Shown here: in pieces, positions 1-64,000 of the stretch
Layout of the letters: every line of letters begins with the position of its first letter
How positions within the stretch are numbered: position 1 is the first letter of the stretch
Assembly: GCF_036997485.1 (NCBI RefSeq)
Contig: NZ_JAWLPU010000003.1
Location: forward strand, 310,001-374,000
Length of the DNA stretch: 64,000 nucleotides
Source: Brachyspira pilosicoli
Lineage (GTDB): Bacteria; Spirochaetota; Brachyspiria; Brachyspirales; Brachyspiraceae
Reading direction: 5' to 3'
Program-made: the position numbers and the translations under genes
The notes under the pieces: model-generated
Seen by the model: only the letters and a program-made list of their open reading frames with translations
Told to the model about the DNA's origin: nothing
The model's database searches: none

Positions 1-58
1 TTCCCGCCTTCGCTGTGCGGACTTCGTCAAAGTTGCAAAAAGTGCAAATCTTTTTACT
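1..58. repeat. Family B intergenic repeat, inverted copy cut by window start
   Basis: Read on the minus strand this matches the family B element seen at 18799-18881 and 22008-22106: a GCACTTTTTG head, a GACGAAGTCCGC module and a GCGGGAA tail. It is truncated by the window edge. No coding potential is visible. Confidence 0.7.
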
Positions 59-111
59 TTATATATTGGAATATGTATAAACTGTAAGATAGTGTCTATA
101 TTTTAAGCTAA

Positions 112-232
112 AAATGCAGTCTTTTTGCTTCTTTGGGCCACCACCGAGTAGGTGCCTAATCGGCAAAAGAAGTGAGGGTGTGTACCCTAAGGGCACACTT
201 CGCAGGGGGCAAAGTCCCCACAAATAATAAAA
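112..232. repeat. Family A intergenic repeat, full-length forward copy
   Basis: It begins GCAGTCTTTTTGCTTCTTTGG and ends in GGGGCAAAGTCCCCACAAATAATAAAA. It carries an optional module with GAGTAGGTGCC and another with TGTACCCTAAGGGCACAC. The element at 1193-1288 is the same family in the opposite orientation, so the LysR gene lies between an inverted pair. Bases 1-270 hold nothing else. Confidence 0.8.
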
Positions 233-270
233 AAAATCAAAACATAATTCTTTTATATAAACTAATATAT

Positions 271-1152
271 TTATAATCTATTTCTTAGCTTGCCCAAAAA
301 CACTTTTGATGCCTCTGAAAATATCTGGTTTTTCTTCCATATCACCCTCGATTCTATTTCCAATTTAGGCTTTAATGGAACAAAACAAAGTTCTTCTGAA
401 TTGTTTACCAGTTTGTCCATAGTTAAAATATATCCAATACCTGCTTCAGCCATAATGGCCGCATTGTAAATAAGATTGTAAGTTAATATAATATTTAATT
501 TGTCAAAGTCTTTTCCTATCCATTCATCGAACTTTGAAGTTTGTATTTTATTATTAAAAAATATCTTAGGGCACATTATAGGTATACTAAGTAAATCTTT
601 TTTTTCTATAAATTTCTTTTTTGACAGAGGCGAAGTTTTTTTCATTAATATACCGTAAACTTCTTTATATGGTATCTCCAAGCATTCATATTTGGAAGAG
701 TCAAAATTGCCTATCACAACGCCGAAATCCAAAAGCCCTTTATCGAGTTTTTCTGTAATCTCTGAATATGCACCGCTGTGTATATGATAAATTATATTAG
801 GGTATTCATCTCTCATATTTTTTATAACATCAGCAATAAGTTTAACATAATAAGTTTCAGCACTTCCTATATGAATGTCGCCTGCTATAACATCATCAGA
901 AGATTTAAACTCTTTTTTAGTTTTCTCCATCAAGTCAATAATCTCTTCTGCTCTTTTTTTTAGAAGCATTCCGTCTGCTGTGAGTTTTATTGTGTAGTTG
1001 CTTCTAATAAACAATTTCTTTCCTATTTCTTTTTCTAAGTTGGATATTTGTCTTGATAGGTTAGGCTGGGTTAGATTAAGAGAGTTTGCTGCTTTAGTGA
1101 TGCTACCTTCTCTTGCCGAAATTAGAAAATATTTCAAAGCTTTTATGTCCAT
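271..1152 (-). CDS. LysR-family transcriptional regulator
   Basis: This is a 293-residue cytoplasmic DNA-binding regulator. The N-terminal winged helix (residues 1-60) contains the classic LysR pattern with ITKAANSLNLTQPNLSRQI, and the rest is a periplasmic-binding-protein-like effector domain. The length is normal for the family. It is transcribed away from the redox genes to its right. Two copies of a 47-bp sequence centred on the palindrome TTATAATTRATTATAA (1479-1525 and 2371-2417) are plausible binding sites, one upstream of this gene and one in front of the redox island. That link and the effector are unknown and inferred. The start follows a weak ribosome site just upstream. Confidence 0.9.
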   Translation of the reverse strand: MDIKALKYFLISAREGSITKAANSLNLTQPNLSRQISNLEKEIGKKLFIRSNYTIKLTADGMLLKKRAEEIIDLMEKTKKEFKSSDDVIAGDIHIGSAETYYVKLIADVIKNMRDEYPNIIYHIHSGAYSEITEKLDKGLLDFGVVIGNFDSSKYECLEIPYKEVYGILMKKTSPLSKKKFIEKKDLLSIPIMCPKIFFNNKIQTSKFDEWIGKDFDKLNIILTYNLIYNAAIMAEAGIGYILTMDKLVNNSEELCFVPLKPKLEIESRVIWKKNQIFSEASKVFLGKLRNRL

Positions 1153-1192
1153 TATAGTACCTCATAGATTTATAGATGTATTTTTAAGTTTT

Positions 1193-1288
1193 TTATTTGT
1201 GGTGGCTTTGCCCCCTGCGAAGCGTGCCCTTAGGGTACACGCCCCCAGTTCTTTTGCCGCCGCAAAGAACCAAAAAGGCTGCATTTTT
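1193..1288. repeat. Family A repeat, inverted copy
   Basis: The order is GTGGTGGCTTTGCCCCC, then the module TGCGAAGCGTGCCCTTAGGG, then CAGTTCTTTTGCC and AAAAAGGCTGCATTT. It is the reverse complement of the 112-232 element with different internal modules. Confidence 0.8.
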
Positions 1289-1356
1289 ATAAATCAATTT
1301 TTAAATATAGCCGAATTTTTATGAATTGTACTATATTTAAAAGATATAATGTAGTA

Positions 1357-1400
1357 GTATTTGCGTTTTTTGCAACTTTTTTGTGCGGCAAAAAAGTTGA
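1357..1400. repeat. Family B repeat fragment
   Basis: It has the hairpin pattern TTTTTTGCAACTTTTTTG followed by CGGCAAAAAAGTTG, as in the other family B copies. The stretch 1289-1692 holds no gene beyond this fragment, the LysR-type site and a terminator. Confidence 0.6.
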
Positions 1401-1478
1401 TAATACATCTATAAAAATAGATAAATTTATAAAATATATTTACCTTACTTTTATACTAACATATTACAAATTTTTATC

Positions 1479-1525
1479 AATGCCTTTTAGTTATAATTGA
1501 TTATAAGACATAAATATTTAATATA
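1479..1525. promoter_or_regulatory. Candidate LysR-type operator, copy 1
   Basis: The perfect-symmetry core TTATAATTGATTATAA (1491-1506, one central mismatch) lies within a 47-bp sequence repeated almost exactly at 2371-2417. A T-N11-A palindrome is typical of LysR sites. It lies about 330 bp upstream of the LysR start. Confidence 0.45.
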
Positions 1526-1604
1526 GTTGCGTTAAATAATTATCAGTATAACTTTTAATGAATGGAGAATTGAATATAAAAATTAATAAACTTAAAAAAT
1601 ATAT

Positions 1605-1647
1605 TAAAAAAATAAATTGGCATACCTTTTTTAAGATATACCAATTT
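1605..1647 (-). terminator. Rho-independent terminator of the iron-sulfur flavoprotein gene
   Basis: On the minus strand a 13-bp stem with two G-U pairs (arms 1635-1647 and 1614-1626) closes an A-rich loop and runs straight into a T tract. It sits about 45 bp past the stop codon at 1693. Confidence 0.7.
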
Positions 1648-1692
1648 TTTAATTACATTGAAATTGTTTATGATTTTATAAAATTTAAATAA

Positions 1693-2232
1693 TTAAATAT
1701 TCAATCCCATATTGTATGCGTCTTGCATAAATTTTTTATCATTGATTTCGCCTTTATTCCAAACACTATGTGCTAATATAATTCCTTTCTCTCTCACATC
1801 TTCTAAACAATCCAAAAATCCCCTAAAGCCGTCAATAGTTCTAAGCATTTCTTTTTCATCTTCAGTAGCAGCAGTTGCAATAAAATAAAAATCTTTGTTT
1901 TTAATCTCTAAATATTTAGTAACGCATCTGTCTATAAAAGTTTTCATTTGGGCATTCATTGTATAAAAGTAAACAGGTGTAGCCATTACTATTACATCAG
2001 CCTCAAGCATTTTGTCTAAAATGTCTTTCATATCATCTTTTTGTACGCAAGGCTTATTATTTTTATAGCAAGTTCCGCAATCTTCGCAGTAATTAATTTT
2101 TTTGTCTTTTAAAAATATCTTTTCTCCATTATGTCCAGCTTCTTTAGCACCTCTTAAAAACTCATCGCATAATGTATCAGAATTGCCTCCTCTTCTTGGG
2201 CTGGATGATATTATTAATACTTTTTTACTCAT
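1693..2232 (-). CDS. NAD(P)H-dependent FMN reductase / iron-sulfur flavoprotein
   Basis: This 179-residue flavodoxin-fold protein (flavodoxin_2/FMN_red group) is predicted cytoplasmic. The N-terminal ISSSPRRGGNS is the FMN phosphate loop. Cysteines 49, 52, 55 and 62 form a CX2CX2CX6C motif, which matches the compact cluster-binding motif of archaeal/anaerobe iron-sulfur flavoprotein (Isf), so a 4Fe-4S cluster is likely. Known Isf proteins move electrons from ferredoxin to O2, peroxide or unknown acceptors. The gene stands alone between two 47-bp direct repeats carrying LysR-like palindromes, and has its own terminator. The electron acceptor is unknown. Confidence 0.85.
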   Translation of the reverse strand: MSKKVLIISSSPRRGGNSDTLCDEFLRGAKEAGHNGEKIFLKDKKINYCEDCGTCYKNNKPCVQKDDMKDILDKMLEADVIVMATPVYFYTMNAQMKTFIDRCVTKYLEIKNKDFYFIATAATEDEKEMLRTIDGFRGFLDCLEDVREKGIILAHSVWNKGEINDKKFMQDAYNMGLNI

Positions 2233-2370
2233 TTTATAACCTCTTATTTATTTTTATTAATTATATTATAGCATTAGAGTATGCTCCAATGTCAAACGAT
2301 TTAGAAAGTTTTTTATATTTTTTATTTAATAAAAGGTTTATATTTTGATTAACTATTACAAAATCTGTGT

Positions 2371-2417
2371 AATGCTTTTTAGTTATAATTAATTATAAGA
2401 CATAAGTATTTGATATA
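2371..2417. promoter_or_regulatory. Candidate LysR-type operator, copy 2
   Basis: The core is TTATAATTAATTATAA (2383-2398), a perfect palindrome. It is almost identical to copy 1 and centred 83 bp upstream of the first gene of the redox island and 158 bp upstream of the divergent flavoprotein gene, the expected place for a divergent operator. Confidence 0.5.
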
Positions 2418-2473
2418 TTTCTCTTTCTAATTAAAATAAAATTAATCATGATGCTTATATAGGAGGCAAGAAT

Positions 2474-2896
2474 ATGAGAAAAATTATTATAACTTTTTTT
2501 ATAGGATTATTCACTATGAACGCTTTCGCACAAACTACTAAAATAAAATTAACTTTTGAAGGCAATGAAATATATGCTCTAATCAACAATTCAAAAGCAG
2601 GAAACGATTTTTTATCTCTTCTTCCTTTAAGCGTTAAAGCAGAAGATTTTAACAGCACAGAAAAAATATTTTATTTAAGCAAGAAATTAAATACTCAAAA
2701 TGAACTAGACGGCATAAACCCAAAAGCAGGCGATATCACCTATTATGCTCCTTGGGGAAACATTGCTATATTTTATAAAAATTTCAGATACTCAAATAAT
2801 TTAATTTATTTAGGCAAGTTTGAAAATACTTCAGATATAGAAAAACTTTCAAATATGAAAGGCAATTTTGATATACGTATCGAAAGAGTGAATTAA
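2474..2896 (+). CDS. Exported cyclophilin-like fold protein
   Basis: A 140-residue protein with a signal peptide (residues 1-20, ending NAFAQ) followed by a small beta-barrel domain of the cyclophilin-like (Cyclophil_like2) type. Typical features are the early KIKLTFEGNEI strand, ALINNSKAGNDFLSLLPLS and the motif GDITYYAPWGNIAIFY. Proteins of this family are often encoded next to flavodoxins, aldo/keto reductases and LysR regulators in anaerobes, as here. The molecular role is not established. Strong ribosome site AGGAGG fixes the start. It is the first gene of a co-directional run that reaches 5226. Confidence 0.8.
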   Translation: MRKIIITFFIGLFTMNAFAQTTKIKLTFEGNEIYALINNSKAGNDFLSLLPLSVKAEDFNSTEKIFYLSKKLNTQNELDGINPKAGDITYYAPWGNIAIFYKNFRYSNNLIYLGKFENTSDIEKLSNMKGNFDIRIERVN

Positions 2897-2931
2897 GTGA
2901 ATTGAAAAAATAAAAAGGAGAATAATCACTT

Positions 2932-3492
2932 ATGAACGTTAAAGAGTTTTTAGAAAATTATAAAAATGGAAAAGAGATAAATATGTTTTCTGAAGAGTTT
3001 CAGATTATATATAACAAAATGCAAGAGACAGAAAAATTATTATGGCAGTATAACAACACTTTTCAAAGCTACAAAAATAACAGAGATATATTAAACAAAA
3101 TATTTGAAACTAATTTAGATGAATCTGTAATTATAATGCCAAGCTTTCATATAGATATAGGAAATGTTGAGTTTGGAAAGAATGTATTTATAAATAAGAA
3201 TTGCACCATTATGGATATTGGAGGCGTTGTTATAGAAGATAATGTGCAGATAGCACATAATGTAAGTATAATAACTCCTAATCATGATTATAATAACAGA
3301 AATATATTAATTCCAAAGCGAATAGTAATAAAGAAAAATGTATGGATAGGAACAGCTGCTATTATACTTCCTGGTGTAACTATAGGAGAAAACTCAATAG
3401 TTGCTGCAGGTGCTGTTGTAAATAAGGATGTGCCAAGCAATACAATTGTAGGAGGCAATCCTGCCAAAGTGATAAAGGAAATAAAAGAATAA
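2932..3492 (+). CDS. Sugar O-acetyltransferase (maltose/galactoside type)
   Basis: A 186-residue left-handed beta-helix acetyltransferase. The N-terminal alpha-helical Mac domain (about 1-60) precedes hexapeptide repeats such as IGNVEFGKNVFINKN, and the conserved PNHDYNNRN loop contains the catalytic histidine. The C-terminus has VVNKDVPSNTIVGGNPAKVI, standard for LacA/Maa. It transfers acetyl from acetyl-CoA to a sugar hydroxyl, and is cytoplasmic. Spacing to its neighbours is about 35 bp on each side, so co-transcription is likely. The acceptor sugar cannot be told from sequence. Confidence 0.9.
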   Translation: MNVKEFLENYKNGKEINMFSEEFQIIYNKMQETEKLLWQYNNTFQSYKNNRDILNKIFETNLDESVIIMPSFHIDIGNVEFGKNVFINKNCTIMDIGGVVIEDNVQIAHNVSIITPNHDYNNRNILIPKRIVIKKNVWIGTAAIILPGVTIGENSIVAAGAVVNKDVPSNTIVGGNPAKVIKEIKE

Positions 3493-3523
3493 CAGAATAA
3501 TATTTATAAAAAATGGAGACATT

Positions 3524-4369
3524 ATGAATTGTATAAAGTTAAATAATAATGTTGAAATGCCTATTCTAGGGTTTGGAGTATACAGAGTAGAAGATTATGA
3601 GGAATGCAAAAAAGCATGTCTTTATGCCATTGAAGCAGGATACAGACATATAGACACAGCATCAATATATCTTAATGAAAAAGCTGTTGGAGATGCCATA
3701 AAAGAAAGCGGAATCAACAGAAAAGAAATGTTTATCACCACCAAATTATGGATACAGGATGCTAATTATGATAAGGCAAAGAAAGCATTTCAAATATCTA
3801 TGGAAAAATTAGGATTGGACTATTTGGATTTATACTTAATTCACATGCCTTTCGGTAATTATTATGCTGCTTGGAAGGCAATGGAAGAATTGTATGAAGC
3901 AGGACGCATAAGGGCTATAGGCTGCTGCAACTTCTATAAAGATAGATTAATTGATTTTGTAACCCATAGTAAAATAACACCTGCAATTAATCAAATAGAA
4001 ACTCATCCGTTTTTTCAAAGATGGGAAGAGCAAAACTTAATGAAAGAATATAATATTACATTAGAATCTTGGGGACCTTTGGCAGAAGGAAAAAATAATA
4101 TTTTCAATAATGAAATATTAAAAACTATAGGCAAAAAATATAATAAAACTATAGCTCAAGTTATTTTAAGGTGGCTTACTCAAAGAAATATACCTATTAT
4201 TCCAAAGAGTATACACAAAGAGAGAATAATAGAAAACTCTAAAATATTCGATTTCACATTAGATGATAATGATATGAATATTATAAAAACTTTAGATAAT
4301 AATAAAAACATAATATTTCTTAATGATGATGCTGACTTTATAAAGCAATTATTAAAATTGAAATATTAA
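3524..4369 (+). CDS. Aldo/keto reductase
   Basis: A 281-residue (alpha/beta)8 NADPH-dependent oxidoreductase. Visible family marks are GFGVYRVEDYEE at the start, GYRHIDTASIYLNE with the catalytic Asp and Tyr, Lys in FITTKLWI, the His of YLIHMPFG, and IPKSIHKERI for the cofactor phosphate. It is cytoplasmic, with no signal peptide. It is a paralogue of the gene at 7349-8197 in the same island (very similar through the first 150 residues), indicating duplication. The natural substrate is unknown. Confidence 0.93.
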   Translation: MNCIKLNNNVEMPILGFGVYRVEDYEECKKACLYAIEAGYRHIDTASIYLNEKAVGDAIKESGINRKEMFITTKLWIQDANYDKAKKAFQISMEKLGLDYLDLYLIHMPFGNYYAAWKAMEELYEAGRIRAIGCCNFYKDRLIDFVTHSKITPAINQIETHPFFQRWEEQNLMKEYNITLESWGPLAEGKNNIFNNEILKTIGKKYNKTIAQVILRWLTQRNIPIIPKSIHKERIIENSKIFDFTLDDNDMNIIKTLDNNKNIIFLNDDADFIKQLLKLKY

Positions 4370-4389
4370 AAAAATTAAGGAGGTTATTA

Positions 4390-5226
4390 ATGAAAAAAAC
4401 TTTAAAAACTATTTTATCTTTATCTATTCTAATAATAGTATTTTCATGCATAGCAAATTCACAAAGTAAAGGAGAAAGTTTAACTATGACAGAAAAAGCA
4501 AAAACTAAATACAATGAATTACTCAAAAGAGATGCCAGCTTAACTAAACCTAATGACCCAGATTTAGAAAGCATATTTAATAATTTTGTTTATGGAGAAG
4601 TTTATAATCATGGAACATTGGATCCTAAATTAAGAGAGCTTGTAACATTAGTTTCTCTAACAGCATCACAAGGCACTGATATGATAAAACCTCATGTAGA
4701 AACAGCTTTGAATATTGGAGTTAGTCCTATAGAGATAAAAGAAGCATTATATCAATGTTCGCCTTATGTAGGATTTCCGAGGGTATTTGCTGCATTAGAA
4801 AAAGCAAATGAAGTTTTTAAAGAAAAAAATATTTCACTTCCTATAGAATCTCAATCAACAGTTACAGAAGGTACAAGATTTGATAAGGGGTTAGAAACAC
4901 AGGTAAGCATATTCGGAGATGCGATACTTGCTGCACATTCAAATGCCGCACCTAATCAAAAGCATATACAGAATTTTTTATCGGCTAATTGTTTTGGGGA
5001 TTTTTACACAAGAAAAGGTTTAGATTTAAAAACAAGAGAGTTATTGACATTTATAATGATAATATCTTTAGGCGGAGCAGAACCTCAAGCGACAGCACAT
5101 GCGAATGCAAATATTAAGATGGGAAACAGTAAAGATATGATGCTTGAAGCAGTAACACAATGTTTGCCTTATATAGGCTACCCAAGAACCTTGAACGCCA
5201 TAACAATAATTAATAATATAGAATAA
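4390..5226 (+). CDS. Carboxymuconolactone decarboxylase-family lipoprotein (two CMD domains)
   Basis: A 278-residue protein with a lipoprotein signal (IIVFSC, Cys at about residue 20), so it is predicted outside the cytoplasm. Two tandem CMD/AhpD-like domains follow (about 50-135 and 165-275). Each has the LRELVTL/TRELLTF helix and a matching LYQCSPYVGFPR or VTQCLPYIGYPR segment. Each domain has a single Cys, not the CXXC of AhpD, so a classical peroxidase cycle is doubtful. An exported CMD protein is unusual. The 20-bp gap from the aldo/keto reductase suggests one transcript. Confidence 0.85.
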   Translation: MKKTLKTILSLSILIIVFSCIANSQSKGESLTMTEKAKTKYNELLKRDASLTKPNDPDLESIFNNFVYGEVYNHGTLDPKLRELVTLVSLTASQGTDMIKPHVETALNIGVSPIEIKEALYQCSPYVGFPRVFAALEKANEVFKEKNISLPIESQSTVTEGTRFDKGLETQVSIFGDAILAAHSNAAPNQKHIQNFLSANCFGDFYTRKGLDLKTRELLTFIMIISLGGAEPQATAHANANIKMGNSKDMMLEAVTQCLPYIGYPRTLNAITIINNIE

Positions 5227-5297
5227 TTATAATATTATATTTGCTTTATAATTGGTGATAATAATATTTGTTATCATCAAAGACATTGTAATAATAA

Positions 5298-5530
5298 ATG
5301 CAGTCTTTTTGCTTCTTTGGGTCACCAAAAGAAGTAGGGGTTCGGGGACTAGTCCCCGAAAATAATAAAAACATAAAAACTTTAATATAAGTTAAAAAAT
5401 TTAATTCTATTAAAAGCAGTATTTTTATTTTAATTATTTGTGGTGGCTTTGCCCCCACGCCCCCAGTTCTTTTATTGGTATAAAAGAACCTTATATCCTT
5501 CGGATACGCTTCGCGAAGAACTGCATTTAA
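5298..5530. repeat. Paired family A repeats in opposite orientation
   Basis: A forward element (5298-5402) and an inverted element (5437-5530) face each other. The forward half and its A-rich tail are almost identical to 9850-9954. The inverted half carries the ATCCTTCGGAT / CGCTTCGCGAAG palindromic modules. The gap 5227-5624 has no gene. Short open frames here come only from the repeat. Confidence 0.8.
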
Positions 5531-5624
5531 CGAAATTAATAAAGAGTGTGCAAAAAAAAACTTTATAATACACCAAATATATGAATTGATAAAATATCAT
5601 CATAATATTACAAGGAGAATTTAA

Positions 5625-6182
5625 ATGATGAAAATAATTAAAACAATGTTAATGTCATTGCTTATTTCAAGTACATTATTAATCGGAGGCTTAAACGCTC
5701 AAAGCTCAAAAACTTTAATAGTATATTTCTCTTGGGGCGGAAATACCAGAACCGCTGCCAATATGATTAAAAACCTCACTCAAGCAGATATGTTTGAAAT
5801 AAAAACCGTTGAACCATATCCAAGTTCTTATAATGATACTGTAAATCAGGCAAGAAAAGAACAAAATGATGATTTTTTACCAAAGTTGAGTGCTAATATA
5901 AATAATTTGTCAAGCTACGACACTATAATATTATGTTACCCTAATTGGTGGGGCACTATTCCGCAGGCAGTAAAACAATTATTATTAACTCATGATTTCA
6001 GCGGTAAAAAAATTGCTCCTTTATGTACTCATGGCGGAAGCAGAATGGGAAGAAGCGTTACTGATATAAAAAAATTATGTGCTAATTCTACTATATTAGA
6101 GGGTTTGAGTGTATCTGGAGAAAGCGTTAATAGCTCAGAAAATAATATAAAAACATGGCTTCAAAATATTAATATACTATAA
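5625..6182 (+). CDS. Exported flavodoxin
   Basis: A 185-residue protein with a clear cleavable signal peptide (about residues 1-25, ending LNAQ) followed by a complete flavodoxin domain. The FMN phosphate loop is SWGGNTRTAA, the isoalloxazine side loops contain YPNWWGTIPQAV and CTHGGSRMG. Flavodoxins are normally cytoplasmic electron carriers, so an exported one implies periplasmic FMN-protein chemistry. Ribosome site AAGGAG is 7 bp from the ATG. The nearest partner genes are the alpha/beta-hydrolase lipoprotein downstream and the second flavodoxin at 9092. Confidence 0.88.
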   Translation: MMKIIKTMLMSLLISSTLLIGGLNAQSSKTLIVYFSWGGNTRTAANMIKNLTQADMFEIKTVEPYPSSYNDTVNQARKEQNDDFLPKLSANINNLSSYDTIILCYPNWWGTIPQAVKQLLLTHDFSGKKIAPLCTHGGSRMGRSVTDIKKLCANSTILEGLSVSGESVNSSENNIKTWLQNINIL

Positions 6183-6199
6183 AACTTTTATATTTACTT

Positions 6200-6225
6200 A
6201 CTGCTTATTATAATTAATAGGCAGT
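6200..6225 (+). other. Intergenic hairpin between flavodoxin and hydrolase genes
   Basis: Eleven-base arms (6200-6210 and 6215-6225, one G-U) close a 4-base loop. No T tract follows, so it is more likely an mRNA-stability or processing element, or a weak attenuator, than a full terminator. Confidence 0.4.
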
Positions 6226-6256
6226 AGCAAATAAAAAATATTTTAAGGATTATATA

Positions 6257-7324
6257 ATGAAAAAATTCTTATTAGTGTTTTCAATAATATTATTAAGCAT
6301 ATCATGCAATAATTCTAATGATATGCAAAATAAAATTATTATAGATAAACAAGGAAGTTTTACATTTGGCGGTAAAGTATTATCTGCAAATGGAGAATTT
6401 GAAAAAGATACTTTATTTCCAAGTTCAAACGGACAAACATATCATAGCGATCATGGATATGCATTTTATCAAATACCTGTTAATGCTAAAAAGTACCCTA
6501 TAGTATTTTTACATGGAGGAGGACAATCTGCTAAAAGTTTTGAAACTACTCCAGACGGCAGAGAAGGTTTTCAAAATATTTTCTTAAAAAAAGGATATAG
6601 TGTATATTTGGTAGATCAGCCAAGGAGAGGAAGAGCTGGAAGAAGTTCTGTGCCTATAACTATTAATCCTACTCCTGATGAACAGTCTTTATTTAATTGG
6701 TTTAGAATAGGTTCTTGGCCTCATTTTTTTGACAATGTGCAATTTAAAAATGATGAAGAGACTTTAACTCAATACTTTCAGCAAGTTACTCCTAATACAG
6801 GCAGTTTTGATGAGGAAGTAGTATCTGATAGTTTGTCTGCATTATTTGATAGAATAGGAGAAGGAATTTTACTAGCACATTCTCAAGGAGCTGGTCCTGC
6901 ATTCTTTACAGCAATAAAAAATAAAAATGTTAAGGCATTAGTATTGTATGAGGCAGGCGGATGCAGTTTGCCTTTTCCTGAAAATACTTCACCTACTAAT
7001 ATTACTATGCCTGCATATTTTCCTATAAAAGAAATTCCTGAAAATGATTTCAAAAAATTAGCAAGCATACCTATAGTAATTTATTATGGAGATAATATAC
7101 CAAAAGAAAAATCTGATAATCCTTATTTGGAAGAATGGAGATTAAGAGTTGAATTAGTAAAAAAATTGGAAGAAACTTTAAAATCTTATAATGCTGATGT
7201 TAATGTTGTAATTCTTCCAGAAATTGGAATATATGGAAATACTCATTTTCCTTTTTCAGATTTAAATAACTTAGAAATAGCAGACTTACTTGAAAAATAC
7301 TTAAAAGAAAAAAAATTAGAATAA
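6257..7324 (+). CDS. Alpha/beta-hydrolase lipoprotein
   Basis: A 355-residue protein with lipobox LSISC at residues 15-19, so membrane-anchored and facing out. The hydrolase fold shows the oxyanion segment FLHGGGQSAKSF, the nucleophile elbow AHSQGAGPAF with Ser, and a late His in YGNTHFPFSD. Family members are esterases or lipases of unknown substrate. A long cap region (about 130-200) precedes the nucleophile. Gap to the next gene is 24 bp, consistent with an operon running to 9787. Confidence 0.85.
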   Translation: MKKFLLVFSIILLSISCNNSNDMQNKIIIDKQGSFTFGGKVLSANGEFEKDTLFPSSNGQTYHSDHGYAFYQIPVNAKKYPIVFLHGGGQSAKSFETTPDGREGFQNIFLKKGYSVYLVDQPRRGRAGRSSVPITINPTPDEQSLFNWFRIGSWPHFFDNVQFKNDEETLTQYFQQVTPNTGSFDEEVVSDSLSALFDRIGEGILLAHSQGAGPAFFTAIKNKNVKALVLYEAGGCSLPFPENTSPTNITMPAYFPIKEIPENDFKKLASIPIVIYYGDNIPKEKSDNPYLEEWRLRVELVKKLEETLKSYNADVNVVILPEIGIYGNTHFPFSDLNNLEIADLLEKYLKEKKLE

Positions 7325-7348
7325 AATAATATTAAAAAGGATTTATAA

Positions 7349-8197
7349 ATGAAATACGTAAAATTAAATAATGGTTTGGAAATGCCTATTTTAGGTTTTG
7401 GAGTTTATCAAATTCAAGATTATAATGAATGTAAAAAAGCAGTATTAAATGCCATTGAAACAGGATACAGATTAATAGACACAGCAGCCTCATATAAAAA
7501 TGAAAAAGCTGTTGGAGATGCCATAAAAGAAAGCGGTATAAACAGAAAAGAATTATTTATAACAACAAAATTATGGATACAAAAAAACGGTTATGAAGAT
7601 ACTAAAAAAGCATTTAATAATTCTCTTGAAAAACTTCAATTAGATTATTTGGATTTATATTTAATACATCAGCCTTTCGGTGATTATTACGGAGAATGGA
7701 GATGTATGGAAGAGTTATACAAAAACGGAAAAATTAAAGCTATTGGAGTATGTAATTTCTTTGCTGACAGATTGGTTGATTTAATAATGCATAATGAGAT
7801 AGTACCTGCTGTAAATCAAGTAGAAGTAAATCCATTTTATCAAAAAAATGATTATCAAACTATTATGAATGAATATAATGTACAAATGCAGTCTTGGGCT
7901 CCTTTTGCTGAAGGAAGAAATAATATGTTTACTAATGAAGTATTATCAAGCATAGCTAAAAAATATAATAAATCTATAGCTCAAATAATTTTAAATTGGC
8001 TTGTAAAAAGAAATATAGTAGTAATACCTAAAACTGTTAGAAAAGAAAGAATGGAAGAAAACTTTAATATTTTTGATTTTGAATTAGATGAGAGTGATAT
8101 AAAATTAATTTCATCTATTGATAAAAATGAAAGTTCTTTTTTCTCTCATCAAGATTATAAAATGGTAAAACTTTTATCAGAAAGGGTTCTTGAATAA
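7349..8197 (+). CDS. Aldo/keto reductase (second copy)
   Basis: A 282-residue AKR with the same marks as the gene at 3524: GFGVYQIQDYNE, GYRLIDTAASYKNE, TTKLWI, YLIHQPFGDYYG and IPKTVRKERM. The two copies share long identical blocks around GDAIKESGINRKE. Cytoplasmic. It is embedded between an exported hydrolase and an SDR, so this operon mixes cytoplasmic and exported enzymes. Substrate unknown. Confidence 0.93.
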   Translation: MKYVKLNNGLEMPILGFGVYQIQDYNECKKAVLNAIETGYRLIDTAASYKNEKAVGDAIKESGINRKELFITTKLWIQKNGYEDTKKAFNNSLEKLQLDYLDLYLIHQPFGDYYGEWRCMEELYKNGKIKAIGVCNFFADRLVDLIMHNEIVPAVNQVEVNPFYQKNDYQTIMNEYNVQMQSWAPFAEGRNNMFTNEVLSSIAKKYNKSIAQIILNWLVKRNIVVIPKTVRKERMEENFNIFDFELDESDIKLISSIDKNESSFFSHQDYKMVKLLSERVLE

Positions 8198-8223
8198 TTT
8201 AATAAATATAAGGAGAATATATA

Positions 8224-9051
8224 ATGAAAAAAGATGTTTTTGTTTTAGCAGGGGCAGGCTCCATTGGAATAGCCATAGCAAGAAGAGTTGGAATTGGAAA
8301 GCATATCGTACTTGCTGATTTTAATATAGAAAATGCTGAAAGAGAATCACAAATATTATATAATGCAGGGTTTGAAACTTCTGTATTTGAAGCTGATATT
8401 TCTTCAAGAGAATCAATTTTAAAACTTATAGATTTTTCAAAAGGCTTGGGAAAAATAAAATATTTTGTTAATGCTGCAGGCGTTTCACCATCTCAGGCGT
8501 CTATTAAAGATATTTTAAAAGTTGATTTATATGGAACAGCGGTGCTTCTTGAAGAGTTCGGCAAGGTGATAGAAGAGGGAGGAAGCGGAGTAATAATATC
8601 TTCACAGTCTGGTTATCGTTTGGGCTCTCTCACAGATGAAGAAAATAGAATACTTGCTACCACTCCAACAGAACAATTATTATCTTTGCCAATACTTGAA
8701 AAAGCTTCAGACACATTAAAAGCCTATCAGTTATCAAAAAGATGCAACTGTCTTAGGGTGATGTATGAATCTGGAAATTGGGGCAAGAGGGGAGCAAGAT
8801 TAAACTCAATAAGCCCTGGCATAATAATAACACCATTAGCGAACGATGAATTAAACGGACCAAGGGGAGCGATGTATAAAAGAATGCTTGAGCTTTGTCC
8901 TTCTAAAAGGGCAGGCACTCCGGACGATGTTGCTAATGTTGCTGAATTATTAATGACAGATAGAGGCTCATTTATTTCTGGAAGCGATTTTCTTATGGAC
9001 GGAGGCGTAACAGCATCTTGGTGGTATGGAGAATTATCAGAGGGTAAATAA
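8224..9051 (+). CDS. Short-chain dehydrogenase/reductase (SDR)
   Basis: A 275-residue Rossmann oxidoreductase. The cofactor loop is AGAGSIGIAIARRVG, the conserved NAAG is NAAGVSPSQ, and the catalytic Ser (IISSQSGY) and YxxxK (YQLSKRCN) are present. SPGIIITPL and the C-terminal FLMDGGVTASWW are typical. Start is preceded by AAGGAG. The 40-bp gap to the downstream flavodoxin supports one transcript. Substrate unknown. Confidence 0.9.
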   Translation: MKKDVFVLAGAGSIGIAIARRVGIGKHIVLADFNIENAERESQILYNAGFETSVFEADISSRESILKLIDFSKGLGKIKYFVNAAGVSPSQASIKDILKVDLYGTAVLLEEFGKVIEEGGSGVIISSQSGYRLGSLTDEENRILATTPTEQLLSLPILEKASDTLKAYQLSKRCNCLRVMYESGNWGKRGARLNSISPGIIITPLANDELNGPRGAMYKRMLELCPSKRAGTPDDVANVAELLMTDRGSFISGSDFLMDGGVTASWWYGELSEGK

Positions 9052-9091
9052 AGTTTTTTTAAAATTCTAAAAATTATTAAGGAGTGTGTTG

Positions 9092-9787
9092 ATGAATGTG
9101 TTTATAAAAAAAATAGTGTTTATTCTTTTATCAATAATTATGTTATCTTGCGGTAACGATACTCAAAAAAAAGATTATATAGTTGATAGTTTAGAAAGTT
9201 CACAAAACGTTAATGCTCTAAATATTAACGGCACTCAAAACAAAATATTAATAGCATATTTCACATGGTCAGACAACACAGTAGTAGAAAATCCTGATTC
9301 TATTGACATAGATGCTGAAACTTCTGCAAGCGTGTTATCGCCAGGTAATGCTGAGTTAATTGCTAATTGGATAGCGGAAAAGACAGGAGGAGATTTATTT
9401 AGCATAAAGACACAAAACAAATATTCAAGCGATTATGATGAATGTTTGAACCAGGCAAGAAAAGAAAGAGATAATAATGAAAGACCAGCATTAGTAGGCA
9501 GAGTGAACAACATCGATGATTATGATGTTATATTTTTAGGCTTTCCAAACTGGTGGTATACATGCCCAATGGCAGTTTTTACATTTGTTGAAAGCTATGA
9601 TTTATCAGGCAAAACAATAATACCATTTTGCACACATGGCACAGGAGGACTTTCAAGAACAATAAGAGATTTAAAAAAATTACTTCCAGAAAATTGCGAA
9701 GTGTTAGAGGCTATAGGGGTGTATAGACCAGGAGTAAAGAACTCAAGGAATAAAGTTTTGGATTGGCTAAGGAAGCTTGGCTATTAA
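9092..9787 (+). CDS. Flavodoxin-domain lipoprotein
   Basis: A 231-residue protein: lipoprotein signal with MLSC, a Ser/Asn-rich linker to about residue 50, then a flavodoxin domain. FMN contacts are visible in AYFTWSDNT, FPNWWYTCPMAV and CTHGTGGLSRT. An insertion of about 25 residues follows the phosphate loop compared with the flavodoxin at 5625. GTG and TTG codons lie upstream in frame, but GGAG at 9081-9084 is correctly spaced (7 bp) only for this ATG. It is the second extracytoplasmic flavodoxin of the island. Confidence 0.88.
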   Translation: MNVFIKKIVFILLSIIMLSCGNDTQKKDYIVDSLESSQNVNALNINGTQNKILIAYFTWSDNTVVENPDSIDIDAETSASVLSPGNAELIANWIAEKTGGDLFSIKTQNKYSSDYDECLNQARKERDNNERPALVGRVNNIDDYDVIFLGFPNWWYTCPMAVFTFVESYDLSGKTIIPFCTHGTGGLSRTIRDLKKLLPENCEVLEAIGVYRPGVKNSRNKVLDWLRKLGY

Positions 9788-9849
9788 AGTTGATAGATGT
9801 TTTTATATTATAAAATATAATAGATATAAAATAATACTTAGATTTAAGA

Positions 9850-10128
9850 ATGCAGTCCTTTTGCTTCTTTGGGTCACCAAAAGAAGTAGGGGTTCGGGGA
9901 CTAGTCCCCGAAAATAATAAAAACATAAAAACTTTAATATAAGTTAAAAAATTAAGTATATTTAAAGTAGTATTTTTTTTCAATTATCTGTGGTGGCTTT
10001 GCCCCCTGCGAAGCGTGCCCTTATAGGGTACACACCCCCAGTTCTTTTGCGACCGAAGGGAGTCCTTCAGGGCGACCGTAGGAAGTGCCTTCGGTATTGC
10101 CACAAAGAACCAAAAAGGCTGCATTTAA
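9850..10128. repeat. Paired family A repeats with the richest module content
   Basis: The forward half (9850-9954) duplicates 5298-5402. The inverted half (9985-10128) contains several stacked palindromic modules, including GACCGAAGGGAGTCCTTC and AGTGCCTTCGG, that are absent from the 5437-5530 copy. The 9788-10267 gap has no gene. Confidence 0.8.
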
Positions 10129-10267
10129 TAAAGTATAGCTTTTTATGATATACAAAATATAGATACTATTTTATATATTCCCAAATATAAAGCTAAAACA
10201 CTCGCACTTTAAATAATTAAACTATGTGAAACTATTAAACAGCAAACTCGTTTAAGGAGAAGCTTCG

Positions 10268-10903
10268 ATGAAAAAAATAATTAAAATTACAGTAGACATA
10301 ATAATGACGCTGCTCTTCTTTGTTTTAATGGCATATCACTTTACAGGTGATGCCGTGCATGAATATTTGGGCTTTATGCTTTTTATATTCTTTATACTTC
10401 ATCATATACTCAATTTCAATTGGTATAAAAATATTTATAAAGGCAAATACAATTTTAACAGAATATTAAACACTTTTATTAACACTATGCTTTTTTTGTG
10501 TATGGCGGGACTCATGATTAGCGGAATACTATTTTCTCAAAGAGTCTTAGGTTTTCTTAATATTCACAATAGCGGAATGTTTACAAGACGCCTTCATATG
10601 ATTTCAAACTCTTGGGCTTTTGTATTTATGTCGGCACATTTGGGAATGCATTGGGGTATGTTTATAAATAGAAAGTTTATTAAAAAACAAATATCTATAA
10701 TAATAGCTTTATTTGTTTCCATATATGGAGTTGTTTCGTTTATTAAAAGAGGATTATATAATAAAATGTTTCTGCTTGTGGAGTTTGCTTTTTTTGATTA
10801 TGAAGAGCCTGTGATATTTTTCTTTATGGATTATGTGTCTATTATGGTGCTTTTTATATTTATTACTTCTCTTATGCAAACATTAAATAGTAAATTAAAA
10901 TAA
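10268..10903 (+). CDS. DUF4405 integral-membrane cytochrome-like protein
   Basis: A 211-residue protein with about five membrane helices. Histidines sit in paired helices (MAYHFTGDAVHEYLG, FILHHILNF, RRLHMISNSW, SAHLGMHWGM), the pattern expected for b-type haem ligation. DUF4405 (flavinylation-associated cytochrome) proteins are linked in the literature to extracytosolic flavin redox systems. Its position after two exported flavodoxins suggests it could pass electrons across the membrane to them. That connection is inference. Ribosome site AAGGAGAAG precedes the ATG. Confidence 0.8.
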   Translation: MKKIIKITVDIIMTLLFFVLMAYHFTGDAVHEYLGFMLFIFFILHHILNFNWYKNIYKGKYNFNRILNTFINTMLFLCMAGLMISGILFSQRVLGFLNIHNSGMFTRRLHMISNSWAFVFMSAHLGMHWGMFINRKFIKKQISIIIALFVSIYGVVSFIKRGLYNKMFLLVEFAFFDYEEPVIFFFMDYVSIMVLFIFITSLMQTLNSKLK

Positions 10904-10986
10904 TAAAATAAATATATTTATAAAAAAGAGAGTGTTTTATAGCTCCAATAAAATAATTATTTTTTAGTTTTATTTATATAATGAGC

Positions 10987-11014
10987 TTGACAAAATAATG
11001 TATTTTTGTACAAT
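10987..11014 (+). promoter_or_regulatory. recA promoter
   Basis: TTGACA (10987-10992), 16-bp spacer, TACAAT (11009-11014). It lies about 50 bp upstream of recA. No convincing LexA-type palindrome overlaps it. Confidence 0.65.
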
Positions 11015-11064
11015 ATAATAAATTTTATAAATGATATTTAAGTTAATAATTTTTTGGAGAGAAT

Positions 11065-12252
11065 ATGGCTACTAAGAAGAAAGAAACTACTGAAATAAAA
11101 AAAGACGGTAAAAGTGAGGCTATAGAAGCTATTACCGACCAGATAAATAAAAAATACGGTCCTGGCTCTTTTATGAGACTTGGAAGCAATAAAACAGTTA
11201 ATGTTGATGTTATTTCTACTGGGGCATTAACTTTAGACCACGCTTTAGGAGTGGGAGGAATACCAAGAGGAAGAATCATAGAGATTTACGGGCATGAGGC
11301 TTCTGGTAAAACTACACTTACTCTTCACATCATAGCAGAAGCTCAAAAGGCTGGCGGTTATGCTGCTTTTATAGATGCTGAACATGCTCTTGACCCAGTG
11401 TATGCGAGTGCTTTGGGGGTTGATATTGACAATTTATATATTTCTCAGCCAAACTCAGGTGAAGAGGCACTTGAAATATTAGAAAAAGTTGTATCTTCTA
11501 CTGCTTTTGATATTGTTGTTGTGGATTCTGTTGCAGCATTAGTTTCAAAGGCGGAACTTGCTGGGGATATAGGGGACGCTCATATTGCTTTACAGGCTAG
11601 ACTTATGAGTCATGCTTTGAGAAAACTTACTGCTATAATAAGCAATACTAATACTGCTGTAATATTCATTAACCAATTAAGACAAAATATTGCTACAACT
11701 GGTTATGGTGCTGGTCCTACAGAAACTACTACAGGCGGTAAGGCTTTGAAATTCTATTCTTCTGTAAGGCTTGATATTAGAAGAACTGAATGGATTAAAA
11801 AAGGCGATGATACTATAGGTCATAAAGTAAAAATAAAAGTTGTTAAAAATAAATTATCTTCACCGTTTAAAGTGGTTAATTTAGAGATAATATTCGGTAA
11901 AGGTATATCTTCTGAAGGCCTCTTAATAGATTTAGCAATGGAAGCAAAAATTATCACAAGAAGCGGTGCTTGGTTCTACTACAATGGAGAGCAGATTGCA
12001 CAGGGTAAAGAGAAGGTGAGAGAATTACTTGCGGCTGACCCTAAAATGCGTATGGAGCTTGAAATACAGATTAGAGAGGCTCTTAATATGGGCGGTGTAG
12101 ACAAGGTTAAAGAAAAATTAGAAGAGTATCTTGAAAATAAAAATCCTGCTAAAGAAAATGAAAAAGAAGAGAAAAAAGAAGAAGAAAAAGCTTCTAAAAA
12201 AGCAGATGATACTGACCTTTTAATGAGTGCCGAAGAGGCTTATAACGAATAA
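11065..12252 (+). CDS. recA: Recombinase RecA
   Basis: This 395-residue protein performs ATP-dependent strand exchange and supports recombinational repair. Core features are [11 protein letters not shown], the Walker [11 protein letters not shown] (residues 76-85), Walker B-like [10 protein letters not shown], the L2 region with [20 protein letters not shown], and [12 protein letters not shown]. The C-terminus (about 355-395) is an extended Lys/Glu-rich, disordered tail. An oddity is His77 where most RecA proteins have Pro in the Walker A. The next gene starts 31 bp downstream. Confidence 0.98.
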
Positions 12253-12283
12253 AATAGATAAATAAGAGAAATCGAGAGATAAT

Positions 12284-12793
12284 ATGGATTTGGTTATAAG
12301 AAAAGCTAATATAGATGATGTATTTTATATAAGCAAACTTCATGCTATATGTTGGAAGCAATCTTATAAGGATATTGTGTCGGAAGATTTTTTAAAAAAG
12401 ATATATTTAGATGATTGGTGTGAAGAGTTTTCTGAGGGTATAAAGACAAAGACAAGAGAAGTGCATATTGCTTTATTAGACGATAACATCATAGGTGCTA
12501 TATCCTGCGGTAACAATAGATACAACATAGAAAACTATGGGGAAATAATGTCTTTATATGTTCACCCAGTTTATCAAGGTTCTGGTATAGGAAGTGAATT
12601 ATTAAATCATTGTATATCATATATGAAAGATAATGGGTATAAAAACTTATGCCTTTATGTTTTTGATAAAAATGAAGAGGCTAAAAGATTTTATCTAAAA
12701 AACGGATTTAAAGATTCGGGCAAAAAAAAGATATTAAAGATAGATGATAATAATAATATAGAAGAAGCATTATATATTTATGATAATATATAA
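12284..12793 (+). CDS. GNAT-family N-acetyltransferase
   Basis: A 169-residue cytoplasmic acetyltransferase. The acetyl-CoA site is VHPVYQGSGIGSELLNHCI, preceded by the strand EIMSLYV, and the C-terminal part FYLKNGFKDSG is typical of RimI-like members. The acceptor (protein or small molecule) is unknown. Ribosome site CGAGAG is modest. It directly follows recA and may be co-transcribed. It converges on secG. Confidence 0.88.
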   Translation: MDLVIRKANIDDVFYISKLHAICWKQSYKDIVSEDFLKKIYLDDWCEEFSEGIKTKTREVHIALLDDNIIGAISCGNNRYNIENYGEIMSLYVHPVYQGSGIGSELLNHCISYMKDNGYKNLCLYVFDKNEEAKRFYLKNGFKDSGKKKILKIDDNNNIEEALYIYDNI

Positions 12794-12849
12794 ATACTTC
12801 TTCTATTATTTATTTTACAATTAAATATTTCAATTCTTAAATTAAATAA

Positions 12850-13185
12850 TTAATTATTAGTATTTAAATTAGTGTCTGGTAAAGTATTGTTTGTAGGCAC
12901 TTGCTGTGTTGCTGGCACATTATTAGCAGGAGTAGTAGTTGCTTGGTCGAAGGCAGTTTTTTGAGTGCTTATAGCCATAGATATAAGTAAAGCTCCTACG
13001 ATAAATATTGTAGATAAAATAGTAGTTGCTTTAGTTAGAGCATTTCCTCTTTGGCTTCCAAGTACATTTGCTTGAGCACTAGAAAATAAACCTTCTGCTT
13101 TACCGCCTTGTATTATTATAAGTAAAAGTAGTAGTACACAGATTATTGAGTAAACGATTATTCCTAAAGTTAGTAAAGCATTCAT
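12850..13185 (-). CDS. secG: Preprotein translocase subunit SecG
   Basis: A 111-residue inner-membrane protein of the SecYEG channel. Two membrane helices (about 3-24 and 55-75) flank the conserved loop QGGKAEGLFSSAQANVLGS. The C-terminal tail (from about 80) is Thr/Asn/Pro-rich and probably disordered. It is the last gene of gatC-lepB-secG on the minus strand, placing two export components together. Confidence 0.92.
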   Translation of the reverse strand: MNALLTLGIIVYSIICVLLLLLIIIQGGKAEGLFSSAQANVLGSQRGNALTKATTILSTIFIVGALLISMAISTQKTAFDQATTTPANNVPATQQVPTNNTLPDTNLNTNN

Positions 13186-13270
13186 AAATATATATCCTCA
13201 TAAAAAATTATATTTTCAGTTTTTAATTAAAGTATTATATCATCTATATAATATTTTTCAAGCATTTTAT

Positions 13271-14005
13271 TTAATAAGATATAACCTTGCCGTCTATGAG
13301 TGAGAAATGAATACTTCCAAAATCTCTGCTGTCATAAGCATAATCTCTATTGTCTGATAACACAAAATATTCATTATAACCTATAATATAAGGACCAAAA
13401 TTATCCCTCGAAGATATATTGCTTTCGAGTATTCTATTATCTTTGCCAATATTTGCCCAAGGTTCATTTAATTCTGCTCCGTTTATGTATACGGTTTTGT
13501 TTTTTATTTCTATGGTTTCATTTGGAAGACCTATTACTCTTTTTATTAAATATCTTGTGTTGGATATATTAACGTTTCCAAAAGTGAAAAAATAAACTGT
13601 ATATGATATAAACTTTTTAAAAATATTTTCTTTTTTGCTTCTTGGGTCAACAATAAAAACTATGTCGCCCCTCTCAGGTCTTGAGAATACTATGGTTTTT
13701 CCTGTTAATTTTGATACGAAAGGTTTTATTTCGAGTGCATATCTTAATTTTGAAGTAATAACCATTTTGTTGGGTTCAATAGTATTCATCATAGTTGAAC
13801 TTTTCATCTTATCAAAACGTACAAAAAGCGTAATGATGCCAAAGAGTATGAATGCTATAATAAAACCTAAAATAAGCCTTGCTATGGTTTTATATAGTAA
13901 ATTGTTGCTTCTATAATATATAAATATAAAAGGCTTTAATATTGCTTTTAATGCATTTTTCTTTTCTTTCTTTATGCTTTCTCTGTCATCATAAGAATAG
14001 TTCAT
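13271..14005 (-). CDS. lepB: Signal peptidase I
   Basis: A 244-residue membrane serine protease that removes signal peptides. One N-terminal membrane helix (about 40-62) precedes box B with the nucleophile (SSTMMNTIEPNK), box D with the general-base Lys (YLIKRVIGLPNE) and box E (FVLSDNRDYAYDSRDFG). Only one helix is visible before the catalytic domain. The neighbours secG and gatC are 85 and 34 bp away. No clear ribosome site is seen before the ATG, so coupling to gatC is possible. Confidence 0.93.
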   Translation of the reverse strand: MNYSYDDRESIKKEKKNALKAILKPFIFIYYRSNNLLYKTIARLILGFIIAFILFGIITLFVRFDKMKSSTMMNTIEPNKMVITSKLRYALEIKPFVSKLTGKTIVFSRPERGDIVFIVDPRSKKENIFKKFISYTVYFFTFGNVNISNTRYLIKRVIGLPNETIEIKNKTVYINGAELNEPWANIGKDNRILESNISSRDNFGPYIIGYNEYFVLSDNRDYAYDSRDFGSIHFSLIDGKVISY

Positions 14006-14039
14006 TATGAGTATTTGAAACCTTATTATAAATTATTTT

Positions 14040-14366
14040 TTAATTAGATTTTTTAGCTTGGTGTTCGCTGTTTTCTAAAGCAGCAGGTACAGCAGGAACT
14101 ACTATATAGCCATATTCACCACTTCTGCATAAATCCATTATCACTTCGTTTTGTAAAGTTTCACCAGCTGTATCTTCTCTCAAATATTCAGGCAAATCAA
14201 TAACATGATATAAAGGGTCTATATTATCAACATTTACATCAAATAGTTCTTCTATAAAAGCTAAATCTTTATTTAATCTATTTAACATTTCGTCTTTTTG
14301 ATTATCTTCTATTTTTAATCTAGTTTGATATAAAAGAGCTTCTAATTCTTCTCTGTTAGTTGTCAT
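14040..14366 (-). CDS. gatC: Asp-tRNA(Asn)/Glu-tRNA(Gln) amidotransferase subunit C
   Basis: A 108-residue small subunit that stabilises GatA in the GatCAB complex making Gln-tRNA(Gln). Family marks are the helix LNKDLAFIEELFDVNVDNIDPLYHV followed by LREDTAG. The C-terminal tail VVPAVPAALENS is slightly extended. gatA and gatB are not in this window. A tRNA-Gln (35871-35942) and no glnS are seen here, consistent with transamidation. Confidence 0.88.
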   Translation of the reverse strand: MTTNREELEALLYQTRLKIEDNQKDEMLNRLNKDLAFIEELFDVNVDNIDPLYHVIDLPEYLREDTAGETLQNEVIMDLCRSGEYGYIVVPAVPAALENSEHQAKKSN

Positions 14367-14488
14367 AAAAAAAGTCCTCTTAGTTTTAATGATTTAAATA
14401 CTATATAATAAAAGCAGTATTTTTGCAATATTTTAGATTATACTGAAAAAATTGAGTTTTGTCAAAATTTAGTTTTTGTATATTTATT

Positions 14489-14815
14489 ACGGGCACACTT
14501 CGCAGGGGGGGCTAGTCCCCGCAAAATAAAAAAACTTAAAAATGTTTAACAAACTTGATTTTTTTAATATATACTGAAACAAATGTATTTTATTAACTTA
14601 TGTATATTATATAAATTTCATCAACTTTTTTGTCGCTCAAAAAAGTTGCAAAAAACGCAAGTGTTTTAGCTTCATACATTTGGAATATGTAATCTAAAAT
14701 AATATTTATATTTTGTTATAGATAAAAAGCTATACTTTATTAAATACAGTCTTTTTGGTTCTTTGTGCCAACAAAAGAACTGGGGTGTGGGGCAAAGCCT
14801 CCACAAATAAAAAAC
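14489..14815. repeat. Family A fragments and family B hairpin
   Basis: It contains a partial A element (14489-14530), an inverted B hairpin (14626-14672) and a forward A element (14745-14815, ACAGTCTTTTTGGTTCTTTG). The whole gene-free gap 14367-14827 is this repeat mosaic between gatC and the 3' end of proB. Confidence 0.7.
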
Positions 14816-14827
14816 TAAAAAATATCC

Positions 14828-15973
14828 TCATAACAACACTATGTAGTCCCTTGTTATTAAAGCATCATAATTCTTGTAGCCTAATATCTCTAATATAGAA
14901 TCAGAATGCTTGCCTATTATCTTGATTGTATCTTCAGAGTTGTAATTAATAATACCTCTTGCAAACTCTTCGCCCTCTTCATCTATAATACTTACAATGT
15001 CGCCTTTCTTAAAATTGTTTACAACCTTTATTACACCAATAGGAAGAAGACTGGAATCTTTCTCTATAATAGCCTTTTTAGCACCAGCATTTACAACAAG
15101 CTTTCCTATAATAGTGGTAGCATAAGCAATCCATCTTTTTTTTGTGTTGAGTTCATTGTTTTCTTCTACGGGGTAGAATATGGTTTTTTCTTTTGTAGTA
15201 AATATATTATTTAAGACATTTGGAGTTTTTCCATTAGCAATAATCAAAGCACAGCCTGACCTTGTAACAATTTTAGCAGCCTGCAATTTTGTTTTCATTC
15301 CGCCTCTTCCGCCTTTAGAAGCATCAAGACCTAAGCTTTCTATTTCTTTTGTAACTTCAAAAACTTCATGTATAAAATTAGCATTTGGATTAGTTTTAGG
15401 GTTATCATCATAAAGACCGTTGATGTCAGAAAGTATTATAAGTAAATCAGCATCAAGTTCGCTTGCAACCAAAGCAGAGAGTTTATCATTATCAGAAAAA
15501 CTTATTTGAGTAACATCGTATAATAATTTAAGCTCATCGCTTGAAACAGTATCATTTTCATTTATTATAGGCACTACATTATATTTTAATAATGTGTCTA
15601 ATGTAGAGCGAAGGTTTAAATATCTTCTTCTGTTTGAAAAGTCTTCTTCTGTAAGCAAAATCTGTGCTGTAACAATATCAAACTTTGAAAATCCATCTTC
15701 ATAAATAGACATAAGCTGAGATTGACCAATTGCCGCACATGCTTGTTTTAGAGATACTTCAGTTAAGTCTGTTGCATTAATTTTTTTCGCTCCCAACCCA
15801 ACAGCTCCTGATGTAACAACCAAAACTTCTTTGCCCATTTTTTTATATTTAGCTATAGCCTCTATAAAAGAATATATTCTAGCTAAAGAAATATATCCCT
15901 CATCATTTCTTAATACATTAGTTCCAAATTTGAAAACTATTCTTTTTATGTTGTTTAAATCTATGTTTTTCAT
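14828..15973 (-). CDS. proB: Glutamate 5-kinase
   Basis: A 381-residue enzyme for the first step of proline synthesis (ATP + glutamate to glutamyl 5-phosphate). The amino-acid kinase domain (about 10-260) has VFKFGTNVLR, VTSGAVGLGAKK, NENDTVSSDE and SKGGRGGMKTKL. A C-terminal PUA domain (about 285-375) follows. proA is not adjacent. The ATG has no ribosome site. TATAAT lies at 15986-15981, seven bases upstream, so the mRNA may be leaderless. Confidence 0.95.
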   Translation of the reverse strand: MKNIDLNNIKRIVFKFGTNVLRNDEGYISLARIYSFIEAIAKYKKMGKEVLVVTSGAVGLGAKKINATDLTEVSLKQACAAIGQSQLMSIYEDGFSKFDIVTAQILLTEEDFSNRRRYLNLRSTLDTLLKYNVVPIINENDTVSSDELKLLYDVTQISFSDNDKLSALVASELDADLLIILSDINGLYDDNPKTNPNANFIHEVFEVTKEIESLGLDASKGGRGGMKTKLQAAKIVTRSGCALIIANGKTPNVLNNIFTTKEKTIFYPVEENNELNTKKRWIAYATTIIGKLVVNAGAKKAIIEKDSSLLPIGVIKVVNNFKKGDIVSIIDEEGEEFARGIINYNSEDTIKIIGKHSDSILEILGYKNYDALITRDYIVLL

Positions 15974-16122
15974 GCGAAATATTATAATTAAAAAATAAAA
16001 AAAATAAAGCTGAAATTATAAATGTTTTAGAAAAAAATTATTTAGTTGTTTTTGAGTTTATAAGAATTAAGAATTAGTGTATAGATAAATAACTATATTT
16101 TGTCAATATTGATTTTTAAGTT

Positions 16123-16510
16123 TTTTTATTTTGCGGGGACTATCCCCCTGCGAAGCGTGCCCTTAGGGTACGTACACTCAGTTCTTTTGCCGACGCTCTG
16201 CGTGCCGTAGGCAAGGCACCTACTCGGTATTGGTATAAAAGAAGCTCATATCCTTCGGATACGCTTCGCGAAGAACTGCATTGTTTATGCTTAAAATATT
16301 TGTATTATTTTATACTAATACATATTCCTAAGACATAGCGATAGTACTTGTACTTTTTGCAACTTTTTGCTATGAGAAAAAGTTGAATAAAAATAAAAAC
16401 ATAAATTATGGTTATTTAAATATATAGTAAAAAATTTTTAAGTTTTTTTATTTTGCGTAGGCTAGCCCATGCGAAGCGTGACCGAAGGGCGAAAACTTTG
16501 ACGAAGCCAA
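16123..16510. repeat. Family A inverted copy, family B hairpin and an A fragment
   Basis: 16123-16280 is a long inverted A element carrying the GCTCTGCGTGCCGTAGGC and CACCTACTCGGTATT modules. 16340-16400 is a B hairpin and 16447-16510 a shortened A element. Together they fill most of the 15974-16605 gap. Confidence 0.75.
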
Positions 16511-16538
16511 ACTCTACATATACAACCCTCTAATATGC

Positions 16539-16566
16539 TTGAAATTATACTTATATATGTTAAAAT
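16539..16566 (+). promoter_or_regulatory. rnfEAB promoter
   Basis: TTGAAA (16539-16544), 16-bp spacer, TAAAAT (16561-16566), 40 bp upstream of rnfE. It supports rnfEAB being transcribed on its own. Confidence 0.5.
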
Positions 16567-16605
16567 ATTTAAAATTAATTTTAGTTAAATCAAGGTTTAA
16601 TCAAT

Positions 16606-17253
16606 ATGAAAAATTCTCAAGTATTTATTGATGGAGTATGGAAAAATAATCCTACTTTCGTACAGATTCTTGGAATGTGTCCTAGTTTAGCAGTAACAAA
16701 TAGTGTTATGAATGCCATTGGTATGTCTGTGGCTACTATATTTGTACTTGTTTGTTCATCAGCTTTGATTTCTATAGTAAAAAAGATTTATGCTAATGAA
16801 GTAAGAATTATGGGATACATTGTAGTAATAGCAGCTTTTGTAACTTTAACTGATATAGTTATGAAGGCTAAGTTTTATACTTTATCATTGGCATTAGGAC
16901 CATATATACCGCTTATTGTTGTAAACTGTATAATATTAGGAAGGGCAGAGGCTTTTGCTAATAAGAATGGTGTTATACCAAGTATTTTTGATGCTTTAGG
17001 TAATGGTGTAGGTTTCTTTATGGCTTTATTATTATTAGGTTCTATCAGAGAGATTTTAGGTAATGGTACTTGGCTTGGATTTGATTTAGTCGGCACTGTA
17101 AGAGGTTTTGTTGAATCTGCTATGCCTTTTGCTTTGAATGCATACAATGAAATTACTACTCCTTGGATTGTTATGATATTAGCTCCGGGCGCTTTCTTTA
17201 CTTTGGGAGTATTAATAGCTATCAAAAGAACTATAGATGCTAAAGTGAGGTAA
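16606..17253 (+). CDS. rnfE: Rnf complex subunit E (ion-translocating ferredoxin:NAD+ oxidoreductase)
   Basis: A 215-residue membrane protein with about six helices. NNPTFVQILGMCPSLAVT near the start, IPLIVVNCIILGRAEAFA and the GNGVGFFMAL segment are RnfE/NqrD hallmarks, and the paired cysteines bind an intramembrane iron-sulfur centre shared with RnfA. The complex couples reduced ferredoxin oxidation by NAD+ to H+ or Na+ export. It is the first gene of rnfE-A-B. No rnfC, rnfD or rnfG lies upstream. Confidence 0.95.
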   Translation: MKNSQVFIDGVWKNNPTFVQILGMCPSLAVTNSVMNAIGMSVATIFVLVCSSALISIVKKIYANEVRIMGYIVVIAAFVTLTDIVMKAKFYTLSLALGPYIPLIVVNCIILGRAEAFANKNGVIPSIFDALGNGVGFFMALLLLGSIREILGNGTWLGFDLVGTVRGFVESAMPFALNAYNEITTPWIVMILAPGAFFTLGVLIAIKRTIDAKVR

Positions 17254-17258
17254 TTATT

Positions 17259-17837
17259 ATGAATTTAATACTTCTTTTTGTTGCTACTGTATTGGTGAAT
17301 AATTTTGTATTAACTAAGTTTTTAGGGATTTGTCCTTTTTTGGGTGTTTCTAATAAATTAGATTCTGCTGTGAGTATGGGTATTGCGGTTACATTTGTAC
17401 TTGTGCTTACTGCGGCTGTTAGCTGGATGATACAATATTATATATTAGTGCCTTTTAAGATTGAATTTTTACAAACTATTTTGTTTATTATAGTAATAGC
17501 TGCCTTAGTACAATTTGTAGAGATGGTAGTAAGAAAGACTAGTGAGAGTTTATACTTATCTTTAGGTATTTATCTTCCTCTTATTACTACTAACTGCTGT
17601 GTATTAGGTTTAGCTTTATTTGGTGTTTTATACAAATATAACTTTATACAGAATATAGTATTTGCTTTAGGTGCTGGAGTTGGTTTTACATTAGCATTAG
17701 TGATAATGGCTAGTATTAGAGAGCGTTTAGCTACTGCAAACATACCAGAGGCTTTTAAGGGACCTGCTATGCCTTTCATTACTGCTGGTATATTAGCACT
17801 TATATTTTATGGTTTTTCAGGTATCATAAAAATCTGA
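17259..17837 (+). CDS. rnfA: Rnf complex subunit A
   Basis: A 192-residue six-helix membrane protein. NNFVLTKFLGICPFLGVS and LPLITTNCCVLGLALF carry the conserved cysteines that, with those of RnfE, hold the membrane-embedded cluster. The LAxxxIRERLA segment before the last helix is typical. It starts 5 bp after rnfE and is followed by rnfB at 25 bp, so translation is probably coupled. Confidence 0.96.
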   Translation: MNLILLFVATVLVNNFVLTKFLGICPFLGVSNKLDSAVSMGIAVTFVLVLTAAVSWMIQYYILVPFKIEFLQTILFIIVIAALVQFVEMVVRKTSESLYLSLGIYLPLITTNCCVLGLALFGVLYKYNFIQNIVFALGAGVGFTLALVIMASIRERLATANIPEAFKGPAMPFITAGILALIFYGFSGIIKI

Positions 17838-17862
17838 TATTTGTTATTAAAGGATAGTAAAA

Positions 17863-18681
17863 ATGGTTACATCTATATTGGTGGCTTCAATATCTTCGGC
17901 TTTAATAGCTTTGATATTGGCTGTTTTATTAATATTTTCTTCTAAAATCTTTAGAGTTGAGGTTGATGAGAGGGTTACCGAAGTTACAGAGATGCTTCCG
18001 GGTGCTAATTGCGGAGGTTGCGGTTATCCGGGCTGCGCTCAATTTGCTAAGGCTTTAGTTGCTGATGAAGCTCCTGTTGATGGCTGTTCTGTGGGCGGTG
18101 CTGCTACTGCTGAGGCTGTTGCTAAATATTTAGGAAAGGTTACTCCGCCTCAAAAAGAGAGAACGAGAGCTTATATATTTTGTCATGGGCATAAGGATAT
18201 AGCTAAATCTAATCAGGTTTATAATGGTGCTCAGACTTGTGTATCTGCTGTTATGGCTGGAGGAAACAAGGACTGTTCTTATGGCTGTGTTGGTTTTTAT
18301 GATTGTATGAAGGCTTGTGATTTTGGTGCTATTATTAAAAGTGAGACTGGGGTTCCTATTATAGTTGAAGATAAATGTGTCTCTTGCGGTGCTTGTGTGA
18401 AGGCTTGTCCTCAAAAACTTATAGAGATTCACCCTGTAGCTCAAAAGTTTCATGTATATTGTAAATCTAAAGACAAAGGTCCTATTGCTAAAAAGGCTTG
18501 TGATAAGGCTTGTATTGGATGCAGCATTTGTGTGAAAAACACTAAAGAGGGCGGCATGAGAATGGAGAATAATTTGGCTATAGTTAACTATGAAGATTAT
18601 GCTATCACAGAAGAGAGTATAGCTAAATGTCCTACTAAAGCTATTACAGATGAGAGAGTTAATTCTGTAGTGAATTTATAA
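17863..18681 (+). CDS. rnfB: Rnf complex subunit B (iron-sulfur subunit)
   Basis: A 272-residue protein with an N-terminal membrane anchor (about 1-28). A 4Fe-4S domain follows (CGGCGYPGCAQFAKAL with a further Cys in VDGCSVGG), then a Cys-rich linker and two ferredoxin motifs (CVSCGACVKACPQ and CIGCSICVKN). It receives electrons from ferredoxin. Length is normal. It ends the rnfEAB unit, followed by a clear terminator at 18705-18742. Confidence 0.96.
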   Translation: MVTSILVASISSALIALILAVLLIFSSKIFRVEVDERVTEVTEMLPGANCGGCGYPGCAQFAKALVADEAPVDGCSVGGAATAEAVAKYLGKVTPPQKERTRAYIFCHGHKDIAKSNQVYNGAQTCVSAVMAGGNKDCSYGCVGFYDCMKACDFGAIIKSETGVPIIVEDKCVSCGACVKACPQKLIEIHPVAQKFHVYCKSKDKGPIAKKACDKACIGCSICVKNTKEGGMRMENNLAIVNYEDYAITEESIAKCPTKAITDERVNSVVNL

Positions 18682-18704
18682 TCAATAAACATTAATAATA
18701 AATT

Positions 18705-18742
18705 AACAAGGGTGTGTTTGAAAAAGTATGCCCTTGTTTTTT
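18705..18742 (+). terminator. rnfEAB terminator
   Basis: A 12-bp stem with G-U pairs (arms 18705-18716 and 18727-18738) ends in TTTTTT. A degraded version lies at 21926-21948, as part of the long direct repeat. Confidence 0.75.
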
Positions 18743-18881
18743 ATTTAGATTAATGAAGTATGATATATTTAATACATATTCCTAACATATAAAATTAAAA
18801 CACTTGCACTTTTTGGTTCTTTTGACGAAGTCCGCACCGCGACCGAAGGAAGTGCCTGTGGGTGCGAGCGGCGGGAAAAAG
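18727..18881. repeat. Left copy of a 155-173 bp direct repeat flanking the membrane-protein gene
   Basis: It matches 21934-22106 almost base for base: ATTAATGAAGTA, TACATATTCCTAACATATAA, then a family B element with GACGAAGTCCGCACCGCG and GGTGCGAGCGGCGGGAAAAAG. The right copy has an extra palindromic module (CGCCATAGGCG). Confidence 0.85.
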
Positions 18882-18934
18882 AACAATAAAATTAACTTAA
18901 TTTTTTGCAAAAAACATTTATTTAAATAAGATAT

Positions 18935-19065
18935 TTGCAGGGCTTTGCACCCTGCGAAGCGTGCCCTTAGGGTACACACCCCCAGTTCTTTTGCCGACGC
19001 TCTGCGTGCCGTAGGCAAGGCACCTACTCGGTATTGGTATAAAAGAACCAAAAGAACTGCATTTA
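18935..19065. repeat. Family A repeat, inverted long copy
   Basis: It has the same order as 16123-16280, with GCTCTGCGTGCCGTAGGC and CACCTACTCGG modules, ending in AAAAGAACTGCATTTA. It lies inside the direct-repeat-bounded cassette. Confidence 0.8.
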
Positions 19066-19120
19066 ATGAATTATAGCTTTTTATGTAATACAAAATATTA
19101 ATTATTATAAATAAATTTGA

Positions 19121-19148
19121 TTGACATAATTTTAAATTATGTTAAACT
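19121..19148 (+). promoter_or_regulatory. Promoter upstream of the heptamer tract
   Basis: TTGACA (19121-19126), 16-bp spacer, TAAACT (19143-19148). If used, the tandem repeat at 19181-19250 lies in the transcribed leader of the 19363 gene. Confidence 0.45.
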
Positions 19149-19180
19149 AGCTACTATGAAAACTAATAGATTAAATTGTT

Positions 19181-19250
19181 GTCTACAGTCTACAGTCTAC
19201 AGTCTACAGTCTACAGTCTACAGTCTACAGTCTACAGTCTACAGTCTACA
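19181..19250. repeat. Ten perfect tandem copies of the heptamer GTCTACA
   Basis: Seventy bases are exactly 10 x GTCTACA, followed at once by GTAGAC, the reverse complement of the GTCTAC in every unit. It lies 112 bp upstream of the 19363 start. Perfect identity implies recent slippage, so copy number is expected to vary between isolates. Confidence 0.95.
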
Positions 19251-19362
19251 GTAGACTCACAAAATTATATTTTACAATTCCCCCCTATTCTTTTGATGTT
19301 GCATCAATTTCTTATTTTGATGATGAAATGATTAAGTTTTTTCTTTTAATAAAGAGGAGAAT

Positions 19363-21909
19363 ATGTTTAAAAAAAATATTGGTATTAAATTATATATTTT
19401 ATTAATTGTTGTTTACACTATTGCTTTTTTTTCTTTATACTATTTGGGCAGTAAAACTAGGAAAGGTTATTTAGAAATATCATTTAATGAAAATTATGTT
19501 AATAAAACTTTAGAATTAAATAATTTAGAATCTATAAAAGAGCAATTTTTTGTAAATAATAAATTAGATATTAATAGTATAAATAATTATATTATTACTA
19601 ATGAAAATATAAAAAAATATTTTTATGATTTTAAACTTCAGTATTATAGTAAAATTTTTATGTATAGTGATATATATTATGTATATGTAGATACTAATAA
19701 ATTTCTTAAAGATAATGATTTTATTAAAGAAATAACAATGCATCAAATTGGAAAGCAATATGGTTCTTTAATATCTTCTTCTAGTTTATATGATAAAAAA
19801 ATTGAATTTGATTATACATTAGGGATAAAAGAAGATTTTATATATGTTCTTTTATCATTATATATTATTCTTATTTTATATTTTGTTTATTATCATATAT
19901 TGAATTTTGATAAATTAAGTTTGTTTATATACTCTAAGTTAGATAATTCACAAAAAGATAAAGTTGATGGTAAAAATATTTCTTTGCTAAATGACTTTTT
20001 TCAGAATTTCATTAAATCATTTATAACGAGTTTGATAATTTTATTGATTTTAATAGTATTAAAATTAGGTATGTTAAAAGTATATTCCTTATTTCTAGTC
20101 TCTTTTGTTATAATATTTTATTTGTATAGTAATAAAAGAATTATTTTTTTAGATAACTTTTTCAATAAATACATTTTTAGTATTAAATATAAAAAATTAG
20201 TATTCTTTTTTATATTAATTTCTATATTAACTTTTTTTATATTATTTAAATTGGTGGAAAATGATTATATATTTAATATTAATAATATATTAAATTTTAT
20301 ATCATTATTTATTATAACTTTTATCATTTTCATTATTTTAAAAAGATTTTCAAATACTTATTTGTTTATATTTTTATCAATTATTTCTTTATTACTAATT
20401 GTATATAAAAAATATGTGCCTGCTATAGAAGATGTTTTTCATCATACATCACATTTTACATCAGTGTTTTTTGTACATAATGGTATTCCTTATCAAGATA
20501 ATATGTATAGTATATTAGGACATTATGCTATATTAATGGAGCCATTTTTTAAAATATTCGGACTTAATGTAAACACATATTCTATTTTACTTGCCATATT
20601 AGCTGGAATATCTATTGTATTTATAATAATTACTATTTTTATACTTATAGAAGATAATTTTTATAGAAATATAGCTATATTATTATTGATATTATTATAT
20701 TTTACTCTTAACAATGAAAGACCTCGTTTTACAGTTTTTAGAATATTATTTCCTTCTATTGTTATGGGATATTTAGCCATTATTAATACAAAAAAGAATA
20801 TAGTTTTTATATCAATTGGTTATTTATTAGCATCTCTTGCAATTTTATTCAATGTTGAGTCCGGACTAGTAACTATTTTTTCATTATCCGTTGCTAATGT
20901 TTATATTTATTGTTATGATTATAATTTTAAAGATAAAAGATTGTATATTAATTTGTTCTTTTTCTTTTTACTTTCTATTTTTTCAATATTATTATCTTTT
21001 GCTATTTTTAATATATATAATGTATATGTTTTGGGAGGTGAAATACAAGATTTTAAATCGCTTTTATTCCCTCTATTTACAGATCAAGTTTCTAATACTG
21101 CTTTATATCAAATTAAGCTCATTGACTTTTTCATTCAAGTCTTTTTAATATTAATATTTTTAATTCCATTTATGTTTTATTTAAATAAAATGTCTATCTT
21201 TAGAGGTTATGAAAATGAAAAAATAAAAAAACATTATGCTTTAGTAATATATATTTGTATATCAGCGTTAGGATTATATTCTTATAACATTAATAGATAT
21301 CATATAACTCATAATGTTATAGTTTTTCCTATGTTAGTAGTAATAATTCCATTTATATTAAATAAACTATTTAGCAATATATATGTATTGGACAATGAGG
21401 AAAAGAAAAAATATATAATTTATATTCAATCATTCATAATTCTTCTGATATTAGTTTTATACACTTGTTCTTTTAATTTCAATATAGTATTTTCTGAGAG
21501 ATCCAAAAAATTATTTTCATATTTAAAAACAAAAAATACAGAAGAAAATGGTATTACATCAAAGGTTACTGAATATATAAAAAAATATGGATACGATGGT
21601 ATAGTATCATTTGGCGGACCGTTTGTATATGGATATGCTAATTTGGGTTGGACAAATTCATTGATTTTACCTAATGAAAGTGATTGGTGGAATCCTCAGT
21701 TGGGTTATACTAAAGTTGTTGAAATGTTTTTAGAAAAATCTCCTGATGTATTTCTATCTGGAAAAGAATTATATAATATATCATATTATTATAATACTAA
21801 TTACATAAATAGTGTAAATTTTTTTAATGATTATGTGTTAAAAAATTATACAAATGTTAAAACAGAATATGAGAAATATAATTTTTACTTTTATCAGAAG
21901 ATAAAATAG
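19363..21909 (+). CDS. Large polytopic membrane protein, probable GT-C-type glycosyltransferase
   Basis: An 848-residue protein with an N-terminal membrane helix, a soluble segment (about 35-155), then a dozen or more helices and a short C-terminal soluble domain. The loop around residues 370-395 (FVHNGIPYQDNMYSILGHY followed by a FKIFG helix) resembles the acceptor/donor loop of GT-C polyprenyl-phosphate-sugar transferases. No closer assignment is possible. Base composition is even more A+T-rich than its neighbours. Start has GAGGAG. The gene, with its heptamer leader, is enclosed by long direct repeats, which suggests acquisition or duplication as a cassette. Confidence 0.7.
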   Translation: MFKKNIGIKLYILLIVVYTIAFFSLYYLGSKTRKGYLEISFNENYVNKTLELNNLESIKEQFFVNNKLDINSINNYIITNENIKKYFYDFKLQYYSKIFMYSDIYYVYVDTNKFLKDNDFIKEITMHQIGKQYGSLISSSSLYDKKIEFDYTLGIKEDFIYVLLSLYIILILYFVYYHILNFDKLSLFIYSKLDNSQKDKVDGKNISLLNDFFQNFIKSFITSLIILLILIVLKLGMLKVYSLFLVSFVIIFYLYSNKRIIFLDNFFNKYIFSIKYKKLVFFFILISILTFFILFKLVENDYIFNINNILNFISLFIITFIIFIILKRFSNTYLFIFLSIISLLLIVYKKYVPAIEDVFHHTSHFTSVFFVHNGIPYQDNMYSILGHYAILMEPFFKIFGLNVNTYSILLAILAGISIVFIIITIFILIEDNFYRNIAILLLILLYFTLNNERPRFTVFRILFPSIVMGYLAIINTKKNIVFISIGYLLASLAILFNVESGLVTIFSLSVANVYIYCYDYNFKDKRLYINLFFFFLLSIFSILLSFAIFNIYNVYVLGGEIQDFKSLLFPLFTDQVSNTALYQIKLIDFFIQVFLILIFLIPFMFYLNKMSIFRGYENEKIKKHYALVIYICISALGLYSYNINRYHITHNVIVFPMLVVIIPFILNKLFSNIYVLDNEEKKKYIIYIQSFIILLILVLYTCSFNFNIVFSERSKKLFSYLKTKNTEENGITSKVTEYIKKYGYDGIVSFGGPFVYGYANLGWTNSLILPNESDWWNPQLGYTKVVEMFLEKSPDVFLSGKELYNISYYYNTNYINSVNFFNDYVLKNYTNVKTEYEKYNFYFYQKIK

Positions 21910-21933
21910 ATAAGTTTGTAAAAATTAAATGGG

Positions 21934-22106
21934 TATGCCATTGTTTTTATTTAAATTAATGAAGTAGGATATATTTAATACATATTCCTAACATATAAAA
22001 TTAAAACACTCGCACTTTCGCCATAGGCGTACTTCGTATGGTTCTTTTGACGAAGTCCGCACCGCGGCCGAAGGAAGTGCCTGTGGGTGCGAGCGGCGGG
22101 AAAAAG
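21934..22106. repeat. Right copy of the long direct repeat, with extra module
   Basis: It corresponds to 18727-18881 with an inserted palindromic block CGCCATAGGCG plus TACTTCGTA (22017-22039). The 21910-22229 gap contains only this repeat and the promoter of the next gene. Confidence 0.85.
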
Positions 22107-22180
22107 TTGAATAAAATAAAAACATAGATTACGAAATATATTCGTTTAAATTATACTAAAAAAATTAGAAAACATAAAAA

Positions 22181-22209
22181 TTGACAAAACCTTAAATCTT
22201 TTGTATAGT
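22181..22209 (+). promoter_or_regulatory. Promoter of the DUF58 gene
   Basis: TTGACA (22181-22186), 17-bp spacer, TATAGT (22204-22209), about 20 bp before the start codon. Confidence 0.65.
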
Positions 22210-22229
22210 AAGTACCAAAGGAAATAAAT

Positions 22230-23117
22230 ATGTTTAGAGACAGCACTATAACAACCAAAGATATACTAAAATCTGTTAGACAAATAGAAATAAAAACTTC
22301 GCGTATAGTAAACTCTTATTTTGCTGGACAGTATCATTCTGCTTTTAAGGGGCATGGTATAGAGTTTGATGAGGTGAGAAAGTATAATATTGGCGATGAT
22401 GTGAGGGCTATGGATTGGAAGGTGAGTGCGAGGTATAATGAGCCTTTTATTAAAAGATTTAGAGAAGAGAGGGAGCTTAATGTTGTTATATTAGCTGACT
22501 TTTCTGCGTCTACTGATTTTGGACTTACAAAAACTAAACATAATCTTATTGTAGAACTTAGTGCTTTGCTTTCTTTTTCTGCTCTAAAAAACAATGACAA
22601 AGTAGGGCTTTTAATATTTACTGATACCGTTGAAAAGTTTATTCCTCTAAATAAAGGAAAAAATCATGTGCTTAGAATTATTAGAGAGCTTATAGAGTTT
22701 GAACCTAAAAGTGCTGAAACTAATATTGCTAATGCTTTAGAATATTTTAACAAGATACAAAAAAGAGATAGTATTACATTTCTTATAACGGATGCATGTT
22801 CTGACTTGCCTAAAAAACAGATAGACATTACAAGAAAGAGAAATGATTTTGTGGTTTGTTTGGTTAATGATAAATTGGAATATGAAATGCCTAATTTGCT
22901 TGGCACTTTAGTTTTATCAGATTTAGAGAATGATGAGTATGTTTATTTTGATATGGGTAACAAGAATGTGAGAGAGGCTTATATCAATGAGCAGAGTAAA
23001 ATTCTTGAAGATAAATTACAGTTTTTAAAAAGAAACTCTATAGAAAATATAGTATTGGATACATCAAGTAATTATATTAATGAAGTTATGAAATTTTTTA
23101 TTAAGAGAAGAAAATAG
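22230..23117 (+). CDS. DUF58 domain-containing protein
   Basis: A 295-residue protein. GHGIEFDEVRKYNIGDDVR and MDWKVSARYNEPFIKRF form the DUF58 signature, followed by a von Willebrand A-like domain with DFSASTDFG. No membrane helix is visible. In most bacteria DUF58 genes sit beside a MoxR ATPase and Bat/vWA proteins in a chaperone-like envelope system. Here neither flank carries them. The length is shorter than the usual membrane-anchored DUF58 proteins. Own promoter at 22181-22209. Confidence 0.88.
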   Translation: MFRDSTITTKDILKSVRQIEIKTSRIVNSYFAGQYHSAFKGHGIEFDEVRKYNIGDDVRAMDWKVSARYNEPFIKRFREERELNVVILADFSASTDFGLTKTKHNLIVELSALLSFSALKNNDKVGLLIFTDTVEKFIPLNKGKNHVLRIIRELIEFEPKSAETNIANALEYFNKIQKRDSITFLITDACSDLPKKQIDITRKRNDFVVCLVNDKLEYEMPNLLGTLVLSDLENDEYVYFDMGNKNVREAYINEQSKILEDKLQFLKRNSIENIVLDTSSNYINEVMKFFIKRRK

Positions 23118-23537
23118 CATATCTTATAAAGAAATTAATAAAATTATTATAGTTTCATTTTTTAATTATTTTAAAAAAATTATAATTCTTTTTATTGCTG
23201 TTATTTGTATAAAAGTACTTGCTTAATTTTTCGTTGAAGTATTTATTTCAATAGTTCTTTGTATTTCGATAAATAATATAATATTCTTAGAATGTTTTCG
23301 TGAAAGTTGAAAGCAATTTTAAACCATACTAATTATGTATATATAAAAAAATAAATTATTCGATTTAAATTAAAAATATTATGTAATAGTTTTTACATTA
23401 ATTTTAATTTTTATAAATGCAATATATACAAAAACTTTTTAAATTAATGATTAAAAGTTAGAAGTCAAAAATTTGACCTTTCATAGTTATTATTATAAAA
23501 TACTATTCATAAAAATATAGATATTGGAGTTATAATT
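23118..23537. other. Gene-free A+T-rich leader with probable oppA promoter
   Basis: There is no open frame, repeat-family element or tRNA. A promoter-like pair lies at TTGACC (23473-23478) with TATAAA or TAAAAT at 23494-23501, about 40 bp before the lipoprotein start. Confidence 0.5.
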
Positions 23538-25154
23538 ATGAATAAGGCTATTAAGTTTTTATTATTGGCCTCTTCTTTATTTTTATTTGCGTCATGCGGC
23601 GGCGGCGGTAAATATGAAGAGGGTGTTTTGCGTTTGAATGTTGGTCCAGAGCCTCAAACTATAGACCCTACATTAAACTCTGCTATAGACGGAAGTATGT
23701 ATATAATACATGCTTTTGAAGGTTTAGCACAAAAAGATAAAGAGGGTAAAATTGTAGGCGGTGTTGCTGAGAGTTGGGACGTTAGCGAGAACGGTACCAA
23801 ATATGTATTTCATATTAGAAGCAATGCTAAGTGGTCTGATGGAAAGCCTGTTGTAGCTGATGATTTTGTATATAGCTGGAGAAGGGCTGCTGACCCTAAA
23901 ACTGCTGCTAATTATAGTTATCAGATGGAGCCTTTAAAAAATGCTAAAAAGATTACTGCGGGTGAGATGCCTGTTGAATCTTTAGGAGTTAAGGCTATTG
24001 ATGATAATACTTTAGAGGTTACTTTGGAAGCTCCTACTCCGTATTTTGACCAGCTTATGGCTTATCCTGTATATTTCCCTTTGAGAAGAGATATTGTTGA
24101 GGCTAATCCTGATACTTGGACTATGAGTGCGGATACTTATATTGGAAATGGTCCTTTTAAAATGACTGAAAGACAAATTGACAGTAAAATTGTGATGGAA
24201 GTTAATACTAATTATTGGAATATTGATGTTATAGTTCCTAAGAAGTTAATTTTTATATTGATGGATAACCCTACTTCTGTTGTTGCTGGTATAAAAGACG
24301 GTTCTATATATTTCTCTGACAGAGTACCTGCTCAAGATATGGATACATTAAAAGAAGAAGGATATTTAGAAATAAAACCTTATTTAGGTTTGTATTATTA
24401 TAGTTTAAATGTTACTAATGAAACATTGAAAGATAAGAGAGTGAGAAGGGCATTAGCTTTGGCTATTGACAGAAATTATATAGTAGAGCAGGTTACAAGA
24501 GGCGGTCAAACTCCTGCTGCCGCTGTTGTTCCTCCGCAGATATCTGATATTACTGGAAGTTTTAGAGAAAATGGAATGGATAGTTTTAGTTTAAAAGCTG
24601 AAGATTATCAAAAAAACATAGAAGAGGCTAAAAAGTTATTAGCTGAAGCAGGTTATCCAAACGGAGAAAATTTTCCCGTGCTTGAGTTTAAAACTAATCC
24701 AGGAGAGCATACTTCTGTATTTGAAGCTATTCAGCAGATGTGGAAAAATAATTTAGGCATAGATACTACTATAGTAAGTGAAGAGTGGGCAGTATTTCAG
24801 GCATCACGTTACAGCAGAGCTTATGTTATAGCAAGAAATGGCTGGATTGGAGATTATGATGACCCTATGACTTTTTTGGGTATGTTTTTAAGTTACAGCC
24901 CTCAAAATGTTGAAAGCTATAATAGTGCTATATATGACAGATTATTGGCTAATGCTTCTGCTACAGATGATAATACTATAAGAATGCCTTTGCTACATAA
25001 AGCAGAAGAATTATTTATGGAAGACATGCCTATCATTCCTTTATATTATTATACTTTGCCTTTATTGGTAAATGATAATTTAAAAGATGTTCAGTATGAT
25101 GTGCTTGGTAAACATAAGTTTTTCTATGCTTATTATGACAATACTGCAAAATAA
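23538..25154 (+). CDS. Oligopeptide ABC transporter substrate-binding lipoprotein (OppA type)
   Basis: A 538-residue lipoprotein: signal with FASC at residues 18-21, then a family 5 solute-binding fold. Typical pieces are VGPEPQTIDPTLNSAIDG, PVVADDFVYSWRRAADP, the RVRRALALAIDRNYI helix and the C-terminal YYYTLPLLV. It captures peptides at the membrane surface for an Opp permease. No permease genes follow. A terminator closes the transcript, so it is a stand-alone binding protein. Confidence 0.93.
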   Translation: MNKAIKFLLLASSLFLFASCGGGGKYEEGVLRLNVGPEPQTIDPTLNSAIDGSMYIIHAFEGLAQKDKEGKIVGGVAESWDVSENGTKYVFHIRSNAKWSDGKPVVADDFVYSWRRAADPKTAANYSYQMEPLKNAKKITAGEMPVESLGVKAIDDNTLEVTLEAPTPYFDQLMAYPVYFPLRRDIVEANPDTWTMSADTYIGNGPFKMTERQIDSKIVMEVNTNYWNIDVIVPKKLIFILMDNPTSVVAGIKDGSIYFSDRVPAQDMDTLKEEGYLEIKPYLGLYYYSLNVTNETLKDKRVRRALALAIDRNYIVEQVTRGGQTPAAAVVPPQISDITGSFRENGMDSFSLKAEDYQKNIEEAKKLLAEAGYPNGENFPVLEFKTNPGEHTSVFEAIQQMWKNNLGIDTTIVSEEWAVFQASRYSRAYVIARNGWIGDYDDPMTFLGMFLSYSPQNVESYNSAIYDRLLANASATDDNTIRMPLLHKAEELFMEDMPIIPLYYYTLPLLVNDNLKDVQYDVLGKHKFFYAYYDNTAK

Positions 25155-25171
25155 TATTTTATAAAAGAATA

Positions 25172-25452
25172 ATTAAAGAGGGGCTTTTGAATAATTAAGA
25201 GTCTCTCTTTTTTGTTTTAAAAAATTATTTACGCTCCCCTCCCTATAAGTTTTTTGGTTTAAAGCTAATAATATAAACTTTCATTAATTTTATTGTTTTA
25301 TTAAAAGAAGCACTCCCGCCCTTGCTTTTATTAAATTTTTAGTCTACACCTCCGCACGTTGAGCTTGCTTAAAAATATAATTAAGATTGTTTTATAAAAT
25401 TATTAATATTTGTTGTTTGATTTAGCGTGCGGTAGACAATGCAGCAAATTTA
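25172..25452. repeat. Left copy of a ~275 bp direct repeat flanking the HxlR/flavoprotein pair
   Basis: It shares terminator, AAGAAGCACTCCCGCCCTTG, TTTTTAGTCTACACCTCCGC and GTAGACAATGCAGCAAATTT with 26640-26911. Inside, GTCTAC...CGCACG (25342-25358) and CGTGCG...GTAGAC (25425-25437) form an imperfect inverted repeat. 25453-25623 shows nothing recognisable. Confidence 0.85.
25177..25213 (+). terminator. Terminator of the OppA-type gene
   Basis: A 12-bp stem with several G-U pairs (25177-25188 with 25197-25208) is followed by TTTTTT. Confidence 0.8.
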
Positions 25453-25623
25453 AAAAATCTTGGGTGGGGGCAAAATTAGAATTTAAAGCAAAAAAGAATA
25501 GCAACACAAAAAATAGAAGTGAATACAGAAAGCCTATAGGGTGGGGTATGTGAATTAAATTTAAAAAACGCAGCTGTTTTATTTATATTATTTTAAACTT
25601 ATTTTACAGAATTTTTAATAATA

Positions 25624-25956
25624 TCATTTTCTGTTTTTCTCGCCCCAGATACATATAGCATCTAATATTGGTATTAAAGATTTACCTCTTTTTGATAAAC
25701 TATATTCCACTTTTGGTGGTATTTGAGGATATTCTTTTCTGCTAATTAAATCATCTTTTTCTAATTCTTTTAAAGTTACACTCAATGTTTTATGAGATAT
25801 GTTTGATATTATTCTTTTTAATTCATTATATCTTACAATCTTTAATTCTGATAATATATATAGTATTATCATTTTATATTTACCAGATATTAAAGACATT
25901 GTATAAGCAAAGCCTGTATCTTCCATATATTTTTCTTTTAAATTATCTTTTTTCAT
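25624..25956 (-). CDS. HxlR-family transcriptional regulator
   Basis: A 110-residue winged-helix protein with the HxlR layout: SLISGKYKMIILYIL, then NELKRIISNISHKTLSVTLKELE and YSLSKRGKSLIPILDAICIWG. The redox-sensing Cys found near the N-terminus of many HxlR proteins is absent here. The only Cys is near the C-terminus. It is divergent from the flavoprotein gene at 26079 and probably controls it. The shared 122-bp gap has direct repeats GTTAGTA. Confidence 0.9.
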   Translation of the reverse strand: MKKDNLKEKYMEDTGFAYTMSLISGKYKMIILYILSELKIVRYNELKRIISNISHKTLSVTLKELEKDDLISRKEYPQIPPKVEYSLSKRGKSLIPILDAICIWGEKNRK

Positions 25957-25984
25957 AAAAATACACCTTTATACTTTACTTTTA

Positions 25985-26010
25985 GTTAGTATATAACATT
26001 TTTGTTAGTA
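25985..26010. promoter_or_regulatory. Direct repeats GTTAGTA in the divergent HxlR/flavoprotein promoter region
   Basis: GTTAGTA occurs at 25985-25991 and 26004-26010, 19 bp (about two helix turns) apart. This is a plausible HxlR operator, inferred from position only. Confidence 0.35.
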
Positions 26011-26078
26011 CTTGATTCTAATAATATATAATACTATAATTATAATATCAATAGTAATTTTATAAATAGGAGCAAAAA

Positions 26079-26636
26079 ATGAAAAAAATATTAATTTTAA
26101 ATGGAAGCCCAAGATTAAACGGCAACACTTTTTCTTTAATAGAAGAATTTACAAAAGGTGCGAAACTTAATGGAAATGATGTAATGAGATTTGATTTAGA
26201 CAGAATGGATATACATTGCTGTAAGGGCTGTTTGAGAGGAGGTAAAAATCCAGATAGCCCTTGTTCTCAAAAAGATGATATGTTGAAAATATACCCATAT
26301 TATAAAGAAGCAGATATACTCGTTTTGGCTTCACCTATGTATTATTGGGCTTTTTCTGCTCAGTTAAAAATAGCTATAGACAGATTATTTGCTGTTACAG
26401 AAATAGACCCAAATTATAAAACTCCGTATAAAGAGTGTTTTATGCTTATGGCAGCAGAGGGAAATGATGAAAATAATTCTAAGCCTGTTATAGAATATTA
26501 TAATTACTTATTAAATTATCTTGGTTGGAAAGATTTAGGATATTTGATAGCTGGTGGAGTGTTTAATGCTGGAGATATTAAAGGTAAAGAAGAATTATTA
26601 AACAAAGCTTTTGAAATGGGAAAATTTATATTATAA
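26079..26636 (+). CDS. Flavodoxin-fold NAD(P)H-dependent oxidoreductase
   Basis: A 185-residue cytoplasmic FMN protein. LNGSPRLNGNTFSLIEEF is the FMN phosphate loop and LASPMYYWAFSAQLKIAIDR the flavin side loop. Cysteines 47, 48, 51 and 62 resemble a cluster motif, but the third Cys of the CX2CX2C pattern is missing, so an iron-sulfur cluster is doubtful. Divergent HxlR gene is the likely regulator, and such pairs commonly answer quinone or aldehyde stress. Ribosome site AGGAG is present. Confidence 0.88.
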   Translation: MKKILILNGSPRLNGNTFSLIEEFTKGAKLNGNDVMRFDLDRMDIHCCKGCLRGGKNPDSPCSQKDDMLKIYPYYKEADILVLASPMYYWAFSAQLKIAIDRLFAVTEIDPNYKTPYKECFMLMAAEGNDENNSKPVIEYYNYLLNYLGWKDLGYLIAGGVFNAGDIKGKEELLNKAFEMGKFIL

Positions 26637-26639
26637 AAG

Positions 26640-26911
26640 ATTAAAGAGGGGCTTTTGTATACTCAAGAGTCTCTCTTTTTTAAAATTATTTACGTACCCC
26701 GCCCTATAAGTTTTTTTATTCTAAACTTCAAAATATAACTTTCATTAATTTTATTGTTTTATTAAAAGAAGCACTCCCGCCCTTGCTTTTATTAAATTTT
26801 TAGTCTACACCTCCGCACGTTGAGCTTGCTTAAAAATATAATTAAAATTGTTTTATAAAATTATTAATATTTGTTGTTTGGTTTAGCGTGCGGCAGACAA
26901 TGCAGCAAATT
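26640..26911. repeat. Right copy of the ~275 bp direct repeat
   Basis: It matches 25172-25452. It ends exactly at the stop codon of the downstream minus-strand HAD gene. Confidence 0.85.
26645..26681 (+). terminator. Terminator of the flavoprotein gene
   Basis: Same 12-bp G-U-containing stem as 25177-25213 (arms 26645-26656 and 26665-26676) with a T tract. Confidence 0.8.
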
Positions 26912-27592
26912 TTACTTGTCGTAACCTAATACAAAATCTTCTACTTCTTTGAAATTGTTTATATAATAATCATTTTTTAAGTTTAGTAATGTTTCTTTGT
27001 CTGTAATGCCGTATAATGCAATTAATGCTTTTATGTTGGCGTTTTTTGCAAACTCATAATCTGGAATACCGTCTCCCACCATAAGACTTTCTTCTTCTAT
27101 TAAGTTATAATCTCTTTTTAAATTATACCAAATGTTTATATCTGGCTTTCTATAAGGATAGATTCCATCGCCTATAACAGCTTTAAAATAATTATATATA
27201 TTTAGTTTTTTTGCTGTTGTGATTGTTATCTCATTTGGCTTATTTGATATTATAAACATATTAATATTGAGTTTATAAAGTGATGTAAGTGTTTCTAATA
27301 CATTATCATAAAGCTTTGTATTGTCTGTAGAGTGTTTACTATAATAATCAATATAAAAATTATACACATCATTTTCAATGCTTTCTAAATATTCTTTGTC
27401 ATATTTATCAGCAAAATGATTTAACACTCTCTTTATTAAAAGCTTAGCACCATTGCCAACATACTTTTTTGTGTATTCTATATCCAAACTTGGAAAATTT
27501 ATATATTCCAAAGTTTTATTTACACTATCATTTATATCTGGGATAGAATCTATCAATGTTCCGTCTAAATCAAATATTATATTTTTAATCAT
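26912..27592 (-). CDS. HAD-superfamily phosphatase (phosphoglycolate phosphatase-like)
   Basis: A 226-residue HAD hydrolase. Motif I is FDLDGTLIDS, motif II ISNKPNE, motif III Lys in PYRKPDINI and motif IV MVGDGIPDYEFA. A helical cap (about 17-85) places it with Gph/PGMB-type phosphatases. It removes phosphate from a small metabolite, with phosphoglycolate or a sugar phosphate most likely. It starts 10 bp after the def stop codon, without its own ribosome site, so it is probably translated by coupling. Confidence 0.88.
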   Translation of the reverse strand: MIKNIIFDLDGTLIDSIPDINDSVNKTLEYINFPSLDIEYTKKYVGNGAKLLIKRVLNHFADKYDKEYLESIENDVYNFYIDYYSKHSTDNTKLYDNVLETLTSLYKLNINMFIISNKPNEITITTAKKLNIYNYFKAVIGDGIYPYRKPDINIWYNLKRDYNLIEEESLMVGDGIPDYEFAKNANIKALIALYGITDKETLLNLKNDYYINNFKEVEDFVLGYDK

Positions 27593-27602
27593 GATATATA
27601 TA

Positions 27603-28136
27603 TTATGCAGAAACAGTTTTTTTATGAGTGATTCTAAGTTCTTTTAGCTCTTTTTTTAATCTTCTTTTTTGATATGATTCAAGTCTATCTATAAAAGTAA
27701 TTCCATTAGTATGGTCTATTTCATGCTGAAGAACTTTAGCTATATAATCTTTAGCTTCTAATATTTGTTCTTTATTTTCTGTGTCTATATATTTTACTTT
27801 TATTTCTTTATATCTTGCAACCTCATCGCTTATTTTAGGAAAAGATAAACAGCCCTCTTCTAATATTTCAGTCTCCTCACCATGCCAAATTATTTCAGGG
27901 TTAATTAAAGCCAACTTAAAATCTGCTTTAGTTTCATCATCAAAATCTGGTACAGATATTACTATTACTCTTTTTAATATTCCAACCTGCACCGCAGCAA
28001 GCCCAACACCATTAGCTTTATACATAGTTTCAAACATATCATCTATTAAAGCTAAAATCTCTTCATCTACATTTTCAACATAAGATGATTTCTCTTTTAA
28101 TCTCTCATCTCCATAAATCACTAATTCTCTAATCAT
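27603..28136 (-). CDS. def: Peptide deformylase
   Basis: A 177-residue metalloenzyme that removes formyl from nascent N-termini. All three motifs are present: GVGLAAVQVG, EGCLSFP with the metal Cys, and QHEIDHTNG with the HEXXH. Residues 150-177 form a Lys/Arg-rich C-terminal helix. GAGGAG precedes the ATG. It forms an operon with the HAD gene downstream. Confidence 0.97.
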   Translation of the reverse strand: MIRELVIYGDERLKEKSSYVENVDEEILALIDDMFETMYKANGVGLAAVQVGILKRVIVISVPDFDDETKADFKLALINPEIIWHGEETEILEEGCLSFPKISDEVARYKEIKVKYIDTENKEQILEAKDYIAKVLQHEIDHTNGITFIDRLESYQKRRLKKELKELRITHKKTVSA

Positions 28137-28248
28137 ATATTTTTTATACTCCTCGTAAAATCCGCTTCTTCTATTAATAATAGTTATTATATAATAATAA
28201 ACTTTTTATTCAAGTGGTAAAAATTAATATTCTAATTAAATATTAGTA

Positions 28249-28276
28249 TTGAAGTTTTTTGTTTTTTTATTATACT
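28249..28276 (+). promoter_or_regulatory. Promoter of the two-component pair, apparently giving a leaderless mRNA
   Basis: TTGAAG (28249-28254), 16-bp spacer, TATACT (28271-28276). The expected transcription start, 6-7 bases on, is the A of the kinase ATG at 28283. Confidence 0.55.
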
Positions 28277-28282
28277 TTTAGA

Positions 28283-29479
28283 ATGAATAGAAGAAATCAA
28301 TTTTTTGATAAGATAATAAAAAACTTCGATAAAGTTTCGGATATAGAAAAGAAAAGAATAATTGAAAGATTAGCTTTACTTTCAAATTCTCAAAATATAA
28401 TAATAGAGAATTTAGAAGAAGGCATAATAGCAATAGATATAAACGGTATAATTCAAGGTATAAATAAAAAAGCATGTTTTTTGTTATCTATACCAAGAAA
28501 CTCTGAAGATAAGGCAATTTCAAAATGTATAAATAACACGAATATAGGAAGATTAATATTAGAGCTATTAGAAGCAAATAACACAGATACAAAAATTATA
28601 AAAGATGATAAAAATGATAGAATGCTTCAAATAGATATTTTGCCTCTTGGAGATTCTGGAGTAATTATAGGCACTTTAATAAAAATATTTGATATTACAA
28701 AAAGTTATGAAAGTGCTCAGAAACTCAAACGTGCAGAACAATTAGCCTCTTTTACAACGCTTGCGGCTGGTGTTGCCCATGAAATAAAAAACCCTCTCGG
28801 TTCTATTTCTATATATGTGCAGTTGATAGAAAAAATTATTAAAAAAAATATGGATAATGATTGTCAGTGTTATAATGAGTTTAAGGATTATTGTAATATC
28901 ATTAAAGAAGAGATTAGTAGGCTTGAAGACACTATTAATTCATTTTTATTTTCTGTTCGTAAATTGGTGCTTAATTTGGAAGATGTTAACATAAACTCTT
29001 TAATAATTTCTACTGTTGATTTTTTAAAATATGAAATAGAAAATAATGATATAAAAATAGACATAAAATTTGATATAGAGAATTTAATTTTAAAAATAGA
29101 TGAAAGATATATAAAGCAATGTTTAATTAACATAATACAAAACTCTATAGATTCCATTATTGAAAAGAAAAATCATAAAGAGTTTAAATTGGATGAAAAA
29201 AATATATTGATAAAGTTAAAATTATTAGACAATAATGCTGTAATATCAATCAAAGATACAGGCATTGGTATAAAAGAAGAAGAGTTGTCAAAAATATACG
29301 AGCCATACTTTACAACCAAAAGAAACGGTACAGGTTTAGGGCTTACGAATGTTATACGAATAATAGAGGCACATAATGGCAGTTTTAATATAGAGAGCAA
29401 ATATGGAGTTGGAAGCGAGGCTATTATAAAACTTCCTTTGATGCTTGAGAATCAAAAATTTTTGGAGAGTGATTTTTAA
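28283..29479 (+). CDS. PAS-domain sensor histidine kinase (NtrB-like)
   Basis: A 398-residue soluble kinase without membrane helices. The PAS domain is at about 35-130. HisKA contains VAHEIKNPLGSI with phospho-acceptor His166. The ATPase domain has the N box QCLINIIQNSIDSI, DTGIGIKEEEL, YFTTKRNGTGLGLTNV. It phosphorylates the NtrC-type regulator 3 bp downstream. An upstream in-frame TTG exists at 28259, but it overlaps the promoter. The ATG at 28283 has no ribosome site and coincides with the predicted transcript start. The sensed signal is intracellular and unknown. Confidence 0.9.
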   Translation: MNRRNQFFDKIIKNFDKVSDIEKKRIIERLALLSNSQNIIIENLEEGIIAIDINGIIQGINKKACFLLSIPRNSEDKAISKCINNTNIGRLILELLEANNTDTKIIKDDKNDRMLQIDILPLGDSGVIIGTLIKIFDITKSYESAQKLKRAEQLASFTTLAAGVAHEIKNPLGSISIYVQLIEKIIKKNMDNDCQCYNEFKDYCNIIKEEISRLEDTINSFLFSVRKLVLNLEDVNINSLIISTVDFLKYEIENNDIKIDIKFDIENLILKIDERYIKQCLINIIQNSIDSIIEKKNHKEFKLDEKNILIKLKLLDNNAVISIKDTGIGIKEEELSKIYEPYFTTKRNGTGLGLTNVIRIIEAHNGSFNIESKYGVGSEAIIKLPLMLENQKFLESDF

Positions 29480-29482
29480 TTT

Positions 29483-30823
29483 ATGCCTAAGATATTAGTT
29501 ATAGACGATGAGAAAAACATAAGAGACGGTATAAAGAAGTCTTTAGAGTATGAGGGATACGAGGTAGTTACTGCTGAGAACGGTGAGAAAGGAATAGAGA
29601 CAGTTTACAAAGGCGGAATTGATTTAGTTATCACAGACTTAAAAATGCCTGAAAAGACTGGTGAAGAGTTTTTGCATGATATATTAGAGTTTGATAAGCA
29701 TATACCTGTTATAATACTTACAGGGCACGGCAATATAGAAACTGCAGTTGATATGATGCGTCTTGGTGCTTATGATTTTATGACTAAGCCTTTTAATATT
29801 GACAAGATGCTTCTTATTATAGCGAGGGCATTAGAAAACAAAAACATAAAAAAGACAAATGAAACATTAGAAAAAAGAGTGGACTATCATGAAAGTTTTT
29901 ATGGAATGATAGGCCACAGCAGTAAGATGCTTAAAGTGTATGAAGCAATAAAACAGGTTGCAAGAACAAAGGCTACTGTACTTATAGAAGGCGAAAGCGG
30001 AACAGGTAAAGAATTAGTTGCCAATGCAATTCATCAAATATCAGACAGAGCCAAACAGCCGTATATTACGGTGAATTGTGCGGCACTTTCTGAGGGTGTT
30101 TTAGAGAGTGAGCTTTTTGGGCATGAGAAAGGTTCTTTTACTGGGGCAATAGACAAAAAAATAGGTAGGTTTGAGGCTGCCAATAAAGGCACTATATTTT
30201 TAGATGAGATAGGGGAGATTAATCAGGTTGTTCAGGTAAAGCTTTTGAGAGTGCTTGAAGAGAGGGTTATAGAGAGGGTAGGTTCTAATACACCTATTAA
30301 TGTTGATATTAGGGTGATTGCTGCTACAAATAAAAAATTATCTGAAGAAATAAAAGAGGGTAGGTTTAGAGAAGATTTATATTATAGGCTTAATGTTATA
30401 AAAATAGAGATGCCTCCTCTTAGAGAACGAAGAGAGGATATACCTTTGCTTATAGATAATTTTATTAAAGAGTTTTCTCAGGTTCATAATATAGAGATTA
30501 CTAATGTTGATAAAAAAGTATATAAGTTATTATCTTCTTTACAATGGGAAGGTAATGTACGTGAGCTTAGAAATACAGTTGAAACTATGGTTGTGATGTC
30601 TAAAGACGGAAAGATAGATGAAAGCAATATTCCTAATTGGGTATTAAGCTCTGGAGGTGATGATTTTGTAATAGATAAAGAGATGACATTAGAAGAGCTT
30701 GAAAAAAAATATATAAATCATCTTTTAAGCAAAAACAATTTTAATAAAGCACAAGTAGCAAAGATTTTAGGTATAGAGCGTGCAACGCTTTACAGGAAGC
30801 TTAAAGATTATAATGTTGATTAA
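29483..30823 (+). CDS. Sigma-54-dependent response regulator (NtrC family)
   Basis: A 446-residue activator: receiver domain with phospho-acceptor Asp52 (ITDLKMPEKTG), AAA+ domain (about 135-375) with Walker A GESGTGKE, Walker B GTIFLDEIGE and the sigma-54 contact loop GSFTGA (Ser for the usual Ala), then a Fis-type HTH (AQVAKILGIERATLYRKL). It is partner of the kinase 3 bp upstream. No -24/-12 promoter was recognised in this window, so its targets lie elsewhere or were missed. Confidence 0.94.
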   Translation: MPKILVIDDEKNIRDGIKKSLEYEGYEVVTAENGEKGIETVYKGGIDLVITDLKMPEKTGEEFLHDILEFDKHIPVIILTGHGNIETAVDMMRLGAYDFMTKPFNIDKMLLIIARALENKNIKKTNETLEKRVDYHESFYGMIGHSSKMLKVYEAIKQVARTKATVLIEGESGTGKELVANAIHQISDRAKQPYITVNCAALSEGVLESELFGHEKGSFTGAIDKKIGRFEAANKGTIFLDEIGEINQVVQVKLLRVLEERVIERVGSNTPINVDIRVIAATNKKLSEEIKEGRFREDLYYRLNVIKIEMPPLRERREDIPLLIDNFIKEFSQVHNIEITNVDKKVYKLLSSLQWEGNVRELRNTVETMVVMSKDGKIDESNIPNWVLSSGGDDFVIDKEMTLEELEKKYINHLLSKNNFNKAQVAKILGIERATLYRKLKDYNVD

Positions 30824-30865
30824 TTGGTATATAGCTAGATTTTGTTATATAAATTTGGTTTTATT

Positions 30866-31010
30866 CAACTTTTTCCCACAGTAGAAAGTTTTTACCTACG
30901 AGTACGCTTTGCTAAAGTGTAAGTATAAAATAGTATTAAATCTAGCCTTTTTGCTTCTTTGTGGCAACAAAAGAAGTGGGGGTGCGGGGGCTAGCCACCG
31001 CAATAATTAA
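30866..31010. repeat. Family B fragment and forward family A element
   Basis: An inverted B fragment (CAACTTTTTCCC) is followed by an A element (30950-31005) with TTTTTGCTTCTTTGTGG, CAAAAGAAGTGGGGG and GGGGGCTAGCC. Confidence 0.65.
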
Positions 31011-31033
31011 AATTAAAAAAAATTATATAATAA

Positions 31034-31055
31034 AAGGGACTTTTTTAAGCCCCTT
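31034..31055 (-). terminator. Terminator of the PTS IIA gene
   Basis: On the minus strand AAGGGGCTT pairs with AAGTCCCTT (one G-U), 22 bp past the stop codon, followed by a T-rich stretch. Confidence 0.55.
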
Positions 31056-31076
31056 ATAATTTTATTTCTTTAAAAA

Positions 31077-31541
31077 TTATTTCACAGCTGTCATTATAAT
31101 ATCGCTTGTGCTTACTTCTCTTGGGTCTGTTTTTGTGAGAGATTTTAATTCGCTGTAATTTGACATTATTATAGGAGATGTTATATCATATTCTTTTTCA
31201 ACTTCTTCTTTTTCAAACTCTATAAGTAAAGTACCTGCTTTTACTTTATCTCCTTCTTTAACATAAGCCTTGAAATATTTACCTCCAAGTCTTACAGTGT
31301 CCATTCCTATATGTATTAATATTTCGACTCCTCCGGATAATAAACCTATAGCGTGATTTGTATCTATCATAGTAATAATTTCACCATCTACAGGAGAATA
31401 TACTTTACCTTCAGAAGGTATAATAGCCATCCCATCTCCAAGTGCTTTGCTTGAAAAGGCTTCATCTTTTACTTCTGTGATATCAATTAATTTTCCTTTG
31501 ATAGGTGCTTTTATTTGAATTTTTTTAGAGAATAATCCCAT
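31077..31541 (-). CDS. PTS glucose-type EIIA (Crr-like)
   Basis: A 154-residue cytoplasmic phosphocarrier. GDGMAIIPSEGKVYSPVDGEI and the phospho-His segment VEILIHIGMDTVRLGGKYF are diagnostic of the IIA-Glc family. It accepts phosphate from HPr and in some bacteria is regulatory. An upstream in-frame ATG (31556) exists, but GGAG is correctly spaced only for this start. No EIIB/EIIC gene is adjacent. Confidence 0.92.
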   Translation of the reverse strand: MGLFSKKIQIKAPIKGKLIDITEVKDEAFSSKALGDGMAIIPSEGKVYSPVDGEIITMIDTNHAIGLLSGGVEILIHIGMDTVRLGGKYFKAYVKEGDKVKAGTLLIEFEKEEVEKEYDITSPIIMSNYSELKSLTKTDPREVSTSDIIMTAVK

Positions 31542-31631
31542 AATATAACACTCCATTTTTATTGATTATTTGTAGTAAGTTTAACATAAACAATTATAAT
31601 GTAAAGAAATTTATTAAATAATATTATAAAT

Positions 31632-32699
31632 TTAATTTCTTATATTAACGATATCAAAAACTCTGCTCTCTTCAAATTTTGATAACTTCTCTTTTTCAGT
31701 AACTGTGATGAATACTTGTCCTAATGTTTTTATATATTCTAAAATACTTTCTCTTTTAATATTATCAAGTTCAAGCATAGCATCATCTATTAATAGTATT
31801 GGGGATTTTTTTCTGTATTCATATAATATCTTTTCACTTGCAAGCTTCATTATAAGTGTTAGCATTCTCTTTTCGCCTTGAGATGAAAATTTTCTTGATA
31901 GAGAATCTTTGTAAAAAAATTGATACTCAGCTCTATGTATGCCGAAGTATGTTGTACGCATTTTTATTTGCTCTTTTATAGTGTTTTCTAATTTTTTTAC
32001 ATACTCATTTTCATTTTCTATATCTTCTATAGTGGATAAATATTTTATTTTGTAAGGATTATCATTTTTAAAAATAGTTCTATATATTTCATTCATTTTC
32101 TCTTCTAAAAGCATAGAATATTTTTTGTTTTCATTTGCAATATATAAAGATAATTTTGCTATATCATCATTATAAATATGAGCATCATTTGGACTTGTTG
32201 TTAGATAAATATTTCTCATTTTTAGAAGTTTATTATATTTTATGAGCGATAAAAGATATTCATTTGAAATGCTTGATATGAGCATATTAAAATAATCTCT
32301 TCTAAGTTTAGGCTCTTGTGTTACCATGTCAGTATCATTTGGAAGAAATATTACATAAAGTATTTTGCCTATTAAATTTTTTCTTGAAGGAATTTCCTTT
32401 TTATTAATAAATACTTTTTTTGTTTTTTTTTGATATACTATTTCTATATTAGTATCATAATTCAAATCATCTTCTTTGAATATACCTCTTAAAAAATAAT
32501 TATCATTTCCATATTTTATTAATTCTCTGTCTAAGCGAGTTCTAAATGATATGCCGTTTCCAAGAATATATATAGCTTCTAATATATTAGTTTTACCGCA
32601 TCCATTTATTCCATATAGTATATTAATATGTTTTGAAAACTCAAATGTATTTTCATCATAATTTCTAAAAGAACGTAAAGTTAGTTCTTTGAGTATCAT
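31632..32699 (-). CDS. recF: DNA replication and repair protein RecF
   Basis: A 355-residue SMC-like ATPase that loads RecA at gaps. Walker A GINGCGKTNILEAI, the signature FSSQGEKRMLTLIMKLA and Walker B PILLIDDAMLELD are all present, and LRSFRNYDE opens the protein. In many genomes recF lies beside dnaA/dnaN. Here it is not near those genes, so this is no sign of the origin. Ribosome site AAGGAT. Confidence 0.95.
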   Translation of the reverse strand: MILKELTLRSFRNYDENTFEFSKHINILYGINGCGKTNILEAIYILGNGISFRTRLDRELIKYGNDNYFLRGIFKEDDLNYDTNIEIVYQKKTKKVFINKKEIPSRKNLIGKILYVIFLPNDTDMVTQEPKLRRDYFNMLISSISNEYLLSLIKYNKLLKMRNIYLTTSPNDAHIYNDDIAKLSLYIANENKKYSMLLEEKMNEIYRTIFKNDNPYKIKYLSTIEDIENENEYVKKLENTIKEQIKMRTTYFGIHRAEYQFFYKDSLSRKFSSQGEKRMLTLIMKLASEKILYEYRKKSPILLIDDAMLELDNIKRESILEYIKTLGQVFITVTEKEKLSKFEESRVFDIVNIRN

Positions 32700-32767
32700 A
32701 AATATCCTTAAAATATAATAATTTATACACTATAACTCTAAAAGTTTTAAGATATTTAATTTTTTTA

Positions 32768-33055
32768 TTATAAATCTATTTTTTTATATAAACTTACATC
32801 CATTTCGCCGTCAATAAATTCAGCTAATTTAGGCACTATTGTTTTAAAATGGTTGCTGTTATTATGAGATTTTATAGCCTCTTCATCTTTCCACTCTTCT
32901 ATAAAAGTTAAAGATCTTCCATCTATGCTCTCATAAATATCATAAGCTATGCATCCCTCTTCTTTTCTGCTTTCTATTATTAACTCTTTAGCTAATTTTA
33001 AAAATCTCTCTTTTTTATCATTTTTTATATAATTTTTAGCTATAATTTTAATCAT
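32768..33055 (-). CDS. Antibiotic biosynthesis monooxygenase (ABM/YgiN-like) domain protein
   Basis: A 95-residue ferredoxin-like-fold protein: EEGCIAYDIYESIDGRSLTFIEEWKDEEAIKSHNNSNHF is the region typical of ABM/putative quinol monooxygenases, quoted here by its key parts (Tyr, Glu-Trp, His-Asn). It probably forms dimers. It overlaps the upstream pth by 8 bp, so translation is coupled. Substrate unknown. Confidence 0.85.
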   Translation of the reverse strand: MIKIIAKNYIKNDKKERFLKLAKELIIESRKEEGCIAYDIYESIDGRSLTFIEEWKDEEAIKSHNNSNHFKTIVPKLAEFIDGEMDVSLYKKIDL

Positions 33056-33644
33056 TATTTATATCCTTACTATTAATTCTTTTATTATATTTATTTTGTG
33101 CTATAGTGTATGATTCAAATAATATAGTCTTTATAGCTTCTATTACATTTGCCCCCAAATCATTATCAATATTCTCTCTTTCACTTTTACTAAAAGAAGA
33201 TAAAACATAATCATTAACCTTTTTTCCGAAACTCGGTCTTCCTATACCAACTCTCACCCTTATAAAATCATCAGTTTGTAACTGTGCTATTAAACTTTTT
33301 ATACCATTATGCCCTCCAGAACTTCCTCCTTTTTTTATTCTGAAAGTTCCAAATGGTATATCCATATCATCATATACTACTATTATATCTTCTGGTTTTA
33401 CGTTAAAGAATTTAGATATATAAACAGCAGATTCTCCAGATAGATTCATGAAAGTTTGAGGTTTTAATAGTATCAAATCTGTGCTATTAAGTTTTGTTCT
33501 TGTGAATAAAGATTTTTTTTTGTTGTTATCGAATTTTAGAGAGAGATTTTGTGCTAATTTATCAATAATAATAAATCCTATATTATGTCTATGATTTTTA
33601 TATTCTTCGCCTGGATTACCAAGTCCAATTATAAGCTTAGTCAT
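33048..33644 (-). CDS. pth: Peptidyl-tRNA hydrolase (canonical copy)
   Basis: A 198-residue enzyme that recycles peptidyl-tRNA. Catalytic residues match E. coli numbering: Asn10 and His20 in GLGNPGEEYKNHRHN, Asn of TFMNLSG, Asp of YDDMDIPFG, and the gate loop GGSSGGHNG. Its start overlaps the stop of a second pth gene (ATGA). It is the better-conserved of the two copies. Confidence 0.95.
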   Translation of the reverse strand: MTKLIIGLGNPGEEYKNHRHNIGFIIIDKLAQNLSLKFDNNKKKSLFTRTKLNSTDLILLKPQTFMNLSGESAVYISKFFNVKPEDIIVVYDDMDIPFGTFRIKKGGSSGGHNGIKSLIAQLQTDDFIRVRVGIGRPSFGKKVNDYVLSSFSKSERENIDNDLGANVIEAIKTILFESYTIAQNKYNKRINSKDINND

Positions 33645-34240
33645 AGATACTTCTTTTTAGATGTTTTATTATTAGATTCAAATAAAACCTTACATATAGC
33701 ATCAACTACATCATCGGTAATATCTTTTATTTTTTTTCTTTCATCTTTTGTGAAAGGAGCAAGTACAAAATCTGCTATTTCCTGACCTTCAGCAGGTGTA
33801 CCTATTCCAATACCAACTCTAGTGAAATTATTACTTTTTAACGAATCTTCTATGCTTTTTATACCGTTATGTTTTATAGGCCCTTCTTTTTCTTCATCAT
33901 CATTTTCATCAGCATCGGTTTTAGCAACTACAAGTTTAAACTCGCCTACAGGTATATTCATATCATCATATATAACAATAATATCATCAACAGCAATCTT
34001 CATAAAGCTAGCCATATATAAAGCAGCTTCTCCAGAAAGATTCATAAAAGTTTGCGGTTTTAAGAGAAGATATTCAATTTTACCATACTTAGCTTTACCA
34101 AATACGGTTTTCTTTTTTTTAATATCCAATTCTACATTAAGTTTCTTGGCAACCTTATCGAGTATCATATAACCAACATTATGTCTATGATTTTGATATT
34201 CACTACCAGGATTGCCAAGTCCCATAACTAATTTCATCAT
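33641..34240 (-). CDS. Second, divergent peptidyl-tRNA hydrolase
   Basis: A 199-residue Pth paralogue, adjacent to rplY. It keeps Asn10, His20, TFMNLSG and HNG, but the glycine-rich gate loop is replaced by a very acidic insertion (about residues 108-122, ADENDDEEKEG) and YDDMNIP replaces the usual YDDMDIP. So the catalytic centre seems intact, while the tRNA/peptide gate is remodelled. It overlaps the canonical copy by 4 bp. It may have altered substrate choice. This is inferred. Confidence 0.88.
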   Translation of the reverse strand: MMKLVMGLGNPGSEYQNHRHNVGYMILDKVAKKLNVELDIKKKKTVFGKAKYGKIEYLLLKPQTFMNLSGEAALYMASFMKIAVDDIIVIYDDMNIPVGEFKLVVAKTDADENDDEEKEGPIKHNGIKSIEDSLKSNNFTRVGIGIGTPAEGQEIADFVLAPFTKDERKKIKDITDDVVDAICKVLFESNNKTSKKKYL

Positions 34241-34268
34241 AAAATAAGATTATCCTATAACTTTATTA

Positions 34269-34865
34269 TTATGCTTCAGCAGCAGCACCTTTGTTAGGAG
34301 TATCTTCTTCTTGTGTAGTAACAACAGTAACAACAGCTTTAGAAGCATCACCTACAGGGTCTACACCTTCTGGGAATTTGATATCACTTATATGCAAACT
34401 GCTTCCAACTTTAAGTTCAGTAACATCAATAGTGATTTCTCTAGGTATAGAAGCAGGGAAAGCTTTTATAGGCAATTCGTATTCAACTTGCTCTAATGTA
34501 CCGCCGCCTAAACGAACACCTTCAGGTATACCTTCAATGCGAATAGGTACGAAAGTTTTGATTTTTTTGCTTCTGTCTATCTCATAAAAATCTATATGTC
34601 TGATAGTTCTTTTGATACCATCGAGCTGATAGTCTTTTACTAAAACTTCTCTTGCTTTATCGTTTTCAATATCTAAAGTAATAATATCATGCTGTCCAGC
34701 CAAAGAGAATATTTTTACGAATTCTTTTAATTCTACAGCAATAGCATACTCTTTACCTCTTCCATAAAGTGTAGCTAAAGCATATCCGTCATTAATTAAT
34801 TTACGGCCGACGCTTTTTTTAGTAGTGTCTCTTTGTAAAGCTTTAATAGTGTAATTTTCACTCAT
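34269..34865 (-). CDS. rplY: 50S ribosomal protein L25 (CTC form)
   Basis: A 198-residue long (Ctc-type) L25 that binds 5S rRNA. N-terminal L25 domain (about 1-95) with KSVGRKLINDGY and DFYEI, C-terminal TL5 domain with PEGVRLGGGTLEQ and LHISDIKFPEGV. An upstream in-frame start would overlap prs, but AAGGA is correctly placed for the ATG at 34865. It lies in the conserved order prs-rplY-pth. Confidence 0.95.
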   Translation of the reverse strand: MSENYTIKALQRDTTKKSVGRKLINDGYALATLYGRGKEYAIAVELKEFVKIFSLAGQHDIITLDIENDKAREVLVKDYQLDGIKRTIRHIDFYEIDRSKKIKTFVPIRIEGIPEGVRLGGGTLEQVEYELPIKAFPASIPREITIDVTELKVGSSLHISDIKFPEGVDPVGDASKAVVTVVTTQEEDTPNKGAAAEA

Positions 34866-34890
34866 TTTAATTTCCTTCAAAAAATAATAT

Positions 34891-35844
34891 TTACTGATCA
34901 AATAAAACGCTTATAGAACGTTCTAAATGTATATATTTAATAGCATTAGCAATAACAGGAGCAACAGAAAGAACTTCTATTTTGCTGCCTAATCTGTCTG
35001 TCATTACTTTTAAGCTATCAGTAATATAAAGTTTTTCTACTTCGCTTGCATTAATTCTTTCATAGGCATCGCCTGAACATACTGCATGAGTTATAAAGAT
35101 ATATATTTTTCTCATACCAGCTTTTTTAAGTGCTGCAATACCTTTAAGTAATGTTCCGCCTGTATCAATAATATCATCTATAATGATAGCATCTTTACCT
35201 TCTACATTACCAATAACATTCATAACTTCGCATTCATTAGCTCTATCTCTTCTTTTGTCTATAATAGCTATATCGAGGTTAAGAGTTTTTGCTATAAATC
35301 TTGCCCTTCCTACACCGCCTATATCAGGAGAGACAACCATAGCATTTGATATATCTAAATCTTTTCTTATTTTATCTAAGAAAACATTTTTAGAAAGCAT
35401 GTGATCTACAGGTATATCAAAAAAGCCTTGTATCTGAGCGGCATGTAAATCAAGAGCTAAAACTCTATGAACTCCGGAAGCCTGTAAGAGGTTAGCTACT
35501 AATTTAGCAGTAATAGGTACTCTTGGTTCATTTTTTCTATCTTGCCTAGAATAACCATAATAAGGAATAACGGCAGTAATTCTTTTAGCGCTAGCCCTTT
35601 TTAAAGCATCTATTACACAAAATAATTCCATCCAACTTTCATTGCTGGAAGGTCTTCCTGTAGGCTGAATTATGTATGTATCTTTATTTCTTGCAGTTTC
35701 TTCTATTTGTACGAAGGTTTCACCGTCAGCAAATTTGCGTATTTGCATATTACCTAATCTAATACCCAAATTATCAACGACATCTTTAGCGAGCTGAGGG
35801 TTAGCTGTACCGCTTAAAACTAATATTTCTTCTTCTATACCCAT
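34891..35844 (-). CDS. prs: Ribose-phosphate pyrophosphokinase
   Basis: A 317-residue enzyme making PRPP from ribose 5-phosphate and ATP, supplying nucleotides, His and Trp. Marks: FADGETFVQIEETARN, RQDRKNEPRVPITAKLVAN, and the PRPP loop IIDDIIDTGGTL. The Lys/Arg-rich flexible loop is KRRDRANECEV. The ATG at 35844 is preferred over an upstream TTG. No ribosome site is seen. It lies 27 bp from tRNA-Gln and may share its transcript. Confidence 0.96.
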   Translation of the reverse strand: MGIEEEILVLSGTANPQLAKDVVDNLGIRLGNMQIRKFADGETFVQIEETARNKDTYIIQPTGRPSSNESWMELFCVIDALKRASAKRITAVIPYYGYSRQDRKNEPRVPITAKLVANLLQASGVHRVLALDLHAAQIQGFFDIPVDHMLSKNVFLDKIRKDLDISNAMVVSPDIGGVGRARFIAKTLNLDIAIIDKRRDRANECEVMNVIGNVEGKDAIIIDDIIDTGGTLLKGIAALKKAGMRKIYIFITHAVCSGDAYERINASEVEKLYITDSLKVMTDRLGSKIEVLSVAPVIANAIKYIHLERSISVLFDQ

Positions 35845-35870
35845 AATTAACAACCATAATTAAAGAAAAG

Positions 35871-35942
35871 TTGGGGTGGGAGGATTCGAACCCCCGAATA
35901 AATGGACCAAAACCACTTGTCTTACCGCTTGACGACACCCCA
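35871..35942 (-). tRNA. tRNA-Gln (anticodon TTG)
   Basis: A 72-nt cloverleaf: acceptor TGGGGTG pairs with CACCCCA, the T arm has GGTTCGAATCC, and the seven-base anticodon loop TTTTGGT gives anticodon TTG. The discriminator is A and CCA is not encoded. Confidence 0.95.
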
Positions 35943-35981
35943 GTATCGATTTTTTTATTTCTAAAAGCTTATGAGTACCGA

Positions 35982-36009
35982 ATTATACTACATAATAAAA
36001 AATTGTCAA
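35982..36009 (-). promoter_or_regulatory. tRNA-Gln promoter
   Basis: On the minus strand TTGACA (36009-36004), 16-bp spacer, TATAAT (35987-35982), 40 bp upstream of the tRNA. Both boxes are perfect consensus. Confidence 0.8.
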
Positions 36010-36180
36010 GAGTATTTTTATATTATTTATTAAATATATTTTTTATTTTATTTTACTTTATTTTGTATAAAATATATAAAGTTTTACATTATTTGCTTGA
36101 TATTTTGTAAAAAATTATTATAATTCATGAAATAAAATGCTGATATAATTAAAATAATAATATAAAAAGGAGAATTTTTT

Positions 36181-36564
36181 ATGGAGAAAAAAATAATAAA
36201 AACTCATAAAGCACCGCAAGCTATAGGACCTTATTCTCAAGCTGTTAAAAGCGGAAATTTTATATTTGCTTCAGGTCAAATACCTTTAGACCCTGTTAGC
36301 GGTGCTATGGCAGAAAATAATATTCAAGCACAAACAGAAAGAGTAATGGAAAATATTAAAGGTTTATTGGAATCTGAAAATTTAACTTTTGCTAATGTTA
36401 TTAAAACTACTTGTTTCTTAAGCGATATGGCTAATTTTGCTGCTTTCAATGAAGTATATGCTAAATATTTTACAGAAAACCCTCCTGCAAGAAGCACTGT
36501 AGCTGTTAAGGCTTTACCTAAAGACGCTTTGGTAGAAGTTGAAATTATAGCTGTTATAGAATAA
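36181..36564 (+). CDS. RidA-family reactive enamine/imine deaminase
   Basis: A 127-residue trimeric enzyme that hydrolyses 2-aminoacrylate and related enamines made by PLP enzymes. APQAIGPYSQAVKSGNFIFASGQIP (first strand and loop), the catalytic Arg in PPARSTVAVKALPKDALVEVE and the terminal EIIAV are diagnostic. Strong ribosome site AAAAGGAG. Stand-alone, with its own terminator. Confidence 0.95.
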   Translation: MEKKIIKTHKAPQAIGPYSQAVKSGNFIFASGQIPLDPVSGAMAENNIQAQTERVMENIKGLLESENLTFANVIKTTCFLSDMANFAAFNEVYAKYFTENPPARSTVAVKALPKDALVEVEIIAVIE

Positions 36565-36575
36565 TTTGAATTTTA

Positions 36576-36601
36576 AAGCCATGTGTTTTTATGCATGGCT
36601 T
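36576..36601 (+). terminator. Hairpin after the RidA gene
   Basis: AAGCCATG pairs perfectly with CATGGCTT around a 10-base loop, followed by TATTTATTTA. The T tract is weak. Confidence 0.6.
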
Positions 36602-36658
36602 ATTTATTTAAGCCCTTTAATTAAAAAATAAATTAAAAATCTAAATAAAGAGAAAAAA

Positions 36659-37516
36659 ATGAACATAAGAAATTATATATCTTATCTTATTAAAGGTATG
36701 GCTATAGGTGTTGCTAATGCTATACCTGGTGTTTCTGGTGGAACTATAGCATTTGTGCTTGGAATATATGAAAACCTTACTTATGCTATATCTGCTTTGC
36801 CTACTGCAATTATTAAATTAAAATGGAAAGAAGTGGGAGAGAGCTTAAAAATATTAGTGCCTGTTTTTTTGGGGGCTGGTATTTCTATAGTTCTTTTTCT
36901 AAATATTATTAATTATTTATTTCAATACTATCCTATACCTACTAAGATATTTTTTGTGGGGCTTATACTTGGTTCTTTCCCATTTGTTACTAAGACTATA
37001 GATAAATTTGATTTTAAAGTATTTATATCTTTTTTTATAGGTGCTTTTATAATGGCAATATTTGTTTATTTTGATATTAATAAGCCTGCCGGAGAGACTA
37101 CATATACTGGAGATTTTTCTATATTTTATGGAATTAAGTTATTTTTATGCGGTATAGCTGCTGCTGTTGCTATGGTGATACCGGGAATATCAGGTTCTTT
37201 ACTTTTATTGATATTGGGTGAGTATGAGAATGTATCTAATCTTGTATCTACTCTTACGAAAAATTTTGCTAATGTATATCCATTGATATTTTTAGGTCTT
37301 GGAGTTGCTATAGGAATTTTTACTATATCTAAACTCGTTACTATTGTTATACAAAAACATAAATCTATATTATTTGGTTTTGTGCTTGGTATCATAGTAG
37401 TATCTTTTTTAAGTTTATGGCCTAATATCACAACATTGAGTTTGGGAATGCTTACAGCAACAGTTTTATCTATGTGCTTTGGTTTTTTAATTGCTATGAT
37501 TATGGAAAAAATATAA
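36659..37516 (+). CDS. DUF368 family polyprenyl-phosphate transporter (PopT-like)
   Basis: A 285-residue membrane protein of about eight helices built from two repeats. The repeat signatures are GVANAIPGVSGGTIAFVLGIYE and AVAMVIPGISGSLLLLILGEYE, with their PGxSG cores. DUF368 proteins have been shown to recycle undecaprenyl phosphate across the cytoplasmic membrane, which would serve peptidoglycan or glycan synthesis. GAGAAAAAA precedes the start, giving a weak ribosome site. Confidence 0.9.
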   Translation: MNIRNYISYLIKGMAIGVANAIPGVSGGTIAFVLGIYENLTYAISALPTAIIKLKWKEVGESLKILVPVFLGAGISIVLFLNIINYLFQYYPIPTKIFFVGLILGSFPFVTKTIDKFDFKVFISFFIGAFIMAIFVYFDINKPAGETTYTGDFSIFYGIKLFLCGIAAAVAMVIPGISGSLLLLILGEYENVSNLVSTLTKNFANVYPLIFLGLGVAIGIFTISKLVTIVIQKHKSILFGFVLGIIVVSFLSLWPNITTLSLGMLTATVLSMCFGFLIAMIMEKI

Positions 37517-37600
37517 TGTTTTTTATTTATTTTTTATAGGCTATAGTTAAAATTTATTATATATGCATCCGAGTATTGTAGTAGTACAAAGAGGATAATA

Positions 37601-38866
37601 ATGATGAGAAGATTAAATAACAATAAATTATATCTATTATTAACTTTAGTATTAGTAGCTTTTATATACTTATACACTAGCTTGATTGCTCAGACATCTT
37701 CTGATAGAATTAGTATGGAAAATTATAATGATTTGCCTAACTCTCGAAGACTTGTAACTAAACTTAATATTAAACATATAGAAGAAAATAAAGTGGAAGT
37801 AAGCTGGGTTGGTATATATCATCCTAATTTGATGTATTATGTTTATAGAAGCGAAGACCCTATATTAAGCAAAGTAGTTCTTACTAATGCAAAAGTAGTA
37901 GCTTCAACAAAAGCAACTAATGCTTCTACTACATATACTATTTATGATAATTTGCCTAAATATGATAAATATTATTATGCTGTAATATCGTATATAGATA
38001 ATATTAATTTTTATACTGCTACAGAAAATATGGATTTAATGCCGTTTGAATATTATGATCCTTTTAAAAATGATATGACTAATTTTGAAATGGATATAAC
38101 TAATGAAATTATTACCAACGATATTATTACTAATGATTTTGATACTAATAACACTTACTTTACAAATGATATGATTACAAATATAGTAAACAGTAATGAT
38201 TTTTTAAGTTATTATCCTAATACTAATTTATTTGACAGCAATTATAGCATATTGCCTCCTACTAACTATGTTGACCTATACTATACTACAAATAAAATAG
38301 ATTCAAATAGAGGAATAGTTTTTACTACTAATTATTATAACTATACTAATTATTATAATCTTACTAATAATTATACTAATTACTATAATACTACTAAAAT
38401 ATATATAATTAATCCTACTAATGATTCATTGACTAATGAAATTAATACTAATGATTTGAATACTAATGATTTTACAAATCAAAGCCGTATGATTGAAAAC
38501 GTTACTAATGAATTAAAGGTTACTAGTTTTACAAATGATAAAAATGAGAATATAGTTAATGTAGAGATAAAAAAAGATAATACTAAAAAAACAACCCCAA
38601 CAGAGTATCAGAGATATAGTTCTGAGTATCAGAGGGCTTTAGCTCAATTTAGCGCTAATAATTATAGCGGAGCCATTTCAATTTTAGAGCCTATATCAAG
38701 AAAAAAAGTTGATAGTGCTTTGTATTATGATATTAATTTGTTGCTTGGTAAGTCTTATAAGAATGCTGGAAGAAAAAAGAATGCTTTAGATACATTGAAA
38801 AGAATAAAATCTATTAATCCTAATGAAGTTAATTTCTGGATTAATCAGGTTTTAAGCGATTTATAA
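37601..38866 (+). CDS. Envelope protein with FN3-like domain, Asn/Thr-rich linker and TPR-like end
   Basis: A 421-residue protein of unknown function. A membrane anchor or signal (about 8-30) is followed by a fibronectin-III-like domain (about 48-140: VEVSWVGIYHP, YYVYRSEDP, YYYAVISYID). Residues about 165-300 are almost all Asn, Thr, Tyr and Asp with recurring TND/TNE units from repeated ACTAAT codons. Residues 335-421 look like TPR helices (SGAISILEPISRK, GKSYKNAGRKKNALDTLKR). It precedes another TPR protein by 18 bp. Probably periplasmic. Confidence 0.65.
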   Translation: MMRRLNNNKLYLLLTLVLVAFIYLYTSLIAQTSSDRISMENYNDLPNSRRLVTKLNIKHIEENKVEVSWVGIYHPNLMYYVYRSEDPILSKVVLTNAKVVASTKATNASTTYTIYDNLPKYDKYYYAVISYIDNINFYTATENMDLMPFEYYDPFKNDMTNFEMDITNEIITNDIITNDFDTNNTYFTNDMITNIVNSNDFLSYYPNTNLFDSNYSILPPTNYVDLYYTTNKIDSNRGIVFTTNYYNYTNYYNLTNNYTNYYNTTKIYIINPTNDSLTNEINTNDLNTNDFTNQSRMIENVTNELKVTSFTNDKNENIVNVEIKKDNTKKTTPTEYQRYSSEYQRALAQFSANNYSGAISILEPISRKKVDSALYYDINLLLGKSYKNAGRKKNALDTLKRIKSINPNEVNFWINQVLSDL

Positions 38867-38884
38867 TAAAAAAAAGGAGAGATT

Positions 38885-39925
38885 ATGAAAACTTACGCAG
38901 CAGTTTTAGCGTCTGTTATTACGGTAGTAGCTATATTGATAGGTGTTTTTATCACTAAAGTTTCTGTATTGTCTTCTCCTGAAAGATATTTCCAGAAAGG
39001 AAAAAGATATTATGAATTAGAAAATTATAATGAAGCTATTAATAATCTAAATGAATACTTATCTATAGACAGCAGATCAAAACCTGTAAGCAATGTGGCT
39101 GAATCTTATTTTCTTGTAGCTGATTCATTAAAAAAAATGAAGAATTATAATTTAGCTAAAGATCGTTTGTCTGAAATAATAGACGGTGCAGGTTTTGAAG
39201 CCTATCAGCTTGATGCTATAATAGCTTATGCTGATATAGCGAGATTAGAAAATAGTGCTGACCAATATATTATTACTAAATTACAAAATAACTTAAAACC
39301 TTCTGATAAATCTTTGGCATCTACTATTAATATGGAATATGGTTATCAGTTGTTCTTTGAAAAAAAGTATGGCGAAGCTTTGAGTTATTTTTTAAGATCT
39401 GATGGTGAGTTGGCTGTTTTGGGAAGGGCGAGAGTTTATTTTGCTATGAATGAATATGATAGAGCTTTTGAAATATATGAAGATTTCTTAAAGTATTATC
39501 ATACAAGTATATATTATAATGAGGTTGTAAGGACTTATCTTATTCAGGTTCCGGCTATAGCTCATAGAATGTATGTTGAAAAGAATTATACTAAGGCAAG
39601 AATGTATTATAATAAAATAGCTGCTCTTTTCCCTAGAACTAAACATCAGGAAGAGGCTTTATTTAAAATTGGAGAGTCTTACTATAATGAAAAGAATTAT
39701 AATAAGGCTGTAGAATATTTTAATAAAGTGAGATTGAATAATGTTTATACGCTTGATGCTGAGGCTTTGCTTTATATTGGTTTATCGTATTTCAAAGTTG
39801 GAAGATACTCAGATTCTTATAAAGCTTTAGATACATTTGTTAATACTTATCCAGACAATCCGAATGTTTCAAGAGCTAAAGATTATATGGCGGCATTACA
39901 AGAAACTTTATTAGCTATTAATTGA
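38885..39925 (+). CDS. TPR-repeat membrane-anchored protein
   Basis: A 346-residue protein with an N-terminal membrane helix (about 5-28) and then TPR units throughout, such as QKGKRYYELENYNEAINNL, FEIYEDFLKYY, IGESYYNEKNYNKAVEYF and IGLSYFKVGRYSDSYKALD. The last repeats resemble BamD/YbgF-type periplasmic TPR scaffolds. It pairs with the FN3/TPR protein upstream (18-bp gap, AAGGAG). Probably a periplasmic scaffold. The partner is unknown. Confidence 0.8.
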   Translation: MKTYAAVLASVITVVAILIGVFITKVSVLSSPERYFQKGKRYYELENYNEAINNLNEYLSIDSRSKPVSNVAESYFLVADSLKKMKNYNLAKDRLSEIIDGAGFEAYQLDAIIAYADIARLENSADQYIITKLQNNLKPSDKSLASTINMEYGYQLFFEKKYGEALSYFLRSDGELAVLGRARVYFAMNEYDRAFEIYEDFLKYYHTSIYYNEVVRTYLIQVPAIAHRMYVEKNYTKARMYYNKIAALFPRTKHQEEALFKIGESYYNEKNYNKAVEYFNKVRLNNVYTLDAEALLYIGLSYFKVGRYSDSYKALDTFVNTYPDNPNVSRAKDYMAALQETLLAIN

Positions 39926-39955
39926 TATTAATTGTTAAATGAATTTTTGATAAAT

Positions 39956-40000
39956 AAAAAGACCTATAACAAAATTAGTTTTTTGTTTAAGGTCTTTTTT
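39956..40000. terminator. Bidirectional terminator between convergent TPR and XRE genes
   Basis: AAAAAGACCT (39956-39965) pairs with AGGTCTTTTTT (39990-40000). T or A runs flank both ends. The stop codon of the XRE gene lies inside the right arm. Confidence 0.8.
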
Positions 40001-40352
40001 TATCATTGTCTAAAATTACTAATTTATTTATATCATCAATTAGATTAGAAATAATATCTAATTTACTCGATTCTACATGCTTAAGTTTTTCAAATGTATT
40101 TAATAATTTATCATCTCTATTTTCTAAATTATTGCTTTTTATAGTTAATAAACTTTCTGGTGTTGTTTCCAAAGCTTTTGCTATTTTATTCAATCTTTTT
40201 ATTGATATGTTTCTATTACCAACTTCTATTCCTTGTAAATATTTACTAGAAACACCTGCTTGTTCGGCTAAGGTATCTATGGTCATCTTTTTGCTTTTTC
40301 TAAGTAATCTTATATTGTAGCCTAAATTATATAATAAGATTTCATTTTCCAT
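39987..40352 (-). CDS. XRE-family helix-turn-helix regulator
   Basis: A 121-residue DNA-binding protein. The N-terminal HTH (about 8-65) reads IRLLRKSKKMTIDTLAEQAGVSSKYLQGIE, RNISIKRLNKIAKALE. The C-terminal half (70-121) is a short helical region with no sensor domain. It is divergent from the ABC exporter operon across a 402-bp gap that contains an inverted repeat at 40552-40578. Confidence 0.9.
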   Translation of the reverse strand: MENEILLYNLGYNIRLLRKSKKMTIDTLAEQAGVSSKYLQGIEVGNRNISIKRLNKIAKALETTPESLLTIKSNNLENRDDKLLNTFEKLKHVESSKLDIISNLIDDINKLVILDNDKKRP

Positions 40353-40754
40353 ATATAAAGTCCTTTTTATAATAGAATATTTTATATTATATGAATTTTT
40401 AATATTAAAAAAACAATATATAAGTTGTAAAATAAAAAAAAATACCTATTTTTAGTTTTTGTAAATGAATTATAATTTATTGATATTATACTAAACATAT
40501 ATCAATATTTTTTCTTATTAGCCAATTCATATATTATTTGTTTTTAAAAGTAATGATTAGGTGATATTATTAATCATTGAAAAAACTTATAAATAATAAT
40601 AGATACTGTTTATTAATTTTTTAAGATTTTTTGTTATAGTTGAGATTTTCTATTAATTATATTATAATATTTTTTCATTAGTTGTAGATTATACGGTTTT
40701 AATGATTTAGATATAATTTTTTGTTTCAATAAAAGTTTTTAAGGATATAAATAA
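40353..40754. other. Divergent A+T-rich region with inverted repeat
   Basis: No gene is seen. AATGATTA (40552-40559) and TAATCATT (40571-40578) form an inverted repeat spaced 11 bp, a candidate operator for the XRE protein. The downstream promoter is listed separately. Confidence 0.4.
40640..40668 (+). promoter_or_regulatory. Promoter of the ABC exporter operon
   Basis: TTGAGA (40640-40645), 17-bp spacer, TATAAT (40663-40668), about 85 bp before the first start codon. Confidence 0.6.
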
Positions 40755-41693
40755 ATGATTTCTGTTAAGAATTTAACCAAGTATTATGATGATTTTCAGG
40801 CTTTAAAAGGAATTAGCTTTGAAATAAAAACTGGAGAGATTGTCGGTATATTAGGACCTAATGGTGCAGGTAAATCCACAACTTTAAGAATATTAACATC
40901 TTACCTTTCTCCTACAAGCGGAGATGCTATCATAGATGGAAGGAGTATTTTAGATAAAGATATAGAGATAAAAAAAATAATAGGATACCTTCCAGAATCA
41001 GCCCCTTTATATAATGATATGTGTGTTTTTGATTATTTAGTTTATATGGCAGATATACAGGAGCTAAAAAGAGATAAACTATCAGAGAGACTTAATTATG
41101 TGGTGGAAGCTTGTTCTCTTAAAGATGTAATATCCAAACCTATAGGAGAGCTTTCTAAGGGTTATAAACAGAGGGTAGGGCTTGCTGGTGCTATTATACA
41201 TGACCCTAAAATACTTATATTAGATGAACCTACAAACGGACTTGACCCTAATCAGATTGTTGAGATTAGAGAGCTTATTAAAGAACTTGGAAAAGAAAAA
41301 ACTGTTTTAATATCTACTCATATATTAAGCGAGGTTGAGGCTACTTGTTCGAGGGCTATTATTATAAACAAAGGCAGTATTATTGCTGATAATGACCCTA
41401 AACATTTAAGTGTTGATAATAAAATATCATCTATTAAACTTTCTCTAAAAACTAATGACAGCTTTGAAACTATAAAAATAAAATTAAATAGTTTAGACAA
41501 TATTGAAGATATAACTTTAATTGAAGAAATGGATAATAATATAAAAACAATTATTATAAAAACAACCGACAAAGAGCCTATTGAAAAAGTGTATAAATTT
41601 ATTAAAAGTACAGATTGGATAATATATGAGTTTGTTAAAGAAAAAGAGAACTTAGAGACAGTATTCCATACTTTAACTAAAGGAGAAAATTGA
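40755..41693 (+). CDS. ABC transporter ATP-binding protein (GldA-like)
   Basis: A 312-residue ATPase. Walker A GPNGAGKST, signature LSKGYKQRVGLAGA, Walker B LILDEPTNGLDP and the switch His in STHILSEVE are complete. The C-terminal 80 residues form the regulatory domain common in ABC-2 exporters. Its stop overlaps the permease start by one base. With the DUF4340 gene it resembles the gliding-motility/Gld-type exporter set. Confidence 0.94.
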   Translation: MISVKNLTKYYDDFQALKGISFEIKTGEIVGILGPNGAGKSTTLRILTSYLSPTSGDAIIDGRSILDKDIEIKKIIGYLPESAPLYNDMCVFDYLVYMADIQELKRDKLSERLNYVVEACSLKDVISKPIGELSKGYKQRVGLAGAIIHDPKILILDEPTNGLDPNQIVEIRELIKELGKEKTVLISTHILSEVEATCSRAIIINKGSIIADNDPKHLSVDNKISSIKLSLKTNDSFETIKIKLNSLDNIEDITLIEEMDNNIKTIIIKTTDKEPIEKVYKFIKSTDWIIYEFVKEKENLETVFHTLTKGEN

Positions 41694-42415
41694 TGACTAA
41701 TATTTTTTCTTTTAATAAAACAAAGATAATATTAAAAAAAGAATTAAGACATATTTTTTTATCGCCAATAGCATATATATTTTCTGCAATATTTTTAATA
41801 GCTTCAGGAATATATTTTTTCTCAAGATTTTTTATTTTATCTCAAAATGATATGCAGGATTATTTTTCAATTTTGCCTTTTATACTTTCTTTAATAATAC
41901 CGCCTATTACAATGGGCTTATTATCGAGCGAGTTTTCAAGCGGTTCTTATGAATTAATAAGCACTCAATCTGTAACTACATTAGACATTATAATGGGCAA
42001 ATTTTTATCTGCTGTAGTATTTATGCTTTTTGCTTTAGTGCCTACAATACTTTACCCTATCACTTTGCTTTTTTTGGGTAGATTAGATATTGGTCCTGTG
42101 ATAGGCGGATATGTTGGAAGTGTATTTTTAATATCAGCTTTATGTGCTATAGGTATATTTGCTTCATCTGTTACAAAAAATCAAATAATAGCTTTGATTG
42201 TTGCTTTGGCTATAATGATATCTCTTAATATATTATTAAAATTCTTAGGACTTCTTTTTCCAAATACTTCTAATTTTATATTATTTATTAGCGGCGATTA
42301 TCACTTTGCTAATATTGCAAGAGGGGTAATAGATTTAAGAGATATTATTTATTTTCTTTCTGTAACAACTATATTTTTGTATTTAGCAAATATAATTCTT
42401 CAAAATAGAAAGTAA
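41693..42415 (+). CDS. ABC-2 type permease (GldF-like)
   Basis: A 240-residue membrane protein with six helices. KKELRHIFLSPIAYIFSAIF begins the ABC-2 membrane unit and SSEFSSGSYELISTQSVT is the conserved coupling region. The ATG at 41693 overlaps the ATPase stop and is preferred to the TTG before it. A single permease gene is seen. The large extracytoplasmic GldG-type subunit is not encoded between this gene and the next. Confidence 0.9.
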   Translation: MTNIFSFNKTKIILKKELRHIFLSPIAYIFSAIFLIASGIYFFSRFFILSQNDMQDYFSILPFILSLIIPPITMGLLSSEFSSGSYELISTQSVTTLDIIMGKFLSAVVFMLFALVPTILYPITLLFLGRLDIGPVIGGYVGSVFLISALCAIGIFASSVTKNQIIALIVALAIMISLNILLKFLGLLFPNTSNFILFISGDYHFANIARGVIDLRDIIYFLSVTTIFLYLANIILQNRK

Positions 42416-42441
42416 CAAAAAATAAAATTAGGATAAACTCT

Positions 42442-43434
42442 ATGAATAAAAACTTAAAAAAAATAATTATTCTTTTAGTGGTATTAATTGTTATTAGCTT
42501 TGCTGCTTTTTTTACTACTAAATATAAAAAACAGCAATTAATAGCAAACAAACCAAGAACTCAGATTTTTGAGCTTAATGAAACCAATGTAAATAAATAT
42601 CATCTTGTATATGATGATCAGGATATCACAGTTGAAAAGAAAAATAATATTTGGACTATCACTTCTCCTGAAAACAATTATAAAGTTGATCAAATGGAAG
42701 CTTTTGCCAATGTTAAGAATTTTAACACTCTTAATATAGATTTGATAATAACAAATTTAAGTGAGGTTGATTCTTTTGGATTAGATAACCCAACTAATGA
42801 GTTTACAGTTTGGGATGGAAAAAAAGAACATAAAATATATGTTGGAAATAAAACTCCTGACGGTGAGAGATATTATGTGAAGTATAATGATGAGTATTTT
42901 AGCGTGGAGTATGTTTATATAGAGGCTCTTAAAAAAACAATAGATATGCTAAGAGATAAAGAGATATTTGAAAGCCCTATAGTTTTGGATTCTGTAACAA
43001 CTGTAGAAATCGCTACTAAAGATTATACTAATACAATAAAAAAACTAAATAGAACTAATTGGGTTGTAGATGATTTGGGTGAACAAACAGATTTAGATAA
43101 GGCATATAGAGATTTTACTGCTTTATCTTTGGTGAAGGCATCTGCTTTTGTATATGATCAAGATTTGATGAAGCAATTATTTAAAATTCCAGATGCTGTT
43201 ATTACAATATATATGCAAGATAACACTAAAGAAGTTTATGAATTAATTTATACTGTAGATGATAGAATATATGTAATGCCTAAAAGCGGTATAGTTTATG
43301 AGGTTGATTATTCTATATATGATGCGGCTATGAGAAGTAAAGACTATTATGAAAAAAGTGATAGTGTAGAGGACAATGAAGAAGCATTAAACTCTGAAGA
43401 GAGTCTTAAATTATATGAAGGTTTAGAAAAATAA
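42442..43434 (+). CDS. DUF4340 domain-containing protein
   Basis: A 330-residue protein with an N-terminal membrane anchor (about 7-26) and an extracytoplasmic DUF4340 region made of repeated beta-rich units (WTITSPENNYKVDQ, FTVWDGKKEHKIYVGNKTPDGERYYVKY). The acidic C-terminus (SVEDNEEALNSEESLK) is low-complexity. DUF4340 genes typically follow GldG-type exporters. It lies 26 bp after the permease. Function unknown. Confidence 0.88.
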   Translation: MNKNLKKIIILLVVLIVISFAAFFTTKYKKQQLIANKPRTQIFELNETNVNKYHLVYDDQDITVEKKNNIWTITSPENNYKVDQMEAFANVKNFNTLNIDLIITNLSEVDSFGLDNPTNEFTVWDGKKEHKIYVGNKTPDGERYYVKYNDEYFSVEYVYIEALKKTIDMLRDKEIFESPIVLDSVTTVEIATKDYTNTIKKLNRTNWVVDDLGEQTDLDKAYRDFTALSLVKASAFVYDQDLMKQLFKIPDAVITIYMQDNTKEVYELIYTVDDRIYVMPKSGIVYEVDYSIYDAAMRSKDYYEKSDSVEDNEEALNSEESLKLYEGLEK

Positions 43435-43463
43435 TTTTATAAAAATAATTTAAGGATAAAATT

Positions 43464-44021
43464 ATGAAAAAACATATTCCTAATTTACTTAGCTTTAGCA
43501 GAATTATTTTGTCTCCGTTAGTGATATTTTTATATTTTTATAATTCTATCATTACGGCAATACTTGCTTTAATATTTTTGATTATATTAGAGATAACTGA
43601 TGCTTTAGACGGTATGTTAGCGAGAAAATTAAATATAGTAAGTGATTTGGGCAAAGTATTAGACCCTTTTGCTGATACTGTTTTTCATATTACTATGTTT
43701 ACAATATTTTTGTATGAGGGCTCTATGCCTATGTGGATGTATATTATTTCGCTTTATAGGGATATGTTTTCTATGTTTGTAAGGATACTTGGAGGGCTTA
43801 GGGGATTTGCTGTTGCTGCCAAGTTTAGCGGAAAATTAAAAACTGCTTCAAGGGCTATTGCTGTTGTGATAATATTCTTAATAAAGATACTAAAATATAC
43901 TTCTATAGCTTTGCCTTATGACAAAATAATATACTATAGTTTACTCGTTGTAACAATTATTACAATATATTCATTTTTTGATTATATGCCGCTTCTTAAA
44001 GGAAAAGCTGATAAGAAATAA
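43464..44021 (+). CDS. CDP-alcohol phosphatidyltransferase (probable PgsA)
   Basis: A 185-residue membrane enzyme with the complete CDP-alcohol motif D46-x2-D49-G50-x2-A53-R54-x8-G63-x3-D67-x3-D71. The start MKKHIPNLLSFSRIILSP is typical of phosphatidylglycerophosphate synthases, though other alcohols cannot be excluded. About six helices. Ribosome site AAGGAT. It is the last gene of the exporter run. Confidence 0.9.
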   Translation: MKKHIPNLLSFSRIILSPLVIFLYFYNSIITAILALIFLIILEITDALDGMLARKLNIVSDLGKVLDPFADTVFHITMFTIFLYEGSMPMWMYIISLYRDMFSMFVRILGGLRGFAVAAKFSGKLKTASRAIAVVIIFLIKILKYTSIALPYDKIIYYSLLVVTIITIYSFFDYMPLLKGKADKK

Positions 44022-44092
44022 ATATTTGTATTGTTTTTTAGTTTAATATTTAGTATGTAAAATATAGTTAGTATTACTTTTTTAGCTTGCAC

Positions 44093-44400
44093 TTTCGCGA
44101 AATGTATACGAATAAGAGAAATAATTTGTACTTTTTGCAACTTTTTGCTACGGGAAAAAGTTGAATAAAATAAAAAACTTATATGACAATTTTTTTAAGT
44201 TTGTGATTTGTGGTGGCTTTGCCCCCACACCCCCAGTTCTTTTATTGGTATAAAAGAACCAAAAGAACTGCATTTTATAAAATCTACCTTTAGGTGTACG
44301 TTAAATTTTAGATATTATATTACATCGAAGATATATTGTAAAATATAAAGTTGTAGTATTTGCACTTTTTGCTACAAGAAAAAGTTGAATAAAATAAAAA
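44093..44400. repeat. Family B, inverted family A, family B mosaic
   Basis: B hairpin 44093-44175, inverted A element 44205-44278 (GTGGTGGCTTTGCCCCCAC to AAAAGAACTGCATTTT) and a second B hairpin 44360-44400. These fill the 44022-44418 gap between convergent genes. Confidence 0.75.
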
Positions 44401-44418
44401 ATTTAAAAATTTCCAGTA

Positions 44419-45765
44419 TTAGCTCGAAAATGATAGCTCTTTTATCAATGCACTTGGTGTGTATATAGATGAATGATGATAGTCGGTATCATTTGCAAGC
44501 ATTTCTATATTGTTTAGAAAATCTAATATGTTTCCTGATACTATAAACGGATTTGCTGTGTGTGATAATTTGCCGTTTTCTATTTTTATCCCTTCTGCTT
44601 GAAGAGAGAAATCTCCGCTTATAGAGTTTACGCCTGCATGAGTACCTGTGAGTGAGTTTACTAATATGCCGTCTTTTATTTGTGATATTAGTTCTTCTTG
44701 AGTATTCTCTCCATTTTCTAAAATTAAGTTATGGCATGATATTCCTATAGAAGTTTTAAATCCTCTTGATGCATGAGAGGTTGTTTTTCTGTTTTCTTTT
44801 CTTGCTGTATAATTATTGTATAGATAGCTATTTAATATGCCATTTGTGATGATGTTTAAATCTTTTGTAGCAGAGCCTTCTCCGTCAAAATTAGTATTTG
44901 CTAAACCTTTATCAAACATTGGAATATCTTTTATGTTTATAATTTCGCTTGCTATTTTTTGGTTTAATTTGCCTTTAAGCAGAGATAATTGTTTTTGCAC
45001 TGCCTCAGAAGAAAATAATGATAAATAAGCTCCAATCATTGTTCTCATAGCTTTGCTTGTAAAAACAGTTTTATATTTTCCACTTTTAATTTCTTTAGCT
45101 TCCAATTTGCTTACAACATTATCAACTATATTTTTGCAAAAACTATCAACATCAAACTTAGTATCTTTTGAAGAATAAACATCAAAAAAAGTTTTTACAG
45201 CATTAGAATCTTTTGCTATCACTTCAGCATAATATGATATACTATTTTTTTTCTCTTCCTTGCATATTCCATTGCTGTTTATAATGTGTTTAGAAAAATC
45301 ATATCTCGCCAATCCGCATGAAGGCACATTTACAATTCTTTTATCTAATGAATATATTTTATCTTCTATTGAAAGAGATATTTTTTTTAATTCATCGTTT
45401 GTTAAATTAGTTATGTCTTTATTAATTAAATTATATGACTTTTCTTCGCTTTCTTCTATAAGAGTATTAAACTCTGGTTCTGATGCGGCATATTTAAGAG
45501 AGTTTTTGGCATTGCTAATTAAATTATTTATGTTCTCATCATTAAAGTCAATTTTTTCAGTAAAGCTTACTCCCACTTGTCCATTTTTCATTAACCTTAA
45601 ACCAATGCCTCCTGACTCAGCAAATGTATATTTATCTAAATCTCTTTCTCTAACGGTAAACTCTTCTTCTCCGCTATTAGACATATAAATTTCTATTTTA
45701 TAATCATTATCTAATTTATTTTTGATTATATTAAATATCTCTTTTATTTTATCACTTCTCTCCAT
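44419..45765 (-). CDS. TldE/PmbA-type subunit of the TldD/E metalloprotease
   Basis: A 448-residue cytoplasmic protein. ERDLDKYTFAESGGIGLRLMKNGQVGVS, the NTNFDGEGSATKDLNIITNGILNSYLYN segment and NSISGDFSLQAEGIKIENG are diagnostic of PmbA/TldE. It lacks the HEXXXH motif, as expected for this subunit. It works with TldD, whose stop is 2 bp upstream. The TldD/E pair trims peptides and, in enterobacteria, matures microcin B17 and degrades CcdA. Confidence 0.93.
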   Translation of the reverse strand: MERSDKIKEIFNIIKNKLDNDYKIEIYMSNSGEEEFTVRERDLDKYTFAESGGIGLRLMKNGQVGVSFTEKIDFNDENINNLISNAKNSLKYAASEPEFNTLIEESEEKSYNLINKDITNLTNDELKKISLSIEDKIYSLDKRIVNVPSCGLARYDFSKHIINSNGICKEEKKNSISYYAEVIAKDSNAVKTFFDVYSSKDTKFDVDSFCKNIVDNVVSKLEAKEIKSGKYKTVFTSKAMRTMIGAYLSLFSSEAVQKQLSLLKGKLNQKIASEIINIKDIPMFDKGLANTNFDGEGSATKDLNIITNGILNSYLYNNYTARKENRKTTSHASRGFKTSIGISCHNLILENGENTQEELISQIKDGILVNSLTGTHAGVNSISGDFSLQAEGIKIENGKLSHTANPFIVSGNILDFLNNIEMLANDTDYHHSSIYTPSALIKELSFSS

Positions 45766-45767
45766 TT

Positions 45768-47156
45768 TTATCTTCCTCCAACTGTAAGCTCTTTTACTCT
45801 AATAGCAGGCTGCCCAACTGTAGTAGGCACACTTCCAGAAATACTTCCGCATATTCCGTCGGCTAACTCTAAATTTGATGATACGGCTTCTATATTCATA
45901 AGAGTTTCATCACCGCGTCCTATAAGTGTAGCACCTCTTACAGGTTTAGTGATTTTACCGTTTTCTATTAAATAGCCTTCAGATACCGCAAAGTTATAAT
46001 CTGTAGTAGCAGGGTCCACAGAGCCTCCTCCCATCTTTTTAGCATAAAGTCCGTACTCTATACCAGATATAAGCTCTTCAAAACTAGAGTTTCCTTTATC
46101 AATAAAAGTGTTTCTCATTCTTGAAGTAGGGGCATATTTGTAGCTTTCTCTTCTTGCACTTCCTGTAACTTTTTGATTCATCTTTATAGAACCAAGCTCA
46201 TCAACCAAATAGCTTTTAAGTATTCCATTTTCTATTAAAACAGTTCTCTGTGCATCATTGCCTTCATCATCAATATTATAACTTCCCCAAGCATTTTTTA
46301 TAGTGCCGTCATCTATAGCAGTAACAACATCGGAAGCTATTTTTTCACCTAATTTATTACAGAAAACGCTTGCATTATCAGCAACAGAAGTGGCCTCTAA
46401 AGCATGCCCGCAAGCTTCATGAAATATTACTCCACCAAAAGCATTGTCTATTACAACAGGATACTTTCCAGATTTTGGATATTCTGAATCAAGCATTTTT
46501 ATTGCAGAGTTAGCAGTTTCTATAGCCATATTCTCTAAATTAATATCTCTTATTACCTGAAAACCATCTAATGCTCCTTTTGTTCTACTTGAAGTTTGAG
46601 TGTTAGTGCCGTCTGAAGCCATAGACATCATTACAAGTCTTATATATGTTTGAGAGTCTTCTTTTAATATCCCATTGCTTGTACATACTAAAATATTTCT
46701 CTCTTTTTCCATATATCTTGCACTTACCTGCTTTATCTTGTCTGATACATTTCTTGCTGTTTTATCCAAATATGAAAGAGTTTCTATTTTCTCATCAAAA
46801 TTAACATCAAAAGGATTAATATGAACAGGGTGATTATCTTTTTCTTCCGACTTTATAAAATCTTTTACTATATGTTTTTTATTCTTTACAATAGAAGAAA
46901 CACTTCTTGCTAAATTTATTAAACTGTCATTAGTGGTGTCATTAGAATATAAATATATTGTCTTTTTATCAACTATTACCCTAAGCCCAACACCATAATT
47001 ATTGCCAAGACTCATATCATCAACTTTTTTATCTAAATAACTTATATTATTAATCTTAGTATCTTCAAAAAATAAATCAGCATACTCGCCTCCATTTTTT
47101 AAAGCCTCCTCCAAAATGCTATGCAAAAAATTGCTGTCAAACTGAAAATATTTCAT
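45768..47156 (-). CDS. tldD: TldD metalloprotease subunit
   Basis: A 462-residue zinc protease subunit. The active-site HEACGHALEA (HEXXXH at about 245-250) is intact, with GIEYGLYAKKMGGGSVDPATTDYNFAV and ICGSISGSVPTTVGQPAIRVKEL toward the C-terminus, typical of TldD. It is followed by the TldE gene. An unrelated regulator-like gene lies 3 bp upstream. Confidence 0.94.
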   Translation of the reverse strand: MKYFQFDSNFLHSILEEALKNGGEYADLFFEDTKINNISYLDKKVDDMSLGNNYGVGLRVIVDKKTIYLYSNDTTNDSLINLARSVSSIVKNKKHIVKDFIKSEEKDNHPVHINPFDVNFDEKIETLSYLDKTARNVSDKIKQVSARYMEKERNILVCTSNGILKEDSQTYIRLVMMSMASDGTNTQTSSRTKGALDGFQVIRDINLENMAIETANSAIKMLDSEYPKSGKYPVVIDNAFGGVIFHEACGHALEATSVADNASVFCNKLGEKIASDVVTAIDDGTIKNAWGSYNIDDEGNDAQRTVLIENGILKSYLVDELGSIKMNQKVTGSARRESYKYAPTSRMRNTFIDKGNSSFEELISGIEYGLYAKKMGGGSVDPATTDYNFAVSEGYLIENGKITKPVRGATLIGRGDETLMNIEAVSSNLELADGICGSISGSVPTTVGQPAIRVKELTVGGR

Positions 47157-47159
47157 TTT

Positions 47160-48131
47160 TTAGCTCTCCTTAATTTTTGTAATTGCTATTTTTTTAGATA
47201 AGAAATCATCTGGCTTATTATGTTTTCCTTTGGCAAATAAGTCTATAAGGTATTTATTTATATAGAGTTTTTCTTTTTTTACTTTTAATTCAAAAAATAA
47301 TCCTTCATGTTTGAGTTTCGATAATAATCTTGCCGCTTTATCTCTTTTCCATTTAAATAGTGCCATTAAATCTATTATTTTCATATACGGCGTCATGAAA
47401 ATTATAAAAAATGATTTTGTCTTTAAAATACTTTTAAATTTTTTATCTTTGTCTAATTTGCTTTTTAATATGTTTAAATTATCATATACAAAGTTAATAG
47501 TTTCCATACCATACAAACAAATATCTCTCAAAAATTTTAAATATATTATCACCGATTCATGATTGAAATGTTCTACCATATTGATTTGAAAAAAAGCATC
47601 TGGATATAATATTGGATTATCTAATAATTTTATTCTTTTAGAGTATAAATTAAATATTATTTTAAATATGTTTATACAATTTTCATAATCTTTTAAATAC
47701 TCATACGATATTCTTTGAAATACAAGAAGTTTTAATATAGGGTCTAAATCTAAATTATATAAATATTCAATGTCTTTGTTATAATCTTCTGTTATATATA
47801 CTTCTTTTCCTTCAATAGAGCTTACTATTTCTGATAGAACTTTATTATCATAATCTCTATTTATATATTTGTTTATAAGATAAAAGTCTGCATGTTTGGA
47901 GTTGTATTCTTTTATCATGTTATTTGATAAGGCTTCCACATTTTTATAGCTATAATTTTTATCTACTATAGAAGATAGTATACTAAGTAAATATTCAGAG
48001 TTTTTTAAAGATACACAGCATATTCTAAAATGTAAAAATACATTCCAAGTTTTAGCAAGTTCTTTTAAAATATTTATATTATCAAAAATTTCTATATTAA
48101 AGTTTCTATTCATAGCAATATATTTTAACAT
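47160..48131 (-). CDS. Unknown protein with C-terminal winged-helix-like region
   Basis: A 323-residue protein not recognised as any family. It is mostly helical without signal or membrane helices. Residues about 245-300 (LMALFKWKRDKAARLLSKLKHEG, then KKEKLYINKYLI) look like a winged-helix DNA-binding domain, and the middle could be TPR-like. Neither ATG (48131 or 48113) has a ribosome site. A promoter pair at 48149-48144 and 48127-48122 would start transcription at the 48113 ATG, so the latter may be the true start. It leads the tldD-tldE unit and may regulate it. Confidence 0.6.
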   Translation of the reverse strand: MLKYIAMNRNFNIEIFDNINILKELAKTWNVFLHFRICCVSLKNSEYLLSILSSIVDKNYSYKNVEALSNNMIKEYNSKHADFYLINKYINRDYDNKVLSEIVSSIEGKEVYITEDYNKDIEYLYNLDLDPILKLLVFQRISYEYLKDYENCINIFKIIFNLYSKRIKLLDNPILYPDAFFQINMVEHFNHESVIIYLKFLRDICLYGMETINFVYDNLNILKSKLDKDKKFKSILKTKSFFIIFMTPYMKIIDLMALFKWKRDKAARLLSKLKHEGLFFELKVKKEKLYINKYLIDLFAKGKHNKPDDFLSKKIAITKIKES

Positions 48132-48487
48132 AAAAAAATATTAAATCAATTTTATTAACAATTTTATATTCTGTTGATTTTTGTAAAAGTTACTTATTTA
48201 AAATAATTTTATTTTATACTTGACATAAAACTTCAGAAACACTATAGATAAATAGTATGTAATTAGTACATTTAAATACTATAGTCTAACATAAAAATAC
48301 TTGTTTTTTATATTGACTTTAATATAAAAGTATTAATAATATCTTTATTAAAATTGTAAGCAATTAATTTATGCAATATTTAAATTTTAAAAAATATATA
48401 ATATTTATTCATTCACTATTTATTTTACCAAAAAGAAATATTATATCTTGTTATAGCATAACAATTTTATTAGTTTTAAGGGAAAAT
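48132..48487. other. Divergent promoter region
   Basis: No gene is seen. For the plus strand, TTGACA (48220-48225), 17 bp, TATAGA (48243-48248) and a second weaker pair TTGACT (48313-48318) with TAATAT (48337-48342) precede the beta-barrel gene, leaving a leader of 140-230 bases. Confidence 0.45.
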
Positions 48488-49186
48488 ATGAAAAAAAGTA
48501 TTATACTAATCACTATATTTCTAATGACATCAGTATTAGCATATTCACATAATTTTGTAATGAGTTTGTATATTCCATTGGCAGGAAGCCGTCCAAGTTT
48601 TTATCAAAATGGTCTTTTATCAGACTATTTAACAGAGCAGGCGGAATCTGCATTTGAAGTAGGAGTCATATTTCAGCCATCAATTTATTTTAAGATTGAG
48701 AAATTACATTATATAGTATTAGGAATAGATTTTGGCTGGTATAGAGATACATTTAAATTTTATAACAATTCTCAAGACTTTACACATGAATTTGATAGCA
48801 TTATTACAGGACTTAGTCTCGAATGGAAACCTTCAATATTTCAAATAGGTATAGGCGGCGGAGTTAAATTTCCTTTATCCGGTAAATATTGGACAGGAGA
48901 CAATTGTATATTATTAGATTATAAGGCTTTATCATCAAGATTTAATAATGTAGTTATACCTTATATAAAACTTTATACTGGTATAAATTTATTTTTAGTA
49001 AGTTTATTATTTTATGTTAATTTTGATATACCATATTATCAGATAAAAGATAATGTATCTTCATTAGGTGAAGGATATAGATATTCTACTCAATTAGCTT
49101 CGGTTGATATAGGTGTTCAAATTGGTATACATTTACCTATAATAGAATTTGGTGATAGCTATGATAATGCCAGACCGAAGTATTAA
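48488..49186 (+). CDS. Small outer-membrane-like beta-strand protein
   Basis: A 232-residue exported protein: signal peptide (about 1-20, ending LAYSH), then repeated alternating hydrophobic strands such as LEWKPSIFQIGIGGGVKF, IKLYTGINLFLVSLLFYVNF and STQLASVDIGVQIGIHL. This is the pattern of a small outer-membrane barrel. No specific family is recognised. A longer frame opens at 48371, but AAGGGA is placed for this ATG and only this start gives a signal peptide. Confidence 0.7.
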   Translation: MKKSIILITIFLMTSVLAYSHNFVMSLYIPLAGSRPSFYQNGLLSDYLTEQAESAFEVGVIFQPSIYFKIEKLHYIVLGIDFGWYRDTFKFYNNSQDFTHEFDSIITGLSLEWKPSIFQIGIGGGVKFPLSGKYWTGDNCILLDYKALSSRFNNVVIPYIKLYTGINLFLVSLLFYVNFDIPYYQIKDNVSSLGEGYRYSTQLASVDIGVQIGIHLPIIEFGDSYDNARPKY

Positions 49187-49210
49187 TAAACATAAGCCAA
49201 GTTTTTAATT
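49183..49210. repeat. Short repeat AACATAAGCCAAGTTTTTAATT, copy 1
   Basis: The same sequence recurs at 58740-58767 and 59031-59057. This copy and the 58740 copy bracket the catabolic operon. The rest of 49187-49457 is gene-free, with a degraded family A fragment near 49279. Confidence 0.7.
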
Positions 49211-49400
49211 TTATATAAATGAAATTGTGTAAAAAAATATACTTAAAAATAGTGTAATATATTTGTTTTATTAAAAACGTAGTTCTTCGTAAAGCGTATC
49301 TGAAGTATATAATGTTCTTTTATATTAATATCAAAATCTCATTAGTCGGTAAAAAAGAGTAGGGAATTTCTAAGCATAAAGACCTGTATAAATAATATAT

Positions 49401-49437
49401 AATTAGCAGGCATATAAAAATATATTGCCCGCTAATT
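49401..49437 (-). terminator. Hairpin at the end of the catabolic operon
   Basis: AATTAGCAGGCA (49401-49412) pairs with TGCCCGCTAATT (49426-49437), one mismatch. It lies 20 bp past the last stop codon. The T run is interrupted. Confidence 0.55.
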
Positions 49438-49457
49438 GTATAATTTTACTAACTTAT

Positions 49458-50804
49458 TTAATTGTTAGATTCGCCTATTTTTCCTGCTTCAATATCTTTA
49501 ATTATTTGAGCATATTTTTCTTCTGTTATTTCATATTTTTTTACCAAAATCATTCCAAATATTAAGAATATAACAGGTCCAATACCAAACATCAAATTGA
49601 GCATCTTTAAAGTATATGGAGTTTGCTCTACATTAGGTACATAATTAGATATAGCCAAAACAAATCCTATTACGCCTCCAGAAACAGCCAATGCAATTTT
49701 ATAAGCAAAAGTATTCAAAGCAAATAATAGAGAATCTGATCTTTTACCCAATTTCCAGTGACTATATTCAGCAGTATCTGCCAACATAGAAATATTAGCC
49801 AAATTAAGAGCTGAAATAGCTATACCTGCTAATATTAAAGCAGCAACCAATAATATAATGTTTTTTCCTAAGAAATATTTCATAAAACAGCTAATAATTA
49901 ATCCAATAAAACCTAAATTGCTGACAGTCTTTTTACCTAATTTTTCAATTATTTTTGGAAGGAACATAAAACCAAGTAATCCTGATCCCATAGTAATAGG
50001 CATTAAATAAGGTATTAGTTCTGGTTTTTTTAGGAAATATATAATCCAATATGTAGTTACACCTGAAGTCATTTGCATACCAAAATCATAAGCTATTCTA
50101 ATCCAAACAACTTTCATAAAAGGTTTATTAACTTTAAGTATATTAATATAATCTTTAAGTTTATTCACAGGTAATTTGCCAAGATCTCTTTTTTCTTTAA
50201 CATTAGCAAAACATAACCAAGAACTTATTAACGATATAACAGATACTATTATACCATAATACATATAACCTTTACCAACATTTCCTCCTCCTAATGATTC
50301 TACCATAGGTATAGTTAATGAAGCTGCTAAAACAAAAGCTAAAAAGGCAAACCATCTCTGAAAAGCCAATATAGAAGTTTTATCTTTATCATCAGTTGTA
50401 AAAGTAGGCACCATTGACATCATAGGTATATCCAAAGCTGTATAAGCCATACCTATACCTATATATGTTATATAAGCCCATACAATTTTTCCTGCATTAG
50501 ATATATTTACAGGTATAAGCATCATAGTAAATGTGATAGCTGCAAATATAGGGACAAATAATAAATATGGTCTATATTTACCCCAGCGCGTATTTGTTTT
50601 ATCTGCTATAACTCCCATCATAGGGTCATTAATAGCATCCCATAATCTAGCAACAAAAAATAATGTTCCAACAGCAAGAGCACTTATTCCAAATACATCA
50701 GTAAAATATATCATCAAGTAATATGAAATAAAGCCCATATATAAATCTTTTCCTAAAGAACCTACTCCAAAGAAAAATTTTTCTCTAATAGTCAATTTAT
50801 CCAT
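49458..50804 (-). CDS. GPH-family sugar:cation symporter
   Basis: A 448-residue, 12-helix transporter. The motif ARLWDAINDPMMGVIADKTNTRWGKYRPY is the hallmark of glycoside-pentoside-hexuronide symporters (MelB/XynP), described here by its core NDPMMG and RWGKYRP. It imports a sugar or glycoside with H+ or Na+. AGGGAG places the start here rather than at the ATG seven codons upstream. Last gene of the operon, so it presumably imports the substrate. Confidence 0.93.
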   Translation of the reverse strand: MDKLTIREKFFFGVGSLGKDLYMGFISYYLMIYFTDVFGISALAVGTLFFVARLWDAINDPMMGVIADKTNTRWGKYRPYLLFVPIFAAITFTMMLIPVNISNAGKIVWAYITYIGIGMAYTALDIPMMSMVPTFTTDDKDKTSILAFQRWFAFLAFVLAASLTIPMVESLGGGNVGKGYMYYGIIVSVISLISSWLCFANVKEKRDLGKLPVNKLKDYINILKVNKPFMKVVWIRIAYDFGMQMTSGVTTYWIIYFLKKPELIPYLMPITMGSGLLGFMFLPKIIEKLGKKTVSNLGFIGLIISCFMKYFLGKNIILLVAALILAGIAISALNLANISMLADTAEYSHWKLGKRSDSLLFALNTFAYKIALAVSGGVIGFVLAISNYVPNVEQTPYTLKMLNLMFGIGPVIFLIFGMILVKKYEITEEKYAQIIKDIEAGKIGESNN

Positions 50805-50844
50805 AAAATTCTCCCTGTTTTTCATAATGATAATAATGAAATTA

Positions 50845-51987
50845 TTACATTAATTTTTGAAAAACCTTATTTATATCTTTATTATCCATTTTTACAGGAT
50901 TTAATCCCATACATCCATGATTCATAGAATCTTTTGTCATAATTTCGATTCCATCATCTGTCATAGAATATTCTTTTAGATTCATTTCTATACCTAATTG
51001 ATTAAATAACTCATCTAATTTATTTTGCAAAATAGAAACTGCCTCTTCAATATTGCAATTTGATTTATCCAAATAATCAACTAACATTTTTAAATTATGT
51101 TTTTTATCTCCCGCATAATCTAAAGCATATTTCTGCAATACTCCGCAAGCTAATCCATGAGGCACATTATATTGACTAGTTAATTGACAGCCCATAGCAT
51201 GCCCCATAGTTCCGCAGCAATGACTCATGGCAATACCTGCTAATGTAGAAGCAAAAGACATATTACTTCTTGCCTCTAAATCATTGCCGTTTAATCTAAC
51301 CTTATTTAAATTATTAAATATTAATTCTATTGCATTAATAGCTAAAATGTTTGTAAACGGATTTTCTATAGTAGAAACTAATGATTCTAAAGCATGACTA
51401 AGAGCATCTAAACCTGTAGAAATAGTTACGGCACTTGGCATACCAATAGTTAAAACAGGATCAACTATAGCTATTTTTGGACAAATTAAATCAGATGTTA
51501 TAGAATCTTTTAAATGAGTTTTTGAATCTGATATAACAGCATATTTTGAAACTTCTGAACCTGTTCCTGATGTTGTAGGTAATGCTATTATTGGTATTGT
51601 TTTTTTTATTTCCAATTTATTAGGATTAGAATCAAGATACTCTGTAATATTTGTATTAGTATTAGCAACAACAGAGGCAGCTTTAGCTATATCTATAGAA
51701 CTTCCTCCGCCAATAACTAAAATAGTATCTATATTATTAGATTCTATATATTTCGCTAAATCCATAACTTGTAAATTGGTTGGGTTAGGAGTAACTTCAG
51801 AATATATATACTTTATGGAATTAGATTTTATTATATCATTTGTATATGCTTGATTAAGTAAAAACTTATCTGTTACCAATAAAACATTATTTTGTGATAA
51901 TTCTTTAATATACTTATTGATTTCTTTATATTTATTTTCACCAAAAATAATTTTAGTAGGTAATAAATATTCAAAATTTACTAACAT
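50845..51987 (-). CDS. Iron-containing alcohol dehydrogenase
   Basis: A 380-residue group III ADH (FucO/PduQ-like). NAD site GGGSSIDIAKA, the TTSGTGSEVS loop, metal-ligand segments ALSHALESLVS and CCGTMGHAMGCQ followed by VPHGLACG. Such enzymes reduce short aldehydes such as lactaldehyde or glycolaldehyde, fitting an aldehyde released by the aldolase in this operon. The gap to the upstream nucleoside hydrolase is 13 bp. Confidence 0.93.
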   Translation of the reverse strand: MLVNFEYLLPTKIIFGENKYKEINKYIKELSQNNVLLVTDKFLLNQAYTNDIIKSNSIKYIYSEVTPNPTNLQVMDLAKYIESNNIDTILVIGGGSSIDIAKAASVVANTNTNITEYLDSNPNKLEIKKTIPIIALPTTSGTGSEVSKYAVISDSKTHLKDSITSDLICPKIAIVDPVLTIGMPSAVTISTGLDALSHALESLVSTIENPFTNILAINAIELIFNNLNKVRLNGNDLEARSNMSFASTLAGIAMSHCCGTMGHAMGCQLTSQYNVPHGLACGVLQKYALDYAGDKKHNLKMLVDYLDKSNCNIEEAVSILQNKLDELFNQLGIEMNLKEYSMTDDGIEIMTKDSMNHGCMGLNPVKMDNKDINKVFQKLM

Positions 51988-52000
51988 AAATAACTCTCCA

Positions 52001-52882
52001 TTAATTCATCTTGGATATCATTTCATAAAATAATTCATTAAATTTTTCTAAATTAATTATTTTTGTTGGTATATCTACAATATTAACTTCATCATCTGAT
52101 CTGCTTCCATCATCAACTTGTAGCCAGCCTGTTTTCATGTTATCTTCTATTTTTACTATACGTTTATTTTCAGTTGTAAATAATTCAGGATTTGTTAAAT
52201 ATATAGCCGTACATAAATCCCAGTTAATGAATACTTTTCTGTTTCCATACTGAGCATTTATATCATCAATCCAAGCAGCTAATATAGGTTTGCTCCATTT
52301 CATAAATTTAGTATCCATATCCAACATACCTTCAAGGTCTTCTAATTTATAAATAGCATCTTGAGTACATTGAGAAGTTAATATTGAAAGGTTAGGGCAA
52401 TTATAAATTACTTTAGCTGCTGATTTATAATCTATAGAGAAATTTAATTCATTTAATAGAACACCATTCAAATATAAAGGCTCTAAAATTCCTCCCATTA
52501 TTATCAAGCGTTTAATTTTTTTAAAGAAATCAGGGTCTTTAGTATATGCCCCAGCTATATTACATAATGAACCTATAGCCAATACAACAATTTCACCCTT
52601 ATTCTTATTAACTGTATTTACTAAAAAATCTACAGCTTCACTATTATAATCTTCAGGAGTTCTTCCGCCCTTATAAAAAGGCACATCAGTTATATCCAAA
52701 TCTTCGAACATTTGTTTTGTGTTATAATACACAACATGTTCAGCATTATTGGCGAATGTACAAGTTATTCCCAATAAATCAATGTCTTTGTGAGCATACA
52801 AATAAGCAAATGTTAAACCATCATCAATATCACTTCTTTTTACTCCCATTGTATTATCACAATCTAAAATTACTTTTGTCAT
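52001..52882 (-). CDS. Nucleoside hydrolase family protein
   Basis: A 293-residue IunH-fold hydrolase. The metal site is a lengthened version of the usual DxDxxxDD: DCDNTMGVKRSDIDDG, then CTFANN, and the later NWDLCTAIYLTNPELF with the catalytic region. Classical members cleave nucleosides to base and ribose. The altered loop suggests a changed sugar or base. GGAGG is placed for the ATG at 52882. An earlier TTG is not. Confidence 0.85.
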   Translation of the reverse strand: MTKVILDCDNTMGVKRSDIDDGLTFAYLYAHKDIDLLGITCTFANNAEHVVYYNTKQMFEDLDITDVPFYKGGRTPEDYNSEAVDFLVNTVNKNKGEIVVLAIGSLCNIAGAYTKDPDFFKKIKRLIIMGGILEPLYLNGVLLNELNFSIDYKSAAKVIYNCPNLSILTSQCTQDAIYKLEDLEGMLDMDTKFMKWSKPILAAWIDDINAQYGNRKVFINWDLCTAIYLTNPELFTTENKRIVKIEDNMKTGWLQVDDGSRSDDEVNIVDIPTKIINLEKFNELFYEMISKMN

Positions 52883-52918
52883 TTTGACCTCCAAAAAATA
52901 TATATATATAATTATTTT

Positions 52919-53536
52919 TTAATTATTTTTCCAAGTTTCATAAATAGTTTTAAAAATTAAATATATAGAATAACTTCCAGCATCCATAAAACCTATACTG
53001 CGTTCTTGTAAAAATTTTGCTCTTCCCTTAGTGGCTTTCATATTTATAGTAGCATTAGCTCCATTTAATGCTCCTTGCTGTGCAATATTCATTGCTTCTA
53101 CAAGGTCATTGCCATTATATTTTTCCAATTCATCAACTGCTCCATATAAAGCATCTACCATAGTTTTTTCACCTCTATTAGTATTTGCCATTTCATTAAT
53201 AGCATGAATTGTATTTAGTACGCTATCTTTAAAAGTTTTGACATTTAATTGTTCATTGTTTAATGTTATAGCCATTTGTATAAATAATGTGCTAAATATA
53301 GGACCGCTTGCACCTCCCATACTTCCTAACATGGCATAACCAATACTTTTTACAACTTCTTTGTCTGCTACATTAGAATCTAATTTTTTTATTTCTTCGT
53401 AGGCGGTTCTGAAACCTCTTGAAATTGTTAAACCATGGTCTCCGTCTCCAGCTTCGCAGTCTAATTTACATAAATATTCAGCATTTTCACTGAATACTGT
53501 ATCTAAATTTTTAGATAATTCTATGAACTTGTTCAT
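52919..53536 (-). CDS. Dihydroxyacetone kinase subunit DhaL
   Basis: A 205-residue ADP/ATP-binding subunit. DCEAGDGDHG places the Mg ligands Asp26, Asp31 and Asp33, and GSMGGASGPIFSTLF is the conserved nucleotide loop. The subunit works with DhaK, encoded 4 kb upstream in the same operon. No DhaM phosphotransferase is present, so ATP rather than the PTS is the likely phosphate donor. That is inference. Confidence 0.92.
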   Translation of the reverse strand: MNKFIELSKNLDTVFSENAEYLCKLDCEAGDGDHGLTISRGFRTAYEEIKKLDSNVADKEVVKSIGYAMLGSMGGASGPIFSTLFIQMAITLNNEQLNVKTFKDSVLNTIHAINEMANTNRGEKTMVDALYGAVDELEKYNGNDLVEAMNIAQQGALNGANATINMKATKGRAKFLQERSIGFMDAGSYSIYLIFKTIYETWKNN

Positions 53537-53540
53537 TATA

Positions 53541-54377
53541 TTATTCTCCTAATAATTTTTTTAAATAGTTGTATCCTTTTTTTGCCTCAGCAAATGGATC
53601 TTTATCAGCATTCCAAATAAATAAAGCATCTCCAACCTGAGTACCACTCTCTACAAAAGTTTCCATATCTAAGTATCCGTTATATTTATTTTTATTCAAA
53701 ACCTCTATTAATTTATGCCAATCAATATGTCCTGTACCTGGAACGCCTCTATGATTTTCTGTTACATGAACACAGCCTATGTAATTAATATATTTATCTA
53801 CGCTTTCATATATATTATTTTCTTCTATATTCATGTGAAATGTATCAACTAAAAGCTTAACATTATCAAGTCCTATCATGTCTACAAACTCAGCGGCTTC
53901 TTCAACTTTATTAAAAAAATCTGTTTCAAACCTGTTTATAACTTCAACATTCAATCCTACGCCTTTACTTTTAGCATATTCACCAACTTCTTTTAAAACT
54001 TCACTAGAATTTTTCCATCTTATTTTTCTGCTTTCTTTAGAAAAACCCTGCCATGGTGCATATAATACTCCATTAATAAATAAAGCCTTAGCCCTATGTG
54101 CCTTATCTACAGCATTCTTAAGATAATTTAATGCATTGAGTCTTATATCTTTATTAACGCTGCTTGGATCTGTTTCTGGAGATACTCCTGTTCCGCAAAT
54201 TATTTCTAGACCTAAATTTCTTGCAGCATCAAAAGAATTGAATAATTTTTCTTCGCTAGCTCCATAAAGAGAAATTTCAACTCCATTAAATCCTATATCT
54301 TTCACCTTACCTAAAGCTGGTATAATGTCATCTGTCCATTCTTTGCAAAACATAGACATATGTACTGCTATTTTCAT
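53541..54377 (-). CDS. TIM-barrel sugar-phosphate isomerase/epimerase
   Basis: A 278-residue AP-endonuclease-2-type barrel. Metal ligands lie in NVEVINRF (Glu), LVDTFHMNIEE (Asp/His), HIDW and YLDMETF (Glu). Related enzymes interconvert ketoses or ketose phosphates (for example LerI in tetritol breakdown, hydroxypyruvate isomerase). Here it may isomerise or epimerise the phosphorylated intermediate. The gap to DhaL is 4 bp. Confidence 0.88.
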   Translation of the reverse strand: MKIAVHMSMFCKEWTDDIIPALGKVKDIGFNGVEISLYGASEEKLFNSFDAARNLGLEIICGTGVSPETDPSSVNKDIRLNALNYLKNAVDKAHRAKALFINGVLYAPWQGFSKESRKIRWKNSSEVLKEVGEYAKSKGVGLNVEVINRFETDFFNKVEEAAEFVDMIGLDNVKLLVDTFHMNIEENNIYESVDKYINYIGCVHVTENHRGVPGTGHIDWHKLIEVLNKNKYNGYLDMETFVESGTQVGDALFIWNADKDPFAEAKKGYNYLKKLLGE

Positions 54378-54409
54378 TTAAAGTCCTCCTAATATTTAAT
54401 TTTTATAAA

Positions 54410-55138
54410 TTATTTTTTGGAATCTAAAACTTTAGATATGGATTGAGCCATTATTGTGTTTTCATATACAATAGGTCTATTCATATCATCATATCCTATA
54501 AAAGCTTTCATTATTACAGGCTTATCACTGTCTATATTCAATATGTTGGCTTCTGATTCGTTTATATTAATTGATTCTTCAATATCAATTCCTTTAGAAA
54601 ACTTTAACCCAAAATTTAATTCAAGAACCCTAAATATAGATTGTGTAACCCCCGCTACAGAAAAATACTCAGGTGTTAAATCTGCAGCATAAATACAAGG
54701 AATATAAGATCTTGTTATCCAAATAGGCTGATTATCTATATACCTAATCCTCTCAAAAAAATAACATTCATCTTTTTCTTTTATAGATAAATGTTTAGCA
54801 ACCTTACTATCACTTTTAACAATCTTAAATTTATTAATTTTTGTAGTAGGCTTATGTCCCGCTTTTTGAACCTCTTTGCTGAAACTTCGCATCCAAGTCC
54901 AATCTTGAGTATACAAATCATTAATAAATGTACCTACGCCATGAACAGTTCTTATAATACCTTCTTCATGTAAAAGTTTAAAAGCTTTTCTAACTGTTAC
55001 TCTGCTAACGCTATATTCCTGCTGAGTTTTTAATTCGCTGTTCATTAAAGAACCTCTTTTCAAAGTTCCGTTTTCTATTTTCTTTTTAATATCCTCAGCA
55101 ATAACTTTATATTTAAATGAATCTGAATCTTTAATAAT
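54410..55138 (-). CDS. GntR-family (HutC-type) regulator, probable ATT start
   Basis: A 242-residue repressor. Residues 8-70 are the winged helix (IAEDIKKKIENGTLKRGS, SVSRVTVRKAFKLL), the rest a UbiC-like effector domain (GYDDMNRPIVYENTIM). The helix-1 region, essential for the family, lies upstream of every in-frame ATG/GTG. The frame remains open back to ATT at 55138, placed 6 bases after AGGTGG. It overlaps the aldolase stop, so coupling is likely. ATG-only starts would delete part of the DNA-binding domain. It probably controls this operon. Confidence 0.85.
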   Translation of the reverse strand: MIKDSDSFKYKVIAEDIKKKIENGTLKRGSLMNSELKTQQEYSVSRVTVRKAFKLLHEEGIIRTVHGVGTFINDLYTQDWTWMRSFSKEVQKAGHKPTTKINKFKIVKSDSKVAKHLSIKEKDECYFFERIRYIDNQPIWITRSYIPCIYAADLTPEYFSVAGVTQSIFRVLELNFGLKFSKGIDIEESININESEANILNIDSDKPVIMKAFIGYDDMNRPIVYENTIMAQSISKVLDSKK

Positions 55139-55139
55139 C

Positions 55140-55982
55140 TTAGTCCACCTTTTTACAATATTTATTTGCTATATCTACTATATCACTATATAATGTTCTC
55201 ATATCTCTAAGATTATCAGAACATACATAGTCATTCCATACACTTCTTCCAACCGCATAACCTGAAGCTCCTGCTTTACCAGAAATTTCAAGCTGCTTTT
55301 TGAATTCGCTATTTGTTATTCCTGAACTTAATATAATCCATACAGTATTAATTAAATCATTAATACTTTTACATCTATCAAAATTCTCTTCATAAGAAAG
55401 ATTATTTATATTGCCAGGAAAAACAAGCTTATAAACATCTACCTTATATTTTGAAAGCCTTTTCAACATTCTAATAGTTAAATCATAATTATCAGGGCTT
55501 TCCTTGTATAAAATAGGTTCAAGCATAAAAGGAATATTATGTTTTTCGCATTCATTACTAACATATTCTACAATTCTATCTATATCATCAGAAAATTTCA
55601 TATCAGGGTGATAGTAAACAAATAATTTAATCATATTGCATCCATCTTCTGATAATTTTTCTATTGATACTTTTTTAGTAAGATAATCATCATTGATGGT
55701 TTCAATATTATAATTATTATTTTCTATCCCTACCAACACTTCTCCTATATTAATCTCATCTATTATTTTTGTTCCATTAAAAAAATAATAAGTATCTATC
55801 AAAACGGCAGAAGTTAAATCTTTTATTTCATTTATCAGCCTAAGTTTTTCTTTAAGAACAATATCTTTATTACTAATATCCGCTCCCTTCATTTTGCATG
55901 TAAATACATCATGGTGGTCTATAGCAAAAATATGAAATATGCCGTTTTTTAAAAGTTTTTTTAGCTTATAATTTTTTTCCAT
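55140..55982 (-). CDS. Class I aldolase of the LacD/YihT family
   Basis: A 280-residue Schiff-base aldolase. The three key residues of LacD align: Lys119 (MIKLFVYYHPD), Glu155 (PFMLEPILY) and Schiff-base Lys185 (VDVYKLVFPG). LacD cleaves tagatose 1,6-bisphosphate and YihT cleaves sulfofructose 1-phosphate. Both give dihydroxyacetone phosphate. It starts directly after the isomerase and should split the DhaK/L product. The exact sugar is unknown. Confidence 0.82.
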   Translation of the reverse strand: MEKNYKLKKLLKNGIFHIFAIDHHDVFTCKMKGADISNKDIVLKEKLRLINEIKDLTSAVLIDTYYFFNGTKIIDEINIGEVLVGIENNNYNIETINDDYLTKKVSIEKLSEDGCNMIKLFVYYHPDMKFSDDIDRIVEYVSNECEKHNIPFMLEPILYKESPDNYDLTIRMLKRLSKYKVDVYKLVFPGNINNLSYEENFDRCKSINDLINTVWIILSSGITNSEFKKQLEISGKAGASGYAVGRSVWNDYVCSDNLRDMRTLYSDIVDIANKYCKKVD

Positions 55983-57362
55983 TTAAACTCCTTTCTCTAA
56001 CTTTATTGTTTTTATGTTCATTCTTTTAGCAAAAGTTCTTATTCTTTTCTCTATATGTTTAGGGCATATAATCAAATGATGTTCTATTCCGTTTTCAAAA
56101 ATAGTATCTACTACTTGATTTACACTGTACTTTTCTCCTTCCTGAGAAAAATCTGTAAAAAATCCTCTAGTACCGCTATATCCTTTATTAGATTTTACTA
56201 TATTTGCATCTACAGCAAGAATTCTCCCGTCATTGCTATATCTTATTATAGAGGCTTCCTGAGGTTTAAAAGAATAATCATAAGAAAGACCCATTAATTC
56301 TCTATTTGGATTTTTTCTGTCAAGCATAGGATGTGATATTATTCTTACATCTTCATTAGGCTGAAAATCCTTGCTTCCTATACCGCAATGCCATAATAAT
56401 AATTGATTTGTCTTGCTATTTAAACTTGTTAAATCCATCAATGTAGGATTAGAATTAGATAATTCCTTAGCAATTAAAAGAGAAACAGCACCTCCTATAT
56501 CACCCTCACAAGCTACAGGAACACCTAATTCATTACCAATTAAACTATATAATACACAAGGAACTATTTGTAATGTATCTTGAAAATCAGGCCAGCAAGT
56601 ACCTGCTATACAATCTATGGCATTTTCTTTTACATATTGTTCAATAACTATATAAGCTTTTGCACTATTTATTAGAGATTTTTCTAATGCCTCAAATTTA
56701 TTACAAGAGTTTAAAATTAAGTTTTTTGCTCGTTCTATATCATCTTCTTTTAATAACTCTATTTTTTTCATGATATAATTAATATCTATTTTGTTAAATC
56801 TCATATTTGGAAAATATTCTTTAAGATGATTGTTTTCTAAATTATAAAAAGTAGGGGCAACATCTCCTATTATACCAATTGTAGAATTAGAAAATTTATT
56901 TATAGCTTTAGATACAATGATATTATCTAAAAGTTTAATATTTAACGAATTATCAAATAAATTACCATAATACCAATCTACTTTTACCTTATTTTTAAAC
57001 TTTCTCATAGCAATACTAGCAAAAATATTAGCAGAAACAGCAGCATTTAATTGAATATCTCCATCTTCAAATGGCTCTTCTTTAAACCAAACTCCTATAG
57101 AATAATTGGTATTTTCAAAAGCCATCATGATATCTCCAGAAGAAAAATCTGCAAGCATTATTAAAAGATAATCTATTTTCTGCTGTTCAAAATATTTTCT
57201 AGCCTGATAAGCTTCTTCTCCTGTTTTTATTGGCCCATAAGTTATTAAATCAATATTATTATCTTGACTAAATTTAACTATTTCTTTCATAGCTTTTTTA
57301 TCAATCTCATGATAAATACCATAATAATTATCACTATTTGTTGTCAACATTCCTAACTTCAT
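55983..57362 (-). CDS. Sugar isomerase of the L-fucose/L-arabinose isomerase superfamily
   Basis: A 459-residue protein with an N-terminal Rossmann-like half and a C-terminal metal-site half. Candidate ligands are Glu in VACEGDIGG, Asp in LMDLTSLNSK and His in LLWHCGIGSK. The family converts aldoses to ketoses. It sits one base before the aldolase and three bases after DhaK, so the three are translated together. Substrate unknown, with a deoxy or unusual sugar plausible. Confidence 0.8.
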   Translation of the reverse strand: MKLGMLTTNSDNYYGIYHEIDKKAMKEIVKFSQDNNIDLITYGPIKTGEEAYQARKYFEQQKIDYLLIMLADFSSGDIMMAFENTNYSIGVWFKEEPFEDGDIQLNAAVSANIFASIAMRKFKNKVKVDWYYGNLFDNSLNIKLLDNIIVSKAINKFSNSTIGIIGDVAPTFYNLENNHLKEYFPNMRFNKIDINYIMKKIELLKEDDIERAKNLILNSCNKFEALEKSLINSAKAYIVIEQYVKENAIDCIAGTCWPDFQDTLQIVPCVLYSLIGNELGVPVACEGDIGGAVSLLIAKELSNSNPTLMDLTSLNSKTNQLLLWHCGIGSKDFQPNEDVRIISHPMLDRKNPNRELMGLSYDYSFKPQEASIIRYSNDGRILAVDANIVKSNKGYSGTRGFFTDFSQEGEKYSVNQVVDTIFENGIEHHLIICPKHIEKRIRTFAKRMNIKTIKLEKGV

Positions 57363-57365
57363 ATA

Positions 57366-58364
57366 TTATCTCCTAAATAATGGGCTGTCAGCCTTATAAT
57401 CATAATATTTTAAAATTTCTTCATCTGCTTTACAAATTGCTATTGAAAAACCAGACATCTCTTGAGTTGTTACATAAGTTCCAACCCAATTCCTAACGAT
57501 TTTTATGTTTATGTTATGTAAATATTTTTCTATTTCATTATATATAATAAATAGTTCCATATAAGTCATAGAACCAGCATTATTAAGAAGAACTAAAACT
57601 TCATCATTTTTATTAAAAGGCTTATCATCAATAATTCTATCTAACATATACTTTACCAATTCACAAGCCGTAGGCAATTTCATTTTTCCTGTTCCTGCCT
57701 CACCATGAACCCCCATACCAACTTCTATTTCATCATCTTCTAATTCAAATGTTTTTAAGCCTGTCTCAGGATGCGTACCGCTGTTAATAGCAACACTTAA
57801 AGTTCTTGTGTTGTCTCTTACTCTTTGTGCAAACTCTATAAGTTTTGATATTTCCATTCCATCTTCAGCAGCAGCACAAGTTAATTTGAAAGGAAAAAAT
57901 AAACCTGCTGTACCTCTTCTTTCACTCTCCATACCTTTAGGGGCACTTGAAATATCGTCCCATAAAACAACCATTTTTACTTTTATTCCTTCAGCTTCTG
58001 CTAACATAATAGCCATTTTACTATTTAAAATATCACCAGCATGAGAAGATACAAGTATCAAAATATTTTCATGTCCGTCGCTATGCAGTCTCTTTATAGC
58101 TTTTATCATCTCTAAAGGAGAAGGAGCCGTAAATATTTTTCCGCATACATTAGCATCGAATAGTCCCTCACCAACTAAATCTATCATAGCAGGTTCATGA
58201 CCAGAGCCATTACCAATAATAACAGCTACTTTATTACTGTCTTTTTTATTTTTACGGTACAATATATTACCATCCAATAAAATTACCCTGTCGCTATTAG
58301 ATTTCTGATATCCTTCCAACATTTCAAGTAAAATATTTTCCTTACTATTAAGTATTTTTTTCAT
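57366..58364 (-). CDS. Dihydroxyacetone kinase subunit DhaK
   Basis: A 332-residue substrate subunit. GNGSGHEPAM (His56) and VGMGVHGEAGTGK (His220, which forms the hemiaminal with the ketose) match DhaK. GGAG is placed for the ATG at 58364. A longer frame would run through the operator palindromes and is rejected. First gene of the operon. DhaK/L-type enzymes phosphorylate ketoses at C1, including tetroses in other bacteria, so the substrate need not be dihydroxyacetone. Confidence 0.93.
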   Translation of the reverse strand: MKKILNSKENILLEMLEGYQKSNSDRVILLDGNILYRKNKKDSNKVAVIIGNGSGHEPAMIDLVGEGLFDANVCGKIFTAPSPLEMIKAIKRLHSDGHENILILVSSHAGDILNSKMAIMLAEAEGIKVKMVVLWDDISSAPKGMESERRGTAGLFFPFKLTCAAAEDGMEISKLIEFAQRVRDNTRTLSVAINSGTHPETGLKTFELEDDEIEVGMGVHGEAGTGKMKLPTACELVKYMLDRIIDDKPFNKNDEVLVLLNNAGSMTYMELFIIYNEIEKYLHNINIKIVRNWVGTYVTTQEMSGFSIAICKADEEILKYYDYKADSPLFRR

Positions 58365-58415
58365 GTTTGTTTCTCCATTTGATAAGATAGCAAAATGTTT
58401 AATTAAATAAAAAAT

Positions 58416-58465
58416 AATACATGTATTATATACATGTATTATATACATGTATTACTCATTGTCAA
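58416..58465 (-). promoter_or_regulatory. Operon promoter with three phased TACATGTA operators
   Basis: On the minus strand TTGACA (58465-58460), 16-bp spacer, TATAAT (58443-58438). Three palindromic cores TACATGTA at 58444-58451, 58431-58438 and 58418-58425 are spaced exactly 13 bp and cover the spacer/-10, the start and the early leader. A fourth related half-site, AATACATGTTATT, lies at 58548-58560. This is the layout of a tightly repressed promoter. Confidence 0.8.
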
Positions 58466-58739
58466 TTAAAAAGCAGAAAAAATCTAAAAAAATATCATAT
58501 TTTTTGTTTAGAGAAATACTCTGAAAGCAGAAAATAATTTTTTTGTGAATACATGTTATTATTTTTTACTATATTTTTATATTAATAGCTTAAAATTATA
58601 AAAATATAATCAACTGTATTTTTGTGATAAATTTGTAGGCATACTATATATTTTTTACTTGATGATACTAAAAAAATAATGATAATATTAAATATGATAA
58701 ATTAAAATTGTAATATATAAATAAAAAAACTGACCTACA

Positions 58740-58862
58740 TTAACAAACATAAGCCAAGTTTTTAATTACTATTTGTGGTGGTTTTGCACACACATCCATA
58801 TTTCTTTTTGCTACCGAATGAAGTATATTTAGGTATGACCCAAAAAGCAAAAGGACTGCATT
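58740..58862. repeat. Short repeat copy 2 and a degraded inverted family A element
   Basis: 58740-58767 repeats 49183-49210. 58773-58862 is a mutated inverted A element (GTGGTGGTTTTGC to AAAGGACTGCATT). Between the operon promoter and valS no gene is present. Confidence 0.7.
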
Positions 58863-58922
58863 CCTATTCAAAAAATATAGTTATTATTTTAAATTTATAC
58901 AATCTTATAGATATAAAGTAAA

Positions 58923-58975
58923 AACATTTGCACTTTTTGGTTCTTTTTGCGGCGGGAAAAAGAACAATATAAAAA
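58923..58975. repeat. Family B repeat
   Basis: CATTTGCACTTTTTGGTTC followed by TTTTGCGGCGGGAAAAAGAAC, a short B element. Confidence 0.65.
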
Positions 58976-59012
58976 TTTACAAAATATAGTTTTTTATCTT
59001 AGTAATAAAATA

Positions 59013-59057
59013 AAAAAACTTGACTTACATCAATAAACATAAGCCAAGTTTTTAATT
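59013..59057 (-). terminator. valS terminator containing the short repeat (copy 3)
   Basis: On the minus strand AAAAACTTGGCTTA pairs with TAAGTCAAGTTTTT (one mismatch/wobble), followed by a T run, 20 bp past the valS stop. It includes the third copy of the AACATAAGCC repeat. Confidence 0.7.
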
Positions 59058-59075
59058 ATGAAATATTATTAAAAA

Positions 59076-61730
59076 TTATAGAGAAGCCAAAACTTCCTCT
59101 ATACCTTTTAATTTATCTTCAAACTCTTTTTTCTTTCTGTTTTCTGTGTCTATTGCTTCTTGTTTAGCTTTACTCATAAAGTTTTCATTAGAAAGTTTTT
59201 TGTTTACAGCTTCCAAATCTTTTTTGTAGCCTGCTGCTTCTTTTTCTAATCTTTTCTTCTCTGCTTCTAAATCTATTATGCCAACAAGATTAACATTGAT
59301 TTCACCGCCTTCAAACACTTTAACAAATGAACCCTTATTTCTCTCACTATCTTTTGAAGAGACTATATTCAATGATTCTGTAAGTGAAAGTGCTGATATA
59401 ATATCCTTATAGCTTTCAGCAGTATTTTTGAAATAATCTGAAGTATAGCGAATTATTACATCAAGTTTTTTGTTCGGAGGCAAATTAAATGATGAGCGAG
59501 AATTTCTTATTCCTGAAACAATGTCTTGAATTAAATTGAAATCTTTTTCTATGTCTTCAAATATATATTTAGCATTAGATTTTGGATACTCTCTAATCAT
59601 CAATGCCTTTGAATCAATATTATGTTTTGGTAAATTAGAATAAATTTCTTCTGTTATAAATGGCATAAATGGGTGAATCATAGCCATTGATTCTTCAAGT
59701 ACATATAAAAGAACAGCAATAGTTTTTTCTTTTTTGCTTTCGTCTTTCAAATCAAATTTACTTATCTCTATATACCAATCGCAAAACTCATTCCAATAGA
59801 ATTTATAAATTGTCTGAGAAGCTTCATCAAATCTATACTCTTTTAATTTTTGAGTAGTTGATTCAATAGCCTTTTGAAGTCTTGATAATATCCATTTATC
59901 TTTATTTTCAAGAGTGTAGCTGTCTAAATCTTTTATATCAGCATTATCTTCAATGTTACCAAAAATATATTTAGCACTATTGTAAATTTTATTAGCAAAC
60001 TTTCCGCCCATTTTGAAAAGTTCTCTGTCAAGCCAAATATCCTGACCGCCTAATGAAGTTATGAATGATAAAGTAAATCTAAATGCATCGGCTCCATGCT
60101 CATCAATAATTTCTATAGGGTCAATACCGTTTCCTAAACTCTTAGACATCTTCCTTCCGATTTTATCTCTTATAAGCCCATTAAGATAAACATCTTTGAA
60201 AGGCACATCATTCATAAAATGAGTTCCTGCCATAATCATTCTTGCAACCCAGAAGAATAATATATCATAACCTGTAACAAGTGCAGTAGTAGGGTAGAAA
60301 TATTCTAATTCCTCATTTTTCTCTGGCCATCCGAAAGTAGAAAAAGGCCATAACCAAGAAGAAAACCAAGTATCAAGTACATCTTCATCTTGATGAATAT
60401 TTTTAGATTTACACTTAGTACATTCTGTAATATCAGTTTTTGATACCATCATCTCGCCGCAGTCATCGCAGTACCAAACAGGTATCCTATGTCCCCACCA
60501 TAATTGTCTGCTTATACACCAATCTCTAATATCTGTCATCCAGTGATTATAAGTATTAATCCATCTTTCTGGATATATTTTTGTATTTCCGTCATTAACA
60601 GCCTTGTATGCTTTTTCTGCTAAAGGCTTCATTTTTACAAACCACTGATCACTGTAATATGGCTCTACAACATTATGACATCTGTAACAGTGTCCTACTT
60701 GGTGTTTAATATTATCCTTTCCAACAAATGCTCCAATAGCATCAAGTTCTTTTATAATTAAATCTCTTGCCTCTTTAACAGTTTTACCTTGATAATTAGA
60801 TGGAGTGTTTTCATTAAATGTGCCGTCTGCATTAAGTATATTTATTATTTCTAAATTATGTCTTTGGGCTATAGCAAAGTCATTAGGGTCATGAGCTGGT
60901 GTGATTTTTAAAGCTCCTGTACCAAACTCTTTATCAACATAAGTGTCTTTTACAAGTCTTAATTTTCTGCCAACAATAGGAAGTATTAAAATGTCTTGTT
61001 CTGTAAGATGTGCATATCTTTCATCATCTGGGTGAACAGCAATAGCAACGTCTGCCAAAATAGTTTCAGGTCTTGTAGTCGCTATTTCAATATATTCATC
61101 TTTTCCTTCTATTTGATATTTAATATGATATAAAGCACCAGCAACTTCTTCGTGCTCTACTTCATCATTAGCTAAAGCAGTACCGCAGCTTGGACAGTAG
61201 TTAATAAGATATTTTCCTCTATATATTAAACCTTGATTATAAAGCTCAACAAATACTTCTCTAACAGCATTGCTTAAACCTTCATCAAGAGTAAATCTCT
61301 CTCTATCCCAATCGCAAGAACAGCCTATTTTCTCTAATTGCTTTACTATTATAGAGTGATGCTCATTAGCTACTTCCCAAGTTTTTTTAACAAACGCCTC
61401 TCTTCCTAAATCATATTTATTTTTGCCTTCAGCTTTTAATCTTCTTTCAACGACATTCTGAGTAGCAATTCCTGCATGGTCAGTACCCGGCATCCATAAA
61501 GTGCATTTTCCAAGCATTCTATGGAATCTTATAAGTATATCCTGAAGCGTATTATTGAGTCCATGTCCCATGTGAAGTACGCCTGTAACATTTGGAGGAG
61601 GTATGACTATAGAATATGGTTCTTTATTTTTATCCATAACTGCATGAAAAAATCCGCTACTTTTCCAGAAATTATATAATTTGTCTTCAATGTTCTTAGG
61701 AGTGTATGCCCCTTCTAAAGTATGTTTCAT
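59076..61730 (-). CDS. valS: Valyl-tRNA synthetase
   Basis: An 884-residue class Ia synthetase. PPPNVTGVLHMGHGLNN carries the HIGH motif, GRKMSKSLGNGIDP the KMSKS motif, and an editing domain (about 195-330) lies between. The C-terminus (about 815-884) is the usual coiled-coil arm. A zinc-type cluster CPSCG is seen near 177. GGAGG precedes the ATG. No T-box is seen upstream, as expected outside Gram-positives. Confidence 0.98.
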   Translation of the reverse strand: MKHTLEGAYTPKNIEDKLYNFWKSSGFFHAVMDKNKEPYSIVIPPPNVTGVLHMGHGLNNTLQDILIRFHRMLGKCTLWMPGTDHAGIATQNVVERRLKAEGKNKYDLGREAFVKKTWEVANEHHSIIVKQLEKIGCSCDWDRERFTLDEGLSNAVREVFVELYNQGLIYRGKYLINYCPSCGTALANDEVEHEEVAGALYHIKYQIEGKDEYIEIATTRPETILADVAIAVHPDDERYAHLTEQDILILPIVGRKLRLVKDTYVDKEFGTGALKITPAHDPNDFAIAQRHNLEIINILNADGTFNENTPSNYQGKTVKEARDLIIKELDAIGAFVGKDNIKHQVGHCYRCHNVVEPYYSDQWFVKMKPLAEKAYKAVNDGNTKIYPERWINTYNHWMTDIRDWCISRQLWWGHRIPVWYCDDCGEMMVSKTDITECTKCKSKNIHQDEDVLDTWFSSWLWPFSTFGWPEKNEELEYFYPTTALVTGYDILFFWVARMIMAGTHFMNDVPFKDVYLNGLIRDKIGRKMSKSLGNGIDPIEIIDEHGADAFRFTLSFITSLGGQDIWLDRELFKMGGKFANKIYNSAKYIFGNIEDNADIKDLDSYTLENKDKWILSRLQKAIESTTQKLKEYRFDEASQTIYKFYWNEFCDWYIEISKFDLKDESKKEKTIAVLLYVLEESMAMIHPFMPFITEEIYSNLPKHNIDSKALMIREYPKSNAKYIFEDIEKDFNLIQDIVSGIRNSRSSFNLPPNKKLDVIIRYTSDYFKNTAESYKDIISALSLTESLNIVSSKDSERNKGSFVKVFEGGEINVNLVGIIDLEAEKKRLEKEAAGYKKDLEAVNKKLSNENFMSKAKQEAIDTENRKKKEFEDKLKGIEEVLASL

Positions 61731-61902
61731 ATTCTTTTTTCCTCCAATGAATCAATATAATAATATTCAAAATTGATATGATATTTTATACTATATGCAA
61801 TATTTTTCAATTATTAATTTTTATTTATGTGTTATTGCATTTTATTGAAATAATAAAAAATATATTTATAGCATATAAAATTAAATGATATTTTATAATT
61901 AT

Positions 61903-61931
61903 TTGAATTATCATAAAAAACTTACTATACT
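61903..61931 (+). promoter_or_regulatory. Promoter of the first binding-protein gene
   Basis: TTGAAT (61903-61908), 17-bp spacer, TATACT (61926-61931). Confidence 0.6.
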
Positions 61932-61969
61932 AATATATAATAAATAATTATAAAAAAGAGGATAGCATT

Positions 61970-63280
61970 ATGCTTAAAAAAATATTTATACTTTCTGTTA
62001 TTACAGCCATTATGGCAATATCATGTAATAATAAAACTGATACAGCTTCATCAGCAGAGCTTCCTGTAATAGATGAAAATACTGAAACAGAATTAGAAGT
62101 GTGGGGCTGGAATGTTGCTGCTCGTGCATTAACAGAAATGGCGGATATATTTATGCAAAAATATCCAAAGATAAAAGTAACCGTTCAAGAATTTGGAGGC
62201 GTACAGGCTTATGAAAAATATGGAGTTGTATTAGCATCAGGAAAAGAAATACCAGATATAATGCAAATAGAGAGTGATTATGTTCAGACTTATACTGAAA
62301 CATATCCTCAAAGATTTATGGATTTAAAAAATTATATAGATATAGAAGGCAAAGTAGACCCTTCAAAACTTTCTACTAGTTATGACAGTGAAGGAAGATT
62401 GGTTTCTATACCTTGGGATTCTGGTCCGGTGGTAATGTTTTATAGAGAAGATATGTTTAAAGATGCTGGAATTGACCCTAACTCTATAGTAACTTATGAT
62501 GATTTTATTAAAGCAGGAAAACAGCTTCAGGAAAAATTTCCTAATGTAAAAATGACAGGTTTCCCATACAGCAGAGATGATAATTTGTGGAGATGTTTAT
62601 TAGTACAAAATGAAGTATATTTTTTAAACGCTCAAGGAGAAATTACTATTTCATCTGATAAAGCTGTAGAAAGCATATCTATGTTAAAAAGATTTATAGA
62701 TGAAGGCATAGCTATGAATACAGTAAATTGGGATAGTTCTATAATGGCAAATAAAAACGGAGATATAGCTTCATATATAATGGGCGGCTGGTGGGGCGGC
62801 ACTATAAAAGACCAAATGCCTGAGATGAAAGGTAAATGGAAAATTATGCCTATGCCAGCATATACTGAAGGAGGAGTTAGAGCTTCTTCTTTGGGTGGTT
62901 CTGATTTAACTATTACAGCTACTGACCCTATTAAACAAGCTGCGGCAATAGAATTCCTTAAACAAACATTGATGAATGTTGATAATCAGATTATAATGTA
63001 TGAGAAATATGGGCTATTCCCGTCATATTTGCCTGCTTATGATGACCCAAGATTTTTGAAGTCTGATGATTATTTCGGAGATGAATATAATAATATTTTA
63101 GCAAATGTTACAAAAGAAATACCTCAGGTAATATATACTACAAAAGATTATGCTGAAATTAGAAGTGTTTCTATGAGTACTTATGAAGAGGTGTTGAATA
63201 ATAATGCTGATATAAAACAAGCCTTAGAAAATGCTGCAAATCAAATAAGCAGTTCTACAGGAAGAAAAATAGCAAAATAA
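61970..63280 (+). CDS. Sugar ABC transporter substrate-binding lipoprotein (first copy)
   Basis: A 436-residue family 1 solute-binding lipoprotein: signal with AISC, then LEVWGWNVAARALTEMADIF, IPWDSGPVVMFYREDMFKDAGI and the MGGWWGGTIKDQMPEMKG ligand region. It binds an oligosaccharide or sugar at the membrane for an ABC importer not in the window. A second, closely related gene starts 159 bp downstream with its own promoter. Confidence 0.92.
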   Translation: MLKKIFILSVITAIMAISCNNKTDTASSAELPVIDENTETELEVWGWNVAARALTEMADIFMQKYPKIKVTVQEFGGVQAYEKYGVVLASGKEIPDIMQIESDYVQTYTETYPQRFMDLKNYIDIEGKVDPSKLSTSYDSEGRLVSIPWDSGPVVMFYREDMFKDAGIDPNSIVTYDDFIKAGKQLQEKFPNVKMTGFPYSRDDNLWRCLLVQNEVYFLNAQGEITISSDKAVESISMLKRFIDEGIAMNTVNWDSSIMANKNGDIASYIMGGWWGGTIKDQMPEMKGKWKIMPMPAYTEGGVRASSLGGSDLTITATDPIKQAAAIEFLKQTLMNVDNQIIMYEKYGLFPSYLPAYDDPRFLKSDDYFGDEYNNILANVTKEIPQVIYTTKDYAEIRSVSMSTYEEVLNNNADIKQALENAANQISSSTGRKIAK

Positions 63281-63377
63281 TGATAATTTTTTATGATAGT
63301 ATTTTTCAGTTTATGTATTTTGTAATTTATATTGCATAAAAATAGTATGAGTAAAAAATAATTATTAAATTTAATAA

Positions 63378-63406
63378 TTGCTTTTTATATAAAAGGTGAT
63401 TATAAT
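63378..63406 (+). promoter_or_regulatory. Promoter of the second binding-protein gene
   Basis: TTGCTT (63378-63383), 17-bp spacer, TATAAT (63401-63406), so the two paralogues can be expressed separately. Confidence 0.55.
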
Positions 63407-63438
63407 AAAAGTAGCTAAATAAACAGAAGGAGTGTTGT

Positions 63439-64000
63439 TATGGCTAAAAAAAAATTTTATAGTTTTTTGTTAGTATTGGTTGTAGTTTTTATGTGGGCTT
63501 GTTCTGGCAATAAAGAGGCTGGGCAAACGGCGTCTAAACTTCCAACAATAGATGCTAATACAGAAACAGAGATAACAGTGTGGGGATGGAATGTTGCTGC
63601 TAAAGCTTTAATGGAAACAGCAAAGGTGTTCAATGAGAAGTATCCAAAAATAAAAGTAAATGTACAAGAATTTGGATTGGCTCAAAATGTGTACGAAAGG
63701 TATGGCGTAATATTGTCTTCAGGAAATGGGGTTCCTGACGTAATTCAGATAGAAAGTGATTATATACAAACTTTTGCTGAAACTTATCCGCAATATTTTT
63801 TTGATATGAAAGACTATATAACTATTGACGGGGTAGTGGACCCATCTAAAATTGCTTCAAGTTATGACAGCACAGGTAAATTAGTATCTATACCTTGGGA
63901 TTCTGGTCCTGTTGTTATGTTCTACAGAGTTGATTTATTTAAAGAAGCAGGAATTGATCCTAATACTATAGTAACTTTCGATGATTATATTGCTGCTGGA
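63439..64000 (+). CDS. Sugar ABC transporter substrate-binding lipoprotein (second copy, cut by window end)
   Basis: The first 187 residues are visible, and the frame is still open at the window edge. Lipobox FMWAC is at residues 16-20. ITVWGWNVAAKALMETAKVF, ESDYIQTFAETYPQYF and SIPWDSGPVVMFYR match the first copy closely. AGAAGGAG precedes the ATG. A tandem duplication is clear. Small differences in the ligand region suggest different specificity or regulation. Confidence 0.92.

Follow-up and report, generated by a model that had tools for sequence, protein, structure and literature searches.

The genes hmw1A and hmw2A of Haemophilus influenzae carry leaders with 7-bp repeats, which exert a graded effect on the transcript level. 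Translational contingency loci are a second type of repeat-bearing system, exemplified by the CAAT repeats of lic1 in Haemophilus and by the lob genes of Histophilus (PMC3339403). Heptamer repeats of the unit TAACTGA are found in Beggiatoaceae, Cyanobacteria, and Bacteroidetes, and a post-transcriptional role has been proposed for them (PMC4679880). Translational coupling has a signature of its own, namely overlapping genes with a co-located stop and start codon (PMC3711429).

The locus discussed here lies in a stretch of 64,000 nucleotides of Brachyspira pilosicoli (contig NZ_JAWLPU010000003.1, positions 310,001 to 374,000), referred to as the window. The host genome comprises 2.72 Mb in 10 contigs. 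An array of perfect GTCTACA units precedes a gene for a membrane protein and extends over 10.3 copies up to position 19252 with a 100% match; nine overlapping dimer matches were counted, compared with 0.01 expected. A preliminary description had reported ten perfect units, the hexamer GTAGAC directly behind them, and a promoter-like pair at 19121-19148. All of these are present as described, the pair consisting of TTGACA and TAAACT. That description did not include an ATG located 7 nt downstream of the -10 box, the frame of which is open into the array. The array probably forms the core, prone to slippage, of a leader for translational phase variation.

Table 1. Features of the array locus (positions within the window; n, number of units)
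Feature	Position	Strand	Basis or comparison
-35 box, TTGACA	19121..19126	+	Sequence; TTGAC lies equally far upstream of other Brachyspira GTCTACA arrays
-10 box, TAAACT, 16-nt spacer to the -35 box	19143..19148	+	Sequence; elsewhere mostly TATAAT, TAAAAT or similar
Start codon ATG of the leader ORF, predicted leaderless, at the predicted transcription start	19156..19158	+	
Leader ORF at n=10, MKTNRLNC plus repeat-encoded run, ending at TAG 19252-19254, predicted OFF	19156..19254	+	
Predicted phase-variable array, 10 x GTCTACA, stop-free in all three frames	19181..19250	+	
Leader 3' of the array, ON frame open to TAA 19403-19405	19251..19405	+	
GTAGAC, 'closing complement', directly 3' of the array, not conserved at other loci	19251..19256	+	2/33 arrays
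TTGCA element, within the TTGATG/CATCAA hairpin at 19293-19307 (loop and 3' arm)	19299..19303	+	
Shine-Dalgarno-like AAGAGGAG of the main gene	19352..19359	+	Sequence
Putatively regulated gene, 848-aa polytopic membrane protein	19363..21909	+	Genus homologues are preceded by arrays of several units

The TTGCA element, often followed by A-runs, is shared by 14 of 20 family leaders (3.1 expected), including loci with different repeat units. A further repeat in the window, on the minus strand at 58417-58454, comprises nearly three copies of a 13-mer with the palindrome ATACATGTAT. It follows TTGACA and lies upstream of a gene, with TATAAT repeated in between, and looks like a tandem operator or a duplicated -10 region.

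In the proposed mechanism, transcription would start at or beside the ATG at 19156, and the leaderless leader ORF would be translated straight through the array. Translation of repeated GTCTACA gives a cyclic VYSLQST run; stops do occur in the reverse complement, and the orientation used is the stop-free one. As the unit length of 7 is not a multiple of three, every addition or removal of a unit moves the exit to another frame. Slipped-strand gain or loss of a single 7-nt unit would in this way alter the frame in which the ribosome leaves the array. Two of the three exit frames end within a few codons at most loci (predicted OFF). The remaining one extends without a stop as far as the next gene's start (predicted ON), and ribosomes that terminate there or pass it may enable translation of this gene by translational coupling. 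At a few loci (L068, L072, L049, and L058), the open frame fuses directly into the gene. The sequences themselves show the layout and its orientation, the lack of stops in the units, the exit frames, the exchange of units, and the different copy numbers among species; from these we infer leaderless initiation, slippage in culture, and an effect on downstream expression.

For the window, ten copies are predicted to read OFF and nine or twelve copies ON, with eleven copies being intermediate. The ON frame crosses the main start at 19363 and overlaps with it by about 43 nt, rather than in the form of ATGA, and the third exit frame (n=11) ends at the stop 19329-19331. This leader is untidier than most, as two of its exit frames run on for some distance (+81 and +155) and the shuffle probability for this leader alone is 0.2. 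Taken alone, it is weaker evidence than the array family as a whole.

Within this family, the order of elements recurs. GTCTACA loci consist of TTGAC(A/T), 15-17 nt, a TATAAT-like box, 6-11 nt, an ATG, 2-13 codons, and the array, followed by a leader of approximately 70-200 nt and a gene with its own start. At all GTCTACA arrays that bear a TTGAC promoter, the distance between the start of TTGAC and the ATG is 34-38 nt. An ATG that follows the -10 box at a distance of 4-11 nt and has a frame open into the array was found in 12 of 18 families, compared with 2.0 expected from shuffled spacers (P=3e-9). With the opposite strand as a control, the pattern of promoter, ATG, and open frame was counted at 52 arrays in the sense and 3 in the antisense direction. 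Some array loci contain an ATG led by a Shine-Dalgarno sequence in place of the leaderless ATG. This applies to many loci with CGCAY or CCGTCAA units, so leaderless initiation appears typical of the GTCTACA class and not of all arrays. In some species, the same gene directly follows its upstream neighbour and the leader is absent, which suggests that the leader is gained or lost as a block.

Behind the arrays, two of the frames usually encounter a stop within about 15 nt and the third stays open. With one representative per downstream protein family (20 families, clustered on the downstream protein), 16 of 20 families have an exit frame that extends to the main start (-20 nt), and 4 families fail. 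Dinucleotide shuffles, which keep the base-composition structure of the leaders only partly, gave an expectation of 4.5 (P=6e-11). Exactly one open exit frame, with the others closed by +17, was observed in 9 of 20 families (0.9 expected, P=4e-9). The prediction that an exit frame extends to the main start held in 15 of 18 CGCAY and CCGTCAA loci that were fetched later and include two CCGTCAA glycosyltransferase loci seen earlier (4.1 expected); the associated P=9e-12 overstates independence because homologous loci are among the 18. Nearly all loci of this later set have an ATG that is open into the array. The peptides encoded by the leaders show no codon-position bias in four ortholog groups. 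Thus, the passage of the ribosome, or the openness of the frame, seems to be selected rather than the peptide, and a functional leader peptide was rejected on this basis.

Leader stop and main start frequently overlap as ATGA or TAATG, and for this reason coupling is favoured as the link between leader and gene. A compatible sub-version of the frame switch, which is considered possible rather than probable, assigns the switch to transcription: a ribosome in the open frame would prevent the formation of a terminator hairpin in the leader. Hairpins with a T-run are present in several leaders, e.g., at the glycosyltransferase loci and at L059, L065, and L056, and the stem GTTATA/TATAAC of lipoprotein leaders becomes ATTATA/TATAAT in L049. 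Such a phase-variable attenuator would also account for the ON frames of L037 and L039, which end well 3' of the main start. However, it does not appear to be general, as many leader hairpins are no better than those of shuffled sequences (mean z -0.8) and the hairpin in the window is weak (-3.5 kcal/mol, p 0.44). The restriction of terminator hairpins to some loci also counts against the frame-switch reading itself. The same is true of the main genes usually carrying their own Shine-Dalgarno sequence and of the result that general masking of this sequence was not found in the leaders (pairing of 0.67 versus 0.64 in shuffles, p=0.06).

The number of units differs between near-identical loci of different species, each represented by one assembly. 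One pair contains 9 (ON) and 11 (OFF) units with flanks that are 97.9% identical, and a second pair contains 5 (ON) and 10 (OFF) units with flanks that are 98.2% identical, the states being predicted. Another two orthologous loci, with 94.4% identity in the flanks, contain 10 and 14 units. Approximately 6 of 32 GTCTACA loci are predicted to read ON. Several contigs end inside arrays, so copy counts may be wrong. Given these differences, the phase-variable leader repeat suggested in the preliminary description probably stands. The mechanism suggested there, in which copy number determines the choice of hairpin or the length of the leader, is not supported.

That mechanism belongs to a wider explanation, according to which the repeat number in the leader alters the level, stability, or structure of the transcript and the frame is irrelevant. 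Such graded control is unlikely here. It is consistent with the location of the array within the transcribed leader, as in hmw, and in the window GTAGAC is able to form a hairpin. However, GTAGAC occurs within 40 nt downstream of only 2 of 33 distinct Brachyspira GTCTACA arrays and is missing from the other 31, so it is not regarded as part of the system. The proposed shift between hairpins is not borne out either: from n=10 to n=13, GTAGAC would just pair with the second-last unit. The hairpin switch was therefore rejected, the complement being unconserved and the pairing unchanged in kind. Graded control also predicts neither a leaderless ATG nor stop-free units, an open exit frame, or a preference for unit lengths that are not multiples of three, all of which are seen.

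The unit sequence itself is replaceable. Related loci keep the layout with the units AAAC, AACAAGC, CAGCAAA, CCGTCAA, CGCAT, CGCAC, and ACACT. In one glycosyltransferase-like family, CCGTCAA and GTCTACA occupy the equivalent position, as do CGCAT and GTCTACA in one lipoprotein family. Relatives of the window gene are preceded by AAAC (up to 42 copies), AACAAGC, CAGCAAA, AAACAAC, ACACT, or GTCTACA. Two loci of a single genome, L139 and L194, contain AAAC and AACAAGC arrays, respectively, between flanks that are 82% identical. The examined units measure 4, 5, or 7 nt and lack stops; what is retained is the absence of stops and a length that is not divisible by three. Pattern searches detected CARCAAR arrays in 14 genomes, AAAC in 14, CGCAY in 21, and CCGTCAA in 2. 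In the host genome, a paralogue of the window gene (L278, G000:C3, minus strand, upstream of a 1116-aa ORF) has only two AACAAGC units after the ATG and then a stop, apparently a decayed array. One genome (G007) yielded zero matches to all five repeat patterns searched, yet it contains homologues of the window gene.

A reading of GTCTACA as the site of an RNA- or DNA-binding regulator, or as the footprint of a mobile element that spread in the genus, is very improbable. It would explain why one heptamer is found at many unrelated genes, why the complete leader upstream of a given gene can be there or missing, and why similar arrays exist in other phyla. A sequence-specific site does not predict, however, that homologous genes bear quite different units at the equivalent position, and this exchange makes it unlikely as the main function; for a mobile element, no conserved element ends were seen.

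GTCTACA arrays were detected in 16 of 26 Brachyspira genomes, always in one orientation, and in 0 of 16 genomes sampled outside the genus. The host genome contains exactly three long perfect arrays and zero degenerate ones. A neutral leader microsatellite without function would agree with the unconserved leader peptide, but it is hardly credible in view of the position, orientation, and frame statistics and of these three perfect arrays without degenerate counterparts. A collection-wide scan also identified GTCTACA arrays in bacteria that are not related to Brachyspira. Prominent among these are Histophilus somni and some Bacteroidetes, and the context there is mostly a different one. In Histophilus somni DSM 23850 (L077, L106, L107, L117, L125, and L129), GTCTACA is arrayed straight after ATG or ATGACA at several contig ends, and other contigs begin with a GTCTACA array, which is followed by very long open reading frames. 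These arrays likely represent a phase-variable family with the identical unit in an unrelated bacterium. The arrays of Bacteroidetes (L078, L080, L089, L094, L113, and L116) are intergenic and mixed with degenerate GACTGCC- and GTCTAAA-type heptamers; they are another kind of dispersed heptamer repeat.

Regarding the gene downstream of the array in the window, the preliminary description had named a putative surface-glycan enzyme, which is an unproven guess. The protein has no match in Pfam or NCBIfam, and no solved structural relative was found. An AlphaFold2 model calculated from 3 sequences reached a pLDDT of 41, and a fold search was ruled out because the model is too poor. Several sister loci do encode glycosyltransferases. 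In the collection of array loci, the downstream genes encode glycosyltransferases (MGDG-synthase-like and family 11), FkbM and other methyltransferases, radical-SAM proteins, lipoproteins, an outer-membrane barrel, and zinc-ribbon proteins. On inspection of their sequences, some of the downstream proteins resemble membrane-bound O-acyltransferases.

Extended to the genus, the frame-switch reading describes a portable leader that consists of a promoter, a leaderless start, an interchangeable stop-free repeat, and a single open exit frame with coupling to a separate gene downstream. It is rather likely that such leaders form a genus-wide phase-variation system of Brachyspira, which uses lineage-specific repeat words and switches many surface-related genes, including those for glycosyltransferases, lipoproteins, membrane-bound O-acyltransferase-like proteins, and outer-membrane proteins.

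The genus Brachyspira includes the agents of swine dysentery and human colonic spirochaetosis. If the proposed system is correct, this genus of intestinal spirochaetes possesses unrecognised repeat-driven on/off switches for surface structures, with consequences for tandem-repeat typing, immune variation, and the differences among isolates of one strain. Placing the switch in a short leader ORF before an intact gene lets one design serve many genes. It also makes the link between leaderless initiation, the delivery of ribosomes, and expression directly testable with reporters.

In the open literature, no relevant paper on the GTCTACA heptamer was found (12 of its 14 rotations were covered), and papers including genome reports yielded no phase variation in Brachyspira; VNTR typing papers, which possibly contain some of the loci, were outside the scope of this search. 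Among the known systems, translational contingency loci share with Brachyspira stop-free repeats right after the start codon, a frame shifted by slippage, and targets in surface glycans and the envelope. As in these loci, a translatable tandem repeat with a unit that is not a multiple of three lies between a start codon and a coding frame, and between species its copy number varies among near-identical loci. In contrast to them, the Brachyspira array is located in a separate short leader ORF, the open frame of which ends at or overlaps the main start. Furthermore, the start of the GTCTACA leader is predicted to be leaderless, and several interchangeable units occur per gene family.

With hmw1A and hmw2A, the Brachyspira loci have in common a heptamer array between promoter and gene start and copy number as the regulator. 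In hmw, the array lies outside the translated frame, whereas in Brachyspira the frame of an ATG located at the predicted transcription start continues into the arrays, which are predicted to be translated, and frame and stop codons rather than length appear to matter. The TAACTGA repeats resemble the GTCTACA arrays in that one heptamer precedes many genes with a patchy distribution. They contain stops in the forward orientation, whereas GTCTACA is a different, stop-free heptamer that is predicted to be read as protein and is replaced by other units. The signature of translational coupling is reflected in the ATGA or TAATG overlaps and in the open exit frames that reach the start in both sets of loci (16/20 and 15/18); unlike in coupled genes, the upstream ORF in Brachyspira encodes a short unconserved peptide, and its frame is set by a slippage-prone array. 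Repeat-based phase variation itself is already well known. What is new is that it probably occurs, and on a broad scale, in Brachyspira, that a putatively leaderless leader ORF is placed in front of an intact gene, and that the units can be exchanged.

Follow-up and report, generated by a model that had tools for sequence, protein, structure and literature searches.

A nine-gene operon of Brachyspira pilosicoli with a possible role in the GntR-regulated catabolism of a nucleoside-like pentofuranoside

A 64,000-nucleotide stretch of Brachyspira pilosicoli DNA (hereafter, the window) carries a run of catabolic genes that raises the question of which compound is degraded and by which route. The original prediction of nine co-directional minus-strand genes with short gaps and recognizable families was confirmed: the genes run from 58364 to 49458 in window coordinates, are separated by 3, 0, 1, 32, 4, 36, 13, and 19 nt (range 0–36, taking ATT 55138 as the gntR start and ATG 52882 as the hydrolase start), and pass the Pfam cut-offs for Dak1, DeoC/LacD, GntR plus UTRA, AP_endonuc_2, Dak2, IU_nuc_hydro, Fe-ADH, and MFS_2/GPH, with no Pfam match for the isomerase itself. 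From the promoter downstream, the features are:

58438..58465, minus strand: sigma-70-type promoter, TTGACA-16-TATAAT, 12/12 consensus matches
58415..58454, minus strand: three tandem TAATACATGTAT sites with 13 bp spacing, overlapping the promoter
57366..58364, minus strand: DhaK-like kinase subunit (Dak1), start ATG 58364
55983..57362, minus strand: aldose-ketose isomerase, FucI/AraA superfamily, distant relative of the sulfoquinovose isomerase SftI/SqvD
55140..55982, minus strand: class I aldolase, DeoC/LacD family, nearest solved relatives YihT (SFP aldolase)
54410..55138, minus strand: GntR/UTRA regulator (Pfam GntR and UTRA)
53541..54377, minus strand: ketose 3-epimerase, D-psicose/D-tagatose 3-epimerase family, TIM barrel (family and PDB matches)
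52919..53536, minus strand: DhaL-like kinase subunit (Dak2)
52001..52882, minus strand: divergent nucleoside hydrolase (IU_nuc_hydro), N-terminus of the DNTMGVxRSDxDDG type
50845..51987, minus strand: iron-containing alcohol dehydrogenase (Pfam Fe-ADH)
49458..50825, minus strand: GPH-family sugar:cation symporter (Pfam MFS_2/GPH)

One consensus promoter precedes the whole unit. The DhaK start was set at ATG 58364, given that the longer ORF to 58448 would enter the operator-like sites, and GntR gains a complete helix-turn-helix only if translation is taken to start near ATT 55138, which precedes the first ATG, GTG, or TTG. The TAATACATGTAT sites, presumed to be GntR operators, recur twice upstream of the Defluviitalea dhaK; among 168 fetched loci, the exact site was found nowhere but upstream of dhaK in two of the four operons described below; the other two lack it. 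The stretch TAATACATGTATTA is named as a predicted candidate target of GntR. The G+C content of the window is low (25–32% per 4 kb). Repeats of 29 nt at 49182, 58739, and 59029 were at first taken for insertion scars, a reading that was dropped: in 12 of the 15 relatives read, copies with at most 6 mismatches sit no more than about 1.4 kb from the end of valS, so that they appear to be a dispersed, terminator-like repeat.

A neighborhood search for co-occurrence of these families, as originally suggested, recovered seven genes of the operon (dhaK, isomerase, aldolase, gntR, epimerase, dhaL, and nucleoside hydrolase), in unchanged order, in three further genomes, Defluviitalea phaphyphila and two more of the same class, which makes the grouping more than chance. 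This seven-gene core excludes the alcohol dehydrogenase and the transporter, neither of which is conserved across the four operons: the dehydrogenase is common to the host operon and Defluviitalea only and was not found in the other two within the DNA read around them, and three transporter types occur across the four. The closest relative of the host operon comes from a brown-alga-fermenting bacterium and is followed by a TauE-type permease; within the host genus, the operon is present in 1 of 26 genomes. Genomes G846 and G810 also match the isomerase profile (E 1.6e-84 and 7.0e-80, respectively); the other operon genes were not found in the DNA read around the G846 match, and the G810 match sits on only 3.6 kb of contig.

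Our leading interpretation, held tentatively and at somewhat less than even chances, is that the operon serves GntR-regulated catabolism of a nucleoside-like pentofuranoside to dihydroxyacetone phosphate (DHAP) and a two-carbon aldehyde, which is converted to the alcohol. The symporter would take up the pentofuranoside, and the divergent hydrolase would release the free pentose, which the FucI/SftI-type isomerase would convert to a 2-ketose; the TIM-barrel enzyme would epimerize this at C3 (for example, ribulose to xylulose), DhaK and DhaL would use ATP to phosphorylate the ketose at C1, cleavage of the ketose-1-phosphate by the class I aldolase would give DHAP and the two-carbon aldehyde, and reduction of the latter by the iron alcohol dehydrogenase would regenerate NAD. 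The individual reactions, like the nature of the sugar, are all inferred from gene content, order, conservation, protein families, active-site motifs, the consensus promoter, and the shared operator-like sites. The general route from aldose to ketose, ketose-1-phosphate, DHAP plus aldehyde, and alcohol was already proposed and is still the best reading, except that its last enzyme is not shared by all four operons; it gained support from the hydrolase in the conserved core, the lysine and the SSG...GR stretch of the aldolase, and the separate DhaK clade.

The hydrolase contains an IU_nuc_hydro domain (122.2 bits, cut-off 34.2), and D7, D9, D20, D21, E145, N147, and D222, to which we assign presumptive Ca- and sugar-site roles, are invariant in all five rows of an alignment that includes the second hydrolase of the host. 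It has Trp at the catalytic-His position and keeps E145-x-N147, with both residues retained in 4/4 orthologues; we take these positions to bind the 5'-OH in IU-nucleoside hydrolases. None of the RihA/B/C and UriH equivalogs provides a characterized specificity (best, 72.8 of 382 bits). The other host nucleoside hydrolase adjoins a ribokinase (over the NCBIfam cut-off), and transketolase-like halves are present as well, so plain ribose would be redundant and the operon sugar may be a different one.

The enzyme originally called a fucose-type isomerase scores 147 bits with the NCBIfam SftI model and its three orthologues 119–144 bits, all below the cut-off of 700, and one orthologue gives 20.2 bits with the L-fucose isomerase C-terminal model (threshold 29.3, not reached). 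Judged by these profiles, it is a divergent relative of sulfoquinovose isomerases, nearer to those than to FucI. A fold search returned arabinose and fucose isomerases, L-arabinose isomerases ranking first; the AlphaFold model was built from 2 sequences (pLDDT 53.9), so this match is weak support only. A distant homologue in locus L046 lies near HpsG, a sulfopropanediol dehydratase over its cut-off. For the TIM-barrel enzyme, the best family match (NF051856, 200.6 bits, equivalog cut-off of 300 not reached) and the solved relatives (tagatose 3-epimerases; 8xix, E 3e-42) are both D-psicose/D-tagatose 3-epimerases, which adds a step missing from the earlier route. A tetritol role of the LerI/LerK type was provisionally set aside, the matches being to 3-epimerases, with no LerI model among them.

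Both kinase subunits are well above the family cut-offs (Dak1, 335 bits against 31.4; Dak2, 152 bits against 27), and DhaK keeps the GSGHEP, GD, and GVHGE motifs, which are presumably catalytic. Its score with the equivalog TIGR02363 is 301 bits, short of the 406 cut-off. Close to the catalytic Asp, its pocket carries the motif SSH, whereas KNY occupies these positions in E. coli DhaK; SSH is found in 4/4 operon DhaKs and 0/71 DhaKs of the class sample. In a tree of 76 rows, the operon DhaKs form a separate clade (support 100/99) outside the 66-row KNY/GNY side, neither grouping with canonical DhaK nor possessing its KNYxGD motif; clade and motif together argue against a plain dihydroxyacetone kinase. 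Among the nearest non-operon DhaKs, that of L051 adjoins a class II aldolase, a 3-epimerase, and an isomerase, and of five LNH DhaKs, two (L162 and L165) lie beside an LsrF-type enzyme over the cut-off, two do not, and one was left out. As to the original argument that the kinase is ATP-driven for lack of DhaM, Pfam names no DhaM among the nine proteins of the operon.

The aldolase (PF01791 DeoC/LacD, 64.6 bits, cut-off 23.8) has the Schiff-base lysine K185 invariant in 4/4 orthologues and shares with YihT the SSG...GR stretch, which we assume binds the DHAP phosphate. YihT, its nearest characterized relative, acts on a ketose-1-phosphate, according to the available text (PMC9594981). The alcohol dehydrogenase reaches 217 bits with the lactaldehyde reductase model, below the 523 cut-off; in locus L032, a TauE/SafE gene lies directly 3' of the Fe-ADH gene.

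The same enzymes can be read in other ways. Starting from a hexose or hexulose glycoside such as a psicofuranoside, the hydrolase would free a hexulose, the 3-epimerase would convert psicose, fructose, or tagatose, and the ketose-1-phosphate would yield DHAP and glyceraldehyde, reduced to glycerol; the epimerase resembles D-psicose/D-tagatose 3-epimerases, LacD/YihT relatives use C6 ketose phosphates, and SftI uses a glucose-type sugar. However, nucleoside hydrolases are pentofuranosidases, this one retains the sugar-site E-x-N, and L-arabinose isomerases top the low-confidence fold search, so we regard a hexose substrate as rather unlikely. Slightly less credit goes to a further sulfo-EMP variant composed of an SqvD-like isomerase, C1 kinase, YihT-like aldolase, and Fe-ADH, the last reducing sulfolactaldehyde or sulfoacetaldehyde, after which the Defluviitalea TauE-type permease would export the product. 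It accords with SftI as the sole named family of the isomerase, YihT as the best PDB relatives of the aldolase, TauE/SafE in L032, and HpsG in L046, but the SftI scores are 119–147 of 700 in all four orthologues, Pfam and NCBIfam name no sulfoquinovosidase, mutarotase/SqvB, YihR, or PfkB-type kinase among the nine proteins (PfkB has 7 matches elsewhere in the host genome), and the pathways, as described in the text available, include neither a nucleoside hydrolase nor a 3-epimerase (PMC9594981, PMC12890257). Equally improbable in our estimate is cleavage of the unphosphorylated ketose to dihydroxyacetone and an aldehyde with DhaK/L as an ordinary dihydroxyacetone kinase, as the families and retained motifs would allow; against it stand SSH in place of KNY, the position of DhaK outside the KNY/GNY side, and the conserved SSG...GR stretch of YihT, an enzyme of ketose-1-phosphate in the text available (PMC9594981).

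A pathway devoted to salvaging 5-deoxy- or 5-substituted ribosides (5'-deoxyadenosine, methylthioadenosine, or others), whose enzymes would be unrelated to those of the DHAP shunt, is unlikely, although it would give the same products, DHAP and a C2 aldehyde, as that shunt in the accessible accounts (PMC10986504, PMC6079011). A C5-modified ribose, which offers no O5 for phosphorylation by the host ribokinase, would explain the second hydrolase. The presumed 5'-OH binders E145/N147 are nevertheless kept in all four orthologues, and the pairing of GntR control with a sugar importer points to a substrate from outside the cell rather than only an internal by-product. The same retained residues weigh against a very improbable extension to C5-modified ribofuranosides closed to ribokinase, such as seaweed arsenosugars (5-deoxy-5-dimethylarsinoyl ribosides), whereby the hydrolase would free the modified ribose and cleavage would give DHAP and a substituted acetaldehyde, which would be reduced to a substituted ethanol, dimethylarsinoylethanol in the case of arsenosugars; the nearest operon comes from a brown-alga fermenter and is followed by a TauE-type permease. 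Dimethylarsinoylethanol is a product of anaerobic algal decay. Among the papers listed for arsenosugars and gene clusters, degradation genes are named in no title or abstract opening. Against the leading interpretation count the hexose sulfonate substrate of SftI, the HpsG-type dehydratase near the distant isomerase homologue, the two operons with no alcohol dehydrogenase, transporters that disagree on substrate class, and the two operons missing the exact operator-like site.

If the pentofuranoside route is correct, it would be a natural counterpart of the engineered pentulose-1-phosphate route to ethylene glycol, with other kinase and aldolase families and a nucleoside-like starting compound. 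Roles would then be assigned to a divergent subfamily of nucleoside hydrolases, to an orphan subfamily of isomerases, and to the DhaK clade whose pocket is altered, and the enzymes would form a set usable for making two-carbon chemicals. As far as we found in the literature consulted, this set of enzymes has not been described together.

Among known systems, the L-fucose/D-arabinose pathway (fucIKAO), of which an iron alcohol dehydrogenase is part, shares the reaction logic, whereas its kinase and aldolase families differ and the operon isomerase is too divergent for a Pfam match; it was set aside, with no FucI, FucK (FGGY), or FucA matches at E 1e-3 among the nine proteins. Apiose breakdown was set aside because it relies on transketolase chemistry, which does not suit the aldolase. 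The haloarchaeal non-carboxylating pentose bisphosphate pathway, as far as its available text goes, likewise leads from nucleoside ribose through ribulose-1-phosphate to DHAP and ethylene glycol, by guanosine phosphorylase, R1P kinase, R15P isomerase, RuBP phosphatase, and a FucA-type aldolase (PMC9700705), families named in none of the nine proteins. The DHAP shunt of 5-deoxyribose disposal, in the portions seen, also combines nucleosidase, kinase, isomerase, and aldolase to give DHAP and an aldehyde, but with the kinase before the isomerase and with MtnK, MtnA, and a metal-dependent aldolase (PMC10986504, PMC6079011); MtnK, MtnA, and class II aldolase families are named in none of the nine, and this system, like the haloarchaeal one, was set aside. 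Sulfo-EMP and sulfo-EMP2, from partial texts, share a C1 kinase, a YihT-type or class II aldolase, and a reductase with the operon, and sulfo-EMP2 a FucI-family isomerase, but differ in the PfkB-type kinase of sulfo-EMP and in sulfoquinovosidase and SqvB/YihR (PMC9594981, PMC12890257); membership was set aside given the missed SftI cut-off and the lack of the partner enzymes in the operon. The engineered D-xylulose-1-phosphate and D-ribulose-1-phosphate routes to ethylene glycol, as outlined in the text available, have in common with our proposal an isomerase, tagatose epimerase, ketose C1 kinase, aldolase yielding DHAP and glycolaldehyde, and FucO-type reductase, using FucK or ketohexokinase and FucA or human aldolase B (PMC6443609, PMC6995148), whereas here DhaK/L, a LacD/YihT-type aldolase, and a nucleoside hydrolase are combined in a natural operon.

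The original prediction of a co-directional minus-strand unit with gaps mostly below 40 bp was confirmed: nine open reading frames run on that strand from 58364 to 49458, with intergenic gaps of 0 to 36 nt. Pfam and NCBIfam supplied the names Dak1, DeoC/LacD aldolase, GntR+UTRA, AP_endonuc_2, Dak2, IU_nuc_hydro, Fe-ADH and GPH symporter, and the isomerase had no Pfam match. The best start of the hydrolase gene is ATG 52882, with GGAGG upstream. The gntR frame (54410-55141) lacks an in-frame ATG, GTG or TTG ahead of its helix-turn-helix, which is whole only when reading begins at about ATT 55138, directly after the aldolase stop; this ATT, behind AGGTGG, is the likely start. Ahead of dhaK lies one promoter:

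58465-58438, minus strand, promoter TTGACA-16-TATAAT, matching at 12 of 12 positions, the sole such site over a scan of 11.1 kb

In that scan the total of promoter-like sites was at chance level (86 seen, 84.0 expected). Three TAATACATGTAT sites, spaced 13 bp apart, overlap the operon promoter. Allowing up to one mismatch, the window contains five matches, four of them in the operon promoter region (1.7 expected), a count reached in 4 of 100 shuffles and thus a modest enrichment by count alone; the Defluviitalea locus, L032, contains six with one mismatch allowed, and none of 100 shuffles had as many. Of 168 fetched loci, the six listed with exact TAATACATGTAT all represent one or other of just two sites, ahead of dhaK in the host and ahead of dhaK in Defluviitalea. 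The exact motif is absent from the operons of the two further core-bearing genomes, G481 and G890; by eye, TAATACAAG-like repeats precede the importer genes of G481. TAATACATGTAT is a putative GntR operator. A 29-nt repeat, part of the terminator-like hairpin of valS, flanks the operon (49182-49210, 58739-58767 and 59029-59057), and 12 of 15 genus relatives read carry similar copies near valS. On the far side of valS from the operon, a tandem pair of genes (61970-63280 and 63440-64000) encodes, by eye, two extracellular solute-binding-like proteins that resemble each other.

The genome collection was scanned for the isomerase by exact peptide patterns, which reach close relatives only; of the 17 stretches returned, one encodes a relative, from Defluviitalea phaphyphila Alg1, a brown-alga fermenter (PMC4818487). 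Its gene order is that of the host from dhaK through the hydrolase, plus Fe-ADH, with identities of 76% for dhaK, 60% for the isomerase, 53% for the aldolase, 60% for gntR, 66% for the epimerase, 60% for dhaL, 77% for the hydrolase and 59% for Fe-ADH. An NhaC-type antiporter before Fe-ADH replaces the GPH symporter, and a TauE/SafE permease follows Fe-ADH. Whole-genome searches recovered the seven-gene core, dhaK through the hydrolase, in G481 and G890 as well, adjoining an ABC importer whose binding protein is of the PRK11622 type (over the cut-off in G481, named by eye in G890); the DNA read from these two genomes had no Fe-ADH match.

The distribution is sparse across taxon samples, which overlap. 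The isomerase was matched in 9 of 392 genomes of the Defluviitalea order at E 1e-30 (two with the operon; the other seven were read and are without it), 4 of 391 of the class at E 1e-60 (the operon being present in two), 4 of 22 of the G481 family at E 1e-60 (the operon being present in one), 1 of 7 of the G890 order and 1 of 398 in a phylum sample at E 1e-100. Matches at E 1e-3 occur in 108 of 392 genomes of the host phylum; among those spanning most of the protein, only the window's own exceeds 29% identity, short stretches reaching 42%. The window's own is likewise the only orthologue among 26 genomes of the host genus (23 in the rows of the phylum search, the other three in the same search set without matches), two of which (G088 and G136) encode relatives at 26-27% identity. 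The operon is absent from the 7-8 kb downstream of valS in 15 relatives read, and we infer that it is rare and probably acquired.

Across 351 genomes from the Defluviitalea class, Dak1 had 73 matches at E 1e-30, spread over 55 genomes; 71 of these matches, the four operon DhaKs (those of Defluviitalea and G890, left out of the 73, came from longer loci) and L051, a fetched locus, make up the 76 rows compared. The three pocket-motif residues before x-Gly-Asp are KNY, as in E. coli DhaK, in 35 of the 71 class proteins, GNY in 26, LNH in 5, NNY in 2, GNF in 2 and GCY in 1; they are SSH in all four operon DhaKs, and L051 has SNH. In a tree midpoint-rooted for display, the four operon proteins group in a single clade (100/99), to which L051 attaches (99/88) and next the LNH group (100/98); together these are set apart from the 66 others (100/98). 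The L051 row (4622-13006) encodes a PTS component (by eye), a 3-epimerase, DhaL, DhaK, a class II aldolase, an SftI-like isomerase and a 724-aa protein, and would be another version of the operon's logic, built in a different way. A GNY locus, L158, also has a 3-epimerase and a class II aldolase, so this pairing is not confined to the operon DhaK clade. Neighbouring genes were read for four of the five LNH DhaKs. Those of L162 and L165 (its second) stand beside DhaL and LsrF (432 and 437, cut-off 297), rows that suggest DhaKL in place of LsrK with an AI-2-type thiolase; neither the first LNH DhaK of L165 nor the one in L163 has an LsrF-type neighbour among the ORFs listed. The operon kinase would act on a carbonyl compound longer than DHA.

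The original prediction had envisaged a route through ketose 1-phosphate to DHAP with a fucose-type isomerase and an unassigned TIM barrel; its ketose-1-phosphate/DHAP logic is still the best reading, and the two enzymes are recast. The TIM barrel matches solved tagatose 3-epimerases (E 3e-42), scoring 200.6 bits against the psicose 3-epimerase model (cut-off 300). The only named family that the isomerase matches is SftI, at 147 bits (orthologues 119-144) against a cut-off of 700. In the PDB, a profile of the isomerase hit L-arabinose isomerase (E 0.02), and the single protein found nothing at E 1e-3. A low-confidence structure model (pLDDT 53.9, pTM 0.48) has 33 arabinose isomerase chains among its top 35 fold matches, then D-arabinose and L-fucose isomerase, with TM-scores by query length of only 0.34-0.39. 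E286 and D310 are invariant in four orthologues, at a spacing that we take to be that of FucI E337 and D361. Elsewhere, L046:4986-12182, a possible sulfosugar cluster, has an SftI-like isomerase and a PfkB-like gene (by eye) near the (2S)-3-sulfopropanediol dehydratase HpsG (over cut-off). The nearest solved relatives of the aldolase are YihT and then LacD, and its lysine K185 is invariant. The hydrolase retains D7, D9, D20, D21, E145, N147 and D222, of which E145 and N147 are presumably 5'-OH ligands, and has Trp at the position of the catalytic His (H241 in the usual numbering of the family).

The host has one Dak1 gene. Its second nucleoside hydrolase, 29% identical to that of the operon, adjoins a ribokinase (306.7, cut-off 299.65), and its transketolase is apparently split in two, the transketolase-like halves (L073/L074, G000:C1:900964-902703) falling under the bacterial cut-off and one match containing two in-frame TAA. 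Ordinary ribonucleosides are thus probably already served, and this speaks for another sugar or for a fermentative route that has its own NADH sink. By eye, 33048-33644 and 33641-34240 are tandem genes of peptidyl-tRNA hydrolase type with a 4-nt overlap.

Our search of the open-access literature yielded no description of this gene set. In haloarchaea a natural pathway converts the ribose of guanosine to DHAP plus ethylene glycol with enzymes other than those of the operon (PMC9700705). Kinases and reaction order differ from the operon's both in the DHAP shunt (PMC10986504, PMC6079011) and in sulfoglycolysis (PMC9594981, PMC12890257, PMC11659671). The observation behind the original prediction is upheld and its interpretation supported in part: the operon is predicted to resemble a ketose-1-phosphate/DHAP pathway in its working and, by the features tested, is outside every described pathway compared.
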